This document shows positions 1-64,000 of a stretch of DNA of 64,000 nt, piece by piece. The DNA lies in NCBI GenBank assembly GCA_003290165.1, contig QNQO01000682.1:1-64000 (forward strand), in the 5' to 3' direction. The notes under the pieces were generated by a model. That model did not search any database. It had not been told where the DNA came from and worked only from the letters and a program-made list of their open reading frames with translations. The first letter of the stretch is position 1. Each line of letters starts with the position of its first letter. The position numbers were made by a program, and so were the translations under genes. This DNA is from Berberis thunbergii. Lineage: Eukaryota; Streptophyta; Magnoliopsida; Ranunculales; Berberidaceae.

Positions 1-598
1 GATTTTTTAATGAAAGTGGGATTGGGCCAGTGAGGAGGTTCTTACCCACATTTAATTGGACTAGGTTATGGAGACTCCCTAAAGTTGGCGGTATTTGTCC
101 TTTCAAATGGTTCCCACTCAAGGAGAGAGCTTTGAGTAAGGGCAACTGACCTAAAGTTGGAGGTATGGACCCTTGAAGAACGTTGTCTTCAAGGACAAGT
201 TGTGTGAGGTGAGTGAGGTTTGAGAAGCTCCCAGGAATGCTGCCTCCAATCTGTTTCATCCCACTTATCACAAGAACCTCCAAAAATTGAAGATTGGTAA
301 GAGAAGGGGACAGTGTGCCCTTCATGTACAGCTCACTCTCCATCGTAGAGGGTGCTTGCAGTTGCAAACCGATGACTCTCCCTGTCTCAGGGTTGCACTC
401 AATGCCCTCCCAATCACCTCCACAACAATCTCTACCCACCCATGAAGCAAGAACACCTGTGGTGTCTTTGATGATTTTGGATTTGAAGCTGAGCAAAGCA
501 GCTCTGTCTACATCTGGGCAAGATTGGGGTTTTGGAATTGGTTGGGCCAACACACCATAAATTGAGAAAATGAACAACACCCATCTTAGATTCTGCAT
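1..598 (-). CDS. Leucine-rich repeat protein, DRT100/PGIP-like, 5' part only
   Basis: The reading frame is open from the ATG at 598 to the window edge, about 199 codons, with the rest outside. A hydrophobic signal peptide covers about residues 1-19 and ends near LAQP. An LRR N-terminal cap follows (about 27-70), with SCPDVDRAALLSFKSKI and the cysteine pairs DCCGGDW and IECNPETGRV. About four plant-type LRRs then appear (for example GGSIPGSFSNLTHLTQL and GSIPPTLGQLPLLKALSL). This cap and repeat type is typical of secreted LRR proteins and LRR receptor-like proteins of the DRT100/PGIP group. Whether a transmembrane segment or kinase follows cannot be seen. The ATG is the first in frame, in a GAAAATGC context. 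No frame breaks are seen, and it is the only non-transposon gene in the window. Confidence 0.85.
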   Translation of the reverse strand, partial: MQNLRWVLFIFSIYGVLAQPIPKPQSCPDVDRAALLSFKSKIIKDTTGVLASWVGRDCCGGDWEGIECNPETGRVIGLQLQAPSTMESELYMKGTLSPSLTNLQFLEVLVISGMKQIGGSIPGSFSNLTHLTQLVLEDNVLQGSIPPTLGQLPLLKALSLSGNHLKGQIPPTLGSLHNLVQLNVGKNLLTGPIPLSLKN

Positions 599-766
599 TT
601 TCCACAAGTAGGTGGGGTTTAGAGATTCTTGGCAGAAACCAAAAATTTGCGGTATTTGAAATGAAAAGTGGCAACTTTGAGGGAAAAATATTTAAAATCT
701 GACAAGAAAAAGCTAAATTGGCAGACCAAATGGGGTATGTTCCTTCGCTTAGAGAGCTAAGTATGT

Positions 767-774
767 TATATAAT
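767..774 (-). promoter_or_regulatory. Candidate TATA box for the LRR gene
   Basis: The minus strand reads TTATATAA about 170 bp upstream of the LRR start codon, a normal distance for a plant core promoter plus short 5' UTR. This rests on position and motif only. Confidence 0.4.
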
Positions 775-1546
775 AATGTAAATGTTTTTAATATTATGTC
801 CTTCGTATGCAAAATCCTGTACCGCCAGGAGCTGTATTGCAAACAATCTCCTTGGATCACATTCACCACCAAGCACTAAACCCCACTTGGCAAAAGAGTA
901 AGAGCGGAAGAGAGATTGGTATACGCAGGTTGAAGTAGGGAATCACAAAGCTTGATTATAAGAATTTTAGTTCATTCTTTTCATCTGATAGGCATAAACT
1001 TATGACCGTTGGATAAATCACTCACGAGAACTGTAATTACCTTTTTGAACGTTGGAACGCGTCTGATTCAAAATTTCTACCCCACCTCACTTTACTTTTG
1101 GGAAGAGAGAAGAATAAGAAGATTTCAAGAGTAAAAAGTATACAAAAACGACTTTATTTGGTTATTATGAGAAGATTCGTGTACAACCAAAACTTTAATG
1201 TTATTTAGACTGAGAGTTCATCATTTGACCCCACCTTTATTATCCAGCCCAGCCCAGCCAGCCCAGATGATCTGAAATGTAGAGTTCAACATTTGATGTC
1301 AATCTACCAACACTTTAGTCTCATGGTTGTGATTAAATTACCAGCTGCCTAAATGTAATAAGTCAAAAAGAAAAATAGATAACTAATTAAGAGTTACATG
1401 GACAGTATGATTTGGTTGAGATAACATAATGAATGAATGGTCAAATATCGTTGTTTCATGATATTGTGGGCCAACAAGGCCCATTAGCCTCTGAAGTAGT
1501 TGGGGTGCCGGAACAATGAAATTACTCTAGAAACAACAATTCTAGG

Positions 1547-1816
1547 TAGCATTGGCGCATGCCATTTTTAAAATTTTACTCATTCTATAAATTATGTTTG
1601 CGGTTGTGTTTTAAAGAAAAGAGGAAAAATTATAAAAATGTCCAACTGACCTGGTTACCTTAGCAAAATTGCTCTAAAAATATTCAAATGATACTTCTTA
1701 TTTTTTCATTAGGTGTTATTAGTTTTTTTTTTTTTTTTTTTTTAAAGAAAACCTAATATCAGTTGCATTTTTTCTTTTCTTTTAACAGAATTCTGATAGC
1801 ATTGGCGCATGCCATT
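1547..1816. repeat. 20-bp direct duplication flanking about 230 bp
   Basis: TAGCATTGGCGCATGCCATT occurs at 1547-1566 and again, identically, at 1797-1816. The DNA between is AT-rich and has a T run near its right end. A perfect 20-bp repeat is longer than DNA-transposon or LTR duplications. It could be a LINE/SINE-type target duplication or a local duplication by repair. The interior matches no family I know. Confidence 0.5.
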
Positions 1817-1840
1817 ATTGGTTTGTTGTGTCCACCTAAT

Positions 1841-1867
1841 TTTATTTATTTATTTATTTATTTATTT
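1841..1867. repeat. (TTTA)n microsatellite
   Basis: About seven uninterrupted TTTA units, read directly. Confidence 0.9.
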
Positions 1868-2999
1868 GTACAATAGGATTTATTTAGATAATAAACATTT
1901 GGTGTTGTGCTAGATTTTACATAACCAACGTCCAAGTGAATCCTTAAACAGTCACATGTCAAGGCTATCCCAAGTAACCTACTAAAGTCCAACATTTAGC
2001 TATGGTTGGCCATTCTCATTTGTAAGCTAGTCACAAGCTAAACACATGGAATGATTGGAAAAACGTACAAATTGATGATAAGACAAGGGGATTCTATGGA
2101 CACTGATTTTGTTAATAATCTCAAATCACAATAAAAGACTGGGATTACAACAAGTATTTGAATAGTTGCAAGTGTGGTAGCTAAAGGTGATGAATGAAAT
2201 GTTGCAACACTCATTAGAACAGTTGGATGGATCAGTAACGCGATTTAGACAACACTCACATGCAAAGAAGCCAGAAAAAGATGGGATGGAAAGAGACCAT
2301 TTTAGTAGCTGTGAGTGAAGTAGTGAAATGCATGAGAGGATTTGGTGGGGGCCTCATAATATGTAATCAACGATCTTGAATTGTATTTTTTTTTCAATCT
2401 GTATGAGCTGTAGATGGAAAGAAAGGAGGCGCCATCACGGGTGAAAGTTGGGGGGAGTGGTTTTAGTGGAGTTTTGGTGTTTCTTTTCTTCCATTAGCGA
2501 GAGAGAGAGATGATGATGGTCATTTTGGTGTTTCATGAATCGCGTGTGCTTGCGTTAATTGCGGAACAAAAATCCACCATTCCTCCAACTTAATAGGGTT
2601 TTTGAAGTACCAACGTCAAGATTCCAGAGGATATTCAAGTGAAAAGCTTTATTATGGCAAACAAGATACGTTAGTTTTTTAATAAATAATAAAAAAATTA
2701 TTATGCCAAACAAGATACGTTTGTTTTTTGTCAACAAACAGAATCGGCTCGTAGCCAGGAAAATTTACATTTAGAGGATCCATTAGGGAAAACCAAATCC
2801 AATTAAAGATGGTGCTATTACTAGGGTTGGGCAAGTACGGGTAACTGGTCCAAAGTGTAAAAACCGAAAATCGGACCGAGTTGACCGGTTAACCGAGGTC
2901 CCGGTTAATCAAATTTCGGGCCGGTCTCGGTCCTAAGAGCAATATCCAAATTGGATACAATTGAGACACTGAGACAAACAACATCTAAAAAAAAAATCA

Positions 3000-3330
3000 G
3001 ATCTGATCAAGATCCGAGATCAGATCGATCTGATCATTGCAAAATGGGGAAGGGAGGGGATCTGATCATTGCAAAGTGTTGATGATCTGATTTGATCATT
3101 GCTTTCCAGAGTGTGGATGATCTGATCTGTGTTCCAGAGTGTGCATGATCTGATCTGATCATTGCTTTCCAGAGTGGGGAAGGGAGGGGAGAGGAAAAAG
3201 GCCTCCGCCTCCGCTGTGAGAAGATAAGAGGCGTCCGCGGCTTTGCTTCCGCTGTGAGAAGGGAGGGGAGAGGGAGGCGGCCTCAGATCGGCCTCCGCTG
3301 TGAGAAGAGAAGAGGCGTCCGCGGCTTTTA
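3000..3330. repeat. Degenerate tandem sub-repeats inside the hAT element
   Basis: Two motif blocks recur. GATCTGATCATTGC with a CCAGAGTG tail occurs several times between 3000 and 3180. CCTCCGCTGTGAGAAG followed by GAGGCGTCCGCGGCTTT recurs between 3205 and 3330. In the minus frame they give a repeated TAEA-containing peptide, which is an effect of the repeats. Confidence 0.75.
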
Positions 3331-3340
3331 GAGAATGAGA

Positions 3341-3382
3341 CTCTGGTTTCCTCGCTGGTTTCCTTGCCATTTAGAATTTATG
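3341..3382. mobile_element. Remnant end of a Mutator-type palindromic MITE
   Basis: CTGGTTTCC and TTGCCATTTAGAATT match the right arm of the palindromic MITEs at 13849-13999 and 38040-38240. The 42-bp piece is flanked by identical 10-bp repeats GAGAATGAGA (3331-3340 and 3383-3392), as expected if most of an inserted element was lost and its target duplication remained. It is short, so the family assignment is moderate. Confidence 0.5.
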
Positions 3383-3619
3383 GAGAATGAGATGAAGTTG
3401 AGGGGAGGGAGAATTAGTTAAGTGAAGGAGTCGGGCCGGGCCGAACGGGCTTCAGAAATGGAAACCAAGGCTCGGACCAGAAACTTCGGGTCGGGCCGGG
3501 CCGGGCTTTAACAACCGAATTTTTTTTAATTAATTAAAACCGATCCAAAAAGACCCGATCGGTCCAGTTGTCGGTTCGGTCCGGGTTTTCGGTCCTAAAT
3601 GCCCACCCCTAGCTATTAC

Positions 3620-3725
3620 TAATCCAATTTTTTTTCTTAATCCCACCCTCAAATGCCGCTGGCTGGGTTCGACCCTGTGACCTAGTAATACTATTCGCCA
3701 CTGTTTAACCATTGAGCCCTCACAA
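3620..3725 (-). mobile_element. Possible tRNA-derived SINE
   Basis: The minus strand reads GGCTCAATGGTTAAACAG, like a pol III A box. About 30 bp further on is GGGTCGAACCC, like a B box, and then an A-run (AAGAAAAAAAATTGG). That order and spacing is that of a tRNA-derived SINE head with a short tail. The 3' end adjoins the hAT insertion site. No target duplication was identified and no family is recognised. Confidence 0.35.
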
Positions 3726-4001
3726 CTTTGGCATTACGAATCCAAGTTAGTGTCAGGTCTAGGGGTGAAGCCCCCAACACTACACCACACACTACCATGC
3801 CTAGCCTACCGACATGTTGCCAAGTAATGACGCACTAACTTAAGTATCCATCGTTGCTGTTACTAATCAAACTTAATGTTGCATCTAGGGGTGAAGATAT
3901 TGAAGCCTCCAACACCACCACAGACTACTAGCCCACGGACACGTCACAAGCAATGAAATTGTCTCCAACTTAATTACCCATCGCCTTTGGGTGTGAGATT
4001 T

Positions 4002-4270
4002 TGATAGAATTTAAAAGAAAGATAATTGAAATAATATAATAATTCAAAATAACACCGATAAAATAAACAAAAATAAATAATAAATAAAATAATCTCTATT
4101 CCATCAAAAATAAAATTACAATGATCAACCTACGCTCATATTTTTAACTAACCTAGTTTCTAAAACAAACTCTAAACCTAGTAGGAAATAATGTCCTAAT
4201 AATTATAGAATTTTTAATATGTCTAAAATACAACTATTGCTAATAATACTAAAATATCCTAATTACATCA
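4002..4270 (-). repeat. 3' LTR of element H
   Basis: This stretch aligns with 5528-5771 plus 13199-13243 over its whole length. Shared blocks include ATTACAATGATCAACCTAC and CTAATAATACTAAATATCC-type sequence. Read on the minus strand it starts TGATGTAATTAGG and ends TTTTAAATTCTATCA. Confidence 0.75.
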
Positions 4271-5512
4271 ACCTCCCCGGGTTGAAGAAGCTCGTCCTCG
4301 AGCTTAAAGTCCAAGAAATTTGATATGAGCACAAACAACCAGTCACTGAACATAAGACGAAGTACAATCGAAGTAGTCCACCCCGAAACGACCATTATAC
4401 ATATTGGTTAAAACCCAACAAACCAAGATTACTAAACAAACCAAAAGATGCAAGAAACCTCATAAGACGCATGTGCATAAGCCCATGACACAAAAATGTT
4501 TCTGTATGGATCAACATAATCCTCCTCACTCACTGTGTTTGTTTCTATAGGAACATCCTCTATTTGCTCAAAAAATGAGAAAAAAGTCGCTCAAGTCAAA
4601 TGCAATACAAGTCAAAATTGAGTGCTTGTAACGGTGCCTTGAACTTCCTCAAACAGTGGGATGAACTCTAACAACCTATAAGGCTTAACATGCTCTTCAC
4701 ATGCTCAGACAAGGTCATCTGAATCCAATAGTGTCTGTAGCTCTGAAATGTTGGCGATAGCGATTTTGCACAGTTCTCGATACATGGCTGCAATTTCACA
4801 GGTCTTAGTCGAGTCTATCTCAACCTGCATCACAGTAGAAGAGGTAATGGGGTGTACATCACTACCAGCTGAGGTGGGTTGGAGTATACAACGAGTATGG
4901 GTCACTCATTTTTATTTTTTAATTTGGCTCAAGGGAGGGGTGCTCTCATAGGAATATAGGTGTGAATAATCAAGGTGGATCGGGGACTAACTAAAAAATA
5001 AGAGCTAGAGACTAAACTGAAATAACAGGATGGGGACCTTTTTTTAAAAATAGGTCTTTTTTACAACAAGATCTGTAACAACAAATCGAAAGAGGAAAAA
5101 AAAAATAGGGGGCTTACAATGTGGATTGAGGAGGGTTATGATGATGTTGGAGGCCTATAATTGACTCCAACATGCAATCGTTGGGGAAGGGGTTGAGCTC
5201 TGTAAGTGACAAGGACATGGGGGCAGGTGGGCTTGCGATCCAGTGGAGGTGATGCTTGATATGCAGGTTCGCGCTGGGTTTTGAGGGTCGCATGTGTCTG
5301 AGTGAGGTGGCTGGTGATGATGATGTGGACAATGGTGACGTCTATGGTGGTATCGATGTTGTTGAGTGGACTGAGATTGCGATGTCAGCGTGCAACGATG
5401 GTGGCTTCAATTGCTGGTGAGTTTTTTTTTTCTTCTCAACCTTTCTTCGAGTCTTTAATGTTCTTCTTTCTTCGAACTTATTTTTTTCAAATCGAACCAA
5501 CTAGAACCTTTC
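4271..5512 (-). other. Internal region of element H, non-coding
   Basis: On the minus strand the purine-rich tract CCCGGGGAGG lies just before the 3' LTR, preceded by CTCGAGGACGAGC, a motif often found at the pol-to-LTR junction of plant Ty3/gypsy elements. No gag, protease, RT or integrase motif was found. Short ORFs here (for example 4705-4905 and 5114-5332, minus) match nothing known to me. Confidence 0.6.
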
Positions 5513-5525
5513 GTCTCTGATATCA
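5513..5525 (-). other. Primer-binding site of element H (initiator tRNA-Met type)
   Basis: The minus strand reads TGATATCAGAGAC two bases after the LTR end. The usual plant initiator-Met primer site is TGGTATCAGAGC, so this is a slightly mutated copy. Confidence 0.65.
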
Positions 5526-5527
5526 GT

Positions 5528-5771
5528 TGATAGACTTTAAAATAACAATAATCAAAATAATCCGAATAAGAATTAAAATAACGGAATAATTCGAAATAAC
5601 AACAATAAAATAAACATAAATGATTAATAAATTAATTAATTTTAATTTTATCACAAACCAAATTACAATGATCAACCTACTCTCATATTTATAACTAACC
5701 TAAATTTTTGAAGAAAACCTAAACCTAATAGGAAACATTGTCCTAATAATAATAGAATTTTTAATATGCCT
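5528..5771 (-). repeat. 5' LTR of element H, first part
   Basis: This is the counterpart of 4002-4270. It breaks at 5771 where element A is inserted and resumes at 13199-13243. The duplicated TGCCT (5767-5771 and 13194-13198) marks the break. Confidence 0.75.
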
Positions 5772-6030
5772 TGATGCATCCAAATCCGATTTCCTAGAAA
5801 CTAGACCTGCAAAACAAGAGTTTGATTGCCAAAGATCATCTTTTTGGTGGCCCAAGGGACTCCGATGCTTAAGTCAGTAAATCTGCAGGAGAGAGCTTGA
5901 TTTAGATATAGTTCAATTAAACTTGCATACCTTTGTCGATTGTTCCCTTTACCTTATATAGTGGTCGTTATTAATTCTTTGTGTGACTTAAGCATGTGAG
6001 GCTTGACGAGGGGAGACATTCTTTGTAACA
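5772..6030 (-). repeat. 3' LTR of element A, truncated
   Basis: It aligns with the first 260 bp (plus-strand order) of the right LTR, including CTTATATAG(C/T)GGTCGTTATT and GACTTAAGCATGTGAGGCTTG. Homology then stops at TTTGTAACAG, and about 245 bp of LTR are missing. The deletion probably also removed the purine tract and the start of the antisense ORF. Confidence 0.8.
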
Positions 6031-6206
6031 GGGGTTATTAATTCTTTGGAAAAATCAATGTGATTACAAGGGTTGGACTAGATTTTGGTTTTGCGTTTCC
6101 GTTAGTTCTGGCTACATCAAGTTGCAGTGTCGACAGATTATGAGGTCATTTTGTGTGCCCAAGAAGTGAAAAAATCTATACTTGTCTGTTGGGGAACAAG
6201 TGATCT

Positions 6207-8164
6207 GTGATCATTTTTCAAGGCTTCATTGATTTGTTGTGGAGTCGTTCCTCGATATGGATGTTATCGAGCGTAGTGGCATGTACACTATTAATGAAGC
6301 GGAATGGGCGGTGCTTATTGAAGCTCGAGCCGCTGATATCACTGCTCGTTCTGGTCCCGTTGGTGTTAGTGATGCTAGTATTGATGGGTAAGTGAGCTCC
6401 TACAGAAGGGTTATGGATCTCAATACTCTTGTTAGCATTGGTGGTGCTGGTTCAGCCACTAGAATAAGGAAGCTTCCTAGGCCTGCTAGTTTGTTGAAGC
6501 AACTAGCGATAAGCCCTATTCGTGTTCCCAAGAAGAAGCGATTTGCTAGTTTTGTTCATGGGGCTACTCGGACTGCTCCTCATTTGAGGTCATCTGGAAA
6601 GGAAGATAGGGAAGTGGCTTAAGAAATAAATCAAGCTTTGGAAATGAGCAAAAAAGAGGTAACCCGCCCGTTGGACGAGCGTGAGAAGAGGCTCATCTCT
6701 ACTCACGGCATGGCTGATTTTGCCTAGTGGTATGATGATGACCCTCATGTCCTCAACAATAAGATGTTTCAGCTTGCTATGGAGCTGTTGAAGGATTTGA
6801 ATGCCACGAAGACCATAACTGACTTTGACTTCAATCCACTGTACGACGAAGAAGTCATTGAACATGGTCAGAGTTCTAAGTCTCTTCCTCCTCCTTCTCA
6901 TATTCATGTTGATGACACAACGGGGTTTCTTGTTTTCTCTCTTGTTTGTCCCACTTCTGCTACTATTGTTTGCCTCATTCGTGCCACTATTGCTTTGAAA
7001 AGACATGGCAACGGTTGTTTTTCTGTCATCTCTGTTGTTTTGACCGTTCTTCCGACTTCTAAAGGCGGGGCTTCACTACTCCTTGATCCTCAAGTCCTTC
7101 ATCGACAGATTGGTTGGAAGGTACCCAACTTTGACGACATCTGTATTAAGTCGAATGAAAAGTTCAATTGGTTCACAAAGATTGGCGTGCAGGATAGTCC
7201 ATGTAATCTTATCAACGAATGACATAGGCGGTTGATTGAAAGGACTCCAATGCCTGCACGAAAGCTTAGTAGTCATCTCGACCATGGTCTCAAGCAGATA
7301 ATGGAAGAGATGAATCACCTCACTTATGCTGGGGTAATGGGGTCGGACTATCAGGCTTCTCTGAAGAGCAACATGGCAGGACATGCATTGGTGTTTTCTC
7401 ATGTTCTACGACAGTTTGACGTGGTGAAAGCGTAGTGTGAGGAGCAAGAAAAGGCGAATGAGACCGCTCGAGCTTCCTTGAGGGAAGTGGAGGCTGCCTA
7501 AGACAAGTTCGTTGTTGAGCTTGAGATTTTGAAGACTGAGTTGAATAGAGTTCATGATTGATTGGCTGGACGTTGTGGAGAAAGAGTTGTTCATTGAGAA
7601 GACTGGTCATGATGAAGCGATGTGTTCTGCTATTGAGAAATCCATCAATCGTAAGGTTGCTGAGGAATGGGTGATGCAATTAATGTTGAGCTTGCTGATG
7701 CTAAGTTGTATGCTTCTACAAGGCTGACCACTGTTGAAGGAGAACTCGTTTCAACCAAGAGCGAGCTTGCAACAGTCAAGGATAAACTGAAGATTGCAGA
7801 AGCAGTGGATTGGAAAAGGGTCGTTGATGGGAGAATTGACCTTATTGATTTCATGGAGGCGGATAAGGGCTTCAATCTGACCATATATCATGGTCTAGCT
7901 GACCAGGTTTTTGAAGGCGCTGATGATGATGAGGAATGTGCTCTGGATCCGCCAAGTGTTCCAGTTGATAAAGAACAGTCGTCTCCTCCTCCGTTTGACC
8001 CTGCGCCATCATTTGTCATTGTTATTGAACAGAAAACTCCATCTCCTCCTATTGTTCATATTATTGTTTTCCCTCTTCCAAGCGTTCCTGGTATTGATGC
8101 TCTGGTTACTTCTACTTTCTCCTCTCCAACCATTGTATCTTCTTATCCTGCTGTAACCGAATAG
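6207..8164 (+). pseudogene. Antisense extra ORF of Tat element A, broken
   Basis: This runs opposite to gag-pol. Pieces in successive frames read NEAEWAVLIEARAADI, VSSYRRVMDLNTLVSIGGAG, LDHGLKQIMEEMNHLTYAGV, then an Asp/Glu-rich and Pro/Ser-rich C-terminal tail (7667-8161). The same blocks occur in order in element F (48069-55212). Proteins of this type appear in plant genomes as 'putative gypsy type transposon' / Transposase_28-like entries, and the function is unknown. The N-terminal domain seen in element B is missing here. Several in-frame stops (for example at 6620, 6727 and 7435) show it is not translated whole. Confidence 0.7.
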
Positions 8165-8469
8165 AGATATGAATGACAAATTCTTTTTTGTTGACACTCT
8201 TATCTTAGATTCGTTGACCTGACCAAAAGAGATATGAATGACAATCTATACGAGTGATAAATTCTGGTGTAAGTCCAAGCTTTTTAAATATACTTCATGG
8301 TTGATCAAACCAAAAGTTTTTTAGGTACATCTGACTTATATGTCCTGACTCTCCCCTTTTTTGTGTATACTTTTTCGTGCTCTGACGTTACTTTCGAGTC
8401 AGATGTTTGAGTAGGTTCTTAGTTTGACTTTAATGTCCCGACTGGAATAGATTTGAACACGAGGCTCTT

Positions 8470-10920
8470 CAAATGTTCGACATTCCACGGTCGTGGTAAT
8501 TGTTCTCTTTTTTAGTCTTCCAACCAGTATGTTCCTGGTCTGTTGATTTTTTCCACTTTGTAGTAGTTTGCCATCCATTGTTGGTAGGTTGTCACTTTTA
8601 TCGAGGCTCCTTCCAGGAAGTCACCCATCCTATAAACTATTCTCGCCCAAACACGCTTAGCTGCGGAGTTTTGATGTGATCCGGTGCATTAGTGATGGTA
8701 TGATCGAAAGAACTAATCCAATTTGTAACACTTCATTGTTGTCCTATGTTCGAAATTTTTCAATTTTCAATGTGGGCATGCCGATTTCGATTGATACCAT
8801 TGTTTCAGACCCATATGCAAGGACAAACATTGTTTTTCCGGTCGGAGTTCTCTTTGTCGTTCTCTAGGCCCAAATGACGCATGGCAATTCAAACACCCAC
8901 AATCCTTTTGATGCAATGAGCTTCTTTTTTATTGGTTCTAGGATTATTCTGTTAGTCACTTCTGCTTGTTCGTTTGATTGTGGGTAGGCAGGTGCTAAGA
9001 AGTGTTGTTTGATACTTAGGTTTTCGCACAACTTCTTAACTTCCTTACCTTTGAATTGCTTCCATTGTCAGTGACAATTATTATTGGGACCCTAAATCTG
9101 CAAATTATGTATTTTCAGATAAAGTTTTTGATTCGAGCTTTGCCGATCTTGGCAAATGGTTCTACTTCTACCCATTTGGTGATGTAATCCAATGTGTATC
9201 GGTCTGCTATATTTTGTAGCTTACGAGCCTCCATTTTATCTGTTGGAAGTATTCTACTTTGTATACACGTCAGAATTGGATTCATCCAATTGATCTGTTG
9301 TACGTGTTTCTTGCACTTGGTTTTCCAGTATTGAGTTCTCCTATAATGTGACGAGTGGATTATCAGTTTCTTCAGCTCGTTATGCCTCCTCGGCCCATTT
9401 GTCATCTTTATCATTTTTGGCTCTTGCACATCGTTGAATGGTTGCAGCTTGGAAGATTTTCATCAGCTCAATAGTCTTTTGGTGGTAGGCTTTCATTCGA
9501 GGATCCTTAACTTGAAATTTGTCATTCAATTGGTTAACCACAAATTTGAAGTCGATGAAGACATTGATTTCTCTCGCTCCCAAGTGTTTGGCCAACTGCA
9601 ATCGCTATCTCAGCTTTGTTGTTTGAGGCTTTGAAACTGAGTTTAATCGCCCTTTTCCAATATTACATTTTCTGAGTTGTACAGGATTACTCTTGCTCCT
9701 ATTCCCTTCTCGTTGGATGCTCCATCACATCGAGGATCCATTTGTGAACAGTTCATTTGTTGTTCGATTACTGTTTGGTCGTTGCTCGTTGATACTCGTA
9801 AATTCAGCAATGAAGTCATCTAATGCTTAAGCTTTTATCGCAATTTTGGGAGCATGGCTAATGTCAAACCGATCAAGCTTTATTGCCCACCTCACCTTTC
9901 TTCCGGATAGTTCTGGTTTGTCCAGCACTAACCGAAATGGCTGTTCGATCATTACTGTGATGGAATGCGCTTGGAAGTATGATCGTAGCTTTCATAAAGA
10001 TATGACCAGGGTGAGTACCAGTTTCTCAAGAGTCGGGTAGTTCACTTATGTGTCCGAAAATGTTTTTTTTTCTGACATACTAGATTGGTTTTGTATGTTC
10101 TTTTCCTCTCCTATGAGTATTGAGGTGTGGTATGTTCGGACACTGATAGGTATAAGTACAACATTTCTCCTGCGCTTGACTTCGACAATAGTTTAGTACT
10201 TTTCATGTACGGTTTTAGGCTTTTGGAAAGCTTTCTCACAGTCTTCCTCTCACTTGAATGATTTGTTTCCTTTCACAACTGTTATTCTACCTTTGAGGCT
10301 TTGTACGCCATTAATGTTAGTGGGTGACAGGATGTTGAGGAGTGTTTGTATCTGCTTTGGATCAATTTCAGTTCTGGGTTGACTTGAAGTCTATGATTGA
10401 TGACAAATGGATCAATGTTCACCATGTCTTTTACTGTTCAGGTGAATATGTCTCGGTTCTCTTTCAATAGTTGAATAAGTCTCTCAGCTAATTCTGGATG
10501 GATTTTGGTGCCAATCCAAACTGTTTTTCCTCCATCTTTACTATCCAGATGGATTGTGTTGTTTCTTCTTCAGGTTGTCCAATGTTTGGTTGATTTCTTG
10601 GACTGATTGGAATTGTATTATCTTCTTGGAGGTTGGAATCCATTTGATCGAGTTGCTGCAGCGGCTCCTCTAGTCGTAATGGTGTTTGGTATCTACTCAG
10701 GGTGTTCATGGCTGTGTAGTGGCATTCACGAACAGTTTGCTAGTCTCCTTCGATGATCTCAATGTCGTCATTAGTGTGATACTTTAGACATCGATCAATT
10801 GCTGATCATTGAGTACCAGTGTCTCTTCGCTGAATTACATCTTGCGGAACATCGTTAGATACAAGAGTTTGACCGTGCTACCCGTGTTGACTAGTACTTT
10901 TTTGATCACCCATCTATTTA
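8470..10920 (-). pseudogene. Tat element A pol remnant (PR, RT scraps, RNase H, integrase)
   Basis: Read right to left. The protease motif is VLVNTGSTVKLLY near 10905-10865 (Asp of the catalytic D-S/T-G changed to Asn). RT N-terminus is FVINHRLQVNPELK near 10440-10380. RT-RNase H connection and RNase H lie at about 10160-9400 (YPTLEKLVLTLVISLRKLRS, then INVFIDFKFVVNQLNDKF). The integrase core is ITKWVEVEPFAKIGKARIKN near 9190-9117 and FLAPAYPQSNEQAEVTNRII near 8990-8930. The usual C-terminal NRPGTYWLED and PRPWNVEHLK occur near 8560-8470. The RT catalytic core (FxDD) between 10380 and 10330 is deleted. Many stops and frameshifts. Confidence 0.8.
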
Positions 10921-11347
10921 GATTCTAGGTATTGAATCTTTGTCCGTAACTCTCGAATTGATCACTTCCGTGGTCAGTTAGATTGTTTTTTCTCCCCAGC
11001 TACGCCGTGTAAGACATATATAAGCTCTCTGGGTTGCTATTTTGACCCTGTGGTAATGTCTACCTTTTCTTTTCCTTTTGACTGATTGTTTGTCAGCCCG
11101 ATAAATTCTCCAAGTCGCTCTTTCTGGATCCAGTACTCAATTTTGTTTTTTAAATTGTAGCAGTTTTTTGTGTCGTGCCCGTGATCCTTGTGGAAAGAGA
11201 AATATTTTCTCTAATCTCGTCCATATTGGTTTCTTCTCACCATGAGTGGCCATTTGATATCCTCACATTTTATCATGGACTTTAGGATGCTTGCTCGACT
11301 TGTTTTCAAAGCCGTGTATGGTTTATATGTCTTTTTTACCATGTTTG

Positions 11348-12296
11348 TTACTCGTTCGTGTCTGGGTCTTCCAAATTATAGCTCTTCGGGTTCTTGCTAG
11401 TTAAATTCAGATCTGCCATTGGTTCAACGTCTTTTTGACTAGCCATTCTCCTCTCGAGGTATGTCATCTTTTCTTCTTCTATTTCCTCTCTCCCCTCCCG
11501 ATTTGCTGGGAAAGGTTTCCTTTCGGATTCTCTCTTCTTCTTGGCAACCAACATCTCCTCGAGGGTGATGTACTTTTGAGCAGTTTTCAATAAGGTCGTC
11601 ATGTTTTTTGGAGGGTCTAGATTCATAGAATTGTAAAACAGTCATCTTTTCAATTCGGAAGCAAGGTGTCAACGACTATGTCATCGTTGCAACTTCCAAT
11701 CATGGGTACTCATGATGTGGAGTAAGTAATGTGGACCCCTTTCTGGTCCGCTGGCTACCCCATAGAACCCTTTCTAATGGATTCTTCAGGCTTTTGCTTG
11801 ATGTGGATTAAGTAATGTGGACTCTTTCTGATCCGCTGAATGCCAATGAACCTTGTGATGAAGGCCGTGGCTAGAGCTTGAAAGGAGTCTGTTGACCTTG
11901 GTGGAAGATTGTTGAACCAACTCATTGTCGTGGATGTGAGACTGGTCTGAAATGTTCGGCATAAAATGGACTTCGTGCTTTCTTTAAATTCCATCATGTG
12001 GTGGAAGTGCCACAGATGGTCTGCGAATCTGTAGTGCCATCATAAGCTTCGAACTTTGGGGGAGTGAACGTCTTTGGTGAAGGAGTTTTCATGAGTGCAA
12101 CGAAGAATGGCGGTCTGGCTAATTCATAAAACACGTTAGGATCTGTGACTCCCATCCTGAATGGAACTTGTATAAGAATTTCATTGCTTTGGAAGCCATC
12201 TCCTTGTGGTTCATTGCCATCAAAGTTTGCTTGTCGAAGTTCGATAGGGGTTTTTTGGTTATCTAGAATGTGGTTGGAAGAGTTCTGTTGCGACAA
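11348..12296 (-). pseudogene. Tat element A gag remnant
   Basis: The minus strand gives RMGVTDPNVFYELARPPF, FTPPKFEAYDGTTD, MMEFKESTKSILCRTFQTSL, TMSWFNNLPPRSTDSFQALA and LLKTAQKYITLEEMLVAKKK. These are the successive blocks of a plant Ty3/gypsy gag (retrotransposon gag capsid domain and following helix). The frame shifts near 12000 and 11670. Similar blocks appear in elements F and B. Confidence 0.8.
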
Positions 12297-12665
12297 CGTT
12301 TGGACGTGTTCAGCAGATTGAGTTCTTAGGTGAGCTTATCCACTACTTTAATCAGATAATCCGTGAAAATCTGTTCCATTGCCATCCCTACGAACCAGGA
12401 GCTGGTCAACACGGGGGTCTGTTGTTGTGCCGCTAGATGTTTGAGACGATTGGGCCACCATTACATGTTGTACTACTACATTAACTGGCATAGCTGGTTT
12501 TGCTATTGTTGGATTTGGGGCTTTCATTATTGGTAACTTAGCTTCACCAGTGGAATGATTACATTGATTGTTGAGGGTTTGTTGAATGTTCCATCTGCTC
12601 TAACTTTTTTGTTGTTAATCAGAGCTAAGGATATTTCCAACTACAAACTCAAAAAGGAAGTTGTC

Positions 12666-12688
12666 GTTTTCCATAGACGATACCAAAC
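12666..12688 (-). other. Primer-binding site of element A
   Basis: The minus strand reads TTTGGTATCGTCTATGG directly after the LTR. It is a mutated version of TTTGGCGCCGTCTATGG at the same place in element F, the form usual for Tat-lineage elements. The primer tRNA was not assigned. Confidence 0.6.
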
Positions 12689-13193
12689 TAATGCGTCCAA
12701 ATTTGATCTCCTAGAAATTCGACCTGCAAAATGAGGGTTAAATTGCCAAATATCGCACTTTTGGTGGTCGAAGGCACTCTGATGCTTAAGTCACTAAATT
12801 TGTAGGAGAGAGCTTAATTTAGACAGAGTTCAGTTAAACTTGCTTACCTTTGACGAATGTTTCATTTACCTTATATAGCGGTCGTTATTAATTCTTTGCG
12901 TGACTTAAGCATGTGAGGCTTGACAAGGGGAGACATTTTTTGTAACAGTCTCCTCTTTTATGGAGACACGTCCTTAGGGAGTAATTTCCGCCATGACTTG
13001 TCTCCTTCCTAACCTTTCTCTACTTTAAAAAAGAGGTTCGTTGGGTTAGGATTTGGGCTTTTGACTATGATCTGTTTTTAATGGCCCTTTTGGGCTTCAC
13101 GAGTTGGCCCTGAATTGAAATACTTGGTTCTCATGACAAGTGACCTTCGCCACATGTACGGCCATGATGATAGTCTTATTTAATGTATCGTCA
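12689..13193 (-). repeat. 5' LTR of element A, complete
   Basis: 505 bp, starting TAATGCGTCC (plus order) and ending TATCGTCA against the duplication TGCCT. On the minus strand CCGCTATATAAGG near 12872-12884 is a likely LTR TATA box. Confidence 0.8.
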
Positions 13194-13248
13194 TGCCTAA
13201 AATACAATTATTGCTAATAATACTAAATATCCTATTTACGTGAGAGTT

Positions 13249-13839
13249 TTACCAAGCTAATTGGGCTTTAATGCCTCCAAAAGATCTTGTTGCTAGTAAG
13301 AGACATTAACCCATGTGGAAGAAATTGGGCCACATCTCCAATAGTCTCTAAGGCATAAAATGGTTTTGATCAAAGGACCAATGTCGGATATGAATAAGGA
13401 AAATATGGATTCAAAATAATATTTAAATTGAAAACTGTTTAGATACAGATCGGCTGTAGGTGATCGTATTAAAATACGATTTTGTAATTAAAAAATTAGA
13501 CTGTATCAGAATATATTTCATTTTTGAAAATCATATGTACCACTTTTATTTATCGCATGCTTAAGACAAATAAATTTTGTCCAAATATAATAATCATTAC
13601 AAAATTTTATCCGACTCAAAAAACTAAAACGGGTCATAATAAAGTAATTTGAATATATTTGGTTCGAATACGGTTATCTCGTCTTTGAAAACTCTGATGT
13701 TAGTAATCGAGCACTAAGGAAGAACAGTCAGGAAAAAATAATGTGGCAATCTTGGCTTCTCAATGGGAACAAAAATACATAATATTGCCATCTAGCAGTA
13801 GTTTTGTGACGCTCAAGGATGAGAACCAGGTGTCACACG
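13249..13839. other. Spacer without a recognised gene
   Basis: Right flank of element H. AT-rich from about 13400, no convincing exon or repeat seen. Confidence 0.5.
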
Positions 13840-13848
13840 GAAACAAAT

Positions 13849-13999
13849 GGGGAATTCTAATTGTCGAGGAAACCAGCGAGGGAGGGAGGACCTTCCACCC
13901 CCTCGTGATACGTGCAAGGGATGGGATGCACGCATTGCGAGGGGGATGGAGGGTTCCCCCTCCCTCCCTCGCTGGTTTCCTCGCCAATTAGCCAAGCTC
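13849..13999. mobile_element. Palindromic Mutator-type MITE, copy 1
   Basis: About 150 bp, nearly all of it two inverted arms: CTAATTGTCGAGGAAACCAG on the left, mirrored by CTGGTTTCCTCGCCAATTAG on the right. A perfect 9-bp direct repeat GAAACAAAT flanks it (13840-13848 and 14000-14008). A 9-bp duplication with long inverted ends points to the Mutator superfamily. Shadow ORFs on both strands are the two arms and are not genes. Confidence 0.75.
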
Positions 14000-14242
14000 G
14001 AAACAAATATAAGATAGAAGCGATCTTGAACTCTAATTTTATGAATATTTTCAAATTTGCAACACCTAATACCTCAAAAGATATTCTCAATCTCTTTCAT
14101 CCAATTATTGATTTTGAGGACAATGTTAACATTAATGCAATCTCTGAAGCTGGGGTCATTACGCTTTCTTTTGGCAGTAGGGGTAGTCATAAGGTGCCCA
14201 GGCCAAATGGTTTTCATGAGTTTTTTTTTTCTTTTGGCAGCA

Positions 14243-15623
14243 GCCCCTAATTCTATATTTGTTATGTTTCATTATCTAATAAAAAAAACTCTCATTACGT
14301 GTATTTTGTGTATAATGCAGGAATTCAAGTATTAATCATCAAATATACACAAAATGACACAATAAGGCTAAGGTCAACAACAAAACTCATTGGAAGATAA
14401 CACATGTATTACCAAAGATTTTCAAGCCCAAGGTCCATGAAGTCAAGTTCACAAAGCACCATCATCTACATATCTCTAGAAAATTAATTTGAAGATTTGA
14501 ACATCCACATGGCAACTTCATCATAGCCAAAAGAATTCTCTACACACTCCACCATCAATTCTGCAACATATTTTCTGATTTTTTTCTTATTTTATCCTTA
14601 TTTTATTCCACCATATTCTTTTATCTTTCCCTTATTTTATTCCACCGTCCATTCTTCAACATATTCTCTCACTTTTTCCTTATTTTATTTATTTTTTATT
14701 CCACCACCTCACACTTCTTCACCTATAAATACCTCATGCTTGGAGTATACTTAGGACATATGGTAAAGGAGAGAAATTTGAGAGTTAAAGATTGAAAGCT
14801 TTGAAGTTTCACTTGTAAGTTTGAATTTTATTCTCTTTATGTGTATCATCATGAGAAACCTAAGGTTTACCATGAGTGGCTACACACCCTTTTAGGGTGT
14901 GAGTGAGCCCCATGGGATGATGGCCTCAATTAGGTATTCTCAAGGTATTTTTCCATGTAAATTAGACCGATATTGTGATTAGCATAATCTATGTACTTGG
15001 ATGCCAATGTTTAATGAAATTGATTGAAATTTTATTTTTCATAATCATGGATACATTTCTTGCTCTTGCTTTCATCTTCCTAAATGTCATAGAATAAAGA
15101 TGTCTTTACTAGTATGAGTCTAACAAACTCATCCTTTAATGTTTTAAGTGTGATCATAGTATAAGGGTATACATGATTTGTTAAATATTAGGTGTTTCAT
15201 TGAAGTATGAATTCCTTTTATACTTTTGGATCATGCTTATAATATTTGGATATGATTATCCAATTGGTTTTATTACATAAGTTTTATTGTACAATTTTCC
15301 ATTTTTAGGTGAGGTGAAAACTTATCTAAAGATGAGTTATGATTGGAAGAATATAATCTTGAGACTAGCCTAAGATAGCCACCCCATGGTGGTGATCTAT
15401 AAAGCCCTAAATATCTTCACATTCGATTGTAATTTGCTTACTTAGTTTTTATTTACCTTTTAGTTCAAACACCTCATCAACCACTTATTTTCTAACTAGT
15501 TAAATTTTAAGATAGATTTAAATATTAGTTTTCTGATTTTATAGCTCTCCGTGTGGGATTATACTTGCCGTTATTTAACTCAATAGATAATTGTGCGGTT
15601 GAGGTATGATTTGAGATCGATCA
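14243..15623 (+). repeat. 5' LTR of Athila element
   Basis: It aligns with 24283-25688 throughout. Shared blocks include CATTACGTGTATTTTGTGTA-like sequence near the start, GGTTTACCATGAGTGGCTA in the middle and GATTTGAGATCGATCA at the end. About 20 bp of the 5' end are missing, and it abuts a CTTTTGGCAGCA repeat. Confidence 0.9.
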
Positions 15624-15629
15624 AGTTTT

Positions 15630-15646
15630 TGGCACCATTGCCGGGG
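15630..15646 (+). other. Athila primer-binding site (tRNA-Asp type)
   Basis: TGGCACCATTGCCGGGG lies 6 bp after the LTR. The Athila consensus is TGGCGCCGTTGCCGGGG, so two C-to-T/G-to-A type changes are present, as expected from methylated CpG decay. Confidence 0.85.
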
Positions 15647-17417
15647 TGAGCAATGGAAAATTAGTTTTAAAATCAATTTTGAATACTTATCACTAGTTTA
15701 GTTTAGGTTCATTTTCATAATTTAGGTGCATTTGCATTGTTTTGATAACATTTGTAGTCTGAAAACTCTGTAACATCTTCATGTTTGCATTTTTTAGACT
15801 AACTAATGTTTTCTTTTTAATTTTAAATTTTTTTTTTTGTATATATACATGATCTGATCTTTTATCGATATCTTTCTGTTCGTTTACTGGATTAAAGACT
15901 AGATAGAAACAATTTTTCAAAGTTGGACTACCTGTGCTGGAATTTGAGTGTTGCAGAATACCAATGTTTGGACATATTTTTCTACCAATATATAACTCTG
16001 GTGTGAGTGTTTCCAAATTCTAACATGTTCAAAATCTTGTCTAGTTTCTATATTATCTTTTGGATTTCAATTTGGATAATTGGTTGAAACAAAATTCAAA
16101 TTTTCGCAACATCTACACAATCTGGACAGTGTTTTTTTTTTTTTTTTTTTTTTGTCACTTTTACTTTCCGCAACTTTCTTGCTGCCAAATGAACTTTTAG
16201 GATTATTTTTTTTTTTAAGAAAATGTTCATCTGTTAGTAATCCATAAAAAATTTAGAATTTAATTTCATCAAGTATTGAACTTTGCATGAATTTTCAAAG
16301 TCGATTTATCAATTCTGGAAATTTCAGCAATGCATTGTTTTGCCAAAGTTGAATTTTTTTTGAGTTTTTGGTTCTATACTCTTTTTTGAAGCCACTACTC
16401 ACTCTTAAAGGTGTAATTTTTTAGGATTTGTGTGGAAAGATACTTGAAGAAGAGCTTTGGTGGATCTAAAATTGAAGCCACTTGGACCAAAGTAGAACAA
16501 TTTGTTCTTGTTTTCTTTGAGTGATTGTGAGGATTTAAATCTGTACTCTTAAGTTGTAATTGATAAAATAGGGTCCAAGATACAACAGGAAGCAAAGTTA
16601 GGTACGCATCTTAAACCACTTCGAATCTTATGCAAGAATTGTTGCTGGAATTTTTTTGAGTGTTTAAATTTTTGCAAGATATCTAATTGTACTAAACTAC
16701 GTAAGAGCAGACCTGGCTATTTGCAACTGAGTGGGACTTGATCACCCACTTCATCACTCCAATTCACATTCAAACTTGGCCAAATTTAATAAAATGAACT
16801 CATATAACTAGAGCCAATTAGAACGGTGTTCATAGAACTTCAAAAAGGAATAGACTGTGAATGAACTCTTTCGAAGTAAGGCTACTCTATTGCCAGTTAG
16901 TTTGCGCCGGTAAAGACCATTGTGACTGCACTGCCATTTCTGACCTTTTCGCATAGAGAGTGGTGTTTCGATGGGGTTTCTCACAAGTCTAATCTTATTT
17001 TGATTAGGAACACAAGGGTTTTTGAAAGCATTTAAGTTGTAACTAAATATCATAAGAAATCCTTGGATCTTAAAGACGCCCTTCAAAGGCTTTGCCAGTT
17101 CTAGCATACCAAACAGGGTAAAATCTGGCTAGAATGCATCTCTGCCTAATTTGGTGGTCTAACAAGTTTTTACGTAATAAGGTTCTCTTTACTTACATTT
17201 AAGAGATATGGAAAAATCTAACTAGGGTGAGAATTGACTTTTGAGGCGCTAAAAAATCATTCTCCACTTCAAATTAGATTGGGCCTTAAAAATCAATTGT
17301 CCCTTTCACTTGACTGAAGACAATCAATTTGTTGTGTGCTAGACATCAAGGACTTGTTTGTGCATTAACTTCTAAGTGAAATTGCACCTAGTTTAGGTTC
17401 ACATTTGGGAGTTGTGA
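15647..17417 (+). other. Athila 5' internal region, no readable protein
   Basis: T-rich with long T runs near 15826-15838 and 16131-16153. The leader and the gag N-terminus should lie here, but no gag block could be read, so this part is heavily decayed or rearranged. Confidence 0.5.
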
Positions 17418-18790
17418 TTGTTGTATGAGCGTTTGGTCATGAGACCATACTCGACACATGGTTCACATTTAAGCGATGATGCAGTCTTTGAGTTCTTTGA
17501 GAAATTGTCAGAGAACTCTCAACAATGGAATTTTGCGAATAGAAGGGATAAAATCTCTACAAACAAGGTAGACCTTTACGAAGTAAGGGAAAAAGTAGAT
17601 CTCCACACCCAAATAGAAAGTATGAGGAGACAAATTAAGGCTTTATCCATGGCTCAAACTAAATCAGCGGAGACTATTCACTCAGTCAGGAAGTTTCAGG
17701 CAGTGAACCTAACACATTTCCTTGCACCATTTGCACAGAACCAACACATATGGCTCATTCATGACCCATCTTTTATCCAGAAAGATCAACTGGGGAAAAA
17801 CATGTTCAGGCCATCAATGCTTATAAAATAGAGAACCCTTTCAGTGAAACATACAATTTTGGGTGGGGAAGCCATCCAAATTTTGCATGGAGGCAAGATC
17901 AACCTCAAAATAATGGAGAACATCAATCCTATAGGGGACCGAATCAATTTCACTCTCAGAGGCAATAGTTCTCTAATGTGCCCCACTGGAATAGTCAATT
18001 TGTTGCACTGCAACAAAGTAAGTCATCCTTAGAAGAATTGTTGCAACAAACGATTCATGCCCAGAACATGGCTACTTAATCCATCACTCAAGCCATAGTG
18101 AAATTATGGGAACAAATGAGTCACCTAGCAACCATTGTTGGTGTTAGAGAGAAAGGTAAGTTTCCTAGCCTACCAATACCAAATCCCAAGGGACAATTTG
18201 TGTCACAACCACCTCAATCCCAACATCAACAACATCCCAAAGGATAGTTTGAAATAGGAATTGGTTCAAACCAAAATCTCTAACATGAGGAAGTAAAATC
18301 TATTATGACTCTGAAAAGTGGTAAACATGTGAACAATAAGGTTGAGTTGCCCTTGAGATTGAACCAGTTCAATCTCAATAAAAGGAAAAATAGACCAAAG
18401 TGTCCAAGAGCCCACCATCTAGGAACATGGTTCCTAATCAAAGCCAAAAGCCACAATCAATGAAGCCCTTTATTCCAAAAGCTCTATACCTTGAGAAAAT
18501 TCTACCACCAAGGAAAGGTCATTCGAATGACAACGTCTTAGAAGTGTTTAAACAAGTGAACATCAACATACCATTTGTAGAGGCCATCAAGCAAATATCT
18601 TGGTATTCCAAGTTTCTCAAAGATATGTGTATTGTGAAAAAGGAAAACCAATGTGCCTCAGCAAGCATTTGTAGCAAAACAAACCTCATCCTACATCCAA
18701 CAACATATTGGTGTGAATTACAAATACCCAAGTTGTCCAACCATTGCCTTGAGAATAGGTGAGAATGAGATCAAACAAGCTTTGCCAAAT
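17418..18790 (+). pseudogene. Athila gag remnant
   Basis: Frames give FEFFEKLSENSQQWNFANRR, VDLHTQIESMRRQIKALSMA (17590-17660), then NPFSETYNFGWGSHPNFAWR (17833-17892) and an asparagine/glutamine-rich stretch. These match the C-terminal half of Athila gag, whose SETYNPGWxxHPNFxW motif is distinctive. Several stops and frame changes occur (for example 17829 and 18078). Confidence 0.75.
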
Positions 18791-19063
18791 CTATGAGCTA
18801 GTGTGAATCTATTGACATTTTCAGTGTACAAATCTCTAGATTTAGGGGAGTTAAAACTAACTTCCATCACCCTTCAGTTAGCTGATAGGTTCATCAAGGT
18901 TCCAAGGGAAATTGTTGAAGATGTGCTTGTTCAGGTTGATAAGGTCTACTTCCTAGTAGATTTCATGGTGTTAGACACTGAACCAGTTACAAATGTTAAA
19001 AACCAAATCCTCGACATTTTAGGTCGTCCATTCTTAGCAACATCAAATGCCATTACCCACTAA
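18791..19063 (+). pseudogene. Athila protease remnant
   Basis: ASVNLLTFSVYKSLDLGELK and TSITLQLADRFIKVPREIVE, followed by VDFMVLDTEP and ILGRPFLATSNAI, form the Athila aspartic protease domain. The active-site stretch, normally DLGASVN, reads NL-stop-ASVN, so the catalytic Asp is lost. Confidence 0.8.
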
Positions 19064-19639
19064 AGAAATGGTATCATGAAGTTGTCCTTTGGCAACATGA
19101 CAGTTGAGCTTAATGTATTCCATAGTGTCCAACGGCCAGTTGAGAAAAATGTCGGGAGGAAGTGAACATGATAGAATGCCTCAATGAAATTTTTTTCTGA
19201 GGCAATGTTATATTGATCCCTTGGAAAAATGTTTGGCCCATTTTGGTTTGGACCTCGACGAAGAAAATACCATTAAAGAAGTCAATTCATTGTTTGACTC
19301 TATACCTTTACTTGACACCTATTCTTGAAAACCAAAGGTAGAGTCGTTACTCATTGGTAGCAAGCTACAAATTCCTTTATTAGTTGAACCACCAAAGTTG
19401 GAACTCAAACCATTGCCCAACCATTTGAAATACACTTTCTTAGGAGACAGTAATACCTTACCTATCATCATTTATGCTCACTTAGATAAAGAACAGGAAG
19501 GTAAGTTAGTGGAGATGCTCCAAAAACACAAAAAGCCAATTGGTTGGTCTATTACAAACATCAAGGGAATAAGTCCTATGGTGAGCACAAGATCATCTCG
19601 AAGAGAATGCAAAAACCTTTAGAGAACCACAAAAGAGAC

Positions 19640-20930
19640 TAAATCCTACAATGAAAGTTGTGAGAGAGGAGGTGATTAAATTTCTAGATGCGAGTATTAT
19701 ATACCCAATCTCTGATAGTCAATGGTTTAGCCCAGTTCAGGTAGTTCCCAAGAAATTTGGCATCAACATCGTGAATAACAACATTGATGAGTTGGTGCCT
19801 ACTCGTGGTCAAATAGGATGGCAAGTATGTATTGACTGTCGGAAGCTAAACTCGATGACTAGGAAAGACCATTTTCTTCTTTTCTTTACTGATCAAATGT
19901 TAGATCGGTTAGTCAGTCATGAGTATGACTATTTTCTCGATGGTTACCTTAGCTACAACAAAATTCCAATAGCTCAAGAAGATTAAGACAAAACCACATT
20001 TACCTGTCCATTCGGTACCTTTGCATATAGGCGTATGCTCTTTGGTTTGTGTCATGCACCCGTAACATTGCAAAATGCATGTTGAGTATTTTTTTCCGAT
20101 ATGGTAGAAAGATTTCTAGTAGACATCATGGATGACTTTTCTATATTTGGCTTTATTTTTTATCAATGTTTGAATCATCTAACCCTTATGTTGGATAGAT
20201 GTAAGGAGAAAAATCTTATACTCAATTGGGAAAAATGTAATTTCATAGTAAAAGAGGGTATTATGTTAGGTCACATAATTTCAAAAAGATGTGTGGAAGT
20301 AGACAAAACCAAAGTAGACACCATAGCTAACCTACCACCACCAAGAACTGTCAAAGAAATCAAGTCCTTTTTAAGACATTCTGGTTTCTATCGTGAGTTC
20401 ATCAAAGATTTCAGCAAAATTACAAGGCCCTTGTGTGCACTTTTGGCCAAGGAAGCCTCGTTCGATTTTAATGATGAATGGTTGAAGGCATTTGAGCAGT
20501 TGAAGTCTGAACTTACCTCAGTACCCATTATTCGTCCACCTAATTGGAGTGTTTCTTTTGAGATATGTGTGATGCATCTAATTATGCCATAGGCGTAGTG
20601 TTGGGGCAGTGAATAGACAAACGCTCCCATGTGGTCCATTATGCGAATAAGATTCTCAATGGTGCTCAACTCAATTATTCCACCACGGAAAAAAATTTGT
20701 TGGCAATTGTTTTTGCCCTTGACAAATTTCGATCCTATCTCACTGGATCCAAAGTGATTGTCTATACTGATCATGCGACATTAAAATACCTTTTTTCTAA
20801 AAATGATTTAAAATCACGTTTGATCTGATGAGTCTTGGTACTTCAAGAATTTGATCTTAAGATTCGAGACAAGAAAGGAACGAAAAATATGGTCGTTGAC
20901 CACTTATCTCCGATGATTATTGAATCGGAG
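19640..20930 (+). pseudogene. Athila reverse transcriptase-RNase H remnant
   Basis: RT blocks in order: VVREEVIKFLDASIIYPISD, WQVCIDCRKLNSMTRKDHF, TFTCPFGTFAYRRMLFGLCH, and the catalytic box IMDDFSIFG (20127-20153). RT thumb and connection follow: IKSFLRHSGFYREFIKDFSK. RNase H follows: [20 protein letters not shown] and [16 protein letters not shown]. Stops at 19984, 20083, 20590 and 20828 break it into four frames. Confidence 0.9.
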
Positions 20931-21099
20931 AAAGAACTATTACCCATAACAAAAACTTTCTCTGATGAACAATTAATGATTATCGCTCATGTCAAATCAC
21001 AACCACCTTTGGCATGCTACATTGTGAACTTTCTTGCTATAAAGAAAATTCCAAAACATTGGTCTAAGCAAGATAAGTTTAAGTTTCTATTCATGGTAA

Positions 21100-22240
21100 A
21101 ATATTTTTCTTGGGATGAACCCTATCTCTTCAAATATTGTCCAGATCAAATCATTCGTAGATGCATCCCTGAGTTGGACCAGAGATATCTTGGCATTTTA
21201 CCATGATCATGCATGCGGAGGCCATTTTAGTGTGAAGAAGACTGCTGCAAAAGTTTTGCAATGCGATTTCTATTGAACCGCCCTTTTTGAAATGTCCATG
21301 TGTACTGTCAAGCTTGTACAAAATGTCAATAATTAGGGCGCATATCTCATAGACACATGATGCATTTGACTCCAATCCTGATTGTGGAACTCTTTGATGT
21401 GTAGGGTACTGATTTCATAGGTCCATTCCCAACTTCATATGGTTTCATCTACATTTTGGTTGTGGTAGACTATGTCTCAAAATGGATTGAAGCCATAGCT
21501 TGTAAGATCAATGACCCCAGGGTAGTTGTCAACTTCTTAAAGAAGTACATCCTTATTCGTTTTGTCACACCTCATGCAATCATCAATGATAGAAGTTCCC
21601 ACTTTTGCAATAGATTGTTTGAGAACTTAATGAAAAGGTATGGTGTTACCCACAAGGTTGTTGTACCATGCCATCCGCAAACGAGTAGTCAGGTAGAAGT
21701 TTTCAATCGGCAAATCAAACAAATCCTTGAAAAAACTGTCAGACCAGATAGAAAGGATTGGAGTTTGAGATTGTCAGAGTCTTTCTGGGCTTACCACACT
21801 ACATTCAAAAGCCCCATAGGAATGTTGCCCTATCATTTAATATTTGGCAAAACCTTGTCATTTACCCATTGAGCTCGAGCACAGAGCTTTTTGGGCAATT
21901 TAAACGTCTTAACTTTGACCTTGATTAGCTGGTGAACATAGAAAGTGGCAACTAAATGAGCTTGATGAGCTCATAAATGATGCATACAATCTATCCAAGA
22001 AGTATAAGAAGAAAATAAAAATAAAAATCCATGATGGTCAAATCATGCGAAAAGAGTTTGACCCAGGTCATAAAGTACTTCTGTAAAATTCTCGACTTCA
22101 CATATTTCCTGGGAAGTTAAAGACCCGTTGGTCAGGACCTTTTAGTGTCAAAACTGTTACCCATAGGGTTCCATCACAGTTGAAAACCCAAAAGAAGTAG
22201 TAACTTCCAAGTTAATGGACAATGTCTGAGGGCCTTTTTA
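21100..22240 (+). pseudogene. Athila integrase remnant
   Basis: The N-terminal zinc region HDHACGGHFSVKKTAAKVLQ (21206-21265) is followed by the core: VVVDYVSKWIEAIACKIND, FVTPHAIINDRSSHFCNRLF and PQTSSQVEVFNRQIKQILEK (21456-21740). The last holds the third catalytic acidic residue. A C-terminal part with PGKLKTRWSGPF (22110-22145) ends it. Frameshifted in the zinc region and after 21870. Confidence 0.85.
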
Positions 22241-24248
22241 GAGCTTCGTAACCCAAAAGTTGAGGAGATCCTTCTGGAAGACACTGTCTACCAAGATTGA
22301 CTGCCATTTGCACTCATTCATTATACATACTATTTCTATGTCTTTGTGTTATTTGGATGTTTTTGGCTAAACCCTACAAATCATACCTGCTCGTGGTCTG
22401 TGATGTCAACATTCATTTGAGCGTCAAAATATCTTATGGTGATCTTTACCCTTTGCTTTATTGTTATTGTCTCTATAGTTCATTTTTAACCCAAGGCGTC
22501 TTATTTTAAAACATTGAGGTCAATGTTTGATTTAGGCTTGGGGGGAGATATTTCAAAACTTATGTCTCATTTGAAAATGGATTGTCTAAACATTTAAAAA
22601 AAATGTTGTTTTTCGTCTTTATAACCCGAGTACTTATCCATGATGAGATTAGGTTCCATAAATCTAGTTGCAAAGGCATCTGAGTGTAAGATTTGAAACT
22701 TTGAAAGTTAGTAGTTTGTCAATATTAGACAATTATTTATACTACTTACAAGCTAGGCGTTTTCTAAGAGTTTGCATTGAGAGTTGTGTTTTAGGTTTGA
22801 TGTTCTTGTTTAAAGTTGAAAAAGGTGGATTAGTTATTTGGTGAACATGAGAATAATAGTGGAGGCTTGAACCCTGTGAGATTTTTAGCCTTTCTCCTTT
22901 CTGAGGGTTATAAGCTAATTATGAATTTCTTGAGTCCTATATTATCTTGTTGCATGATTTTTATAATTCTTTGTTTCTGTCAAAAACTGAGAATAAAACA
23001 TCAAAGTTGAATCATACCACTACAATACATTCTAAAATTCATGCAAGGCATAGAAACCATGTCATTCATGGGAAATGAAGAAAAGTCATTATTTGCCTAG
23101 ATTGGGCCTTTTAACCTTCTAATATAGTTTAGCATTGGAGCCAGTTTGAAGCATGTCATAGTAACAATTTTGTAGTTAACCTACTAATTGAAAACCACCA
23201 AATAACCCAATTATATTTTTCCTGACCCTTGTACTTTTGAGAAAGGTTGGAGATGAATGATTAACAAAGAAAGTTTTATCACCATCAATGGATAGGCATA
23301 CACTTCTTAGTGGCAAAACAAATAGAAAGAGGTTTACATTCCGTTACCATTTTGTACAAGGCTTCAAAAAAATAAAAACCAAGTAGCCATTGTTTTCCAC
23401 ATCCTTGAAGATGTAAAGCTCTTTAATAGAAAAGAAGGTGTTAAGACAATTCATGAAGTTCAACACTTATAAAAGATCTCTAACCATATCAAAAGTACTT
23501 TTGATTGTCTTTAACCTTCAATGTCACATTTCCTAAGCCTCGTTACAACCTAGTCAAAATCTTTTGATCCTTAGGAAAATATGGTCGAAATGTGGAGTGT
23601 GAATTAAGAAATACTATGGTGAATGAATCAACATTCTCAGTAGATGATATTATTCTTGAGATCATATTTATTATATTCTCGAATTCTGATCTTTTGTCTT
23701 GTATGTGAATTATCTCTTATTCATTGTTTCATCTTATTCACATAGAAAATATAGCCAAATCTCTTATTGATTTCATTCTGAATGATTATATACCTTGTGA
23801 GATTAGAAGTTGAATCGAATAATGTGATCCAGATATATGTCCATTTTTAAACTAAAATTTGCAATAAAGATGATCAAACTCTTTATATAAACTAGAATGA
23901 ATAGTTCCTATGTCTTTTGAATAGTGCTTACTAAAGTAACTTATCGACTTAATATTGATCAAGAAGTTACAGGAATATATCTCTTGAGGCTTACGTATTC
24001 AAGTAGGAACTCTCTGAGGTTAAATAAGGAAAGAGTTATTTTTCACTAAATTTTTAGTCTGAGTCTCGAGTCTTACTACTGTTTGTGGGTATCATTTATG
24101 GAAACCCTCACGAGACTACAACCCGTTCACTAGGGGAAACCTAGAGGTTTAAATGGTTATTACATATGCTAAATGTAATCATGATTCTTACGAAAAGTGA
24201 GTTAATTTTTATTCTTTTTTTGCTCTAGGACTAGCTAAATGTAGGTTT
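22240..24248 (+). other. Athila post-pol region without coding
   Basis: A GGCTTGGGGGGAGA purine tract lies at about 22528-22541, shortly after pol. Athila elements often have such an internal tract before the env-like region. No env-like ORF with signal peptide or transmembrane layout could be found; the short ORF at 22297-22509 is hydrophobic but unconvincing. Confidence 0.55.
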
Positions 24249-24262
24249 GGGGGGGGGGGGGG
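24249..24262 (+). other. Athila polypurine tract, pure poly-G
   Basis: A run of about 14 G preceded by GTAGGTTT, directly before the 3' LTR. The position fits the plus-strand primer tract, though an uninterrupted G run is unusual and may hide sequencing or assembly length error. Confidence 0.75.
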
Positions 24263-25688
24263 ATTTTATATCCTTATAAATTATACATTTTAAGCCCCCA
24301 GTTTTATATTTGTTATGCTCTATTATCTAATAAAAAACTCTTATTACGTGTATTTTGTGTATAATGCAAGAATTCAAATATTAATCATCAAATATGCACA
24401 GAATGACACAATAAGGCTAAGTTCAACAACAAAGCTCATTGGAAGATAACACGTGCATTACCAAAGATTATCAAGCCTAACGTCTATGAAGTCAAGTATA
24501 CAAAGCACCATCATTTACATATCTCGATAAAATGAAGTTGAAGATTTGGACATCCACATGGCAACTTCATCATACTCAAAAGAATTATCTACACACTCTA
24601 CCATCCATTCTCCAACATATTCCTTATTATTATTTTTTTAATCCTCATTTTATTCCACCATATTCTTTTATCTTTCCCTTATTTTACTCCACCTTCCATT
24701 CTCCAACATATTCCCTTACATTTTTCTTATTTTATTCTTATTTTATTTCTATTTTATTCCACCACCCATTCCATATCTCATAATTCTTCACCTATTAACA
24801 CCTCGTGCTTGGAGTATACTGAGGAGATCTGGGAAAGGAGAGAAAATTGAGAGCTAGATATTGAAAGCTTTGAAGTTTACCTTGTAGGTTTGAATTTCAT
24901 TATCTTTATATCTATCACCATGAGAAACCTAAGGTTTACCATGAGTGGCTAAACACCCTTTTAGGGTGTGAGTGAGCCCCATGGGAGGATGACCTCAATT
25001 AGGTATTCTCAAAGTATTTCTTCCATGTAAATTAGACCAATATTGTGATTAGCATAATCTATGTTTTTGGATGTCAATGTTTAATGAATTCGATTGAAAT
25101 TTTGTTTTTCATAATCATGGATACATTTCTTGTTCTTGCTTTCATCTTTCTAAAAGTCATAGACTACAGATGTCTTTACTAGTATGAGTCTAACAAGCCC
25201 ACCCTTTAATGTTTTAAGTGTGATCATAGTATAAGGTTATACATGATTTGTTAGATATTAGGTGTTTCATTTAAGTTTGAATTCCTTATATGCTTTTAGA
25301 TCATGCTTATAATACTTAGATATGATTATCCAATTGGTTTGATTACATAAGCTTCATTGTACAATTTTCCATTCTTAGGTGATGTGAGAACCTATTTAAG
25401 GATGAGTTATGATTGGAAGAATATAATCTTGAGACTAGCCTAAGAAAGCCAACAACCCATGGTGGTGATCTCTAAAGCCCTACGTATTTCCATGTTTTAT
25501 TGTATTTATTTAGTTTTTATTTAGCTTTTAGTTCAAACATCTCATCAACCACTTATTTTCTAACTAGGTTAAGTTTAAGATAAATTTAAATATTAGTTTT
25601 CCTAATTTTATAGCTCTCCTTATGAGATTTTGCCGTTATCTAACTCAATTGATAATTGTGCGCTTGCAGTATGATTTGAGATCGATCA
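24263..25688 (+). repeat. 3' LTR of Athila element
   Basis: About 1426 bp from the poly-G tract to GAGATCGATCA. It is the partner of 14243-15623, with scattered substitutions and small indels. Confidence 0.9.
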
Positions 25689-26514
25689 ATAATATAACTT
25701 GATTTAATGCATAAGACAACTTACCATAAAGATAAAGGTCCCCATCTTGTTTCACTGGCATTACTCCAAAGGGTTGCAATTAATCATTTTAGTTGAATAG
25801 ATATCCTAGAGTAGCTAAACAAAACATTGTGAACTTCTAAAAACCTATAATTTGAGAAATGCAACACTTATGTGCTCCCATTTGAGCATATCAAGAGGTA
25901 CAACTTCAATCTATTTTTTCCCTCCTTTAAAAAAAAGCCCATTCCCACTAGAACTGCTAAAACGGCTACATGTTGAATCAAGAAAAATGCTAATAGCTAA
26001 GATGGTTTCCCATAACATAACCCAAAATTGACAATAAAACATTTCTCATATTTATAGTGAAGTAATAATGAAATCGTGATGCCAGTGAACACTGAACCTT
26101 GTGTATTCCAATCAAGACCTCTCTTTTCTCCAATCTCCACTCAAACATTCAACAAAATCTCAAAACAAAGATAGAGAAAGACATCAACAGTGATAGAGCT
26201 CGAGCGAGGCAAGAGCTACAGAAAGAACGAAAGAGTGAAAAGGAGGAAAAGAGAATCACAGAGCAAGGGAGAGAGGAAATCGCAGAGGAAGAGAGGAGAA
26301 TGGTAGCGTCATTTTTTTTAAGGTTTTAGGTTAGAGAGAGCGATGTCAAATTTTTGGGCGAAATAATGAGCACTTTTGCAATTTTAATCTCCCGCTTAAT
26401 TTTTAAAAGCATTTTCAGATTATAATATCATTAAAACTTGGTTTTTCATAACACAAGTATAAAAATGCTATTATCAAATGATGATTTTTGACGCAGTGCT
26501 CTGACAATGTAAAT
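25689..26514. other. Spacer without a recognised gene
   Basis: AT-rich apart from a GA-rich strip at 26180-26330. A possible minus-strand exon (GVMPVKQDGDLYLYG before a GTAAGT donor, about 25724-25774) is too short to assign. Confidence 0.45.
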
Positions 26515-26770
26515 ATCGCTCATGAGGCTTTTTACCAAATAAAGTAATTCCAGAAAAGAAGCAAGGGTGGATGGCCATCAAACTTGATATGGCAAAGGCT
26601 TATGATAAGCTTGAGTGGTCTTTATTCTTGATATTCTCAAGAAAGTGGGTTCATAAAATAATTCATCAGTGTATCTCAACTATCTTGCTCCCATTTTATT
26701 TGAATTCCTCCCCTTTACAAAAATTATCTCACTCTAGAGGGTTAACACAAGGTGATCCTGCCAATAGGTA
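26515..26770 (+). mobile_element. LINE (L1-type) reverse transcriptase fragment
   Basis: NIAHEAFYQIK, GWMAIKLDMAKAYDKLEW, HQCISTI and HSRGLTQGDP form, in order, the RT palm blocks of plant L1 LINEs, including the first catalytic Asp (KLDMAKAYD) and the RGLRQGDP turn. Only about 85 residues remain, with one stop near 26545. It ends at 26770, and unrelated GC-richer DNA follows before element B. Confidence 0.8.
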
Positions 26771-26879
26771 CCAACTCAACGGTAGACCTGGGGCAGATGG
26801 AATCATAGGTCCAGGGTTTGTACCTATCGGCGGCATCTGGGTTGGGAAAGGTTAAGGGATATTAAAAAATTAAAGAAGA

Positions 26880-27455
26880 TGATCCTTTCTCGCCTTATTG
26901 TTCTCCTTAACATTGACCTGCGAAAGGAACAAATATGAGCCAAAGGCCACCATTGTGGTGGCCGATGGCACTCCCGATGCTAAAGTCAGACAAGGCACAG
27001 AGAAGGATGTGTTGCTTGAGATTAGGGTTTTGTAGCATAACTTAGTTCCTCAGCCTTATGCCCTATTTATCATGTAAAAGTCCTTGTTCGACTATGTTTT
27101 TGGTGGCGTGGTTTAAGAAAGGATATTTGTTAGAGATCATTTCCTTTTTTAGAGTTGTCCATGCAAAATAGTTTCCATGCATGACTTATACTCTAACGTT
27201 TGTTTCCTAGTAGGAGTCAATGTCTTATTGGTCTGCCTGTCTTAAGTCAAACTCCTAGATACTTGCCTTATTTGGTTCTAGGTTTGACCATTTGACTTAC
27301 GAGTCAGATAAAGTTGTCATTTGGGTCCAATTCCCATATACTCGTCTCAATGGGCTTGGAGTGATTTGGGCTTGGTTCCTTGTATTATGGGTGGGATCAG
27401 GTATCATCATGCCACGTGTATGGAGCAAATTATTGAATGATTTGGTGTATCATCA
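26880..27455 (-). repeat. 3' LTR of element B
   Basis: It starts TGATCCTTTCTC and ends GGTGTATCATCA, about 576 bp. Blocks such as GGCACTCCCGATGCTAAAGTC are shared with the LTRs of element C and, more distantly, A and F. The purine tract follows (CTAGGGGAGCAG on the minus strand). Confidence 0.75.
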
Positions 27456-27610
27456 ACTGCTCCCCTAGAGTTAGTGGGCCATCATGTCAGTTCACTAAGT
27501 CACTTCATGAGGGGACTGGACAGTCATGATGATTGAATCTAAAAATGCCCTCGAGGGACGCCCATCATTAATTTGGTATGTGATTGCCCAATAAAGATGT
27601 GTCATTTCAC

Positions 27611-27620
27611 CTCTATATAA
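27611..27620 (+). promoter_or_regulatory. TATA box for the antisense ORF of element B
   Basis: CTCTATATAAG lies about 140 bp before the antisense ORF start, outside the LTR, and is followed by a pyrimidine-rich leader. Element F has a TATA box in the matching place (47955). Confidence 0.6.
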
Positions 27621-27754
27621 GTCTTCTTCTCTGCAGAGTTGATTTTCTTTACTTCTACGATTCTTCATCGACTCCCCTTGCTTTTTTGTTATGTTTTATT
27701 TTTCTTATCAATCTCCATTTTCGCTAGCACAATCAAGGGTTCATAAATTCCTCA

Positions 27755-28590
27755 ATGGCGGGGCAGAATCAACTTTCTGATGATCTAGTTACCGAATGTT
27801 ATGAGTTCTTCAAGGAGAGGTTAATTTTAAAGGTAGGTTTGGTAGATGTTCGTGAGAGATATCAAATTCCTGATGATATAGATCTCTTCACTTTGGGACC
27901 TGGTCAGACTCCGCTGTCTTCTCCGAGCGATCTCATTTGCTTGCATAAGGGTATATTTCAATCAAGCCTACATTTTCCTGTTATTGAAGATATTTGGCGT
28001 TTCTTAGCACATTTTGGCATCCCTCCAGCCCAGTTGATACCAAATGAGTACAAGGTTCTGATTGCCATGCTGATTAGAGTGAAGGATGTTGAACTTCGAT
28101 TGACTCTGAGGGCTATCCAACTATTGACCTCTCCTCGGTTGAACGACCATGCGGTCTGTTCATTACAGTCACCGATTTATCTGGGTGCTCTACATAATGA
28201 ATTCAAGTCTTGACAAAAGTATTATTTTATGGCTTCTGCGGATTCGAAGTTTTTTGAATTGGACGGTCATCTAATTAATTGGAAATTCAAACAACTCAGT
28301 GAGTATAAGACCTTTCTTGCTTTGAATTTCATTGACTGCATATTGAACTGTTATTTGTGTTTTTTCTAAAAAAAAAAATCGACAACACCCCTTTCTTCAG
28401 AAGAGATATAAGCATTGGATCAATTCTATGATTTGCCATTCATGGTGACTGAAGATGTTGTGAAGCCTAACAACATCAAGCGTAGCGGATTATGGAATTA
28501 CTTGTATGAGGCTCCTAATATTTTTAGATCTTGAAATCAAAGCCTGATGGAGCTCCTTCGAAGAAGAGGAAGCTTCCAAATGTGAAGATT
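27755..28590 (+). pseudogene. Antisense extra ORF of element B, part 1 (N-terminal domain)
   Basis: MAGQNQLSDDLVTECYEFF starts it. HFGIPPAQLIPNEYKVLIAM and RLTLRAIQLLTSPRLNDHAV follow (152 aa open), then, after a stop at 28211, SADSKFFELDGHLINWKF. A GT/AG-like gap near 28305-28400 suggests an intron before PSKKRKLPNVKI. The layout resembles the plant 'putative gypsy type transposon' (Transposase_28-like) N-terminal domain; the function is unknown. The ATG is preceded by a TATA box and leader. Interrupted at 28590 by the CACTA element. Confidence 0.7.
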
Positions 28591-28605
28591 CACTACAAGA
28601 AAAAT

Positions 28606-28860
28606 GTTGATTAATAGCGTTTCAAAAATGCTATGGTAGGATACCATAGCGGTTTAGTGAACGCTATGATAGCCGGCGCTATAATAGACCCAAGGGCTAT
28701 TATAGCGTTTTTAAAACGCTATGATAAGTTTGGATTTTATAGCGTTTTAAAAATGCTATGATATAATATACTATAGCGTTTTAAAAATGCTATGGTAGAC
28801 TACCATAGCGTTTTAAAAACGCTATGGTAGAGTATACATAGCAATTTTTTTTTGCTATCA
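28606..28860. repeat. Left subterminal repeats of the outer CACTA
   Basis: About seven copies of a palindrome near TAGCGTTTTAAAAACGCTA, spaced about 30-45 bp, some with ATGGTA or ATGATA tails. Repeats of this kind bind the TNPA-type protein in En/Spm; that role is inferred here. Two half-copies occur near the right end (45803-45865). Confidence 0.85.
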
Positions 28861-28989
28861 AATGACTTTTTATTACATCTTATAAGTTTTATTTCTAGAA
28901 AATAAAAAATTTAATGTGCCAAACTTAAAAATTTTCCATAAATGAAGGCAAAGTAATATAATTAATGAGATAATGTATTACAGGATGAA

Positions 28990-30396
28990 CAATATCAGGA
29001 TGTACATCCTTTTATAAGAGAACCATCATGTTCTAACATAGTAGCAAGTGATTTCTAAACTGCAAGTGCACGGCTGAATCTGCAAGTGAATCTGATGCAG
29101 CTGCTTGAACATTTTTACCATCATACTGCTTTGAAGATTCTACTGCCCTAACCCACCATTAGAATGTTGGACCTGACTTTCTTCATTTTCAAATGACTTT
29201 ATACCTACATCTGAATACAATGTGGATCCCTGAATTGTGTTTCCAATGACTGCTGTGGACGAACCATTGCATGTATCTACCTCGTCTGGTCGGTTCACTC
29301 AAACCAGTTGAACTTGCAGTTGGTGGCCTGCCATTTGAAACGCGCAACCCCTACCAATCAAAGTTAAAAACGTTCAGTTGAGAGCCCCATACGACAAATA
29401 AAAAGAAAATCAACAACAACGTATAACATACCATGAGGCTGCAGCTGGAAGAGCAGCAGATCTACCAGAGCTACCATTAGGAAGAGAACCTTTAGGATGG
29501 CTACCGGGATTCTGTAGGAAATAATAACCGAGTCATGACATGAAATAAACTGATTGCAAAACATCAAGTCAACAAGCAAATATTGAGTATCAAAGAAACA
29601 GGGGTTCATGTTGTTCCATCAGCTGCACATTGAAATTCAATGTAAAAATAGAATGAAGGTCATACATTTGTGGTTAATTTAGCAATAGGTTTCGCAGAAG
29701 GAGCAGTGTTGATGACGCCAAAATCATCCATAGGAGGAGGCAATGTATTCCCTGAACGCCATTGCAAATTATTTGTTGCACCAGTTATTTGTTGAACCCT
29801 GTTCCTAGAACGAAAATAAGAGATTATGATTCACATCATCATTTGATGAAACCAATGTAAAGAAAATCGAGGTAGTAGAAGTAACAGAAGTGCAAAATGA
29901 AATGGTCTCAGATACAAATACAACGACAGAGTAAGCTGAAGGAAATTAACACAAAGTTTGTGTATGGATTGTTTTATACCTTGAATATGCTGAAATTATC
30001 TCATCTTTAGTAAAACTATCTTCTTGGGTGCCAATTTCATGCAAATATAAACAATCTGGATTGCTGTAGGTCTGGACCAACAGAGATACATTTGAGTTAG
30101 CAAAACAATTATCGCACAACTGTTGACATGAAACTCAAAAAATCAAACAACCAAAATACATATCAAACATGAAAGCATACCATATTTCTCAACCAAGCAT
30201 GGCATTACTTTGTGGTCCCAAAGCATGCTCTGGAAATGCAATTTAATCAGTAACCAACTGGGACGCTACACTGTTATTCAGGAAATACAGTGATAAAGAA
30301 ACCATATGCTTACCTCAAAGGTTTACCTTCTAAAATATTGCCGTGCACTAGTTGAATGCTTCAAACTGCTCCTCTTCTTTTGAGTAAGTAATATAT
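28990..30396 (-). pseudogene. Captured NOT4-like (CCR4-NOT E3 ligase) gene fragment
   Basis: Five exon-like blocks with GT-AG borders: 30314-30396 (RRM, frameshifted, VHGNILEGKPLR); 30181-30229 (ACFGTTK-stop-CHAWLRNM); 29980-30071 (NPDCLYLHEIGTQEDSFTKD); 29666-29804 (NRVQQITGATNNLQ then LPPPMDDFG); 29432-29521 (NPGSHPKGSLPNGSSGRSA). Degraded C-terminal sequence follows to about 28990. The order and CCCH motif match plant NOT4 homologues, RING/RRM/zinc-finger E3 subunits of the CCR4-NOT complex. The RING domain is absent. A stop replaces the Tyr after GTTK, so it is not functional. Confidence 0.85.
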
Positions 30397-31237
30397 CTGC
30401 AAATAAAAGGGTGAGGAAACAGGCAACAAGAACATCTGTGTATAATTGAAATTCCTCACTCTTAAAGTAAAGCAATTAAAATCACGCAGTCCATTTCTAT
30501 TACCAAACTCTAGATCAAAAGGCAAACACTTTAGCATGATTAAATCACCATTCAATCGAAGAAGATACAACAGTTAATTGTGAATGCCCCCAAATAATCT
30601 CATATTCCTATATAGAAAAATATCCATGCAATCCTAAAGAGAAAAGCTTAAAATTCAGTAGAGTAACAGAAGCCAGGTTCAAAAGGAAGGAAAGAAACAA
30701 GATAATAAAGTACTTGGGTGGCTTTATAATGTCCAAATGCATCGTATTTCTGAGTTGATTGTCTATGGAAGTAAACCTACTTATAGGCACTTTTAGCTTC
30801 TAATGATAAATTTGTAAGAGATACAAATTTAGGAAGAATCTCCTATGTTTTTCATGTCTATTGTTTCAGTACAAGAATTCATAAATGGGAGTGTCAAAAT
30901 CCATGACTAAATTTTCATTTAAGGAGTCGACAACTGGAATGCTCTCAAATCTCATGCAAACCAGACGCTCTTAAAGCAATATTTCATGCCAATCTGAATA
31001 TGATTCAAGATCTGTGCAAATAGGCACGAGTTCGTTCATGCACAGTAGTTAGTTGATGTTAGTGAATTAACTTAGTTACCTGTTAACAAAATCTAAATGT
31101 AACAAAGTAGTTATCCATTTGATCAGGGACTTAACAATCTAAGTGTTACGAACAACTATAGGTCCATCAAAGATGCTAATTTTACAGCTAAAACAGAACA
31201 CAGAAAAAAATTATACATTAACTACAAAACAACTTGC

Positions 31238-31367
31238 CTGAATCACAATTGAGTGGGCTATCAGGTTCTGGATGAGCCATTAAAGCAATTATAGTCCTAC
31301 AAACTGACTGGAGAGTCCAAGTAGGGCTCCATGCAGTCTTCAAGATATCTAAGCAAATCTCTCCTGT
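31238..31367 (-). pseudogene. Captured PEX4/UBC21 ubiquitin-conjugating enzyme exon
   Basis: One open 43-codon exon reads TGEICLDILKTAWSPTWTLQ then SVCRTIIALMAHPEPDSPLN. This is the catalytic segment of peroxin-4, the E2 that monoubiquitinates the peroxisomal import receptor, with the active-site Cys in EICLDI. The acceptor is TGCAG; the donor reads CAG|GCAAGT, a GC donor. The remaining exons were not found. The exon sits 127 bp downstream of an ABCG exon on the same strand. Confidence 0.9.
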
Positions 31368-31494
31368 CTGCATATGAAAAAGGAAATAAGAACAACAGAA
31401 AGTGGAAAACACAAAAAAGTTGATCAAAAAATTAGAAAGTTTGAGGAATTCTCAGTCTCACATACTTTACTGTAATAAGATGTAAGATCATTTT

Positions 31495-31771
31495 TTACAT
31501 AGCCACGTCCACAACATACAGTAGAGTAGACTTTCCCATGCCAGGAGGACCAAGAAGGAGTGTAAGCCTGTCCAGAATAAACACAAAACAGAACAACAGT
31601 TAGTATTTGGACTGTTAGCAAACTAACAATTACTTAAAAACAGAACAGAATACCTAAATCGGAAGTATCTGAACTCGTTTACCTTCCTGGTTTGATGATA
31701 CCGCTTATATCATCAAGGATTACCACTGGTTTTTTCTTGCTTTTAAGGATCTTAAGAGAACTCAGTAAGCT
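31495..31771 (-). pseudogene. Captured PDR-type ABCG transporter fragment (two exons)
   Basis: The exon at 31683-31771 reads SLLSSLKILKSKKKPVVILD and DISGIIKPGR. The next, 31495-31567, reads LTLLLGPPGMGKSTLL, then diverges and stops. This is the start of the first nucleotide-binding domain of full-size ABCG (PDR) transporters, with the Walker A motif GPPGMGKST intact. A GTAAAC donor and AG acceptor separate the exons. About 50 residues of a roughly 1400-residue family remain. Confidence 0.85.
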
Positions 31772-33140
31772 CTGCAGAATCAAAATCAGACACCAATTCA
31801 GTGAAAAATGTTTAGTTAAATGAACTCAGTAAGCTCTAACATCAACATCTAGTTTGGTCTTCTTCTTCTTGCACAACCTTACCCTTACCCTTATATTTCT
31901 TTGCAGTTTGAGCCTCAAATTGGTGGCCTAACTCGTTCTGCTACCAAATGGTTATCTTTTACTCCGTAGACCTGCACGTAACCACAAGTTACATAAAGTC
32001 ATGACAATTTTCAATTGGATATCACTAAAAAAACTTACAGGTTATCAAACTCAGTTATAAAGCTTTCAAACCACCTAACCACATTATGCAAATAGATAGA
32101 CTTCAGAAACCATATATCAATAGAAGCATATATTAACACTTTACATTTGAAGTTGACAAATTATGAGATGGTTGAGTTTGAAATACTAACAAATATAACA
32201 AAACAAAAACAATGCCAAGGGATACCTAATATCTCAAAAAGTAATGAAATGCATACAATTGAACTCTAATAATAAGCTTACCCTGTTAAGAAATTCAAAA
32301 CCCACGTCATTCTTCATAACTTCCAAACTTGGAACTATATATTCTTTGGAAGAACTCCTAACAAGCATACAATCAAGAAATGACCAACTTCATGCTGCAC
32401 AAACATATCTTGAAATTTTACTTCCTGGAAAATTAAAAAGAGAAAAACTTTCATTGAAATTCTGCCCCATCCTGATCCAAAAATTCTAATGGGGTAAAAT
32501 TCTGTCCCTTCCTAATCCAAAACTTCTGATGGGGGCAAAATTAAATTCAGGGCTTAGCTTTTCCAATCGGCTACAATATCCATGCTTCTTTAAGCACTTC
32601 CTTTCCTAGATACCCAAAGCAAAGTAAAATCTTTTCCTAGATACCCAAGGCAAAGTAGAATGAACGAAAGGCAAAATCTTGAAGAGAAAACGGAGCTTGG
32701 TAACACTGGTTAAAGAACAATCATTAGAGTTTTTCCATTTTATTGAAATCATTAAACAACTAGGAAAAACATTATGTATCAACTAACATGACCGGTAAAC
32801 GACATGAATTATTTTGGCATCCACCATTTAGAATATGATTATTTGTGATGCTTAGTGCTCCCCACACTTGCAGTATTGCTAAAGGTCTTACCAGGGAAAG
32901 CATTTTGCCTGTTGCATGAGCCTCTTCCCATTTCCACCAAGTATGGACCTGTCCAAAGTACAAGAACATTATAATCAAACGAAAAACATTAGAAACAAAG
33001 TAATTGAAAAAAAACACTTTAATAATAGTCAAACAACACGCAAAAATTACAATGACAGTTTTGCAAAAATTACCACCCATAAATTCATAAGAAAACGAAA
33101 AACTAAGATGGTAGAGTGAAAAATAGGTGCATGGGATTAC

Positions 33141-33177
33141 CAATCATGACGGTTCTGATGTTTCCAGCAAGCGAATC
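33141..33177 (-). pseudogene. Exon-like fragment, possibly kinesin motor
   Basis: A 37-bp block with AG acceptor and GTAATC donor reads DSLAGNIRTVMI, which resembles the DSLGGNxxTVMI motif of kinesin motor domains. It is too short to be sure, and the nearest blocks (33582-33648, 32888-32949) do not look like kinesin. Confidence 0.4.
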
Positions 33178-33581
33178 CTGCCAAAAGTTTACAATGAAAC
33201 AGAGAAATTACAAGGAGAAGGAAAACATCCTTAGTAATTGAAACACTTCAACTAGTTAATATGAAAAAAATACACTGCTCAATGAAAAAACAGAAAAAAC
33301 AATGTTTCTCCTCAGTGAGCTACTGATTGTCCCTAAACAATTTCTAGCATTCCTACCTTTTTCTAAAATTATTGAGAATAGGAAAGCAACAAGAGCTAGT
33401 TCATACCTTGACATAATTATTGATATAGTGGAAGAAGGTTCAACTTTAACATTAGCTGGAGTACAAAAACTATTTCTTATCAAAGTATCAAAAAATTATA
33501 TAAAGAACATATTTATAATATAAAAGTTCCAAGTATTAAAATGACTTATTAAATACACATTAGAAAATAATGTTAACAAAC

Positions 33582-33648
33582 CTCATTTGCCAGGATCATA
33601 AGTTCATCAACATCTTTAACCAGGAACCATCCACTATTGCAAGCATTC
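33582..33648 (-). pseudogene. Unrecognised captured exon
   Basis: A 67-bp block with TAG acceptor and GAG|GTTTG donor reads NACNSGWFLVKDVDELMILA. It is protein-like and on the same strand as the other captured exons. The source gene is not recognised. Confidence 0.4.
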
Positions 33649-34506
33649 TACCAGTGCAAACAAAAGAACAACATCATGTCATATTACTTTAATGCAATGG
33701 TCTTGGAAATGGGTTAAAAGAACACAAGGAAGCCCCCAACAAAATCATGAAGGTGTTAAGAAAAAGGCTCTAGCTTAATCTACATGAAAAATAAAACACA
33801 AAAAGTCAGGCTGACATGGAGTGAGTTAAGGCATTTCAATTTCCTTTTATTTCAAGGAAATGGAGGAATAAGCCTCGCGAGCATGCATTTGAAACATTCG
33901 GATCACCTACGTTGTAATCAAATGATAGCAACGAGAAATCTAACATCTTAGTTGCTTGATAGCTCATTATGATTATGAACAAATACAATAAAAACCTAGC
34001 AACTGCTTATGTGAAACGAAAAGTACAAGTAAACATCTGATTAACTGACTTCAAGGATTGGCAGATAGAATCAAACGTTTGATATAATAGCATCACAAAG
34101 GCATTGCAACCTAATTTCTCAATAGCCTCGACAAACCTATAAATTGGCACCTTAAGCACTAGTAGTTGAAATTTGCAAAAGAGAGTATGCAGTTTCTTGT
34201 AACTCTAAACTTATTTGAAAGAGATTTACATGCTTTTGCAATACTTAGTAAAGATTCAAAGAGTAAAACACATAAAAAAACTTGCAATGGCAATTCAATA
34301 TACCATCAAACTTCTACCACCAGCTCATTTGCAACAAGGAATAAACACACCTGTTCAATAATTTAGAGGGCTGACCTAACATGAAGTCAAAATCATTTTT
34401 CCCAATCATGCTGGGAACCTAGGCACATAACACATTCAAGTATAATAATATGAACCATTGAATAAACACAAAAGCAATAAGTGATTGTTTTTTTATCGAT
34501 TCTTAC

Positions 34507-34566
34507 CTCCTCAATACCAAAATCAACCACCTTCTCCTCAAGAGAGCTGACATTATCAACAATGAA
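34507..34566 (-). pseudogene. Unrecognised captured exon
   Basis: Exactly 20 codons between an AAG acceptor and a GAG|GTAAGA donor, reading FIVDNVSSLEEKVVDFGIEE. The frame is open and the composition acidic, coiled-coil-like. Source not recognised. Confidence 0.4.
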
Positions 34567-34776
34567 CTTGTTGGGGAGAATAATGCTAGATTTAAAACTT
34601 AGTAAAATCACGAGCAAATTAAAGATGCCCAAATCTAAAACTCAGCAACATCAATGAAGTTGAAGATACACATATCTAAATTATTAACCAAACAACATAA
34701 ATGCTCGACCTTAGATCGAGAAATGTTGATCAAATGGAAGATCTAGCTTACCCATCATGAGAGTAGACGATGAATT

Positions 34777-34902
34777 TTAGTTGTTCTTGAAGGAATTGAA
34801 AGCAGTGGAAGTGTCGATGCAATCATTGTTGTTATTGCTGAGCTCAGGCGCTGCCACCACCCACAAGAGTGCCCAAAACACCAGGAAGTAGAAGATTTCC
34901 AT
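34777..34902 (-). pseudogene. Captured 5' end with signal peptide and UTR-like leader
   Basis: MEIFYFLVFWALLWVVAAPE begins a 41-residue frame that looks like a signal peptide followed by an Asn-rich stretch, ending at a stop after FNSFKNN. The 200 bp before the ATG (34903-35100, minus) are GA-rich like a plant 5' UTR. It probably marks the captured 5' end of a secreted-protein gene. The source is not recognised. Confidence 0.45.
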
Positions 34903-35203
34903 CTTTTCTTCTTCTTTAGATCGATTGATCCAAATAACAGAGTGGCTATGTTAAATGGGTTTGTGCTCTCTCTGTTTCTAGATTTCCCTCGCTCTCTCCA
35001 TAGATCTGGATCTAGATCTCTCGATCTCTTTTTCTTCCTGGATCTCCCACGATCTCTCGTTCTCCTTAGATTTCCCTCTCTTTAAACTAAACGTGCTAAT
35101 TGGTTAGCTCTATTACACATAAGCAATACACAAATGAATGAACTATTTTTTCAATAAATAATTACCTCTCCTTGGCGAATGACAACACTACACCAAAAAC
35201 CAC

Positions 35204-35850
35204 CATTAGCAACGGTTCTAGACCATGGGCGTAAGCCATTGCCACGGCTAAGAGCCGTGGACTACAGGGGCGTCGCAAAATCATTTGTAACGTCTATAAA
35301 CCGTTGCTAAACATTGTAGCAACGGTTTTATGGTTGGATGGGGGGCGTTATTTTCAGAAATTAGCAACGGTTATAAACCGTTGCAATAAAAATAGCAACG
35401 GTTCTTAGCCGTGGCAAAATTAGCTATGGTTTTAAGCCGTTACAAAGTGTAGATATTAGCAACGGTTATAAACCGTAGCTAACAAGATAGCAACGGTTTA
35501 TAGCCGTTGCAAAATTTGCTACGGTTTTAAGCCGTGACAAAGTTCATATATTAGCAACGGTTTTAAACCGTGTCTAATATTTGCAACGGTTTTTAGCCGT
35601 GGCTAACCGTGGCAACGGTTACAAACCGTGGCTAAATAGTGTGAATTAAACCGTGGCAAATGGGCTAGCAACGGTTTTGGGCCGTGGCTAACCATGGCCA
35701 CGGTTTGTAGCCGTAGCAAATGAGAAATAATGCCCACGGTTTGTAGCCGTGGCAAGATGGAACCACGGTTTTAAGCCGTTGGCAATTAAAACAAAATTCA
35801 AAAAAAAAAAATCTATTTTGTTGCAACGGTTTTAAACCGTCGCAAGTTAA
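35204..35850. repeat. Left subterminal repeats of the inner CACTA
   Basis: About twenty copies of AGCAACGGTTTTAAACCGTTG and variants, including GCCGTGGC half-sites, alternate in both orientations. The unit is palindromic, as in the outer element, but its sequence is unrelated (CAACGG/CCGTTG instead of AGCG/CGCT). Confidence 0.9.
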
Positions 35851-36229
35851 TATAATCGAAAAAAAAATTTATATTTTATTTTTGCTGTTGCAGCAAAATC
35901 ACAGCCGTGGCACCTGCAAAATCAGTCCTTACACATAGTCCACACAAATGAGACAAAAGAATCATAAATTGGATGAACTAATTTAGCCTGAATTAAACAA
36001 ATTAATTATCAATAATAATTCAATATATTACAAGCAATTGGTCATCGTGATTGCTCCAAACCTCTCCAACATGATCACTTAATTAAATACATAATTATTC
36101 CTAATACAACTAGGTGATGTCCCTTTCAAAACACCTCCATGTTAGGCCAATAAATGGATAAGAACTAAAACACAATGCAGATCTGCAGAAGCTGAAGGAG
36201 TGATATACACAACAAAAGTATGTAGAAAC

Positions 36230-36912
36230 CTTTGCCAATTGCTGAGTCTGGATGATGTGTATGCACATCTGAAACACAGGTTCTGCAAACCGAACAAACC
36301 CAGAACCTAATGCCTGAAACAGATAGAACAAGAGTATAAAAACTCTATTGTTTCATTCGATCTAGAAGAGACTTCCAAAAGTTAAAAAAAAATAAGTCGT
36401 GTAGAACTATAAGTTAAAAGTATTAGTTCGACATGAGCCTGACAGCTGTTTAATCAAATAGAAAATTTTTAAATGACTCAGGCAAGGGAAAAGATACCTG
36501 TGCTATAGATGTAAAACACTCGAGCAAGGGAAAAAGATCTCTGTCGGCATTCGAAAGCTGCTGCCACTTTGCAATCACTGGAGGCATTAAAATCTCAAGA
36601 TATCTTGGCTGTAATTCATCATCATAGAGAACAAGTTAACTTACTATTTTTGTTCAATACTGGCAGCCAACAAGATGAAACACATTACATGATACCTGAA
36701 GGTTTTGTTAGCATCATTTATATACAATCCGAAGGTTTCGTTTCTAAAGGAGTTTAGACAAAAAGGGATTAGCAAGTGTCAGATATTTGACATAATAGCC
36801 AAAATGTAAAGTGAAAGAGCACTTATATAAAACAAACCTGATATTGCCCAAAAGCACACAAGAGATGCTGCAAAATGACTTCCAACCGTGGAGCCAACTC
36901 CTCAGCAGCTTC
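36230..36912 (-). pseudogene. Captured transportin-1 (importin beta-like) fragment
   Basis: Three open exons with GT-AG borders: 36838-36912 ([20 protein letters not shown]), 36498-36608 ([20 protein letters not shown] then [14 protein letters not shown]) and 36230-36313 ([20 protein letters not shown] then IQTQQLAK). These are HEAT repeats in the middle of transportin, the import receptor for PY-NLS cargoes. The exon normally between the first two (about 20-25 residues) is missing. The reading frame of each exon is intact. Confidence 0.9.
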
Positions 36913-37379
36913 CTGGCATTTATAAATTTAAAATTGAGAACTTGTCGACAAAAAGTTTGAAAACCATTTTGAAAACTAAGAACTTGTCGACAAAACATGC
37001 AATTAGAAACCATTTTGAAAATAACTACGCAAGGGATCATCATCCTGTTGTCAGATGAAGATTAAAATCCAATCCAACCAATAATATCTAGCATGAAACA
37101 TATAAAAATTAAATCAGCAAAAAAAATCTTTTCCTGGTTGGACATCAAAATCCAGGGCATGTCCTTTTTTTTTTGTTTGAAAGCCAAGGCAAAAACTAAA
37201 AACAATGAAAATACAAAACTTAAAGCAATCAACTTAAATCAACTCACAGTCAATCTCTCAACCGTAGAACACGCAGCACACGCGCGTTTCTGCGACAAAT
37301 CAAGTTACACCGGACTGCCCAGATCAACCGGCATACACACGCTCCAACCGCATGTCGCCACATCTCAGCATGTCAACGC

Positions 37380-37560
37380 TGCAACAGACAGCAGCAATGC
37401 GTCCCAGCAGCAGCAAACCCAGCAGCAACAACAACAGCAAAGCAGGGCAGCAACAGCAGTAACGCGCCAAAGCGTAGCAGCAGCAGCAGCATCAACGCCG
37501 CGCAGCAACAGCAGCATCAACAACAGCAACAGAGCGCAGCAACAGCTAGTACGCCAGTCC
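37380..37560. repeat. CAG/CAA-rich low-complexity stretch
   Basis: Irregular CAG, CAA and AGCAGC runs. They create a Gln/Ala/Ser-rich plus-strand ORF (37093-37572) without other protein features. Confidence 0.8.
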
Positions 37561-38039
37561 GCCCCCGCGTGAAACAGCAGCAGAAAAAAATTACAGATGC
37601 ACTCTGTTTTGCGACAGAGTGCTCTGCCTACACAGCAGCAGCAGCATCCCCTGCATGCAGCAGTTTTGCTCGCAGCGTATCGCCATATCCCGGACTGCCA
37701 AAGCTGTCAGATCCCCAATCCCTCGCAGCACAAAGCCAATACAGGTATTTACTCGTCCCCGTGGCGAATGTAAGCCAGAAAATCTGTGTGTGCTTCTTGT
37801 TTTACTTCATTACATTCAACTGTGTGCATCCAAAGATGAAAAAACTCAAACTACATAATGAAACTTATAACATGACTTGAAGAAAACATGGGCGAGGATA
37901 ATCAAGATAAGATGGGAAGAAAAAATCTGTACAAACTGATCATATATAGCTTCCTTAACCAGGAGCCCAGGTGTTCTTTCTCGTTTTATGCTCTTTCTGA
38001 TAAATCATTACCCTTTTCGATAGAAGATAAAATAAAAAG

Positions 38040-38240
38040 GAGGAATTCTAAATGTCGAGGAAACAGGTTAGGAAATGGGCGAGGGAAGCGATGTGGCGGG
38101 GTGGAGACCGTCCACTCCGCTCGGGATGCGTGCCATCATTTTTGGTGCGCACATCCCGAGCGGAGTGGACGGTCTCCACCCCGCCACGTCGCTTTCCTCG
38201 CCCATTTCCTCATCTGTTTCCTCGACATTTAGAACTGCTC
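38040..38240. mobile_element. Palindromic Mutator-type MITE, copy 2
   Basis: A 201-bp near-perfect hairpin. Arms of about 88 bp start TTCTAAATGTCGAGGAAAC and run through GGTGGAGACCGTCCACTCC to a loop of about 14 bp. The ends GAGGAATTCTAAATG and the complement of GAGCAGTTCTAAATG match at 13 of 15. A perfect 9-bp duplication AATAAAAAG flanks it (38031-38039 and 38241-38249). It shares its outer arm with the copy at 13849 but has a different centre. It inserted after, or travelled with, the captured DNA of the CACTA. Confidence 0.85.
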
Positions 38241-39552
38241 AATAAAAAGATAGCCAAAACCATGGTAGTGACTTAAAATAGGGAGAAAAAAGTCATAAAA
38301 AATTTTAGACATCTTCAATATGTAAGAGTTCGAAAAGAAGATAATAGCACTTGGACCAATGCACGCCTACATAACATCGCCCAAAATGCCAACTTATTTA
38401 GGGTGTGAGAATAATTCAGGAAATGAACAGAACAGGTGACAGTGAAGAAAAGTACAAAATCATCTGCAGAAGTCTTTCAATCACTAGCAATCAATAACTT
38501 GCTAATAGTGTAAAAACATCCGAAGTTGTAAACACTAGTGGTATTTTGTTAATGTGAAACGAACAAAATAAAGGGCAATTTGTGCGCGGTAACTTAAAAG
38601 TTGTCGAATTGAATTTTTCGATTCACAAAACCTACAAATATTTACATTGGTCTCAACAGATGGAAGTATGTTCATACCTGTCACCTGCTCCTCATATAGA
38701 GCCAAGCAAAGCTATGCACCTTCACAAGTACTTGCCAAAATTACCTGCAATTGTCAACCAAGCAAAGTTAGCTTTTATAGCTTGACAAGAAGCTCAAACC
38801 AATCATGCATTCGAAGAAAAACAAATGCTGGAAAAAATTCAATTCATTCCAACATCTTAAGTTGAAATTTATGTAAAATGGACAGCTGCAATCGGCTACA
38901 TTCTTCATTTTCGTACAATTGTTTGATAGGCAAAAAAGGTTAAAATGAGCTGATTTTTTGTAAAGATGATCTCCACCTTAAAAAATCGTAATTCTATTCA
39001 ATGTGGGAATGTGTATCAAAAAGTGTGACAAACTAACATGCCCTATTTAAAAAAGTTCATGACAGGCAAGTTTGAATATTAAGTTCATCTTTATCATCAG
39101 TAGTTTATATATACATCACAATAAACAAATCTTTATGCGTAGTCTATGCATTCGTAATATCACCCTGCACTTGAATAACACCTTCAATGGATAAATAAAA
39201 TTGCAAGTTGCAACTAGCAACCAGCCTAATGATTCATCAGTCAAACATCAAATTACTCCTTGCAACTTGCAAATAAAATTGCAAGTTCAAAATGCAAATT
39301 GCAATAACAAACTCTAAATGCCAATGACCATCCTACCAACTTTCAAAGATCCAACGCATCACGCCAGCCTGGCACCCGATTTTTCCCGTATACAAGCAAC
39401 CTGACCACAAACTAGCACGTAACAGAGCAGCAATAGCACACAACAAAAATTTAGCACTCTGTCCAGCACAATGGACTGCAGAATTCGCTCTCCATACAGC
39501 AACCTGGGCCACAAATCAGCATGGGTATCAAAAGGAAAAAACAAATTTCTAC

Positions 39553-39825
39553 CTTCAATTGACCAATGATATACTGACGTTTGAGTGACCAAACCCAACA
39601 TCTTTGGGGTAATCCACTTCCAAAAGAAAACCTGTATGGATGACAACAGATAAACAAAAATTAGCCTCATTCCAACAACAACAAAAAAACTAAGATATTT
39701 ATTATGCTGGAAAAGTAAACAGGATGCAATTATAACCTGCTCAGGCATCTGGTGAGACTTCATTTTTGCCTTTGCTTTAATGTTGAATATTTGTAAGTGA
39801 TCTTGGGTGGTTCCCTGAAGTTGAG
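39553..39825 (-). pseudogene. Captured clathrin heavy chain fragment
   Basis: The exon at 39737-39825 reads [20 protein letters not shown] then MKSHQMPEQ. The exon at 39553-39631 reads [20 protein letters not shown] then YHWSIE. Both have GT-AG borders. Together they are a contiguous part of the N-terminal beta-propeller of clathrin heavy chain, which binds cargo adaptors. Sequence beyond is not clathrin. Confidence 0.9.
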
Positions 39826-40399
39826 CTTCAAACAAAAACAAAAATTCAACACTTGGAACATATAATAATCTGTCTTTTGCAGTAATGTGAAGAAATTCAA
39901 ACGTCACACCTACTGCTAAATATTCTACACTGGTCACTGTGTCAGTAGTGCCTAGTGGATGGCAAATAGTTTTACATCTTCTTAAGTCATAATTGCAATT
40001 TGCAAGTGTCAGTTATCATGTCAATCTACTATTTAATAAACAAACTAACAACCCGGTTTACATGAATCAGATACGTTTATTTGTTTCTCTTCCAGCTTTC
40101 CAATTTCGCTCATGGTACCATCAACTAACAAGGTGTAAATTAAGATTCGCGTAAAAGGATTAAGCACATGATAAAGTCATAGAGTTTAAACTACAACAAA
40201 ATACGAGAGACAATGTAAATGTAACTAAAATTAAATCATCTACTAGTAATTCCATTACAGGTGTGCAATCATTACAAGTCATGAATACATAGAAAATGTA
40301 GGTGGTGAAATGCTTAAAGTTTACGGTAAAGAAACATACTTATACAGAGCGATGAAATATTTTGTTATGGTAATAAAGTAAAATAGACGAAGTTCAGCT

Positions 40400-40690
40400 T
40401 TGGACTAATGCTTAGATATTGTATAAACTCATTACTTATCACAATTTAGTAGTAATCGTTTTTTATACAATTGTGATTCAGTTTATACTAAATTGTAGTA
40501 ATGCAAGTCTTACTAAAAATTGATAAACTCTTACTAAAAATTGATAAACTCTTACTCGTTACATAATGCGAGTCTTACTAAGACTCGATTTTTAAATCAC
40601 AATTGTATAAACTCTTTACTTAGATATTGTATAAACTCATTACTAAGACTCGCACACTCCATTACTACTAAGAGTCGCACAATGGAGTGT
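40400..40690. repeat. Shuffled direct and inverted short repeats
   Basis: TTAGATATTGTATAAACTC occurs at about 40411 and 40621. TAAAAATTGATAAACTCTTACT is tandemly doubled in part near 40512-40555. Forms of CGAGTCTTACTAAGACTCG appear in both orientations. It looks like a small foldback or tandemly rearranged insertion in an intron-like region. No terminal duplication was found. Confidence 0.6.
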
Positions 40691-41034
40691 GGGTATAAAA
40701 AAAAATTACAATTTAGACTGATAAAAATCTTAAGCACATCAAGCTAAATTAGATAATAACGTGAATCTTAACATGATAACAAACCTTAAGAGTTAACTGA
40801 CTGTCATTATAATCAAATCAAACTAATCACATTAACTCGTATTAATAATCCTACTATTAAAAATCAAGCATATTTTTGAAAAAGATAAATGATGCTAATC
40901 GGTTCAAGAAATATATACCTTGTTCATGGGAATAGTATGCTTCAATCAAACATATAAGGTTCACTAAATATAAACTTATTTGACAATAAATTACATATGG
41001 TTTGATTGAAAAGAAACGAGTAGGTCAGGTTCAC

Positions 41035-42020
41035 CTATGGTAAGCATGGATTGTTCTGCCTTTAAACGCAGCAATAGTGTGTTCAACACATCCAGATTCA
41101 TTTAAGGTGTCAGCGTGAAGGTTAACCTGTAGAAAGATATCATTAAGGCTTGATAGTATAGAGCATGCAGGAAGAGTAAAGTGGCTTTCATGTACCTGAA
41201 TGTCATATTCTCTTGCAACAGTCAAACAATTCTCTATTGTAGCAGGAGTAGATCCCCAGTCCTCATGCAACTTCAAGCCCATAGCTCCTGCTTTGATTAT
41301 TTCATGTAACCCGTCTGGCTTGGAAGTGCTCCCTTATGTGCAAGGCAGCAACCAAATAATGAAACATATAATGGGCTACACAACAACAACTCATAATGTA
41401 ATGAGTAGACATGTCCCCGTATTATTAGGTTTTCTAATCAACATGTTTGACACCTCATATCTGTGTCGGACATTGACTGTCCCACACACACCCTTAAAGA
41501 ACATGAACGAAAAGAGGTAGATAGTTACAGAAAGTCACCATTTCAATCTTTAGATCTGGGCATGCATGTTTTAACCAAGTTACTCATAAAAATAAAACAA
41601 TTGAAAAATAAAATTGAAAAAAATAAAAGTATACCTTCCCAGTAAAGCCAAAATTCAATGGCATGTCATCAGTGGACTGCAGCATAAATTTCATATGTGC
41701 TGGTGCAGGTGTACATGTTGTTGCGCGTGATCCATGCGACGGTCCAGTCCCACCTCCCACCAAAGTAGTGATGCCTTCAGGGATTATTAAAAGTTACTTT
41801 CAGAGACAACAACGTCATCATGAAGAGTCAATAACTGTTAATTTTTTTGCCATGCTATAGTTGATTTTCTAGACCTATCTAGTGTTCTAGCATTCCTATC
41901 TATACATTTTGCCATTGCTAAGATTCTGTTAAGCTTGACTGCTCAAAGGAAATAAATAAATAAATATATAAATAGAAAGCTAACCGCTTGATATAGCTTC
42001 AAATGGGAATGCATGCAGAG
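41035..42020 (-). pseudogene. Captured urease fragment (active-site region)
   Basis: Exons with GT-AG borders: about 41985-42020 (FEAISSG), 41635-41774 ([20 protein letters not shown] then [14 protein letters not shown]), 41196-41332 ([20 protein letters not shown] then [20 protein letters not shown]) and 41035-41126 ([20 protein letters not shown]). This is the metal-centre part of plant urease. It includes the Lys of GLKLHEDWG that is carbamylated in known ureases and the nickel-ligand His of [10 protein letters not shown]. The four exons are open and contiguous in the protein. N- and C-terminal parts are absent. Confidence 0.9.
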
Positions 42021-42631
42021 GGTAAAATACCAGTGATGAAATTTTGAGCTCTGCATCTCATGGTGAGGCAAAGATCACTGAGGCAAAATTGATTGACAAT
42101 GGATTTGAACATCCCCATAAATCTTATGCATATAAACCTAGACAAAGGGCATCCGTGCCAAAACATAATTATGATATACATTGTTGTTAACCTATCAGCA
42201 CAGAAATGACAAGCCTCACCTTACGATGTGCATTATGAAAGCAAAAAGATCGGAAGAGGCATTACAAATAAGAGCAGCATTTTAAGAACAATTCCATTGG
42301 AGAACAATAAAAGCAGCCAAGCAATTTGTTATGATACAGAATGGCTACCATAATTAAGGATTTACAGAGTAGTTATATCATGTTTATTTACAGACATGAT
42401 TTAAAATGGTATAGACAGTGTTCATATAAAATACACAACGATTATGGTTTTGAACATGTGATGATATTCACAGAGCGAAGTTAAGTTGGTCCCTGTAGAT
42501 TGCAGAGATCCAAATGGGGAGAAAAATAAATGGATCAATGTATGGAACTAAATAATTTAATTTATTTATTTAGCAGGAGGAACATAGATAAAATACAGAG
42601 TAAATTTTTTTTACTACTACTGCTCTATATC

Positions 42632-45170
42632 TTACACTTTGGCATGCAGGTACTGATCCAAAGTGATAGGTTTAGGACCACCAAACATGTTGATCAAGAA
42701 AAACTTTTCAATGCCGAGTTTGAAAAACTGGAAATTGTGACTCTTGGGCCAATCTGCCAAACATTCAAAGCAAAACATATAAAGTGATCAATAATGAGCA
42801 ACCAAGAGCAACAAAAAGATGAAAACAAATTTTAATTGAAACCATGCATGAGACGTCATCAAGATTTACCCTTCATCTCAGAGTGTTTTGAGAACAAGGC
42901 AGTTTCTGCAAATTTAGCTTCCTTCGAATTTCCATCAACCACCGTCAACTGAAATACCAAAGATGCAAACAATCAGCACAGAAACTCACACTAAGCAGTT
43001 CAGAATGAACAGATCTTTATATAGTACCAACTTATAAATTCCATTCTATTAAACCACGTTCAGTAGTTTCAAAAGATAATAGGTATATGCAGAAATTTCC
43101 ATTACCTGCAATGCCTAACATTCTTCATCTTGTATAACAGATAAAAAATGGTTCTCTCTCGACTTCTACCTTCTGAAGATGACAACCTTATTTTCACTAT
43201 TTTATATTTATTGTACACTAATCATCTAAGATTTATCTGAACAAGCATATGGATTTTTATTTTCTATTCAGGTATAGCAATTCATTAAAACTGAAAAATG
43301 CGGGGTATGTGCATCAAAGAAAAATTGTTTTGGAAAAACTGATTATCAAATAGCAGGAACTCAGGTAAGCAATGATGAAAGTTGATAGTACCATCTCAAA
43401 ATGAGGTCACCCTCAGTTGAAGTGGTAAAGTCATAGCGTGGTTGAACCAACTTCTTACAGGGTTTAAATATTGCTAGAAAACATCGATTCTTTAATCTTG
43501 GAGGCCATATTTTTCATTTATTTAAAGTCACAGTATATAAACTTTCTAGTGTACAACTACTGATTGTTGCTTCTAATATGATCCCTCAGTGTTTAATCAT
43601 AGTTCTATGCAATAATAATAACATTCTATCCCAATACTTTGTGATTTATGGTCAGGCGAATCTCGAATTTAGGCTTATAGGATAACGAACAGGCTAGTGC
43701 GATAACTCGAGACAAGCACAGAAACTCGGTCTGTTGTGAAGGTAAGAACTATACCTAATACAGAATTACATTCTTAATTAATGATATGCATACAGGTATG
43801 AAAGTTATAAACATAAGCATTTATCATTGTTTGAAATAGCCAATGTCAAATCTTTAGACTAAGATATATTCATTGGACTAATGAAAAAAGTGCTAGAAAT
43901 GAAGGTCAAGTCATCCATAGTACATCATGTATTAATGAAAATATCGACACAAAAAAGATGAGTCTTCAAAATGTTTAATTATTCACCTTTCCATTAAGTG
44001 TAAGCTTTGCACAAGTTGGGTTCTCAGGATCTGTCTTGCCACAAGTTCCAAGAGGGAACTCACTGAGTGTAAATGAATCCCTTGAATCATTCAATGCATT
44101 ACTTGTAGTAGGGTCAAGAGTGGTCAAGTAGAAGTATGGGATGCCCCAGCCTTTACCAGGTTTCCCATCACTAAATGAAACTACATTTCTGAATACATCA
44201 GAGAATAATAATGTCAATCAAAAATTAGTTTGGTGTAAAAAAATAACTTAGCCAAACTGTATGAAAATGTAAATAATTTACCCAAAGGGAGCTCCTCCCA
44301 AGTCACTGGAGATGATACTGCAGGAACAAAGTATCAATGTTAACATCATGGTCCAAATTCATATGAGGACTTAACCACAAATACAAATTTTGCTTCCCAG
44401 AACAAGGATAGTGGCTAATGCCACATTAATTTATCAAAAGAAACATATACGAGTCGTTCTTTTCATATTACATAGAGATCAAAAAATGCAGAAAGTATAG
44501 AATGTGTTCAAAGATCTCGTAAATGAGCTTTTCAATGCTTTCATGCTTTGTATCGTATTTGTAATCTTAAAAATAGTTGCTTGTTTGTTTGTTTGTTCAG
44601 TTTTCAGTTAAAATCTATACCTCAACAATTCTTTTATTCAGCCAGTCACAGACATGATGCCATGTATTTAGACAGAATTGTAAAATGGGTGTTTTCATCA
44701 TCATTGAGACAAACACAATCCAAGTGTTAGTCATAAAAATTGACAAGACTTCTTTTATCTCCACCAAATCAACTAACCCATTTTACAAAGAGAACCAAAG
44801 GTGCCTCCAACAAACCACATTTAACAATTATTAACCAAATCCAGCTACAACCAATTATATAAACCTAAGAATAACCATAACCCGTTTCATATAACCAAAG
44901 ATAAAACACCGCTACAATCCACGAACACTTAAATTATACTCATACAAAATTCTAATTGGAAAAAATGGAAATAGAGAGAGAGATAGAGATAGAGATTCAC
45001 CTTAAGACCCCCCATGTGTTCTCAGAGACCAACCATCTAGCAAACACAACAGCATCATTAGGATTTGGTTTTGTTTTCAATACAAGTTTTCTCCCCTGTA
45101 CTGCAATTGAAGCTTCAAGGACAACAAAAACGAAGAAAAAACATAGAGCAGAGACTATTTTGGACACCAT
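42632..45170 (-). CDS. CREG-like protein, complete five-exon gene inside the CACTA
   Basis: Exons 45001-45170, 44282-44317, 43987-44188, 42870-42948 and 42632-42753 sum to 609 bp, a 202-residue frame without stops. All introns are GT-AG and phases match. Residues 1-22 form a signal peptide. WLVSENTWGVLSIISSDLGG, VVSFSDGKPGKGWGIPYFYL, PLGTCGKTDPENPTCAKLTL and FFLINMFGGPKPITLDQYLH span the plant CREG family (pyridoxamine-5'-phosphate-oxidase-like split barrel), secreted or vacuolar proteins of unclear role. The length is close to full length. A CT-rich leader on the plus strand (45205-45290) looks like the native 5' UTR, so the promoter may have been captured too. Whether it is expressed is unknown. 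Confidence 0.85.
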
Positions 45171-45454
45171 TTTACTTTACTGGATGATATGACATGATGG
45201 AGCAACGGGTTTTGGTTGTTTGGGTTGCTCGAATTCTCCCTCTCTCTTTCATTCTCCTTCTCTTTCTCCTTCTCTCTTTCCCTCTCTTTGAAATTTTAGG
45301 GTTAGATGCAAAGGGTTGAAAAGGGGGAGATGGAGCGGGAACGCGCGGGAAGCAAATTTTTTTCCCAAAATTTCGCCCGCAAGAATTCGACCTAGATCTC
45401 CACACGTCCACGTGCAACACACGTGCCTTTTTGCAACAGTTTTAAGCCGTTGGG

Positions 45455-45638
45455 AATCTGTTGTTTTGACTCTGCAATCACAACATTCAGATCCTTAACT
45501 TGGAGCAAAACTTGTGGAGAAAACATCTCCTTTAACACTGTCGTTGTCTGTGGGAGAAAGGGCAGGTGCAGAATCGACCGCAAAGAGAGAAAGATGAAAA
45601 TCTTCAGATGCAGGAGGCTTAACCTTGAACTTCATTGA
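45455..45638 (-). pseudogene. Captured first exon of an unrecognised gene, split by the inner CACTA
   Basis: The frame starts MKFKVKPPASEDFHLSLFAV at 45638. A one-base shift near 45525 moves it to FSPQVLLQVKDLNVVIAESK. On the far side of the inner CACTA, 35166-35185 reads LSFAKER up to a GTAATT donor, which could be the rest of this exon. The protein is not recognised. Confidence 0.5.
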
Positions 45639-45905
45639 GAGAGATGGAGAGACTGAATTTGATTCAGAAGATCGATAGAGATGGAGAGAATGAAGCAGTA
45701 GCATTTTTTATTATTTGCTTACACAAACCAAAAATGAAACCGCGTCCGTGAATTTCAGTCCCGCCTTTCTTTTTTAAGTTCCCGCGCGCTCCTTTGGTTT
45801 GTAGCGTTTTCAGTTTTAATTGTCCATGAATTCAGTCAATCATAGCACTTTGGACAAAAACGCTATAAACATATGCTATAAATGAAGACTTTTTTTGTAG
45901 TGATT

Positions 45906-46784
45906 CCTAGTCCGTCCAGAAAGGCAGAGTTGGATGCAATTCTTCCCCTGTCACTGCTTTCTAAGAAGCGTCAAACTACAAGCAAAGCTACTTCCATGCT
46001 ATTGGCCCTTTTGAAGGAGGGGTTAAATGTTGCGGAACATGAGGTTGATGTGTCTGCTGGGGTGAAAGTTGTCATATCTGAGGGATAGGATATTTCGATT
46101 AAGGTTCATGTTTCCTTGCCCGACTTGGAGAATGAGTACCTGATGATGGTAAAGGCAGATGATGTGATGAAGCTGAGCTTTGAGCAGGTTGACATCTTGA
46201 ACAATCTTTTGTTGCAGGTAGGAATGGATGCCTCCACCGATGCTGGCAAGGCTCGTCCTTTTTCTCTGAAGAATTTCAAATACAATCCTTATTTGGAGTC
46301 AAAGTCCGCCCAGTCTGGAGAAAAATTGTCTGATCATCATCCCTGCGATGAAAGATCCCCTCATCGTCATCCGTACCATCCTCTTACTGGTTCTCATCCT
46401 TGAATCCCAATTAATCTTCAGAGTGATTCCCTGCCTTCCCTTCAACTGCTTCTGAATTGGTAGGTGAGAGGGAGCCAGTCGTTGTGAGTACTAAGAAAAT
46501 GATGGAGGAGGCTCCAAACACTGTGAAGATGGTGAAGGGCGGTAATGGTGTATTTGTGGGCCAAAAAGATCTTCACCCTGATGCGCGGATTAGTCTTTTT
46601 GCCCTAGATGCAATGAAAATCAACAATCAGAACTGGCATCAGGAGGTGGACGTTTCTTATGCTTCCATTAAACATATAAGTAGGTGGTACGATTGGTTGG
46701 TCAATCGTGCTCCGATGCAGAAAGGGATACACTGGGTGAGCGTCTAGACAAGGAACAAAGACATCTGATGCTGGAGATGTCATA
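45906..46784 (+). pseudogene. Antisense extra ORF of element B, part 2
   Basis: It resumes in frame after the CACTA: PSPSRKAELDAILPLSLLSK, DLENEYLMMVKADDVMKLSF, LHPDARISLFALDAMKINNQ and RLDKEQRHLMLEMS. The LHPDA and LEMS regions correspond to LDAQMSLFSPKV and LMLGMSQLS in element C. Stops at 46086 and 46400. Interrupted at 46784 by element F. Confidence 0.7.
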
Positions 46785-47324
46785 TGATGCGTCCAAAAAT
46801 CGTCCTCCTGTGAGTTTGACTGCCAAAACATATGTTAGACAACCAAGAACCACCTTTTTGTAGCCGAAGGCACTTCGATGATTAAGTCAACAACTCTGTT
46901 TGAAGAAGGAAGTAAATCTGGACAAAACTCAGTTAAATACCTTTTATAATGGTCGCGGTTAATTCTCTAGGTGACTTAAGCATGTGAATCAAAATGAAAG
47001 GAGGTGTTTCTCGCAACAGTCTCCTCCTTAATGGAGATGCATCCGTGGAGGTGTAATCCCCTCCATGACTCTTTTTTAGTGCAACGTTTCTATTCTTTAT
47101 GAGAGAACTCATGTTGGGCCTGGATTTGGGTTTTGACTTGTGCGGACACAAATTTTGGCTTTGAGTATATCTTCTTATAGTGGGCCTCCCGTGGGCTTCT
47201 GTGCTTGGTTTAACCTTCTTGGGTTTTACGAACTGACCCAATAGATGGGACACTAGATCCTCGCGATGGATGTTCTCTGCCACATGTATGGTTGCGATGA
47301 TCGATCCATTTTGATGTATCAGCA
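46785..47324 (-). repeat. 3' LTR of element F
   Basis: It starts TGATGCGTCC and ends TGATGTATCAGCA, 540 bp. It matches the right LTR in TTTTATAATGGTCG(C/T)G, GCATCC(G/A)TGGAGG and CTTGGGTTTTACGA. A TATAAAAG on the minus strand is the likely LTR promoter. Confidence 0.85.
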
Positions 47325-47332
47325 GCTACTCT

Positions 47333-47734
47333 TGATGCAGGGTTTCTAGGGTTCCTAATTTGAGTTTCTAGGGTTCCTAATTTTGCTCTCAAAGTTATTT
47401 ACTAAATAACTTATTTGTAATTTTCCAATTTAATTAGGAGTCTTTCTAGTTTCCTTTTAGGATTAAGCTTTACTTTTTCTTTTAGGAATAGACTGCTTGT
47501 TATTTTAGTATTTGATTCTAATTTTTCTTTTAGAAATAGGCTGTTTATTATTCAAATTATTTGAGCACTATAAATAGAGCTATTCCTCAATATTGTAGTA
47601 GAATTTTGATTTGCATAATTTTTAATTGACATTAGAGAAATTTCTCTATGTTTTGGGCGATTCTCTTATGTTATTTCCTGTGAATTGTCTGTTAGAGCTA
47701 GCCTACAGGATAATCGCTATTCTGCTCGGCGTCA
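47333..47734 (+). mobile_element. Solo LTR inserted at the purine tract of element F
   Basis: It starts TGATGCAGGG and ends TCGGCGTCA, 402 bp, with ACTCT before it and ACTCC after it as a 5-bp duplication with one change. It holds a TATA box (CTATAAATAGAG, about 47570) on the plus strand. The sequence is unlike the Tat LTRs, and no internal region or partner LTR is in the window. Removing it restores the F purine tract next to the F LTR. Confidence 0.7.
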
Positions 47735-47954
47735 ACTCCTCCCTTTGTTAATGGGTATGCTGATGTGGCCTCTAACTTCATGACGGTTTATCTTTCAGTT
47801 CCATCATTGCTTTGTATTTAATGTTGCCTGTAACTTTTTGCAGGTCGGTGTCTCGATTTTTTTCTTCTCCATTCATTTTTAAGCACATTTTTGGAATTTC
47901 ACGCAGCCATCATATCTCGCACGCTATCCCATGAACAGTCCCTTCATTATTTGG

Positions 47955-47964
47955 CTATATAAAA
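47955..47964 (+). promoter_or_regulatory. TATA box for the antisense ORF of element F
   Basis: GGCTATATAAAAAGGGG lies about 110 bp before the start of the antisense ORF and outside the LTR, the same layout as in element B. Confidence 0.6.
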
Positions 47965-48068
47965 AGGGGACGTGACAAGTTTGTTTTCCCTCTTTACGCT
48001 ATCTTTGAAATTAGGATTTGTTTCTTCCTTTGCCTTTTTCGTTCTTTGTGTTCTTATATTCCTTAATG

Positions 48069-49589
48069 ATGTTTGTTGGTGATAAATTAAGCGGTAAGTC
48101 GCTAGCTATTTGTGAGGCTCATTTTCACCCTAGAAAGCTTCTCAGGTGACACTGGACAACCTTCGTTCTGATTGCAATCTGCCGCCAGACCTCGAGATTA
48201 TCTTGCCTAGACAGAACGATAGTCCTTGTAATCCAAGGTATGAGTACATCACATTGTGGACTTCTTCTGGCCATCAGTTTCTAGTTCTAGAGCTCTTTTG
48301 GGAGTATATGGACTTTTTGGGTATTCTTCCTGCTCAAATGGATCCTAATGGTTGAAAAGTAATGGTTTATTTTTACGCGAAGGCTATTTTATTTGGCATT
48401 CCTTTGACTATGAGTGTTTTGCATTCGGTGGTTGGTCTCATGATGACCAAGGAAATTTTCCTCATTCGTTCTCCTATTAGCTTCGAGAAGCTTAACGATG
48501 ACATCCGTGATTGGTCAAGGTCTTGGTTTTACGCTTTTGTTAACTCTGGCTACTTCCAACTGCTAGGTCATCTGATTTTTTGATCATTCTAAGTTTCCAA
48601 CAAACGGAAGAATCTTCAGTTAACTGTGGAGGAGCAGAGGATCAGTGACCAATTGTTGAAGCTTCCCCGGTTTCCTGTGAGGCATTTTTTCTAAGGACAT
48701 CCTAGATCGTAGTGGTTTGTACACTATGAACGAAGCGGAGTGGGTCTTGCTTACTGAATCTTGTGTTGAGGATATTGCTACTCGTGCTGGCATTAGTGGT
48801 GCTGGCATTGATTGGGAAGTGAGTTCAAATAGGCGCATTACGAATCTCATTGCTCCAATTAATGTCGTAGTTTCGACTTCCAGAAAAAAGTAAGCTTGCG
48901 AGGCCCATTAGTCCATTGAGGCGATTGTTGGTAGATCTTGATCATATTTCAATAAAGAAATGACTTTCTACTCGTGGTTCTGCTAGGAGTGCATCCCATT
49001 AGACTCCGAGTCAGGATGTTAGGGAAGCTATATCTCTCGTCCAAGTCATGCCTGCGAAGATGTCGTAAAAGAGAATCAAGTATTTCTTGAAGAGGATGAG
49101 GAGATGAGGCGGTGTTGGAGAGGAGCGAGAAAGAGATTACTCGTCCGTTGAATGATAATGAAAATAGACTTTTTTCTGCCTATGGTGTTTTGGATGTTGC
49201 TGAATTGTCTAAATATGATATTCAAACTATTGATGATAAAATGATTTAGTTGGTAGTAGAGCAATCAAAGAGGTTGTTGGTGGTGGTCAGGGTTTCAAGG
49301 TTCACTCTCCTTCTCCTTCTATTGACGTCAGTGATGCAACCATATTCTCAGTTTCTTCTCCAGCCCGTCTGGACTCTCATGCTCCCGCTGCTACTACTAG
49401 TCACGTTCCTGCTATGGTTGTTCCTCGTCGGGAGGGTAAAAGCAATTTTTCCATTGTCACTACTGTTCCTTCTGCCCTTTCGACTGTTGGGGTGGTTCCT
49501 TGGTACTTCCGAATCCTCGTGTTCTCCATCCACGAGTTAGCTGGACTGAGCCAAGCCCAAAAGATATTCATATCAAATTGGATGGCAAG
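48069..49589 (+). pseudogene. Antisense extra ORF of element F, part 1
   Basis: Blocks in changing frames include YEYITLWTSSGHQFLVLELF, MDFLGILPAQMDPNG (like FGIPPAQLIPNE in B), FEKLNDDIRDWSRSWFYAF, YTMNEAEWVLLTESCVEDIA and WEVSSNRRITNLI (like element A). The Pro/Ser-rich part follows. Several stops. The insertion of C at 49589 splits it. Confidence 0.7.
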
Positions 49590-50250
49590 TGATGCAGTCA
49601 ATTTTCACTCCCTGTTGACTGCAAAATGAACGCACGTGAGCCACGGACCACCGTTGTGGTGACCGATGACATTCCAATGCTAAAGTCAGACAAGGAACTG
49701 AGGAAAATTGAATGTTGTAAACAGGGAATTTGTAGCGTACCTTAGCTTACCAACCTCATGTCTTATTTATAGTGTTGGAGTCTTGATTCGACTAGGCCAT
49801 CAGTGTCATAGTTTATGGAAGGAGATCTTCATGGATATCCTTTTCTAAATAAGAGTTGTACTGTGAAGGGAAGTTTCTCTGTTAGACTTGTGCTTCTAGA
49901 AACGCAGGAGATAGTTTCCATCGGAATGTTCTCTATAGATGGAAGTTTCCATATACGACGTATATTCTAGTACTTGCTTCCTAGTTGGAAACAAGGTGTT
50001 GCTTGTTTGCTTGTCCAAAACTGATCCCCGAGATACTTGCCTTAATAGGTTTTACGAGTATTGGGGATGGTTGTAAGATGTGTGGGCTTAGCAGGCTGGA
50101 GTATTTTGGGTTTGTCTGGCGGACTGCGTTGTGTGGGCTTGAAACTGTCGGGGTCGAATCATTGTTAGGCTGACGCTTGGGTTTTTTATTCCTTGAGATC
50201 ATCATGACACTTGTACGGTATAGAAGAAAAGAGTTTTCGATGTTTCATTA
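49590..50250 (-). repeat. 3' LTR of element C
   Basis: 661 bp, paired with 53936-54405 (shared TCGACTAGGCCATC, GATCCCCGAGATACTTGCC, GTCTGGCGGACTGCG). Related to the B LTR (GTGGTG(A/G)CCGATG, GCTAAAGTCAGACAAGG). Confidence 0.85.
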
Positions 50251-50508
50251 GTTGCTCCTTTCGAGTTAGTGGACCATCGTATCAATTCAGTAAGTCACTT
50301 CTTGAAAAGATACATTGTTCATGATGATTGAATATGAACCGTTACTTGAGCAGTGCCCTTTATTAATTAAACGTGCATCGACTCAGTGGAGAAAAGGCGA
50401 AAACCAATCCCTATCTAGATCTCCCTTTCTGCAGAGATTGACTCTTCCATTTCTTTGTTTTTAGAGTCTCTGTTATGTTCAACTTTTGATTGAAAGTTTA
50501 TTCACCTC

Positions 50509-52924
50509 ATGGCTCGCCAAAATCACCTTGAAGATGAGCTTCTTGCAAAGCGCCTCCAGTTCTTTGAAGATGGGTCGGCATTTGAATCGAGCCTTGTCGA
50601 GATTAAAAAGACATTCGGGGTCCCTGAAGACATATCACTTTATGCTCTGAATGAATGATCAGATGCCAATGTTTCCTCATGAAGGATTTGTCTATTTGCA
50701 CCGCGACATGCTTCAAACTAGAGTTTGTTCTCCTATGTTTGATCAAATATGGGGCTTTCTGGAACTTTTTGAAATCCCTTCTGCCCAGGATTATCCTTCT
50801 CATATTGATCAAGGCGAAAGATGTTGGCATCCTCATGACTCAGAGGGTTATCTAGTTGTTGACTTTCCCTCGACTAAACGATCATGCCGTTTGTAAGATG
50901 ATGTCATCAGCTTGCTTCAGGAAATTGCCGGATGACTTTAAATTCTGGCATAAATTCTGCTTCTTGGCTACTTCGAATTCGAAGTACTTCAAGTTCAAGG
51001 GTTGTCCGCTTGAGCGAGAGTTCAAACCACTTCATAAGTAGAGTTTAACCCTTTGACTCTATTGTGTTGATTGTATGTTAATCGTCGCGTGTGTTGTTTT
51101 GTAGGGAGATTCCCTACTACTCTTTTTTCGGGGGAGAAAGTCACTATGAAGGCATTCCGTGACATGCCTTGGATGAGTACGGAGGATGTTATCTGTCCTA
51201 CCAACTTCAGTAGCAGTGGATTGTGGGCCAACCGGCACGTCGCTCACACTCTCTATAGAGCGTCGAAGGTTAAGTCTGAAGGTGGAGCCCCTTCCAAGAA
51301 AAAGAAAGCCTCCAAAGTTAACGCTCATGTCCTGCTCGACATAAGGGGTTTCTTAGACACTTGCCTCATTCATAAGCTCGAAGAGGTCTCGCACTGGGGT
51401 CGAGCCGGCTCCCAAACAACTTGCTCTAATGGGGGGAGGAGCATGGTCCTGGCCGGTCCGCTGGGGGGAGGTTGTAGTATCTAGCTGGGAAAATGACCAC
51501 ATGTAATTAGCAAGGGTTGATGATGTGTCACAATTGAGTACTAAGCAGACTGAGGCTTTGAGTCAGAAGCTAATGTTGGCTACTGTGGTGGCTTCTGCTA
51601 ATGCCGACCAATCCAGTCCTGTTTTACTGGAAGGTTCTGATGAGGATTTGCTTGTAGTCCTGGAGCTTAATCGTCCTACGGGTAGATCGTCTAACAGTAG
51701 TCGTTGCAATGAGGGTCGTCTCTCTTGTAGTCTGCATTCCCCCCTATCTCACTCCAGATATATCAAGGTAATGGAAGGTTCGTCAAATAATTCGCTTCCT
51801 TCTCTTCCTTCAGATTTAATTGAGCCGGCTCGCAAGAAATGGCCAGTTGTTGGCGACAATGGGAAGGTTGTGGATGAGGGCCTAGGTGTGGTGGAGACTA
51901 CGAAGGGTGGTGCTGGCGTGATCCCACATCCAAGAGAGTTTCATCTTGATGCGCAGATGAGCTTGTTTTCTCCAAAGGTGGTGAAAATGAGCAAACGTTA
52001 TAGCTAGCTGACGAACTGCGCTCCGAAGCCTGAGGAAGATGTGCTTGAGAAGCGCATAGATAAGGGGTTGAAACACCTTATGTTGGGGATGTCCCAACTG
52101 AGCTAGGTGGTCGTCACTAGGACGGAAGTTGAGGCAGCTTGTGAGAGGGTATACACCATGGAGCGTGTCTTCTTGACTATGCGGAAGTCATATTCTAATG
52201 CACTTTTCGATATTGAGTTGTTGGGAAAGCAGATTGAGGAGAGAAGGCTGGAACAGTCAGCCGTTGGTGCCGAGACTCAAAGGGTTTGTTTGAAAGCCCT
52301 TGAGTCTAATTTAACAGAGGCGGTGTTCGCAAGATACAAACCTAGACTAGAGCTAAACTTGGTCCACTGTGATCTGGAAGTTGAGGCTGAGGTGCACTCT
52401 GAATTGAAGTCTCTTTTTTAGGATAATACAATAAAGGAATTTGAGTGGGTTGCCAAAAGAAAACAGTTAGAAATCGATGTAGAATTCAATGCTCAGGAAG
52501 TAAGGAAAGTTGGGGACCAACTTTTCCTAGAGCAACATGAACTTAGCATAGTTAAGAGTAGCCTGATTACTGAACAGTCTTAGGTTGATAAGCTAACAGG
52601 CAAGCTAGAGATGTTGGAACGTGAACTTGCTGAAGCAAAGTGGCGCAAGGAAGGGCTTCTCAATACGATAGGCAAGTGTGAATTTTGCCGGGTCATGCAA
52701 GGGAGGTTAGAACTGTTGGTTCTAATCAAGGAAAAGCATCCAAAATGGGATCTTGCTTAATACAAGATGTCTTATGCAGACTTCGGAATGGTCCTTGATT
52801 CATCAGAGAAAGAGGGTGATCCGGATCACAACGTTCTGGCTGAGGTACGCACGGACGCAACTTCTACTTCTTCTCCTGCTAGGCTTAGTTCCCAGTATTT
52901 GTACCTCCTCCTGATGATAAGTAA
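50509..52924 (+). pseudogene. Antisense extra ORF of element C
   Basis: It begins MARQNHLEDELLAKRLQFFE, like B. After several stops it reads GAPSKKKKASKVNAHVLLD (51286-51345), LDAQMSLFSPKVVKMSKRYS, then a long coiled-coil-like stretch EVEAACERVYTMERVFLTMR (52122-52181) to ELAEAKWRKEGLL. The end is PPPDDK at 52922. Part order is the same as in B, and a coiled-coil C-terminal half suggests a structural or DNA/RNA-binding protein, but the function is unknown. Broken by at least five stops. Confidence 0.7.
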
Positions 52925-53504
52925 ATTTTGTACATTTGTACTTTTTGTTTGAACTACTAATGAAAACAAGTTTTTTCGAGTATGTTGTGTACTCGTTTTC
53001 TGTTCGATCTCCCTATTGTGCGCTTTCCATGTTTCCTTATTGTTTTACTTTAACATGGGTTTAGTTAGGTTAGCAGGAAGCCGAGTGGTCTGTTTGCTGT
53101 TGAGAGTTCGACCATTTATGTCGCAAATAATTTTGACCTTTTCTTTTGTGAGGTTTCACAATTGCTATCACGTGGTTATGCTCAATAGTAGACGCTTTGC
53201 AGATGGTTTGGCAGAGGGTTATGCTACCCAAGCCATAGCTCATCCTTGTAGTAAGCCATTGGAGACTTAAGTTGCGTATCTGACCACCGGTTGCGGTTGT
53301 TGGCATGAGTGAACTGTTGCAGACAAGCATATGCATTGCATTTTAATAAGAGCGCTAGGCCCCAGTCAGGTTTCGTAAGCTCAGACTGGCATCCCATGTA
53401 GCATTTGTCCGCGTGCTAGAGGATTAATTTTTTAGTCAGCTCAAGTGGCCATTTCAGATAATGGAATGTTAGCATGTGTGAGCTTAAAGACGCTGTTTGT
53501 GTTG
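52925..53504. other. Spacer of element C between antisense ORF and array
   Basis: Begins with ATGAAAACAAG-type sequence also seen after the B ORF (ATGAAAAGAAA, 59952). No coding seen. Confidence 0.5.
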
Positions 53505-53930
53505 TAATCGTATCCGTAGTGGTCCCGTGGCAAGCCATTGACATCAATCGGGGTTGATTGGGCTCCCACCTTCCAAACCATTTACACCCGCTTGGAGCAA
53601 TCTATTATTTGGGATGAGAGAAATGGCGATCATGGTCTGTTAGAAAGCAGTGATCTCATAGCGAGCTGACTAGACTCCCACCTTCCAAACCATATACACC
53701 CGCGAAACGGGCTACAAGTTTGGGATGAGAAAATTCTGGGACCATGGTTTGTGGAAGAGCAGTAGTCCCGTGGCAAGTCGTCGGTATTAGTTGGATCTGA
53801 CTAGGCTTCTTCCTTCCAAATCATCTACACCCATGCGCACTGAGATACGAATTTAGGAGTTTTCGGTGACCATGGTCTGTTGAAGAACAATGGTTCCATG
53901 GAAAGCCATCGACATCAGTCGGGACTGACT
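53505..53930. repeat. Tandem array of element C, unit about 110-130 bp
   Basis: Between three and four units. Each has GTCCCGTGGCAAGCC, CATCAGTCGG(G/A)NTGA, CACCTTCCAAACCAT and TACACCCGCG(A/C)-like blocks. CTTCCAAA(C/T)CAT recurs at about 53570, 53682 and 53813. Confidence 0.85.
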
Positions 53931-53935
53931 AGTGA

Positions 53936-54405
53936 ACCTGGTTCGACTAGGCCATCGATGGCATAGTTTAGGGAAGTAGATCTTCATGGAGGTCCTTCTC
54001 TAATTAGGAGTTGTACTGTGAAGGGAATTTCCCTATTAGACTTATGTTTCTAGATACGCGAGAGATAATTCCCAATCAGAGTGTTGTCTATAGATGGAAG
54101 TTTTCATGTACGATGTATAATCTGGTACTTTCTTCCTAGTTTGAAACAAGGTGTTGCTGGCTTGCCTATTCGAAGCTGATCCCCGAGATACTTGCCTTAA
54201 TAGATCTTACGGGTATTAGGTATGGTTGTGAGACGTGAGGGCATATCAGACTGTAGTAATTTGGGTCCGTCTGGCGGACTGCGCTGTGCTAGCTTGAAAT
54301 CGCTTGGGCCAGATCAGTGTTGGGAAGACGCTTGGGCCTGTTATTCCTTGATATCATCACGACACATGTACGGTGTAGAAGAGAGGACGTTTCAATGTTT
54401 CATCA
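53936..54405 (-). repeat. 5' LTR of element C, truncated
   Basis: It lacks the first roughly 195 bp of its partner and is fused to the tandem array. Confidence 0.85.
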
Positions 54406-54410
54406 GCAAG

Positions 54411-55212
54411 TTTTGATGGTTGACTTAGCTTGACTTGCAAGATGGTGCGCATAGGTTGATAAATGAATGGCATAAAAGATCAGTGGAAAGACCTTCAATG
54501 CCCATATTGAATCCATGTGATCACCTTGATTTTGGTCTTGAACAGATAATGGACGGGATGAATCATCTCACCTTTGCAGAGGTAATGGGCTCAGTCTATC
54601 GAGCCGGTCGTGATTAGATGGTTTCTTTGGAGAGAAAGTTGGCAGCACTACTGCTTGTGTTTTCTCACATTCTTTCCCAATTCGACGTGTTGATAGCGCA
54701 ATGCGCAGAGTCGAAAAAAACTGCCAAGGATGCTCAGATTTTGTTGATTGAGGCGGAAAGTATGCGAAATAAATTAGCTGCTAAGCTTGAACAATATGTT
54801 ATTTGCGATATCCTTGAAAGACGGGAGGAATAGTTAACGGTTGCGCTCAACGAGGTCAAGGCAGATTATTCCGTTATGCTTACCACTGCTGAGGGATGGA
54901 TTTCCGCGATACCCTACTGCTAAGGACATGTTTCGCATTGTCGAAGCCGAAGATTGGAAGCGAGTTGTTGATGGATGGGTTGAGCTTCTTGAATATATCA
55001 AGGGGCTCGGCACGAATTTGTCCAAGTACCACCACTTGGTTGATCAAGCTTTCAAAGATGATGACGGTGAAAAAGCTGCCCCAGTGGTTGAAGAGCCATT
55101 GTTTCCTCCCCTTTCTGAAGAGAGACCTCCATCCTCTCCCGTAGATGATATAACTGATGATCCTGTAGTTGCTTCCATTTCTTCTCTTACTCCATATTCT
55201 TCGTGGATGTAA
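54411..55212 (+). pseudogene. Antisense extra ORF of element F, part 2
   Basis: DHLDFGLEQIMDGMNHLTFA and LLLVFSHILSQFDVLIAQCA match element A (LDHGLKQIMEEMNHLTYA, ALVFSHVLRQFDVVKA). RVVDGWVELLEYIKGLGTNL and a Pro/Ser-rich tail (PPLSEERPPSSPVDD) follow to the stop at 55210. Stops at 54615, 54831 and 54919. Confidence 0.7.
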
Positions 55213-55429
55213 CAAAATAATATTGTTAATGAACAAAACTTCGTTTTTTGGTATTCACGTGTTCTGTAGTTTATCTTGTTGACTCATTGTGCATTGTTTG
55301 TTGCATTTTAATCCAGTTGTAGTCATATTGCGTTTACTTCGAATTCCTTTATGGCTACTTTGGCTCATTAATTGTCTAGAGATGGGTCGACTTTATCCTT
55401 TTTGTTGCGCTGAAGTTTGAGCGAAAAGT

Positions 55430-56215
55430 TGACTTTTCGTCTCGACTTTTTCCTTGTTGATTCGGTTGATTCGTAGGTCCTTGAATCATGTCAGTTTGTT
55501 CCTTCAATTTGACTTCGTTGATTCGACGTATCAGTCGATTCAAAGTTTTTTGTGTTAAGTTGACTCGTTCGTTCAATTTTTACTTCGTTAACTCGACGCG
55601 TTAGTTGACTCAAATTTTACTGTGTTAAGTTGACTTGTTAGTCCAACTTTTATTTCGTTGGCTCGATGTCTAGTCAACTCAAAATTTATTGTGTCAAGTT
55701 GACTCATTTGCCCAACTTTTACTTCATTGGTTTGATGTCTTAGTCACTCAAAGTTTACCATGCTAAGTTGTTCGATGTCTCAGTCGACTCTAAGTTTACT
55801 ATGCTAAGTTGTTCGACGTCTCAGTTGACTCTAAGTTTACTATGCTAAGTTGATTCGTTTGTCCAACTTTTACTTCGTTAGCTCTAAGTTTACTATGTTA
55901 AGTTGACTTGTTTGTCCAACTTTTACTTTGTTGGCTCGATGTCTCAGTCGACTCGAAGTTTACTGTGTTAAGTTGACTTAATCGTCCAACTTTTACTTCG
56001 TTGACTCGACGTCCCAGTCGACTCAAAGTTTATTGTGTTAAGTTGACTTGTTCATCCAACTTTTACTTCGTTTGCTTGACGTCTCAATCAACTCAAAGTT
56101 TACTGTGTTAATTCGACTTGTTTGTCCAACTTTTACTTCGTTGGCTCGACGTCTCAGTCGACTCGAAGTTTTCTGTGTTAAGTGGACTTGTTCGTCCAAC
56201 TTTTACTTTGTGGTT
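55430..56215. repeat. Tandem array of element F, unit about 70 bp
   Basis: About ten units, each holding AAGTTGACTTGTTCGTCCAA, CTTTTACTTCGTTGGCTCGA, CGTCTCAGTCGACTC and AAAGTTTACTGTGTT in that order. Two or three units near 55745-55860 are shortened to about 40-45 bp. The array sits between the antisense ORF and the pol/gag side. Confidence 0.9.
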
Positions 56216-56434
56216 GATCGAACCACAAGTTTTTATTATACATATCTAACTTGTGTTCTGATTTCTTATTGCTAGGTATGTCGATTGTTTTGTATGGCTA
56301 ATTCGTCCACGCATAAAATAGGGATTCCGAATTTCTAATTTTATTGATATTCCCTTTCAAATGCTCTGACCAGCCCTAACTGTTGAAGCATTTATGCTGG
56401 GTCAAAGGGCGATTTGTTTAGTCTTTTTTTGCTT

Positions 56435-56805
56435 GGTCAATGTCGATCCTCATATTAAAGATTGATGTTTTTGTTGCTTTGTCTTCCTTTACTTGGTTGA
56501 TGTCAATCCTCGTATTAAATATTGATGTTTTTGTTGATTTTTTTTCCTTTGTTTGGTTGATGTCAATCGTCGTATTAAATATTCATGTTTTTGGTTGTTT
56601 AGTCTCGTACGCCTTTATTCGCCGTATTTGCTATGGGTTGTGTTTTACTCATTCGTCGTATATGTTATCGTGGCTAACAGACTCAGGGTGCTTTTTGATC
56701 TCTTGGCTAAGTAGTGTTGATTTGTCCGATCATGCTCACATCAGCACCAAATTGTCCAATCATGCTCACATCAGCACCAAACTGTCCAGTCATGCTTATG
56801 TTAGC
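56435..56805. repeat. Two further short arrays of element F
   Basis: A unit of about 63 bp with GTCAATCCTCGTATTAAA and TTGATGTTTTTGTTG occurs three times at 56440-56600. A 30-bp unit with CATGCTCACATCAGCACC occurs three times at 56728-56805. Both are unrelated to the 70-bp array. A plus-strand ORF over them (56440-56838) is repeat-made. Confidence 0.8.
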
Positions 56806-56996
56806 TCCGTGTTTGGTGTCAACTTTCGATTTTGGTAGAGTTTGTTGCTATCCATTTTGTCGTTAATGATTCGGGTCGAGCTTGCATCCGTCCATAGGGT
56901 CCTTGAATCGTGTTAGTTGATTGGTTCAAGCTTCTCCATGTTCTATGCATTTTTATATAAATTAGCTCGAGTGGGAGGTAAAAACTGTTGGGTTGA

Positions 56997-58480
56997 CTAT
57001 TTTGTTTCCTCCGGCCATGCAGTGTAGGGCGCATTTAGTTCTCTAGGCTGCTCTTTTGATCTCGTAGTGGGATTTGCTTTTTCATTCCATTTGAGTTGTT
57101 TGTCTGGCATTTCGATTAACTCATCAAGTCGTCCTTTCTGAACCCAATGCTCGATTTCATCTTTTAGATTGTAGTAGTCTTTGGTATCGTGTTCATGATC
57201 CTTATGGAAGGAACAATATTTGTTTTTGCCTCTTCCTTCCTGGTTTTCTCTCATCCTGAATGGTCAGTTGATGTTATCCCATTTTGCTATGTGCTTCAGT
57301 ATTTTGACTCGACTTGTTTTTAAGGTTATATATGGTTTGTATGTCTTTTTCATCATGCTTGTTATTCGCTCGTGTCGGGGTCATGTTGACTGCAGCTTTT
57401 CGAACTCTTGCTGGTTTCAATTGGTTCTTCCGCCATTCCTATGCCTCTTCAAATTAATGTTGTTCTCCCATTTCCTTGAATGACTATCTTTTTCTTGGTC
57501 ATTTTTTCTTCTGGCTGCTTTCATTTCCATGAGAGATGTGTTTTGAGGTTGTTTTCAATAAGACCACCATGCCTTTTGGAGGTTCCAGGTTAAAAGCATA
57601 GAAATGACCTTTATTCAGTTCGGCGATGAAGGTTACGGCGCTATGTCATCGTTGCATGCATCGATCATCGTCAGTTCGTTGGTGAAACGAATGACGTAAT
57701 ATCGTATTGTCCTTTCAGAGTTTTGCTTGATATGGAGGAGGTAGTGTGGTCATTTCCTCATTCGCTGGCTTCCGATGAATCTGGTGACAAAAGCGGTGGC
57801 CAACATCTGGAAAGATTCTGTTGACCTCAATGGTAGGTTGTTGAACAAATTCAACATTGTGGAGGTAAGGCTGGTAAAAAATTATCTGCATAAGATCTAT
57901 TCCATAGTTTTTTTCAGGGTCATCATGTGGTGGAAGTGTCTCAGGTGATTTGTTGGGGCGATGGTACCATCGTATACTTCGAACTTTGGTGGAGTGAACT
58001 TTTTCGGCATGGGAGTTTTCACAAGGGCATCAGAGAATGGTGGCTTGGCTAATTAATACAATACGTTGGGATCAGAGACTCTGATTTTGAACGAGATTTC
58101 AGCAAGCATTCCGTCACACTGTGGAGTCTTGCCTTGGATGAATTCATCGCTCTCGAAGTTTTTCGGTTGGGGTTCTGCTGGGACTTCGTCACTCCCTTGA
58201 GTTTGCTTGGCAGAGTTTTGTTGGGCGGTGCTTGGACAGGATCAGCTGGCTGGATGCGCTCCTGGATGATTTTTATAGCATCACCGGATGTTTGGGTTGT
58301 CTGGGTTATTGCATGATGTGGATCTTGATTCTCGGGTACCAGAGGCCCGATGATTTGGGTTGCATCTTGTTCGAGAGCAATTTGTGATACATTGTCACCA
58401 ATAGGAGAGTTATTGTTATCATCACCGGGATGAGGATCTGTAGGGTGTCAATTGTTCCGATAGCTTATCTATTGTTTATC
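56997..58480 (-). pseudogene. Element F gag remnant with zinc-knuckle-like block
   Basis: Right to left: a capsid part around 58130-57770, homologous to PPKFEAYDGT of element A, then KYCSFHKDHEHDTKDYYNLK and DEIEHWVQKGRLDELIEMPD at 57225-57110. That is the Cys/His block (C-x2-H pattern) of Tat gag. Many stops and shifts. Confidence 0.75.
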
Positions 58481-58533
58481 AGATTTTGGTGAGCTTTGTC
58501 ACTATGGTTCTTGTTTTTAGAAAGGAAGTTTGT

Positions 58534-58556
58534 CGTTCCCCATAGACGGCGCCAAA
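58534..58556 (-). other. Primer-binding site of element F
   Basis: The minus strand reads TTTGGCGCCGTCTATGGGG directly after the LTR, the best-preserved Tat primer site in the window. Confidence 0.75.
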
Positions 58557-58557
58557 C

Positions 58558-59030
58558 TGGTGCATTCGAAATTTGTCCTCCTGTGAGTTTGATGGATAAA
58601 CAGATTAGATTGCCAATGACCACCTTTTTGGTGGCTGAAGGAAGTAAATCTTGACAAAACTCAATTAAAGTTGCATAACTGTGTCGAATGTTCCCTCTAC
58701 CTTTTATAATGGTCGTGATTAATTATCTGCGTGACTTAAGCATGTAAGGCACAACGGAAGGAAATATTTCTCGTAACAATTTCTTCATTGACGGAGAAGC
58801 ATCCATGGAGGCGTAATCCCCTCCATGGCTATTTTTAGTACAACATTCTTCTTCTTTATGAGAGAACTCGTGTCGGGCCTAGATTTGGGCTTTGACCTGT
58901 TCAAGCCCGGATTTGGGTTTTGTGTGATGATTAGCTTTAACCTTCTTGGGTTTTACGAGTTGACCCAATAGATGGATGTTCTATGCCACATGTATGGCTG
59001 TGATGATCGATTTATTTTGATGTATCATCA
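58558..59030 (-). repeat. 5' LTR of element F
   Basis: 473 bp, TGGTGCATTCG to TGTATCATCA, next to the TCATA duplication. It lacks a block of about 65 bp present in the 3' LTR. Confidence 0.85.
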
Positions 59031-59035
59031 TCATA

Positions 59036-59929
59036 TCTGAACAAAGTTGTCATTCCTGGGATGGAAGTTGAGGCTGCTTGTGAGAGAGTATACACCATGA
59101 AACGAGTTTTTGCAGATTTGCAGAAGTCGTATTTAGATGCTCTCCGCGAGATTGAGCTACTAAAGAAACAACTTGAAGGCCAGGCTGGTAAGGTGGGTGC
59201 TAGTTCAAGCCAGAGGTCTACTCAATCGAAGATTCATTTGGATGCCTTGAAGGCAAAACTGGGGTCTTAGAGGGTTTGCTTGGAGGCAGTTGAGACAGAT
59301 TTGGCAAAGATGATGTCTGTGAAAGACAGACTGGAATAGGAGTTGAATCATGCTAAACATGACCTGAAGCTTGCCCAGGAGACTGTGTCCAAGGTACAGT
59401 CTAAGATGTAGGCTCTGAGCATTAACAAGATCAACAAGGAATTAGAATGGGTTGTCCGATGTCAGCAGTTGGAGGTTGATGTTGCATTCAATGCTACAAG
59501 TATTAGGACGATAGAAGAGCAACTCCTCCTAGCGTAAAATTAGCTTAGCTCAATCAAGGACAAGTTATGTACTGAGCAATCCAAAGCTGATGCCTTGACG
59601 AGCAATTTGGAGCAGTCAGAACAAGAGCTTGCATAGTCGAAAGCTCATGAGGAGAAGCTTGTTAGGTTCAAGGCACATTTCAGTTCAGCAGAGTTGTGAA
59701 AGGAATGCTAAAGCTATTGGGATTAATGGAAGATGATCTTGTTGATTGGGAATTTTCCTACTACGGACAGGTGGTCTATGTAGAGTTTGAAAAAGCTTTT
59801 GATCAGTCGCAAGAAGAGGATGATCCGAATCAAGGTGCTGAAGCTTTAGTATGCACAGAACCAACCCCTGCTTCTTCTTCTGTTAAGCCCTGCCCCATTG
59901 TATCTGGACCTCCTCCTGATAAGGAATAA
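59036..59929 (+). pseudogene. Antisense extra ORF of element B, part 3 (C-terminal)
   Basis: It resumes in frame after element F (EMS then YLNKVVIPG). EVEAACERVYTMKRVFADLQ, ELEWVVRCQQLEVDVAFNAT and ALTSNLEQSEQEL form a coiled-coil-like half, nearly parallel to C. The acidic and Pro-rich end is PPPDKE, stop at 59927. Stops at 59268, 59337, 59409 and 59535 break it. Confidence 0.75.
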
Positions 59930-60149
59930 ATTTTGTATTTTCTGAATCATTAATGAAAAGAAATTTGTTGAATAACACTTTGTACTTGTATTTTCTAGAG
60001 ATTTCCTTCTGAATCTTTTTTGTGTTTCCTTGCCATGGTATTGGTCTTTTGACAAAAAATTTCATTAAGTCTGGAAACTGTTTAGTTAATTTGTCCCTTT
60101 AAGTTCTGACCACTCAACTTGTATGCGTTCTTGAGGTCAAACACTTTTG

Positions 60150-60805
60150 GTCTAGACTTTTAGGAGGTCCCGAAGTTATCTTGGCCAAACTTTGTGAGTT
60201 GGCTAAACTCTGCACAGCGGAGTAAGAATAATCTTGGCGGACCAAAGATCATTCGAATTCATAAGTCAATTATATTTTTCATTTCTCAAGCCATCTTAAT
60301 CCGCTCTTGGCGGACGAGGCATTAGCGCAGACCAGAATTTATCTTCATCAAGCTTCATGAGCTAACTAAACTTTGGTCAAGTTTTGACATCATTGTCTAT
60401 GGTCAGATAATGATCCTTGGTAAGTCATCTTGATCGGGTTTCATGAGCTCTGACAAGACTTCCACTTTCTAAGCCATATTTGTCCGTACTTGGCAGACTA
60501 GGCTGTAGAGCGGACCAAAAATTGTCTTCATCAATTTCCATGAGCTAACAAACTTTGGTCAAGTTTGGCCATCACTGTCTATGGTCAGACAATGATCCCT
60601 AGCAAGACATCTTGGTCAGGCTTCATGAGCTTTGACTAGACTTCCACTTTCTAAGCCATTTTTGTCCGCTCTTGGCAGACTAGGCTATAGAGTGGACCAG
60701 AAGCTATCTTCATCAGTCTCGATGAGTTGACTAAACTTTTGTCAAGTTTGGCCATCGTTGTCTATGGTTGAACAATGATCACTGACAAGTCATCTTGCTT
60801 AGGTG
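60150..60805. repeat. Tandem array of element B, unit about 182 bp
   Basis: Roughly 3.5 units. Each holds CTTTCTAAGCCAT, TTGTCCGCTCTTGGCAGACT, GACCAGAA, CTTCATGAGCT, AACTTTGGTCAAGTTTGGCC and GTCTATGGTCAGACAATGAT. The AAGCCAT block recurs at about 60288, 60471 and 60653. The unit is unlike the arrays of C and F. Confidence 0.9.
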
Positions 60806-60974
60806 GCCTTAGGTGTATAAGTCTAACTTAGGTGTTCTGATTTATTTAACTCTGGTCAGACCAGCAGGTCTAACACTTAAGTGAGATTGCAATAAATTGA
60901 CAAGATTTTCAGCCAGATTTAATGAACATCAGTGAAACTTTAGTAAAGCAAATACCTTGAATTTATTGATAATA

Positions 60975-63665
60975 TTTATTTAGTTATTCTACATACCATG
61001 GCCGCTTAAGGCCTTCATCATTCGTGTTTTCTAACTAATATGTACCTGGCCTGTTGATCTTAGTCACTCTGTCGGGTCCTTCACAATTTGGATTTAGCTT
61101 TCCGCCATTGGTTCCTTAGTGTTCTGCTGGGTTCTTCTGAGCACCCAATCTCCCACCTTGAACTCTCGAGGCTTGACCTTTTTATTATATTACTGAGCCA
61201 TCCTCTGTTGGTAGGCAACTATCTTGGCAGAAGCCTCTTCTCTTTTATCTTCGAGAAGATCTTGTCTGACGCACAAAGCCTCATCATTGTCGTCCGACCT
61301 AAACTCCTTTGTTTTGAATGTTAGCATTCCAAGTTCTACTGGGATCATTGCTTCTGATTCGTAAACTAGAGTGAACGGTGTTTCCCCAGTAGGAGTTCTT
61401 TTGGTGTTCTAATATGCCTAGAGAATTCCTGGTAGCTCTGAGACTCACAAGCCTTTGGCCACATCAAGTTTTCTTTTGAAAGCTTCCAAAATGGTCGTGT
61501 TGGTGACTTCCGTCTGTACACTAGCTTGGGAGTACTCTAGTGAAGAGTAGTGGTGGATGATGTTAAGATTATCACACGGCTTTTTAATATTTTTTCCTTC
61601 AAACTAGGTTCCATTATCACTGACTAATGTCTTTGGGATGCCGAATCTGCAGACGATGGACGCCTATATGAAATTCTCAATTTGATTTTCACCTATCTTG
61701 GCTAGAGGCTCCACTTCTACCCATTTGATGAAGTAATCCACAGCTACAAGGAGGAACCTCTTTTTGGTGAAAATTGGGAGTGGCGCCATGAGCTGATCAT
61801 TGGGGACAAGGGTTGAGCAGGCATGTGCATGTATGGCGCACACCTCTGACACTTGTCACATATTCAGACCATATCCTTGGCATCCTGTTGTATCTTCGGC
61901 CAATAGTAACCTAATGTTAGGGCCTTGTGGGCCACGATTCTCTCGCTTGGGTGGTTCCCGCAGATGCCCTTATGAATTTCTCTAACAATGTGGTCTGCCT
62001 CTGAGCTGGTCAGGAATCGAAAAGTGTACCCTGCTACCTATTTTTAGCCTTATGGCTTCATGATTTTGTCTTATCTGTTGGGAGGACTTCGTTATTGATG
62101 TACACGATGATGGGATTCTTCAGCTTGTTTATTCACTTGTTGCGCAGTCATCACTAGATTTTTTTCTTCCAGACTTGATTTTTCTTGGAATTCAATGAGT
62201 TCGACTGTAGTCTCAATCGTAGCTGAGGCCTTTTTGGCCAATTTGTCAACCTTTTTCGTTGTCTTCTCTGAGACGTCATTGGAGTTTTATCCTCTTGATT
62301 CCGCTCATGGTATTGATTAATTTCTTGTGATAAGCCAACATCCTGGGATCTTTGCTGCTGAACTCCAACTTAACCTGGTTGACTACCAGATGGGAGTCGT
62401 AGTATGCAGTATGTTTGTCTATTTCGTCTATTTCGATCCCCTTGGTGAGCTTCAGACCGAACAAGAGAGCCTTATACTCAGTTTTGTTGTTGGAGGCAGG
62501 GAAGCCAAACCTGACAGCTTTCTCTAGAGTCACCCCACCTGGAGAATGGAGAGTGACTCCAGGTCCACTTCCATTAACTATGGATGATCCATCACAAAGC
62601 AGGACCCGATCTTGGTCATCTAACTTATGTTCTTGGTCGTCTGACTCCCGCTCTCCACCGCCTGTTAGTTCGGTGATGAAGTCCGCCAATGCTTGAGGTT
62701 TGAGGGTTGTTCTTGGGGCATAATTGATGTTGAACTGCCCTAATTCGACTGACCACTTGACCATCATGCACGACAACTCAGGCTTGCACAATATTATGCG
62801 AAGTGGATGCTTAGTGAGGACCGTTATAGAGCGGACCTGGAAGTAGGATCGTAGCTTCCTGGAAGAGACAACCAACACCAAAGCTAACTTCTCCAAAGTC
62901 TGGGTAGTTTGCCTCCGCTTTCACAAAGGTTATGCTGGCGTAGTACACTGGTATTTGAACTATCGTTTCGGACCAGGGCTTGAACTAGCATAATGTTTCG
63001 AAACAGACAGGTACAGGTAAAGAGTCTCTCCTGGTATCGATTTTGAAAGTAATTTCATGCTTTCCATATATGATTTCAGGCTTTGGAAGGCTTACTCGCA
63101 CTCTTCATATATTTGAATTATTTATTTCCTTTTAGAATTTTGAAAATGGAGGCATTTGTCGGATGATTTGGAGATAAATGTTGAGTGCTTCCACCCTCCC
63201 AGTCAGGTTCTGAACTTCCATTATTGTGGTGGGAGACTTCATAATGTGAAGAGCCAGAATCTGTTTCAGATAGGCCTCTATCCCTCTTCGATTTACTATG
63301 TAGCTTAGGAATTTGCCTGACTCAACCCCAAAGATGCATTTATGTGGTTGAGCTTCATCTGATACTTGCGGAGCTGATTAAACGCTTTGGAGAGATTTGC
63401 AACGTGATCAGGACTGAGGAAATTTTGACCTGCTTATCGTCTACACAGACCTCCATCGTTTTACCAATTTTCTCCTTGAACATCTAATTTACAAGTCCTT
63501 GATATGTTGCTTTTATTTTTCAGACCAAATGGCATTACCTGATAGCAGTATATCCCTCTTTCAGTTATGAAGAAAGTCTTCTCTTGCTCTAGGTGGTGCA
63601 TTTGTATCTGCTTATATCCGTAATAAGCATCCATGAAGCAAGTGATAAACTCCTTGGCAAGCGTC
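60975..63665 (-). pseudogene. Element B pol remnant (RT, RNase H, integrase)
   Basis: RT at 63640-63120: MDAYYGYKQIQMHHLEQEKT, FITERGIYCYQVMPFGLKN, then MEVCVDD (catalytic VDD) and LTGRVEALN/FISKSSDKCL-type thumb. Connection and RNase H form a 206-codon open frame (62896-62276) with VEFGQFNINY-like, LCDGSSIVNGSGPGVTLHSP, NNKTEYKALLFGLKL and YYDSHLVVNQ blocks holding the RNase H acidic residues. Integrase: VAVDYFIKWVEVEPLAKIGE (61760-61690). The C-terminal INRPGTY and KRPWYVE lie near 61060-60975. Several stops and shifts. Confidence 0.85.
61900..62275 (-). other. Element B inter-domain region of pol
   Basis: Lies between RNase H and the integrase core. A zinc-region-like HxxxH/C...C pattern of the integrase N-terminus is suggested near 61990-61850, but the frame is too broken to place it. 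Confidence 0.4.
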
Positions 63666-63669
63666 TGAA

Positions 63670-64000
63670 ATTAGTCAATTGACCTTGGGGGAGACTGTGA
63701 AACCAAGTCAGTGCTGGTTTTTTCAGGCCGTGGGAAATGTTCGACACATTACTGCTTCAAATCCTTTTTTCAATGCCATCACATGATGATAATAGCGTAA
63801 GTGGTCGAACGGGTCCATTATCGTGTCATAAAATTTCAGCTTTGGAAGCTGAACTTCTTAGGCAGTAGCGCGTTCAAGATTTGATGGTGAATGGGGAGAT
63901 GTTGAGGTTGTATAACATGCCAAGATTGGTCGTCCCGAGTCAAGGGGTTTATGCAGTGGCCTTGTCAGCCTTAGAAGTCCAGTCTCCATAAACTGCTATG
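63670..64000 (-). pseudogene. Element B gag remnant, fused to RT by deletion
   Basis: The minus strand shows the gag block around PLRYYHHVMALKKGFEAVM and NISHGLKKPALTWFHSLPQG, homologous to MMEFKESTKSILCRTF and TMSWFNNLPPRS of element A. It lies directly before the RT start (63640), so the rest of gag and the protease are missing. Continues outside the window. Confidence 0.7.

What the first reader, a model, noticed from the sequence alone, without database searches (positions are those of the whole stretch)
28591..45902. A 17.3-kb CACTA element carrying pieces of at least seven unrelated host genes, all on one strand
Seen: CACTA ends, an ATT duplication, and a host ORF that reads in frame across the empty site. 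Inside, NOT4-like, PEX4, ABCG, transportin, clathrin heavy chain, urease and CREG exons follow one another on the minus strand with introns kept. Known: gene capture by CACTA elements (Pack-CACTA) is reported in several plants. The number of donors and the uniform strand are unusual. Inference: uniform strand could reflect selection for read-through transcription or capture mechanics.
Basis: partly seen in the sequence, partly recalled or inferred. Interest (0 to 1): 0.9.

Follow-up and report, generated by a model that had tools for sequence, protein, structure and literature searches.

The report
Two nested gene-carrying CACTA transposons
What looked like one plant jumping gene packed with pieces of seven host genes is really two such elements, one sitting inside the other, and the captured genes that could be recognised in them point the same way.

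Summary
Window 28591-45902 is a CACTA insertion (CACTACAAG...TTGTAGTG, ATT on both sides). The seven named donors are there on the minus strand with introns (NOT4, PEX4, a PDR-type ABCG, transportin, clathrin heavy chain, urease, CREG), plus an eighth, a molybdate-anion-transporter exon. The reading as one element is wrong. A second CACTA, B (CACTACACC...GGTGTAGTG), starts at 35186: in the other allele it is complete (10,751 bp, CAA on both sides), and an A copy elsewhere shows the B-empty site. A (about 7.06 kb) carries NOT4, PEX4, PDR and the transporter; B carries transportin, clathrin, urease and a complete five-exon CREG gene. The window haplotype lacks about 490 bp at B's right end. Both families are multicopy, and A is a hybrid of two relatives joined at 31931/31932. 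CREG matches 40 of 40 scored places, 24 full length, and drifts as if neutral (24 N, 7 S, 3 stop). The uniform strand recurs in cargo that the window lacks: 12 of 12 recognised donors (two weakly) are co-oriented, as is a weak Transposase_24 match in a B relative. These are Pack-CACTA elements; the possible strand rule is the interesting part.

The parts
28591..45902 (.). Element A with element B inside it; 17,312 bp, flanked by ATT
   Evidence: ends and duplication; same site complete in allele C8742 (17,812 bp)
28591..35185 (.). Left part of element A
   Evidence: copies; B-empty site in C348/C7483
28703..28825 (.). Subterminal repeats of A (TAGCGTTTT family)
29146..30395 (-). NOT4 (CCR4-NOT subunit 4) piece, several exons, frame-shifted
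31236..31379 (-). PEX4 exon
31498..31771 (-). PDR-type ABCG piece, two exons up to Walker A
31931..31932 (.). Hybrid junction between two A relatives
34780..34902 (-). Molybdate-anion-transporter (MFS_5) first exon with ATG
35186..45451 (.). Element B, right terminus missing in this haplotype
   Evidence: left end; complete in allele; other loci
35207..35834 (.). Subterminal repeats of B (CAACGGTTT family)
36230..36925 (-). Transportin piece, three exons
39552..39829 (-). Clathrin heavy chain piece, two exons
41034..42057 (-). Urease piece; three exons matched, a fourth read by eye at 41984-42057
42632..45170 (-). Complete CREG gene: ATG, five exons, four GT-AG introns, stop; 202 codons
45450..45902 (.). 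Right end of element A
   Evidence: C348/C7483 join 35185 to 45450

Best explanation
Two gene-carrying CACTA (Pack-CACTA) elements of different families, nested. A is a hybrid of two A relatives joined at 31931/31932 and carries NOT4, PEX4, PDR and MFS_5 pieces. B, with transportin, clathrin, urease and a whole CREG gene, inserted into an A copy (CAA duplication). A sits in a repeated, probably transposon-like sequence (ATT duplication). The window haplotype lacks about 490 bp at B's right end. Shown: both sets of ends, both duplications, the B-empty site, copies of A and B elsewhere, the hybrid junction, and variation in CREG like that of a neutral passenger. Inferred: movement by transposases supplied in trans; cargo gained stepwise at DNA level, since introns are kept; and a uniform strand because the element is transcribed from its right end and antisense cargo, which would act on the donor genes, is lost by selection.
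For: B complete with CAA on both sides in the allele and B-empty site in C348/C7483; B with all its cargo at another site (C331/C7399) and, with indels, at C7709; A copies sharing the left end and diverging at 29757, 30548, 30736 or 31932; junction; subterminal motifs confined to the element ends; CREG variants near the neutral expectation; NOT4 loci on other contigs; cargo of relatives on the same strand, and a Transposase_24 match co-oriented in B relative C7762.
Against: The C348/C7483 copy has ACT and GCT as flanks, two of three bases agreeing. No transposase domain was found in A or B themselves. The only donor looked for with an answer was NOT4, and it could not be aligned to the cargo. 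The strand step rests on 12 donors, two of them weak, chosen after the pattern was seen; the Transposase_24 match is below its cut-off. The search with A's right end did not complete. The missing 490 bp could be an assembly error.
Confidence: 0.8

Rival explanations
1. One 17.3-kb element captured all donors itself.
For: Outer ends, subterminal motif and ATT duplication enclose everything.
Against: B has its own ends, its own CAA duplication, copies at other sites with the same cargo, and an A copy lacks it cleanly.
Confidence: 0.02
2. The uniform strand is chance or a detection effect.
For: Few independent captures; window alone gives 0.016; detection only through conserved domains; the test was chosen after the fact.
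Against: 12 of 12 recognised donors in the two families co-oriented, 0 families on the opposite strand of the stretches read; product of two-sided probabilities 0.001, about 0.004 without the two weak donors (my arithmetic).
Confidence: 0.3
3. The strand is set by the capture step itself (polar capture), not by later selection.
For: Cargo is one-sided in both families, in copies of differing content.
Against: The published hybrid model, known to me through passages of PMC13317346 and PMC8903248, has no step that fixes the strand of the DNA between two elements; no very young capture was examined.
Confidence: 0.25
4. CREG is kept as a working gene and pays for the element's spread.
For: Complete gene with upstream sequence; 8 of 14 rows have an intact frame.
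Against: 24 N, 7 S and 3 stop variants fit neutrality; 5 of 14 rows have a stop and one a 1-base deletion; C7709 has lost part of exon 1.
Confidence: 0.06

Closest known systems
Tgm-Express1, soybean CACTA (PMC1947982; passages seen)
   Same: CACTA with several unrelated host gene fragments (five in 5.7 kb), introns kept, fragments spliced as exons of one transcript, which implies one orientation (my inference)
   Different: One element in an intron of F3H, no nested element reported in the passages seen; no complete gene
Pack-CACTA and other Pack-TYPE elements (PMC8903248 passages and section 10; PMC13317346 passages)
   Same: Elements with CACTA ends and host cargo; maize Pack-CACTA hold the most distinct loci; hybrids of neighbouring elements proposed
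   Different: Here two families are nested and the cargo strand is uniform; strand was not discussed in what I saw
Tpn1 family, Ipomoea nil (PMC5105172; passages seen)
   Same: Large CACTA family with captured genic regions, 3-bp duplications, up to 40.6 kb
   Different: Different ends family as far as seen; no strand statement in the passages seen
Maize Helitrons (PMC3288121 and PMC6431247; passages seen)
   Same: Stepwise capture; up to nine fragments; nested elements give extra termini
   Different: Rolling-circle elements (PMC6431247 passages); a different class, without CACTA ends or target duplication (recalled)

Membership tests
CACTA (En/Spm) superfamily | Terminal inverted repeats beginning CACTA | tested here: met
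   A; B: both ends in the allele. In the window copy B's right end is missing
CACTA (En/Spm) superfamily | 3-bp target duplication | tested here: met
   A ATT; B CAA, TTT and TTA at other sites; one A relative has ACT/GCT
CACTA (En/Spm) superfamily | Subterminal repeats in direct and inverted orientation | tested here: met
   TAGCGTTTT at both ends of A; CAACGGTTT at B left; B right repeats in the allele
CACTA (En/Spm) superfamily, autonomous | Own transposase genes | tested here: not met
   No transposase domain in A or B by Pfam at 0.01; weak Transposase_24 in B relative C7762. A and B are therefore filed as non-autonomous
Pack-CACTA | CACTA ends enclosing host gene fragments, no transposase | tested here: met
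Pack-CACTA | Multicopy family with shared ends | tested here: met
Pack-CACTA | Donor genes identified in the same genome | tested here: inconclusive
   NOT4 loci with N-terminal exons at C10999/C1993 and C812/C9095, not aligned to the cargo; urease search unanswered
Pack-CACTA | Mobilised by a compatible transposase | not tested
   No mobility data

The most novel reading that the evidence does not exclude
CACTA elements in this plant keep captured genes only in the orientation of their own transposase gene: a family-wide strand rule produced by selection against antisense cargo (or by a polar capture step), so that many sense copies, among them a whole CREG gene, accumulate without silencing their donors.
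Probability: 0.35. Interest if true: 0.75.

Novelty: new member of a known kind. Interest (0 to 1): 0.5.

Why it matters
It shows, with an empty site and both duplications, how a very gene-rich CACTA can arise from nesting and hybridisation rather than from repeated capture by one element. It offers two multicopy families in one genome in which the strand of capture can be counted, and a case where a complete gene is multiplied to many places yet varies like a neutral passenger.

Tried and rejected
Rejected: a single element; a host gene at the insertion site; CREG under selection. A tentative M41-peptidase-like piece (about 32290-32440) and further possible exons (about 32880-34640) were seen by eye but got no support from Pfam, NCBIfam or the protein search and are not counted. 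NOT4 gave no PDB match. The closest CREG protein found was 76% identical; a CREG tree puts the plant beside Thalictrum and Ranunculus with support 0.83, which is weak. Paper searches listed no title or abstract reporting a strand rule for CACTA cargo; that speaks only of those listings. The first CREG coding count had an exon-offset error and was redone; only the flank lines are used. The script stopped with an error after the NOT4 rows for thresholds 0.90 and 0.95. Notes in the notebook say 25 full-length CREG places; the recount is 24. C7709 was left out of the CREG count because exon 1 was not recovered.
Full report
What is there. The stretch 28591-45902 begins CACTACAAGAAAAATG and ends TTTTTTTGTAGTG, with ATT on both sides. 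The motif TAGCGTTTT occurs 8 times in the 64-kb window, 6 at the left and 2 at the right end of this stretch. The window is part of contig C682 of an unnamed 2.24-Gb plant assembly of 11,732 contigs.

Donors. Reading the three minus-strand frames, Pfam and PDB searches find PEX4, transportin, urease, clathrin heavy chain and CREG. Short spliced queries confirm NOT4, a PDR-type ABC transporter and an eighth donor, the first exon of a molybdate-anion transporter (0.006 in Pfam, below cut-off). The best hit is a hypothetical Vicia faba protein that repeats a NOT4 stretch; the next are annotated CCR4-NOT subunits. The three plus-strand frames give 0 Pfam families at E 0.01. The window's NOT4 piece is frame-shifted and differs at 5 of 57 near-invariant positions, a number reached by 2 of 120 rows including itself. 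CREG differs at 2 of 78, reached by 18 of 121 rows. CREG is complete: start, stop, five exons, four GT-AG introns, 202 codons.

Two elements, not one. At 35186 lies a second CACTA end (CACTACACC) with other subterminal repeats; 8 of 8 CAACGGTTT in the window lie at 35298-35824. Contig C8742, 99.6% identical over 28491-45452 and taken as the other allele, contains this element B complete: 10,751 bp ending GGTGTAGTG, with CAA on both sides. C348 and C7483, which share flanks and so are taken as one site, carry an A copy that runs from 35185 to 45450 with a single CAA: the B-empty site. A without B is 7,058 bp in the allele. In the window B's right terminus is missing: the sequence passes from AAGCCGTTG in B to GGGAATCTG in A, about 490 bp less than the allele. 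I have not excluded an assembly error there; it does not affect the nesting.

B elsewhere. B's left 685 bp matches 40 of 40 scored places at 94-100%, of 7,742 first-look candidates (the window and alleles are among them). Of four places fetched, C331 and C7399 (same flanks, TTT duplication) carry all of B at 98%; C7709 (TTA) carries it with indels, and CREG exon 1 was not recovered there; C7762 (TTT, 11.61 kb) shares the left 2.4 kb with transportin and then has other cargo.

A elsewhere. Of 40 scored places for A's left 610 bp (4,449 first-look candidates), 20 span 1-610 or 3-610, the window and alleles included. Ten contigs were fetched. They share the left part; nine of the ten, all but the allele C8742, depart from the window at 29757, 30548, 30736 or 31932. 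The window's A is a hybrid: up to 31932 it follows C1518 and C4915 (95-96%), from 31931 it follows C348 and C7483 (96.5%), with next to no shared bases at the joint. In C137 and C5229 the NOT4 piece reaches residue 68 of the Stephania protein, against residue 163 in the window. This fits a published hybrid model for Pack-CACTA (Catoni 2019, not held; known from passages of PMC13317346 and PMC8903248).

Donor loci. A 150-aa N-terminal NOT4 query, outside what the window copy holds, finds four exon stretches in order at C10999/C1993 and at C812/C9095, with more diverged series at C120/C6057 and C105/C5932. The same search finds the later stretches alone in A copies such as C137 and C5229. I read the complete series as ordinary NOT4 loci, candidates for the donor. 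They could not be aligned to the cargo, and no other donor was located.

CREG. The 2.6-kb CREG stretch matches 40 of 40 scored places at 96-100% (388 first-look candidates), 24 of them over all 2,601 bases; the window and alleles are included, so loci are fewer, and the list is incomplete, since allele C8742 is not in it. Coding sequence was read from 14 rows: window, allele, C331, C7399 and 10 more of the 40 places. All 14 keep the ATG, the final stop and the splice dinucleotides; 8 frames are intact, 5 have one stop, the allele has a 1-base deletion. Among 12 rows (two second alleles dropped) there are 24 nonsynonymous, 7 synonymous and 3 stop variants, against 71, 25 and 4% expected without selection. 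C8294 and C541 are identical and may be alleles. The three right flanks examined (C725, C124, C16) end in GGTGTAGTG like B; C124 and C16 are followed by the same bases and may be one site.

Strand. In the window the eight donors are on the minus strand. Cargo that the window lacks was read on both strands: C137 gives Cu-oxidase_3 (6e-15) and Pex2_Pex12 (3e-5, just below cut-off), C1518 gives BCDHK (2e-5), C7762 gives Peptidase_M18 (2e-4, below cut-off) and Transposase_24 (4e-5, below cut-off), all on the same strand relative to the left end as the window's cargo. C348's unique kilobase gives nothing on either strand, and the opposite strand gives 0 families in the stretches read; the last 1.7 kb of C7762 was not read. 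That is 12 of 12 donors co-oriented, 7 in A and 5 in B, and with the transposase-like match. Two-sided coin probabilities multiply to 0.001, or about 0.004 without the two weak donors (my arithmetic). The numbers are small, the test was chosen after seeing the pattern, and detection is limited to conserved domains.

Interpretation. Ends, duplications, subterminal repeats and host cargo of Pack-CACTA were tested and met; an own transposase was looked for and not found in A or B. With the cargo split four and four, neither element is exceptional in donor number beside Tgm-Express1 with five (PMC1947982, passages) or multi-locus maize Pack-CACTA (PMC8903248, section 10). In soybean the fragments are spliced as exons of the host transcript, which implies one orientation there too; that is my inference. 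I think it most likely that sense cargo persists and antisense cargo is lost because the element is transcribed from its right end, but no RNA evidence was available.

Insertion site. Joining the flanks opens one 81-codon frame. The neighbouring frame 27755-28213 has only a weak match to Transposase_28 (E 0.07, below cut-off), and stretches near it recur at 49.6-50.3 kb at 70-77%. The target is thus more likely transposon-derived than a host gene, but this is not settled.

Noticed in passing
window 14242-25689, +: Two direct repeats of about 1.4 kb (87.7% alike) flank RT_RNaseH and integrase domains: looks like an LTR retrotransposon.
   Followed up: no
window 38040-38240: Near-perfect 200-bp foldback (88%) inside element B; a similar one (70%) lies in the stretch fetched from C6194.
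   Followed up: no
window 45498-45704, -: A 69-codon frame near A's right end, the same in the allele and with 4 changes in C348/C7483; no Pfam match; could be a first exon of the element.
   Followed up: partly
window 37400-37550: CAG/CAA-rich stretch inside element B.
   Followed up: no
protein P0121 (Vicia faba RYX36_032677): A 410-aa hypothetical protein that contains a NOT4 stretch twice in tandem; perhaps another captured or duplicated fragment.
   Followed up: no
window 55508-56208 and 60282-60797: Two tandem arrays (periods about 70/140 and 182 bp) outside the element.
   Followed up: no
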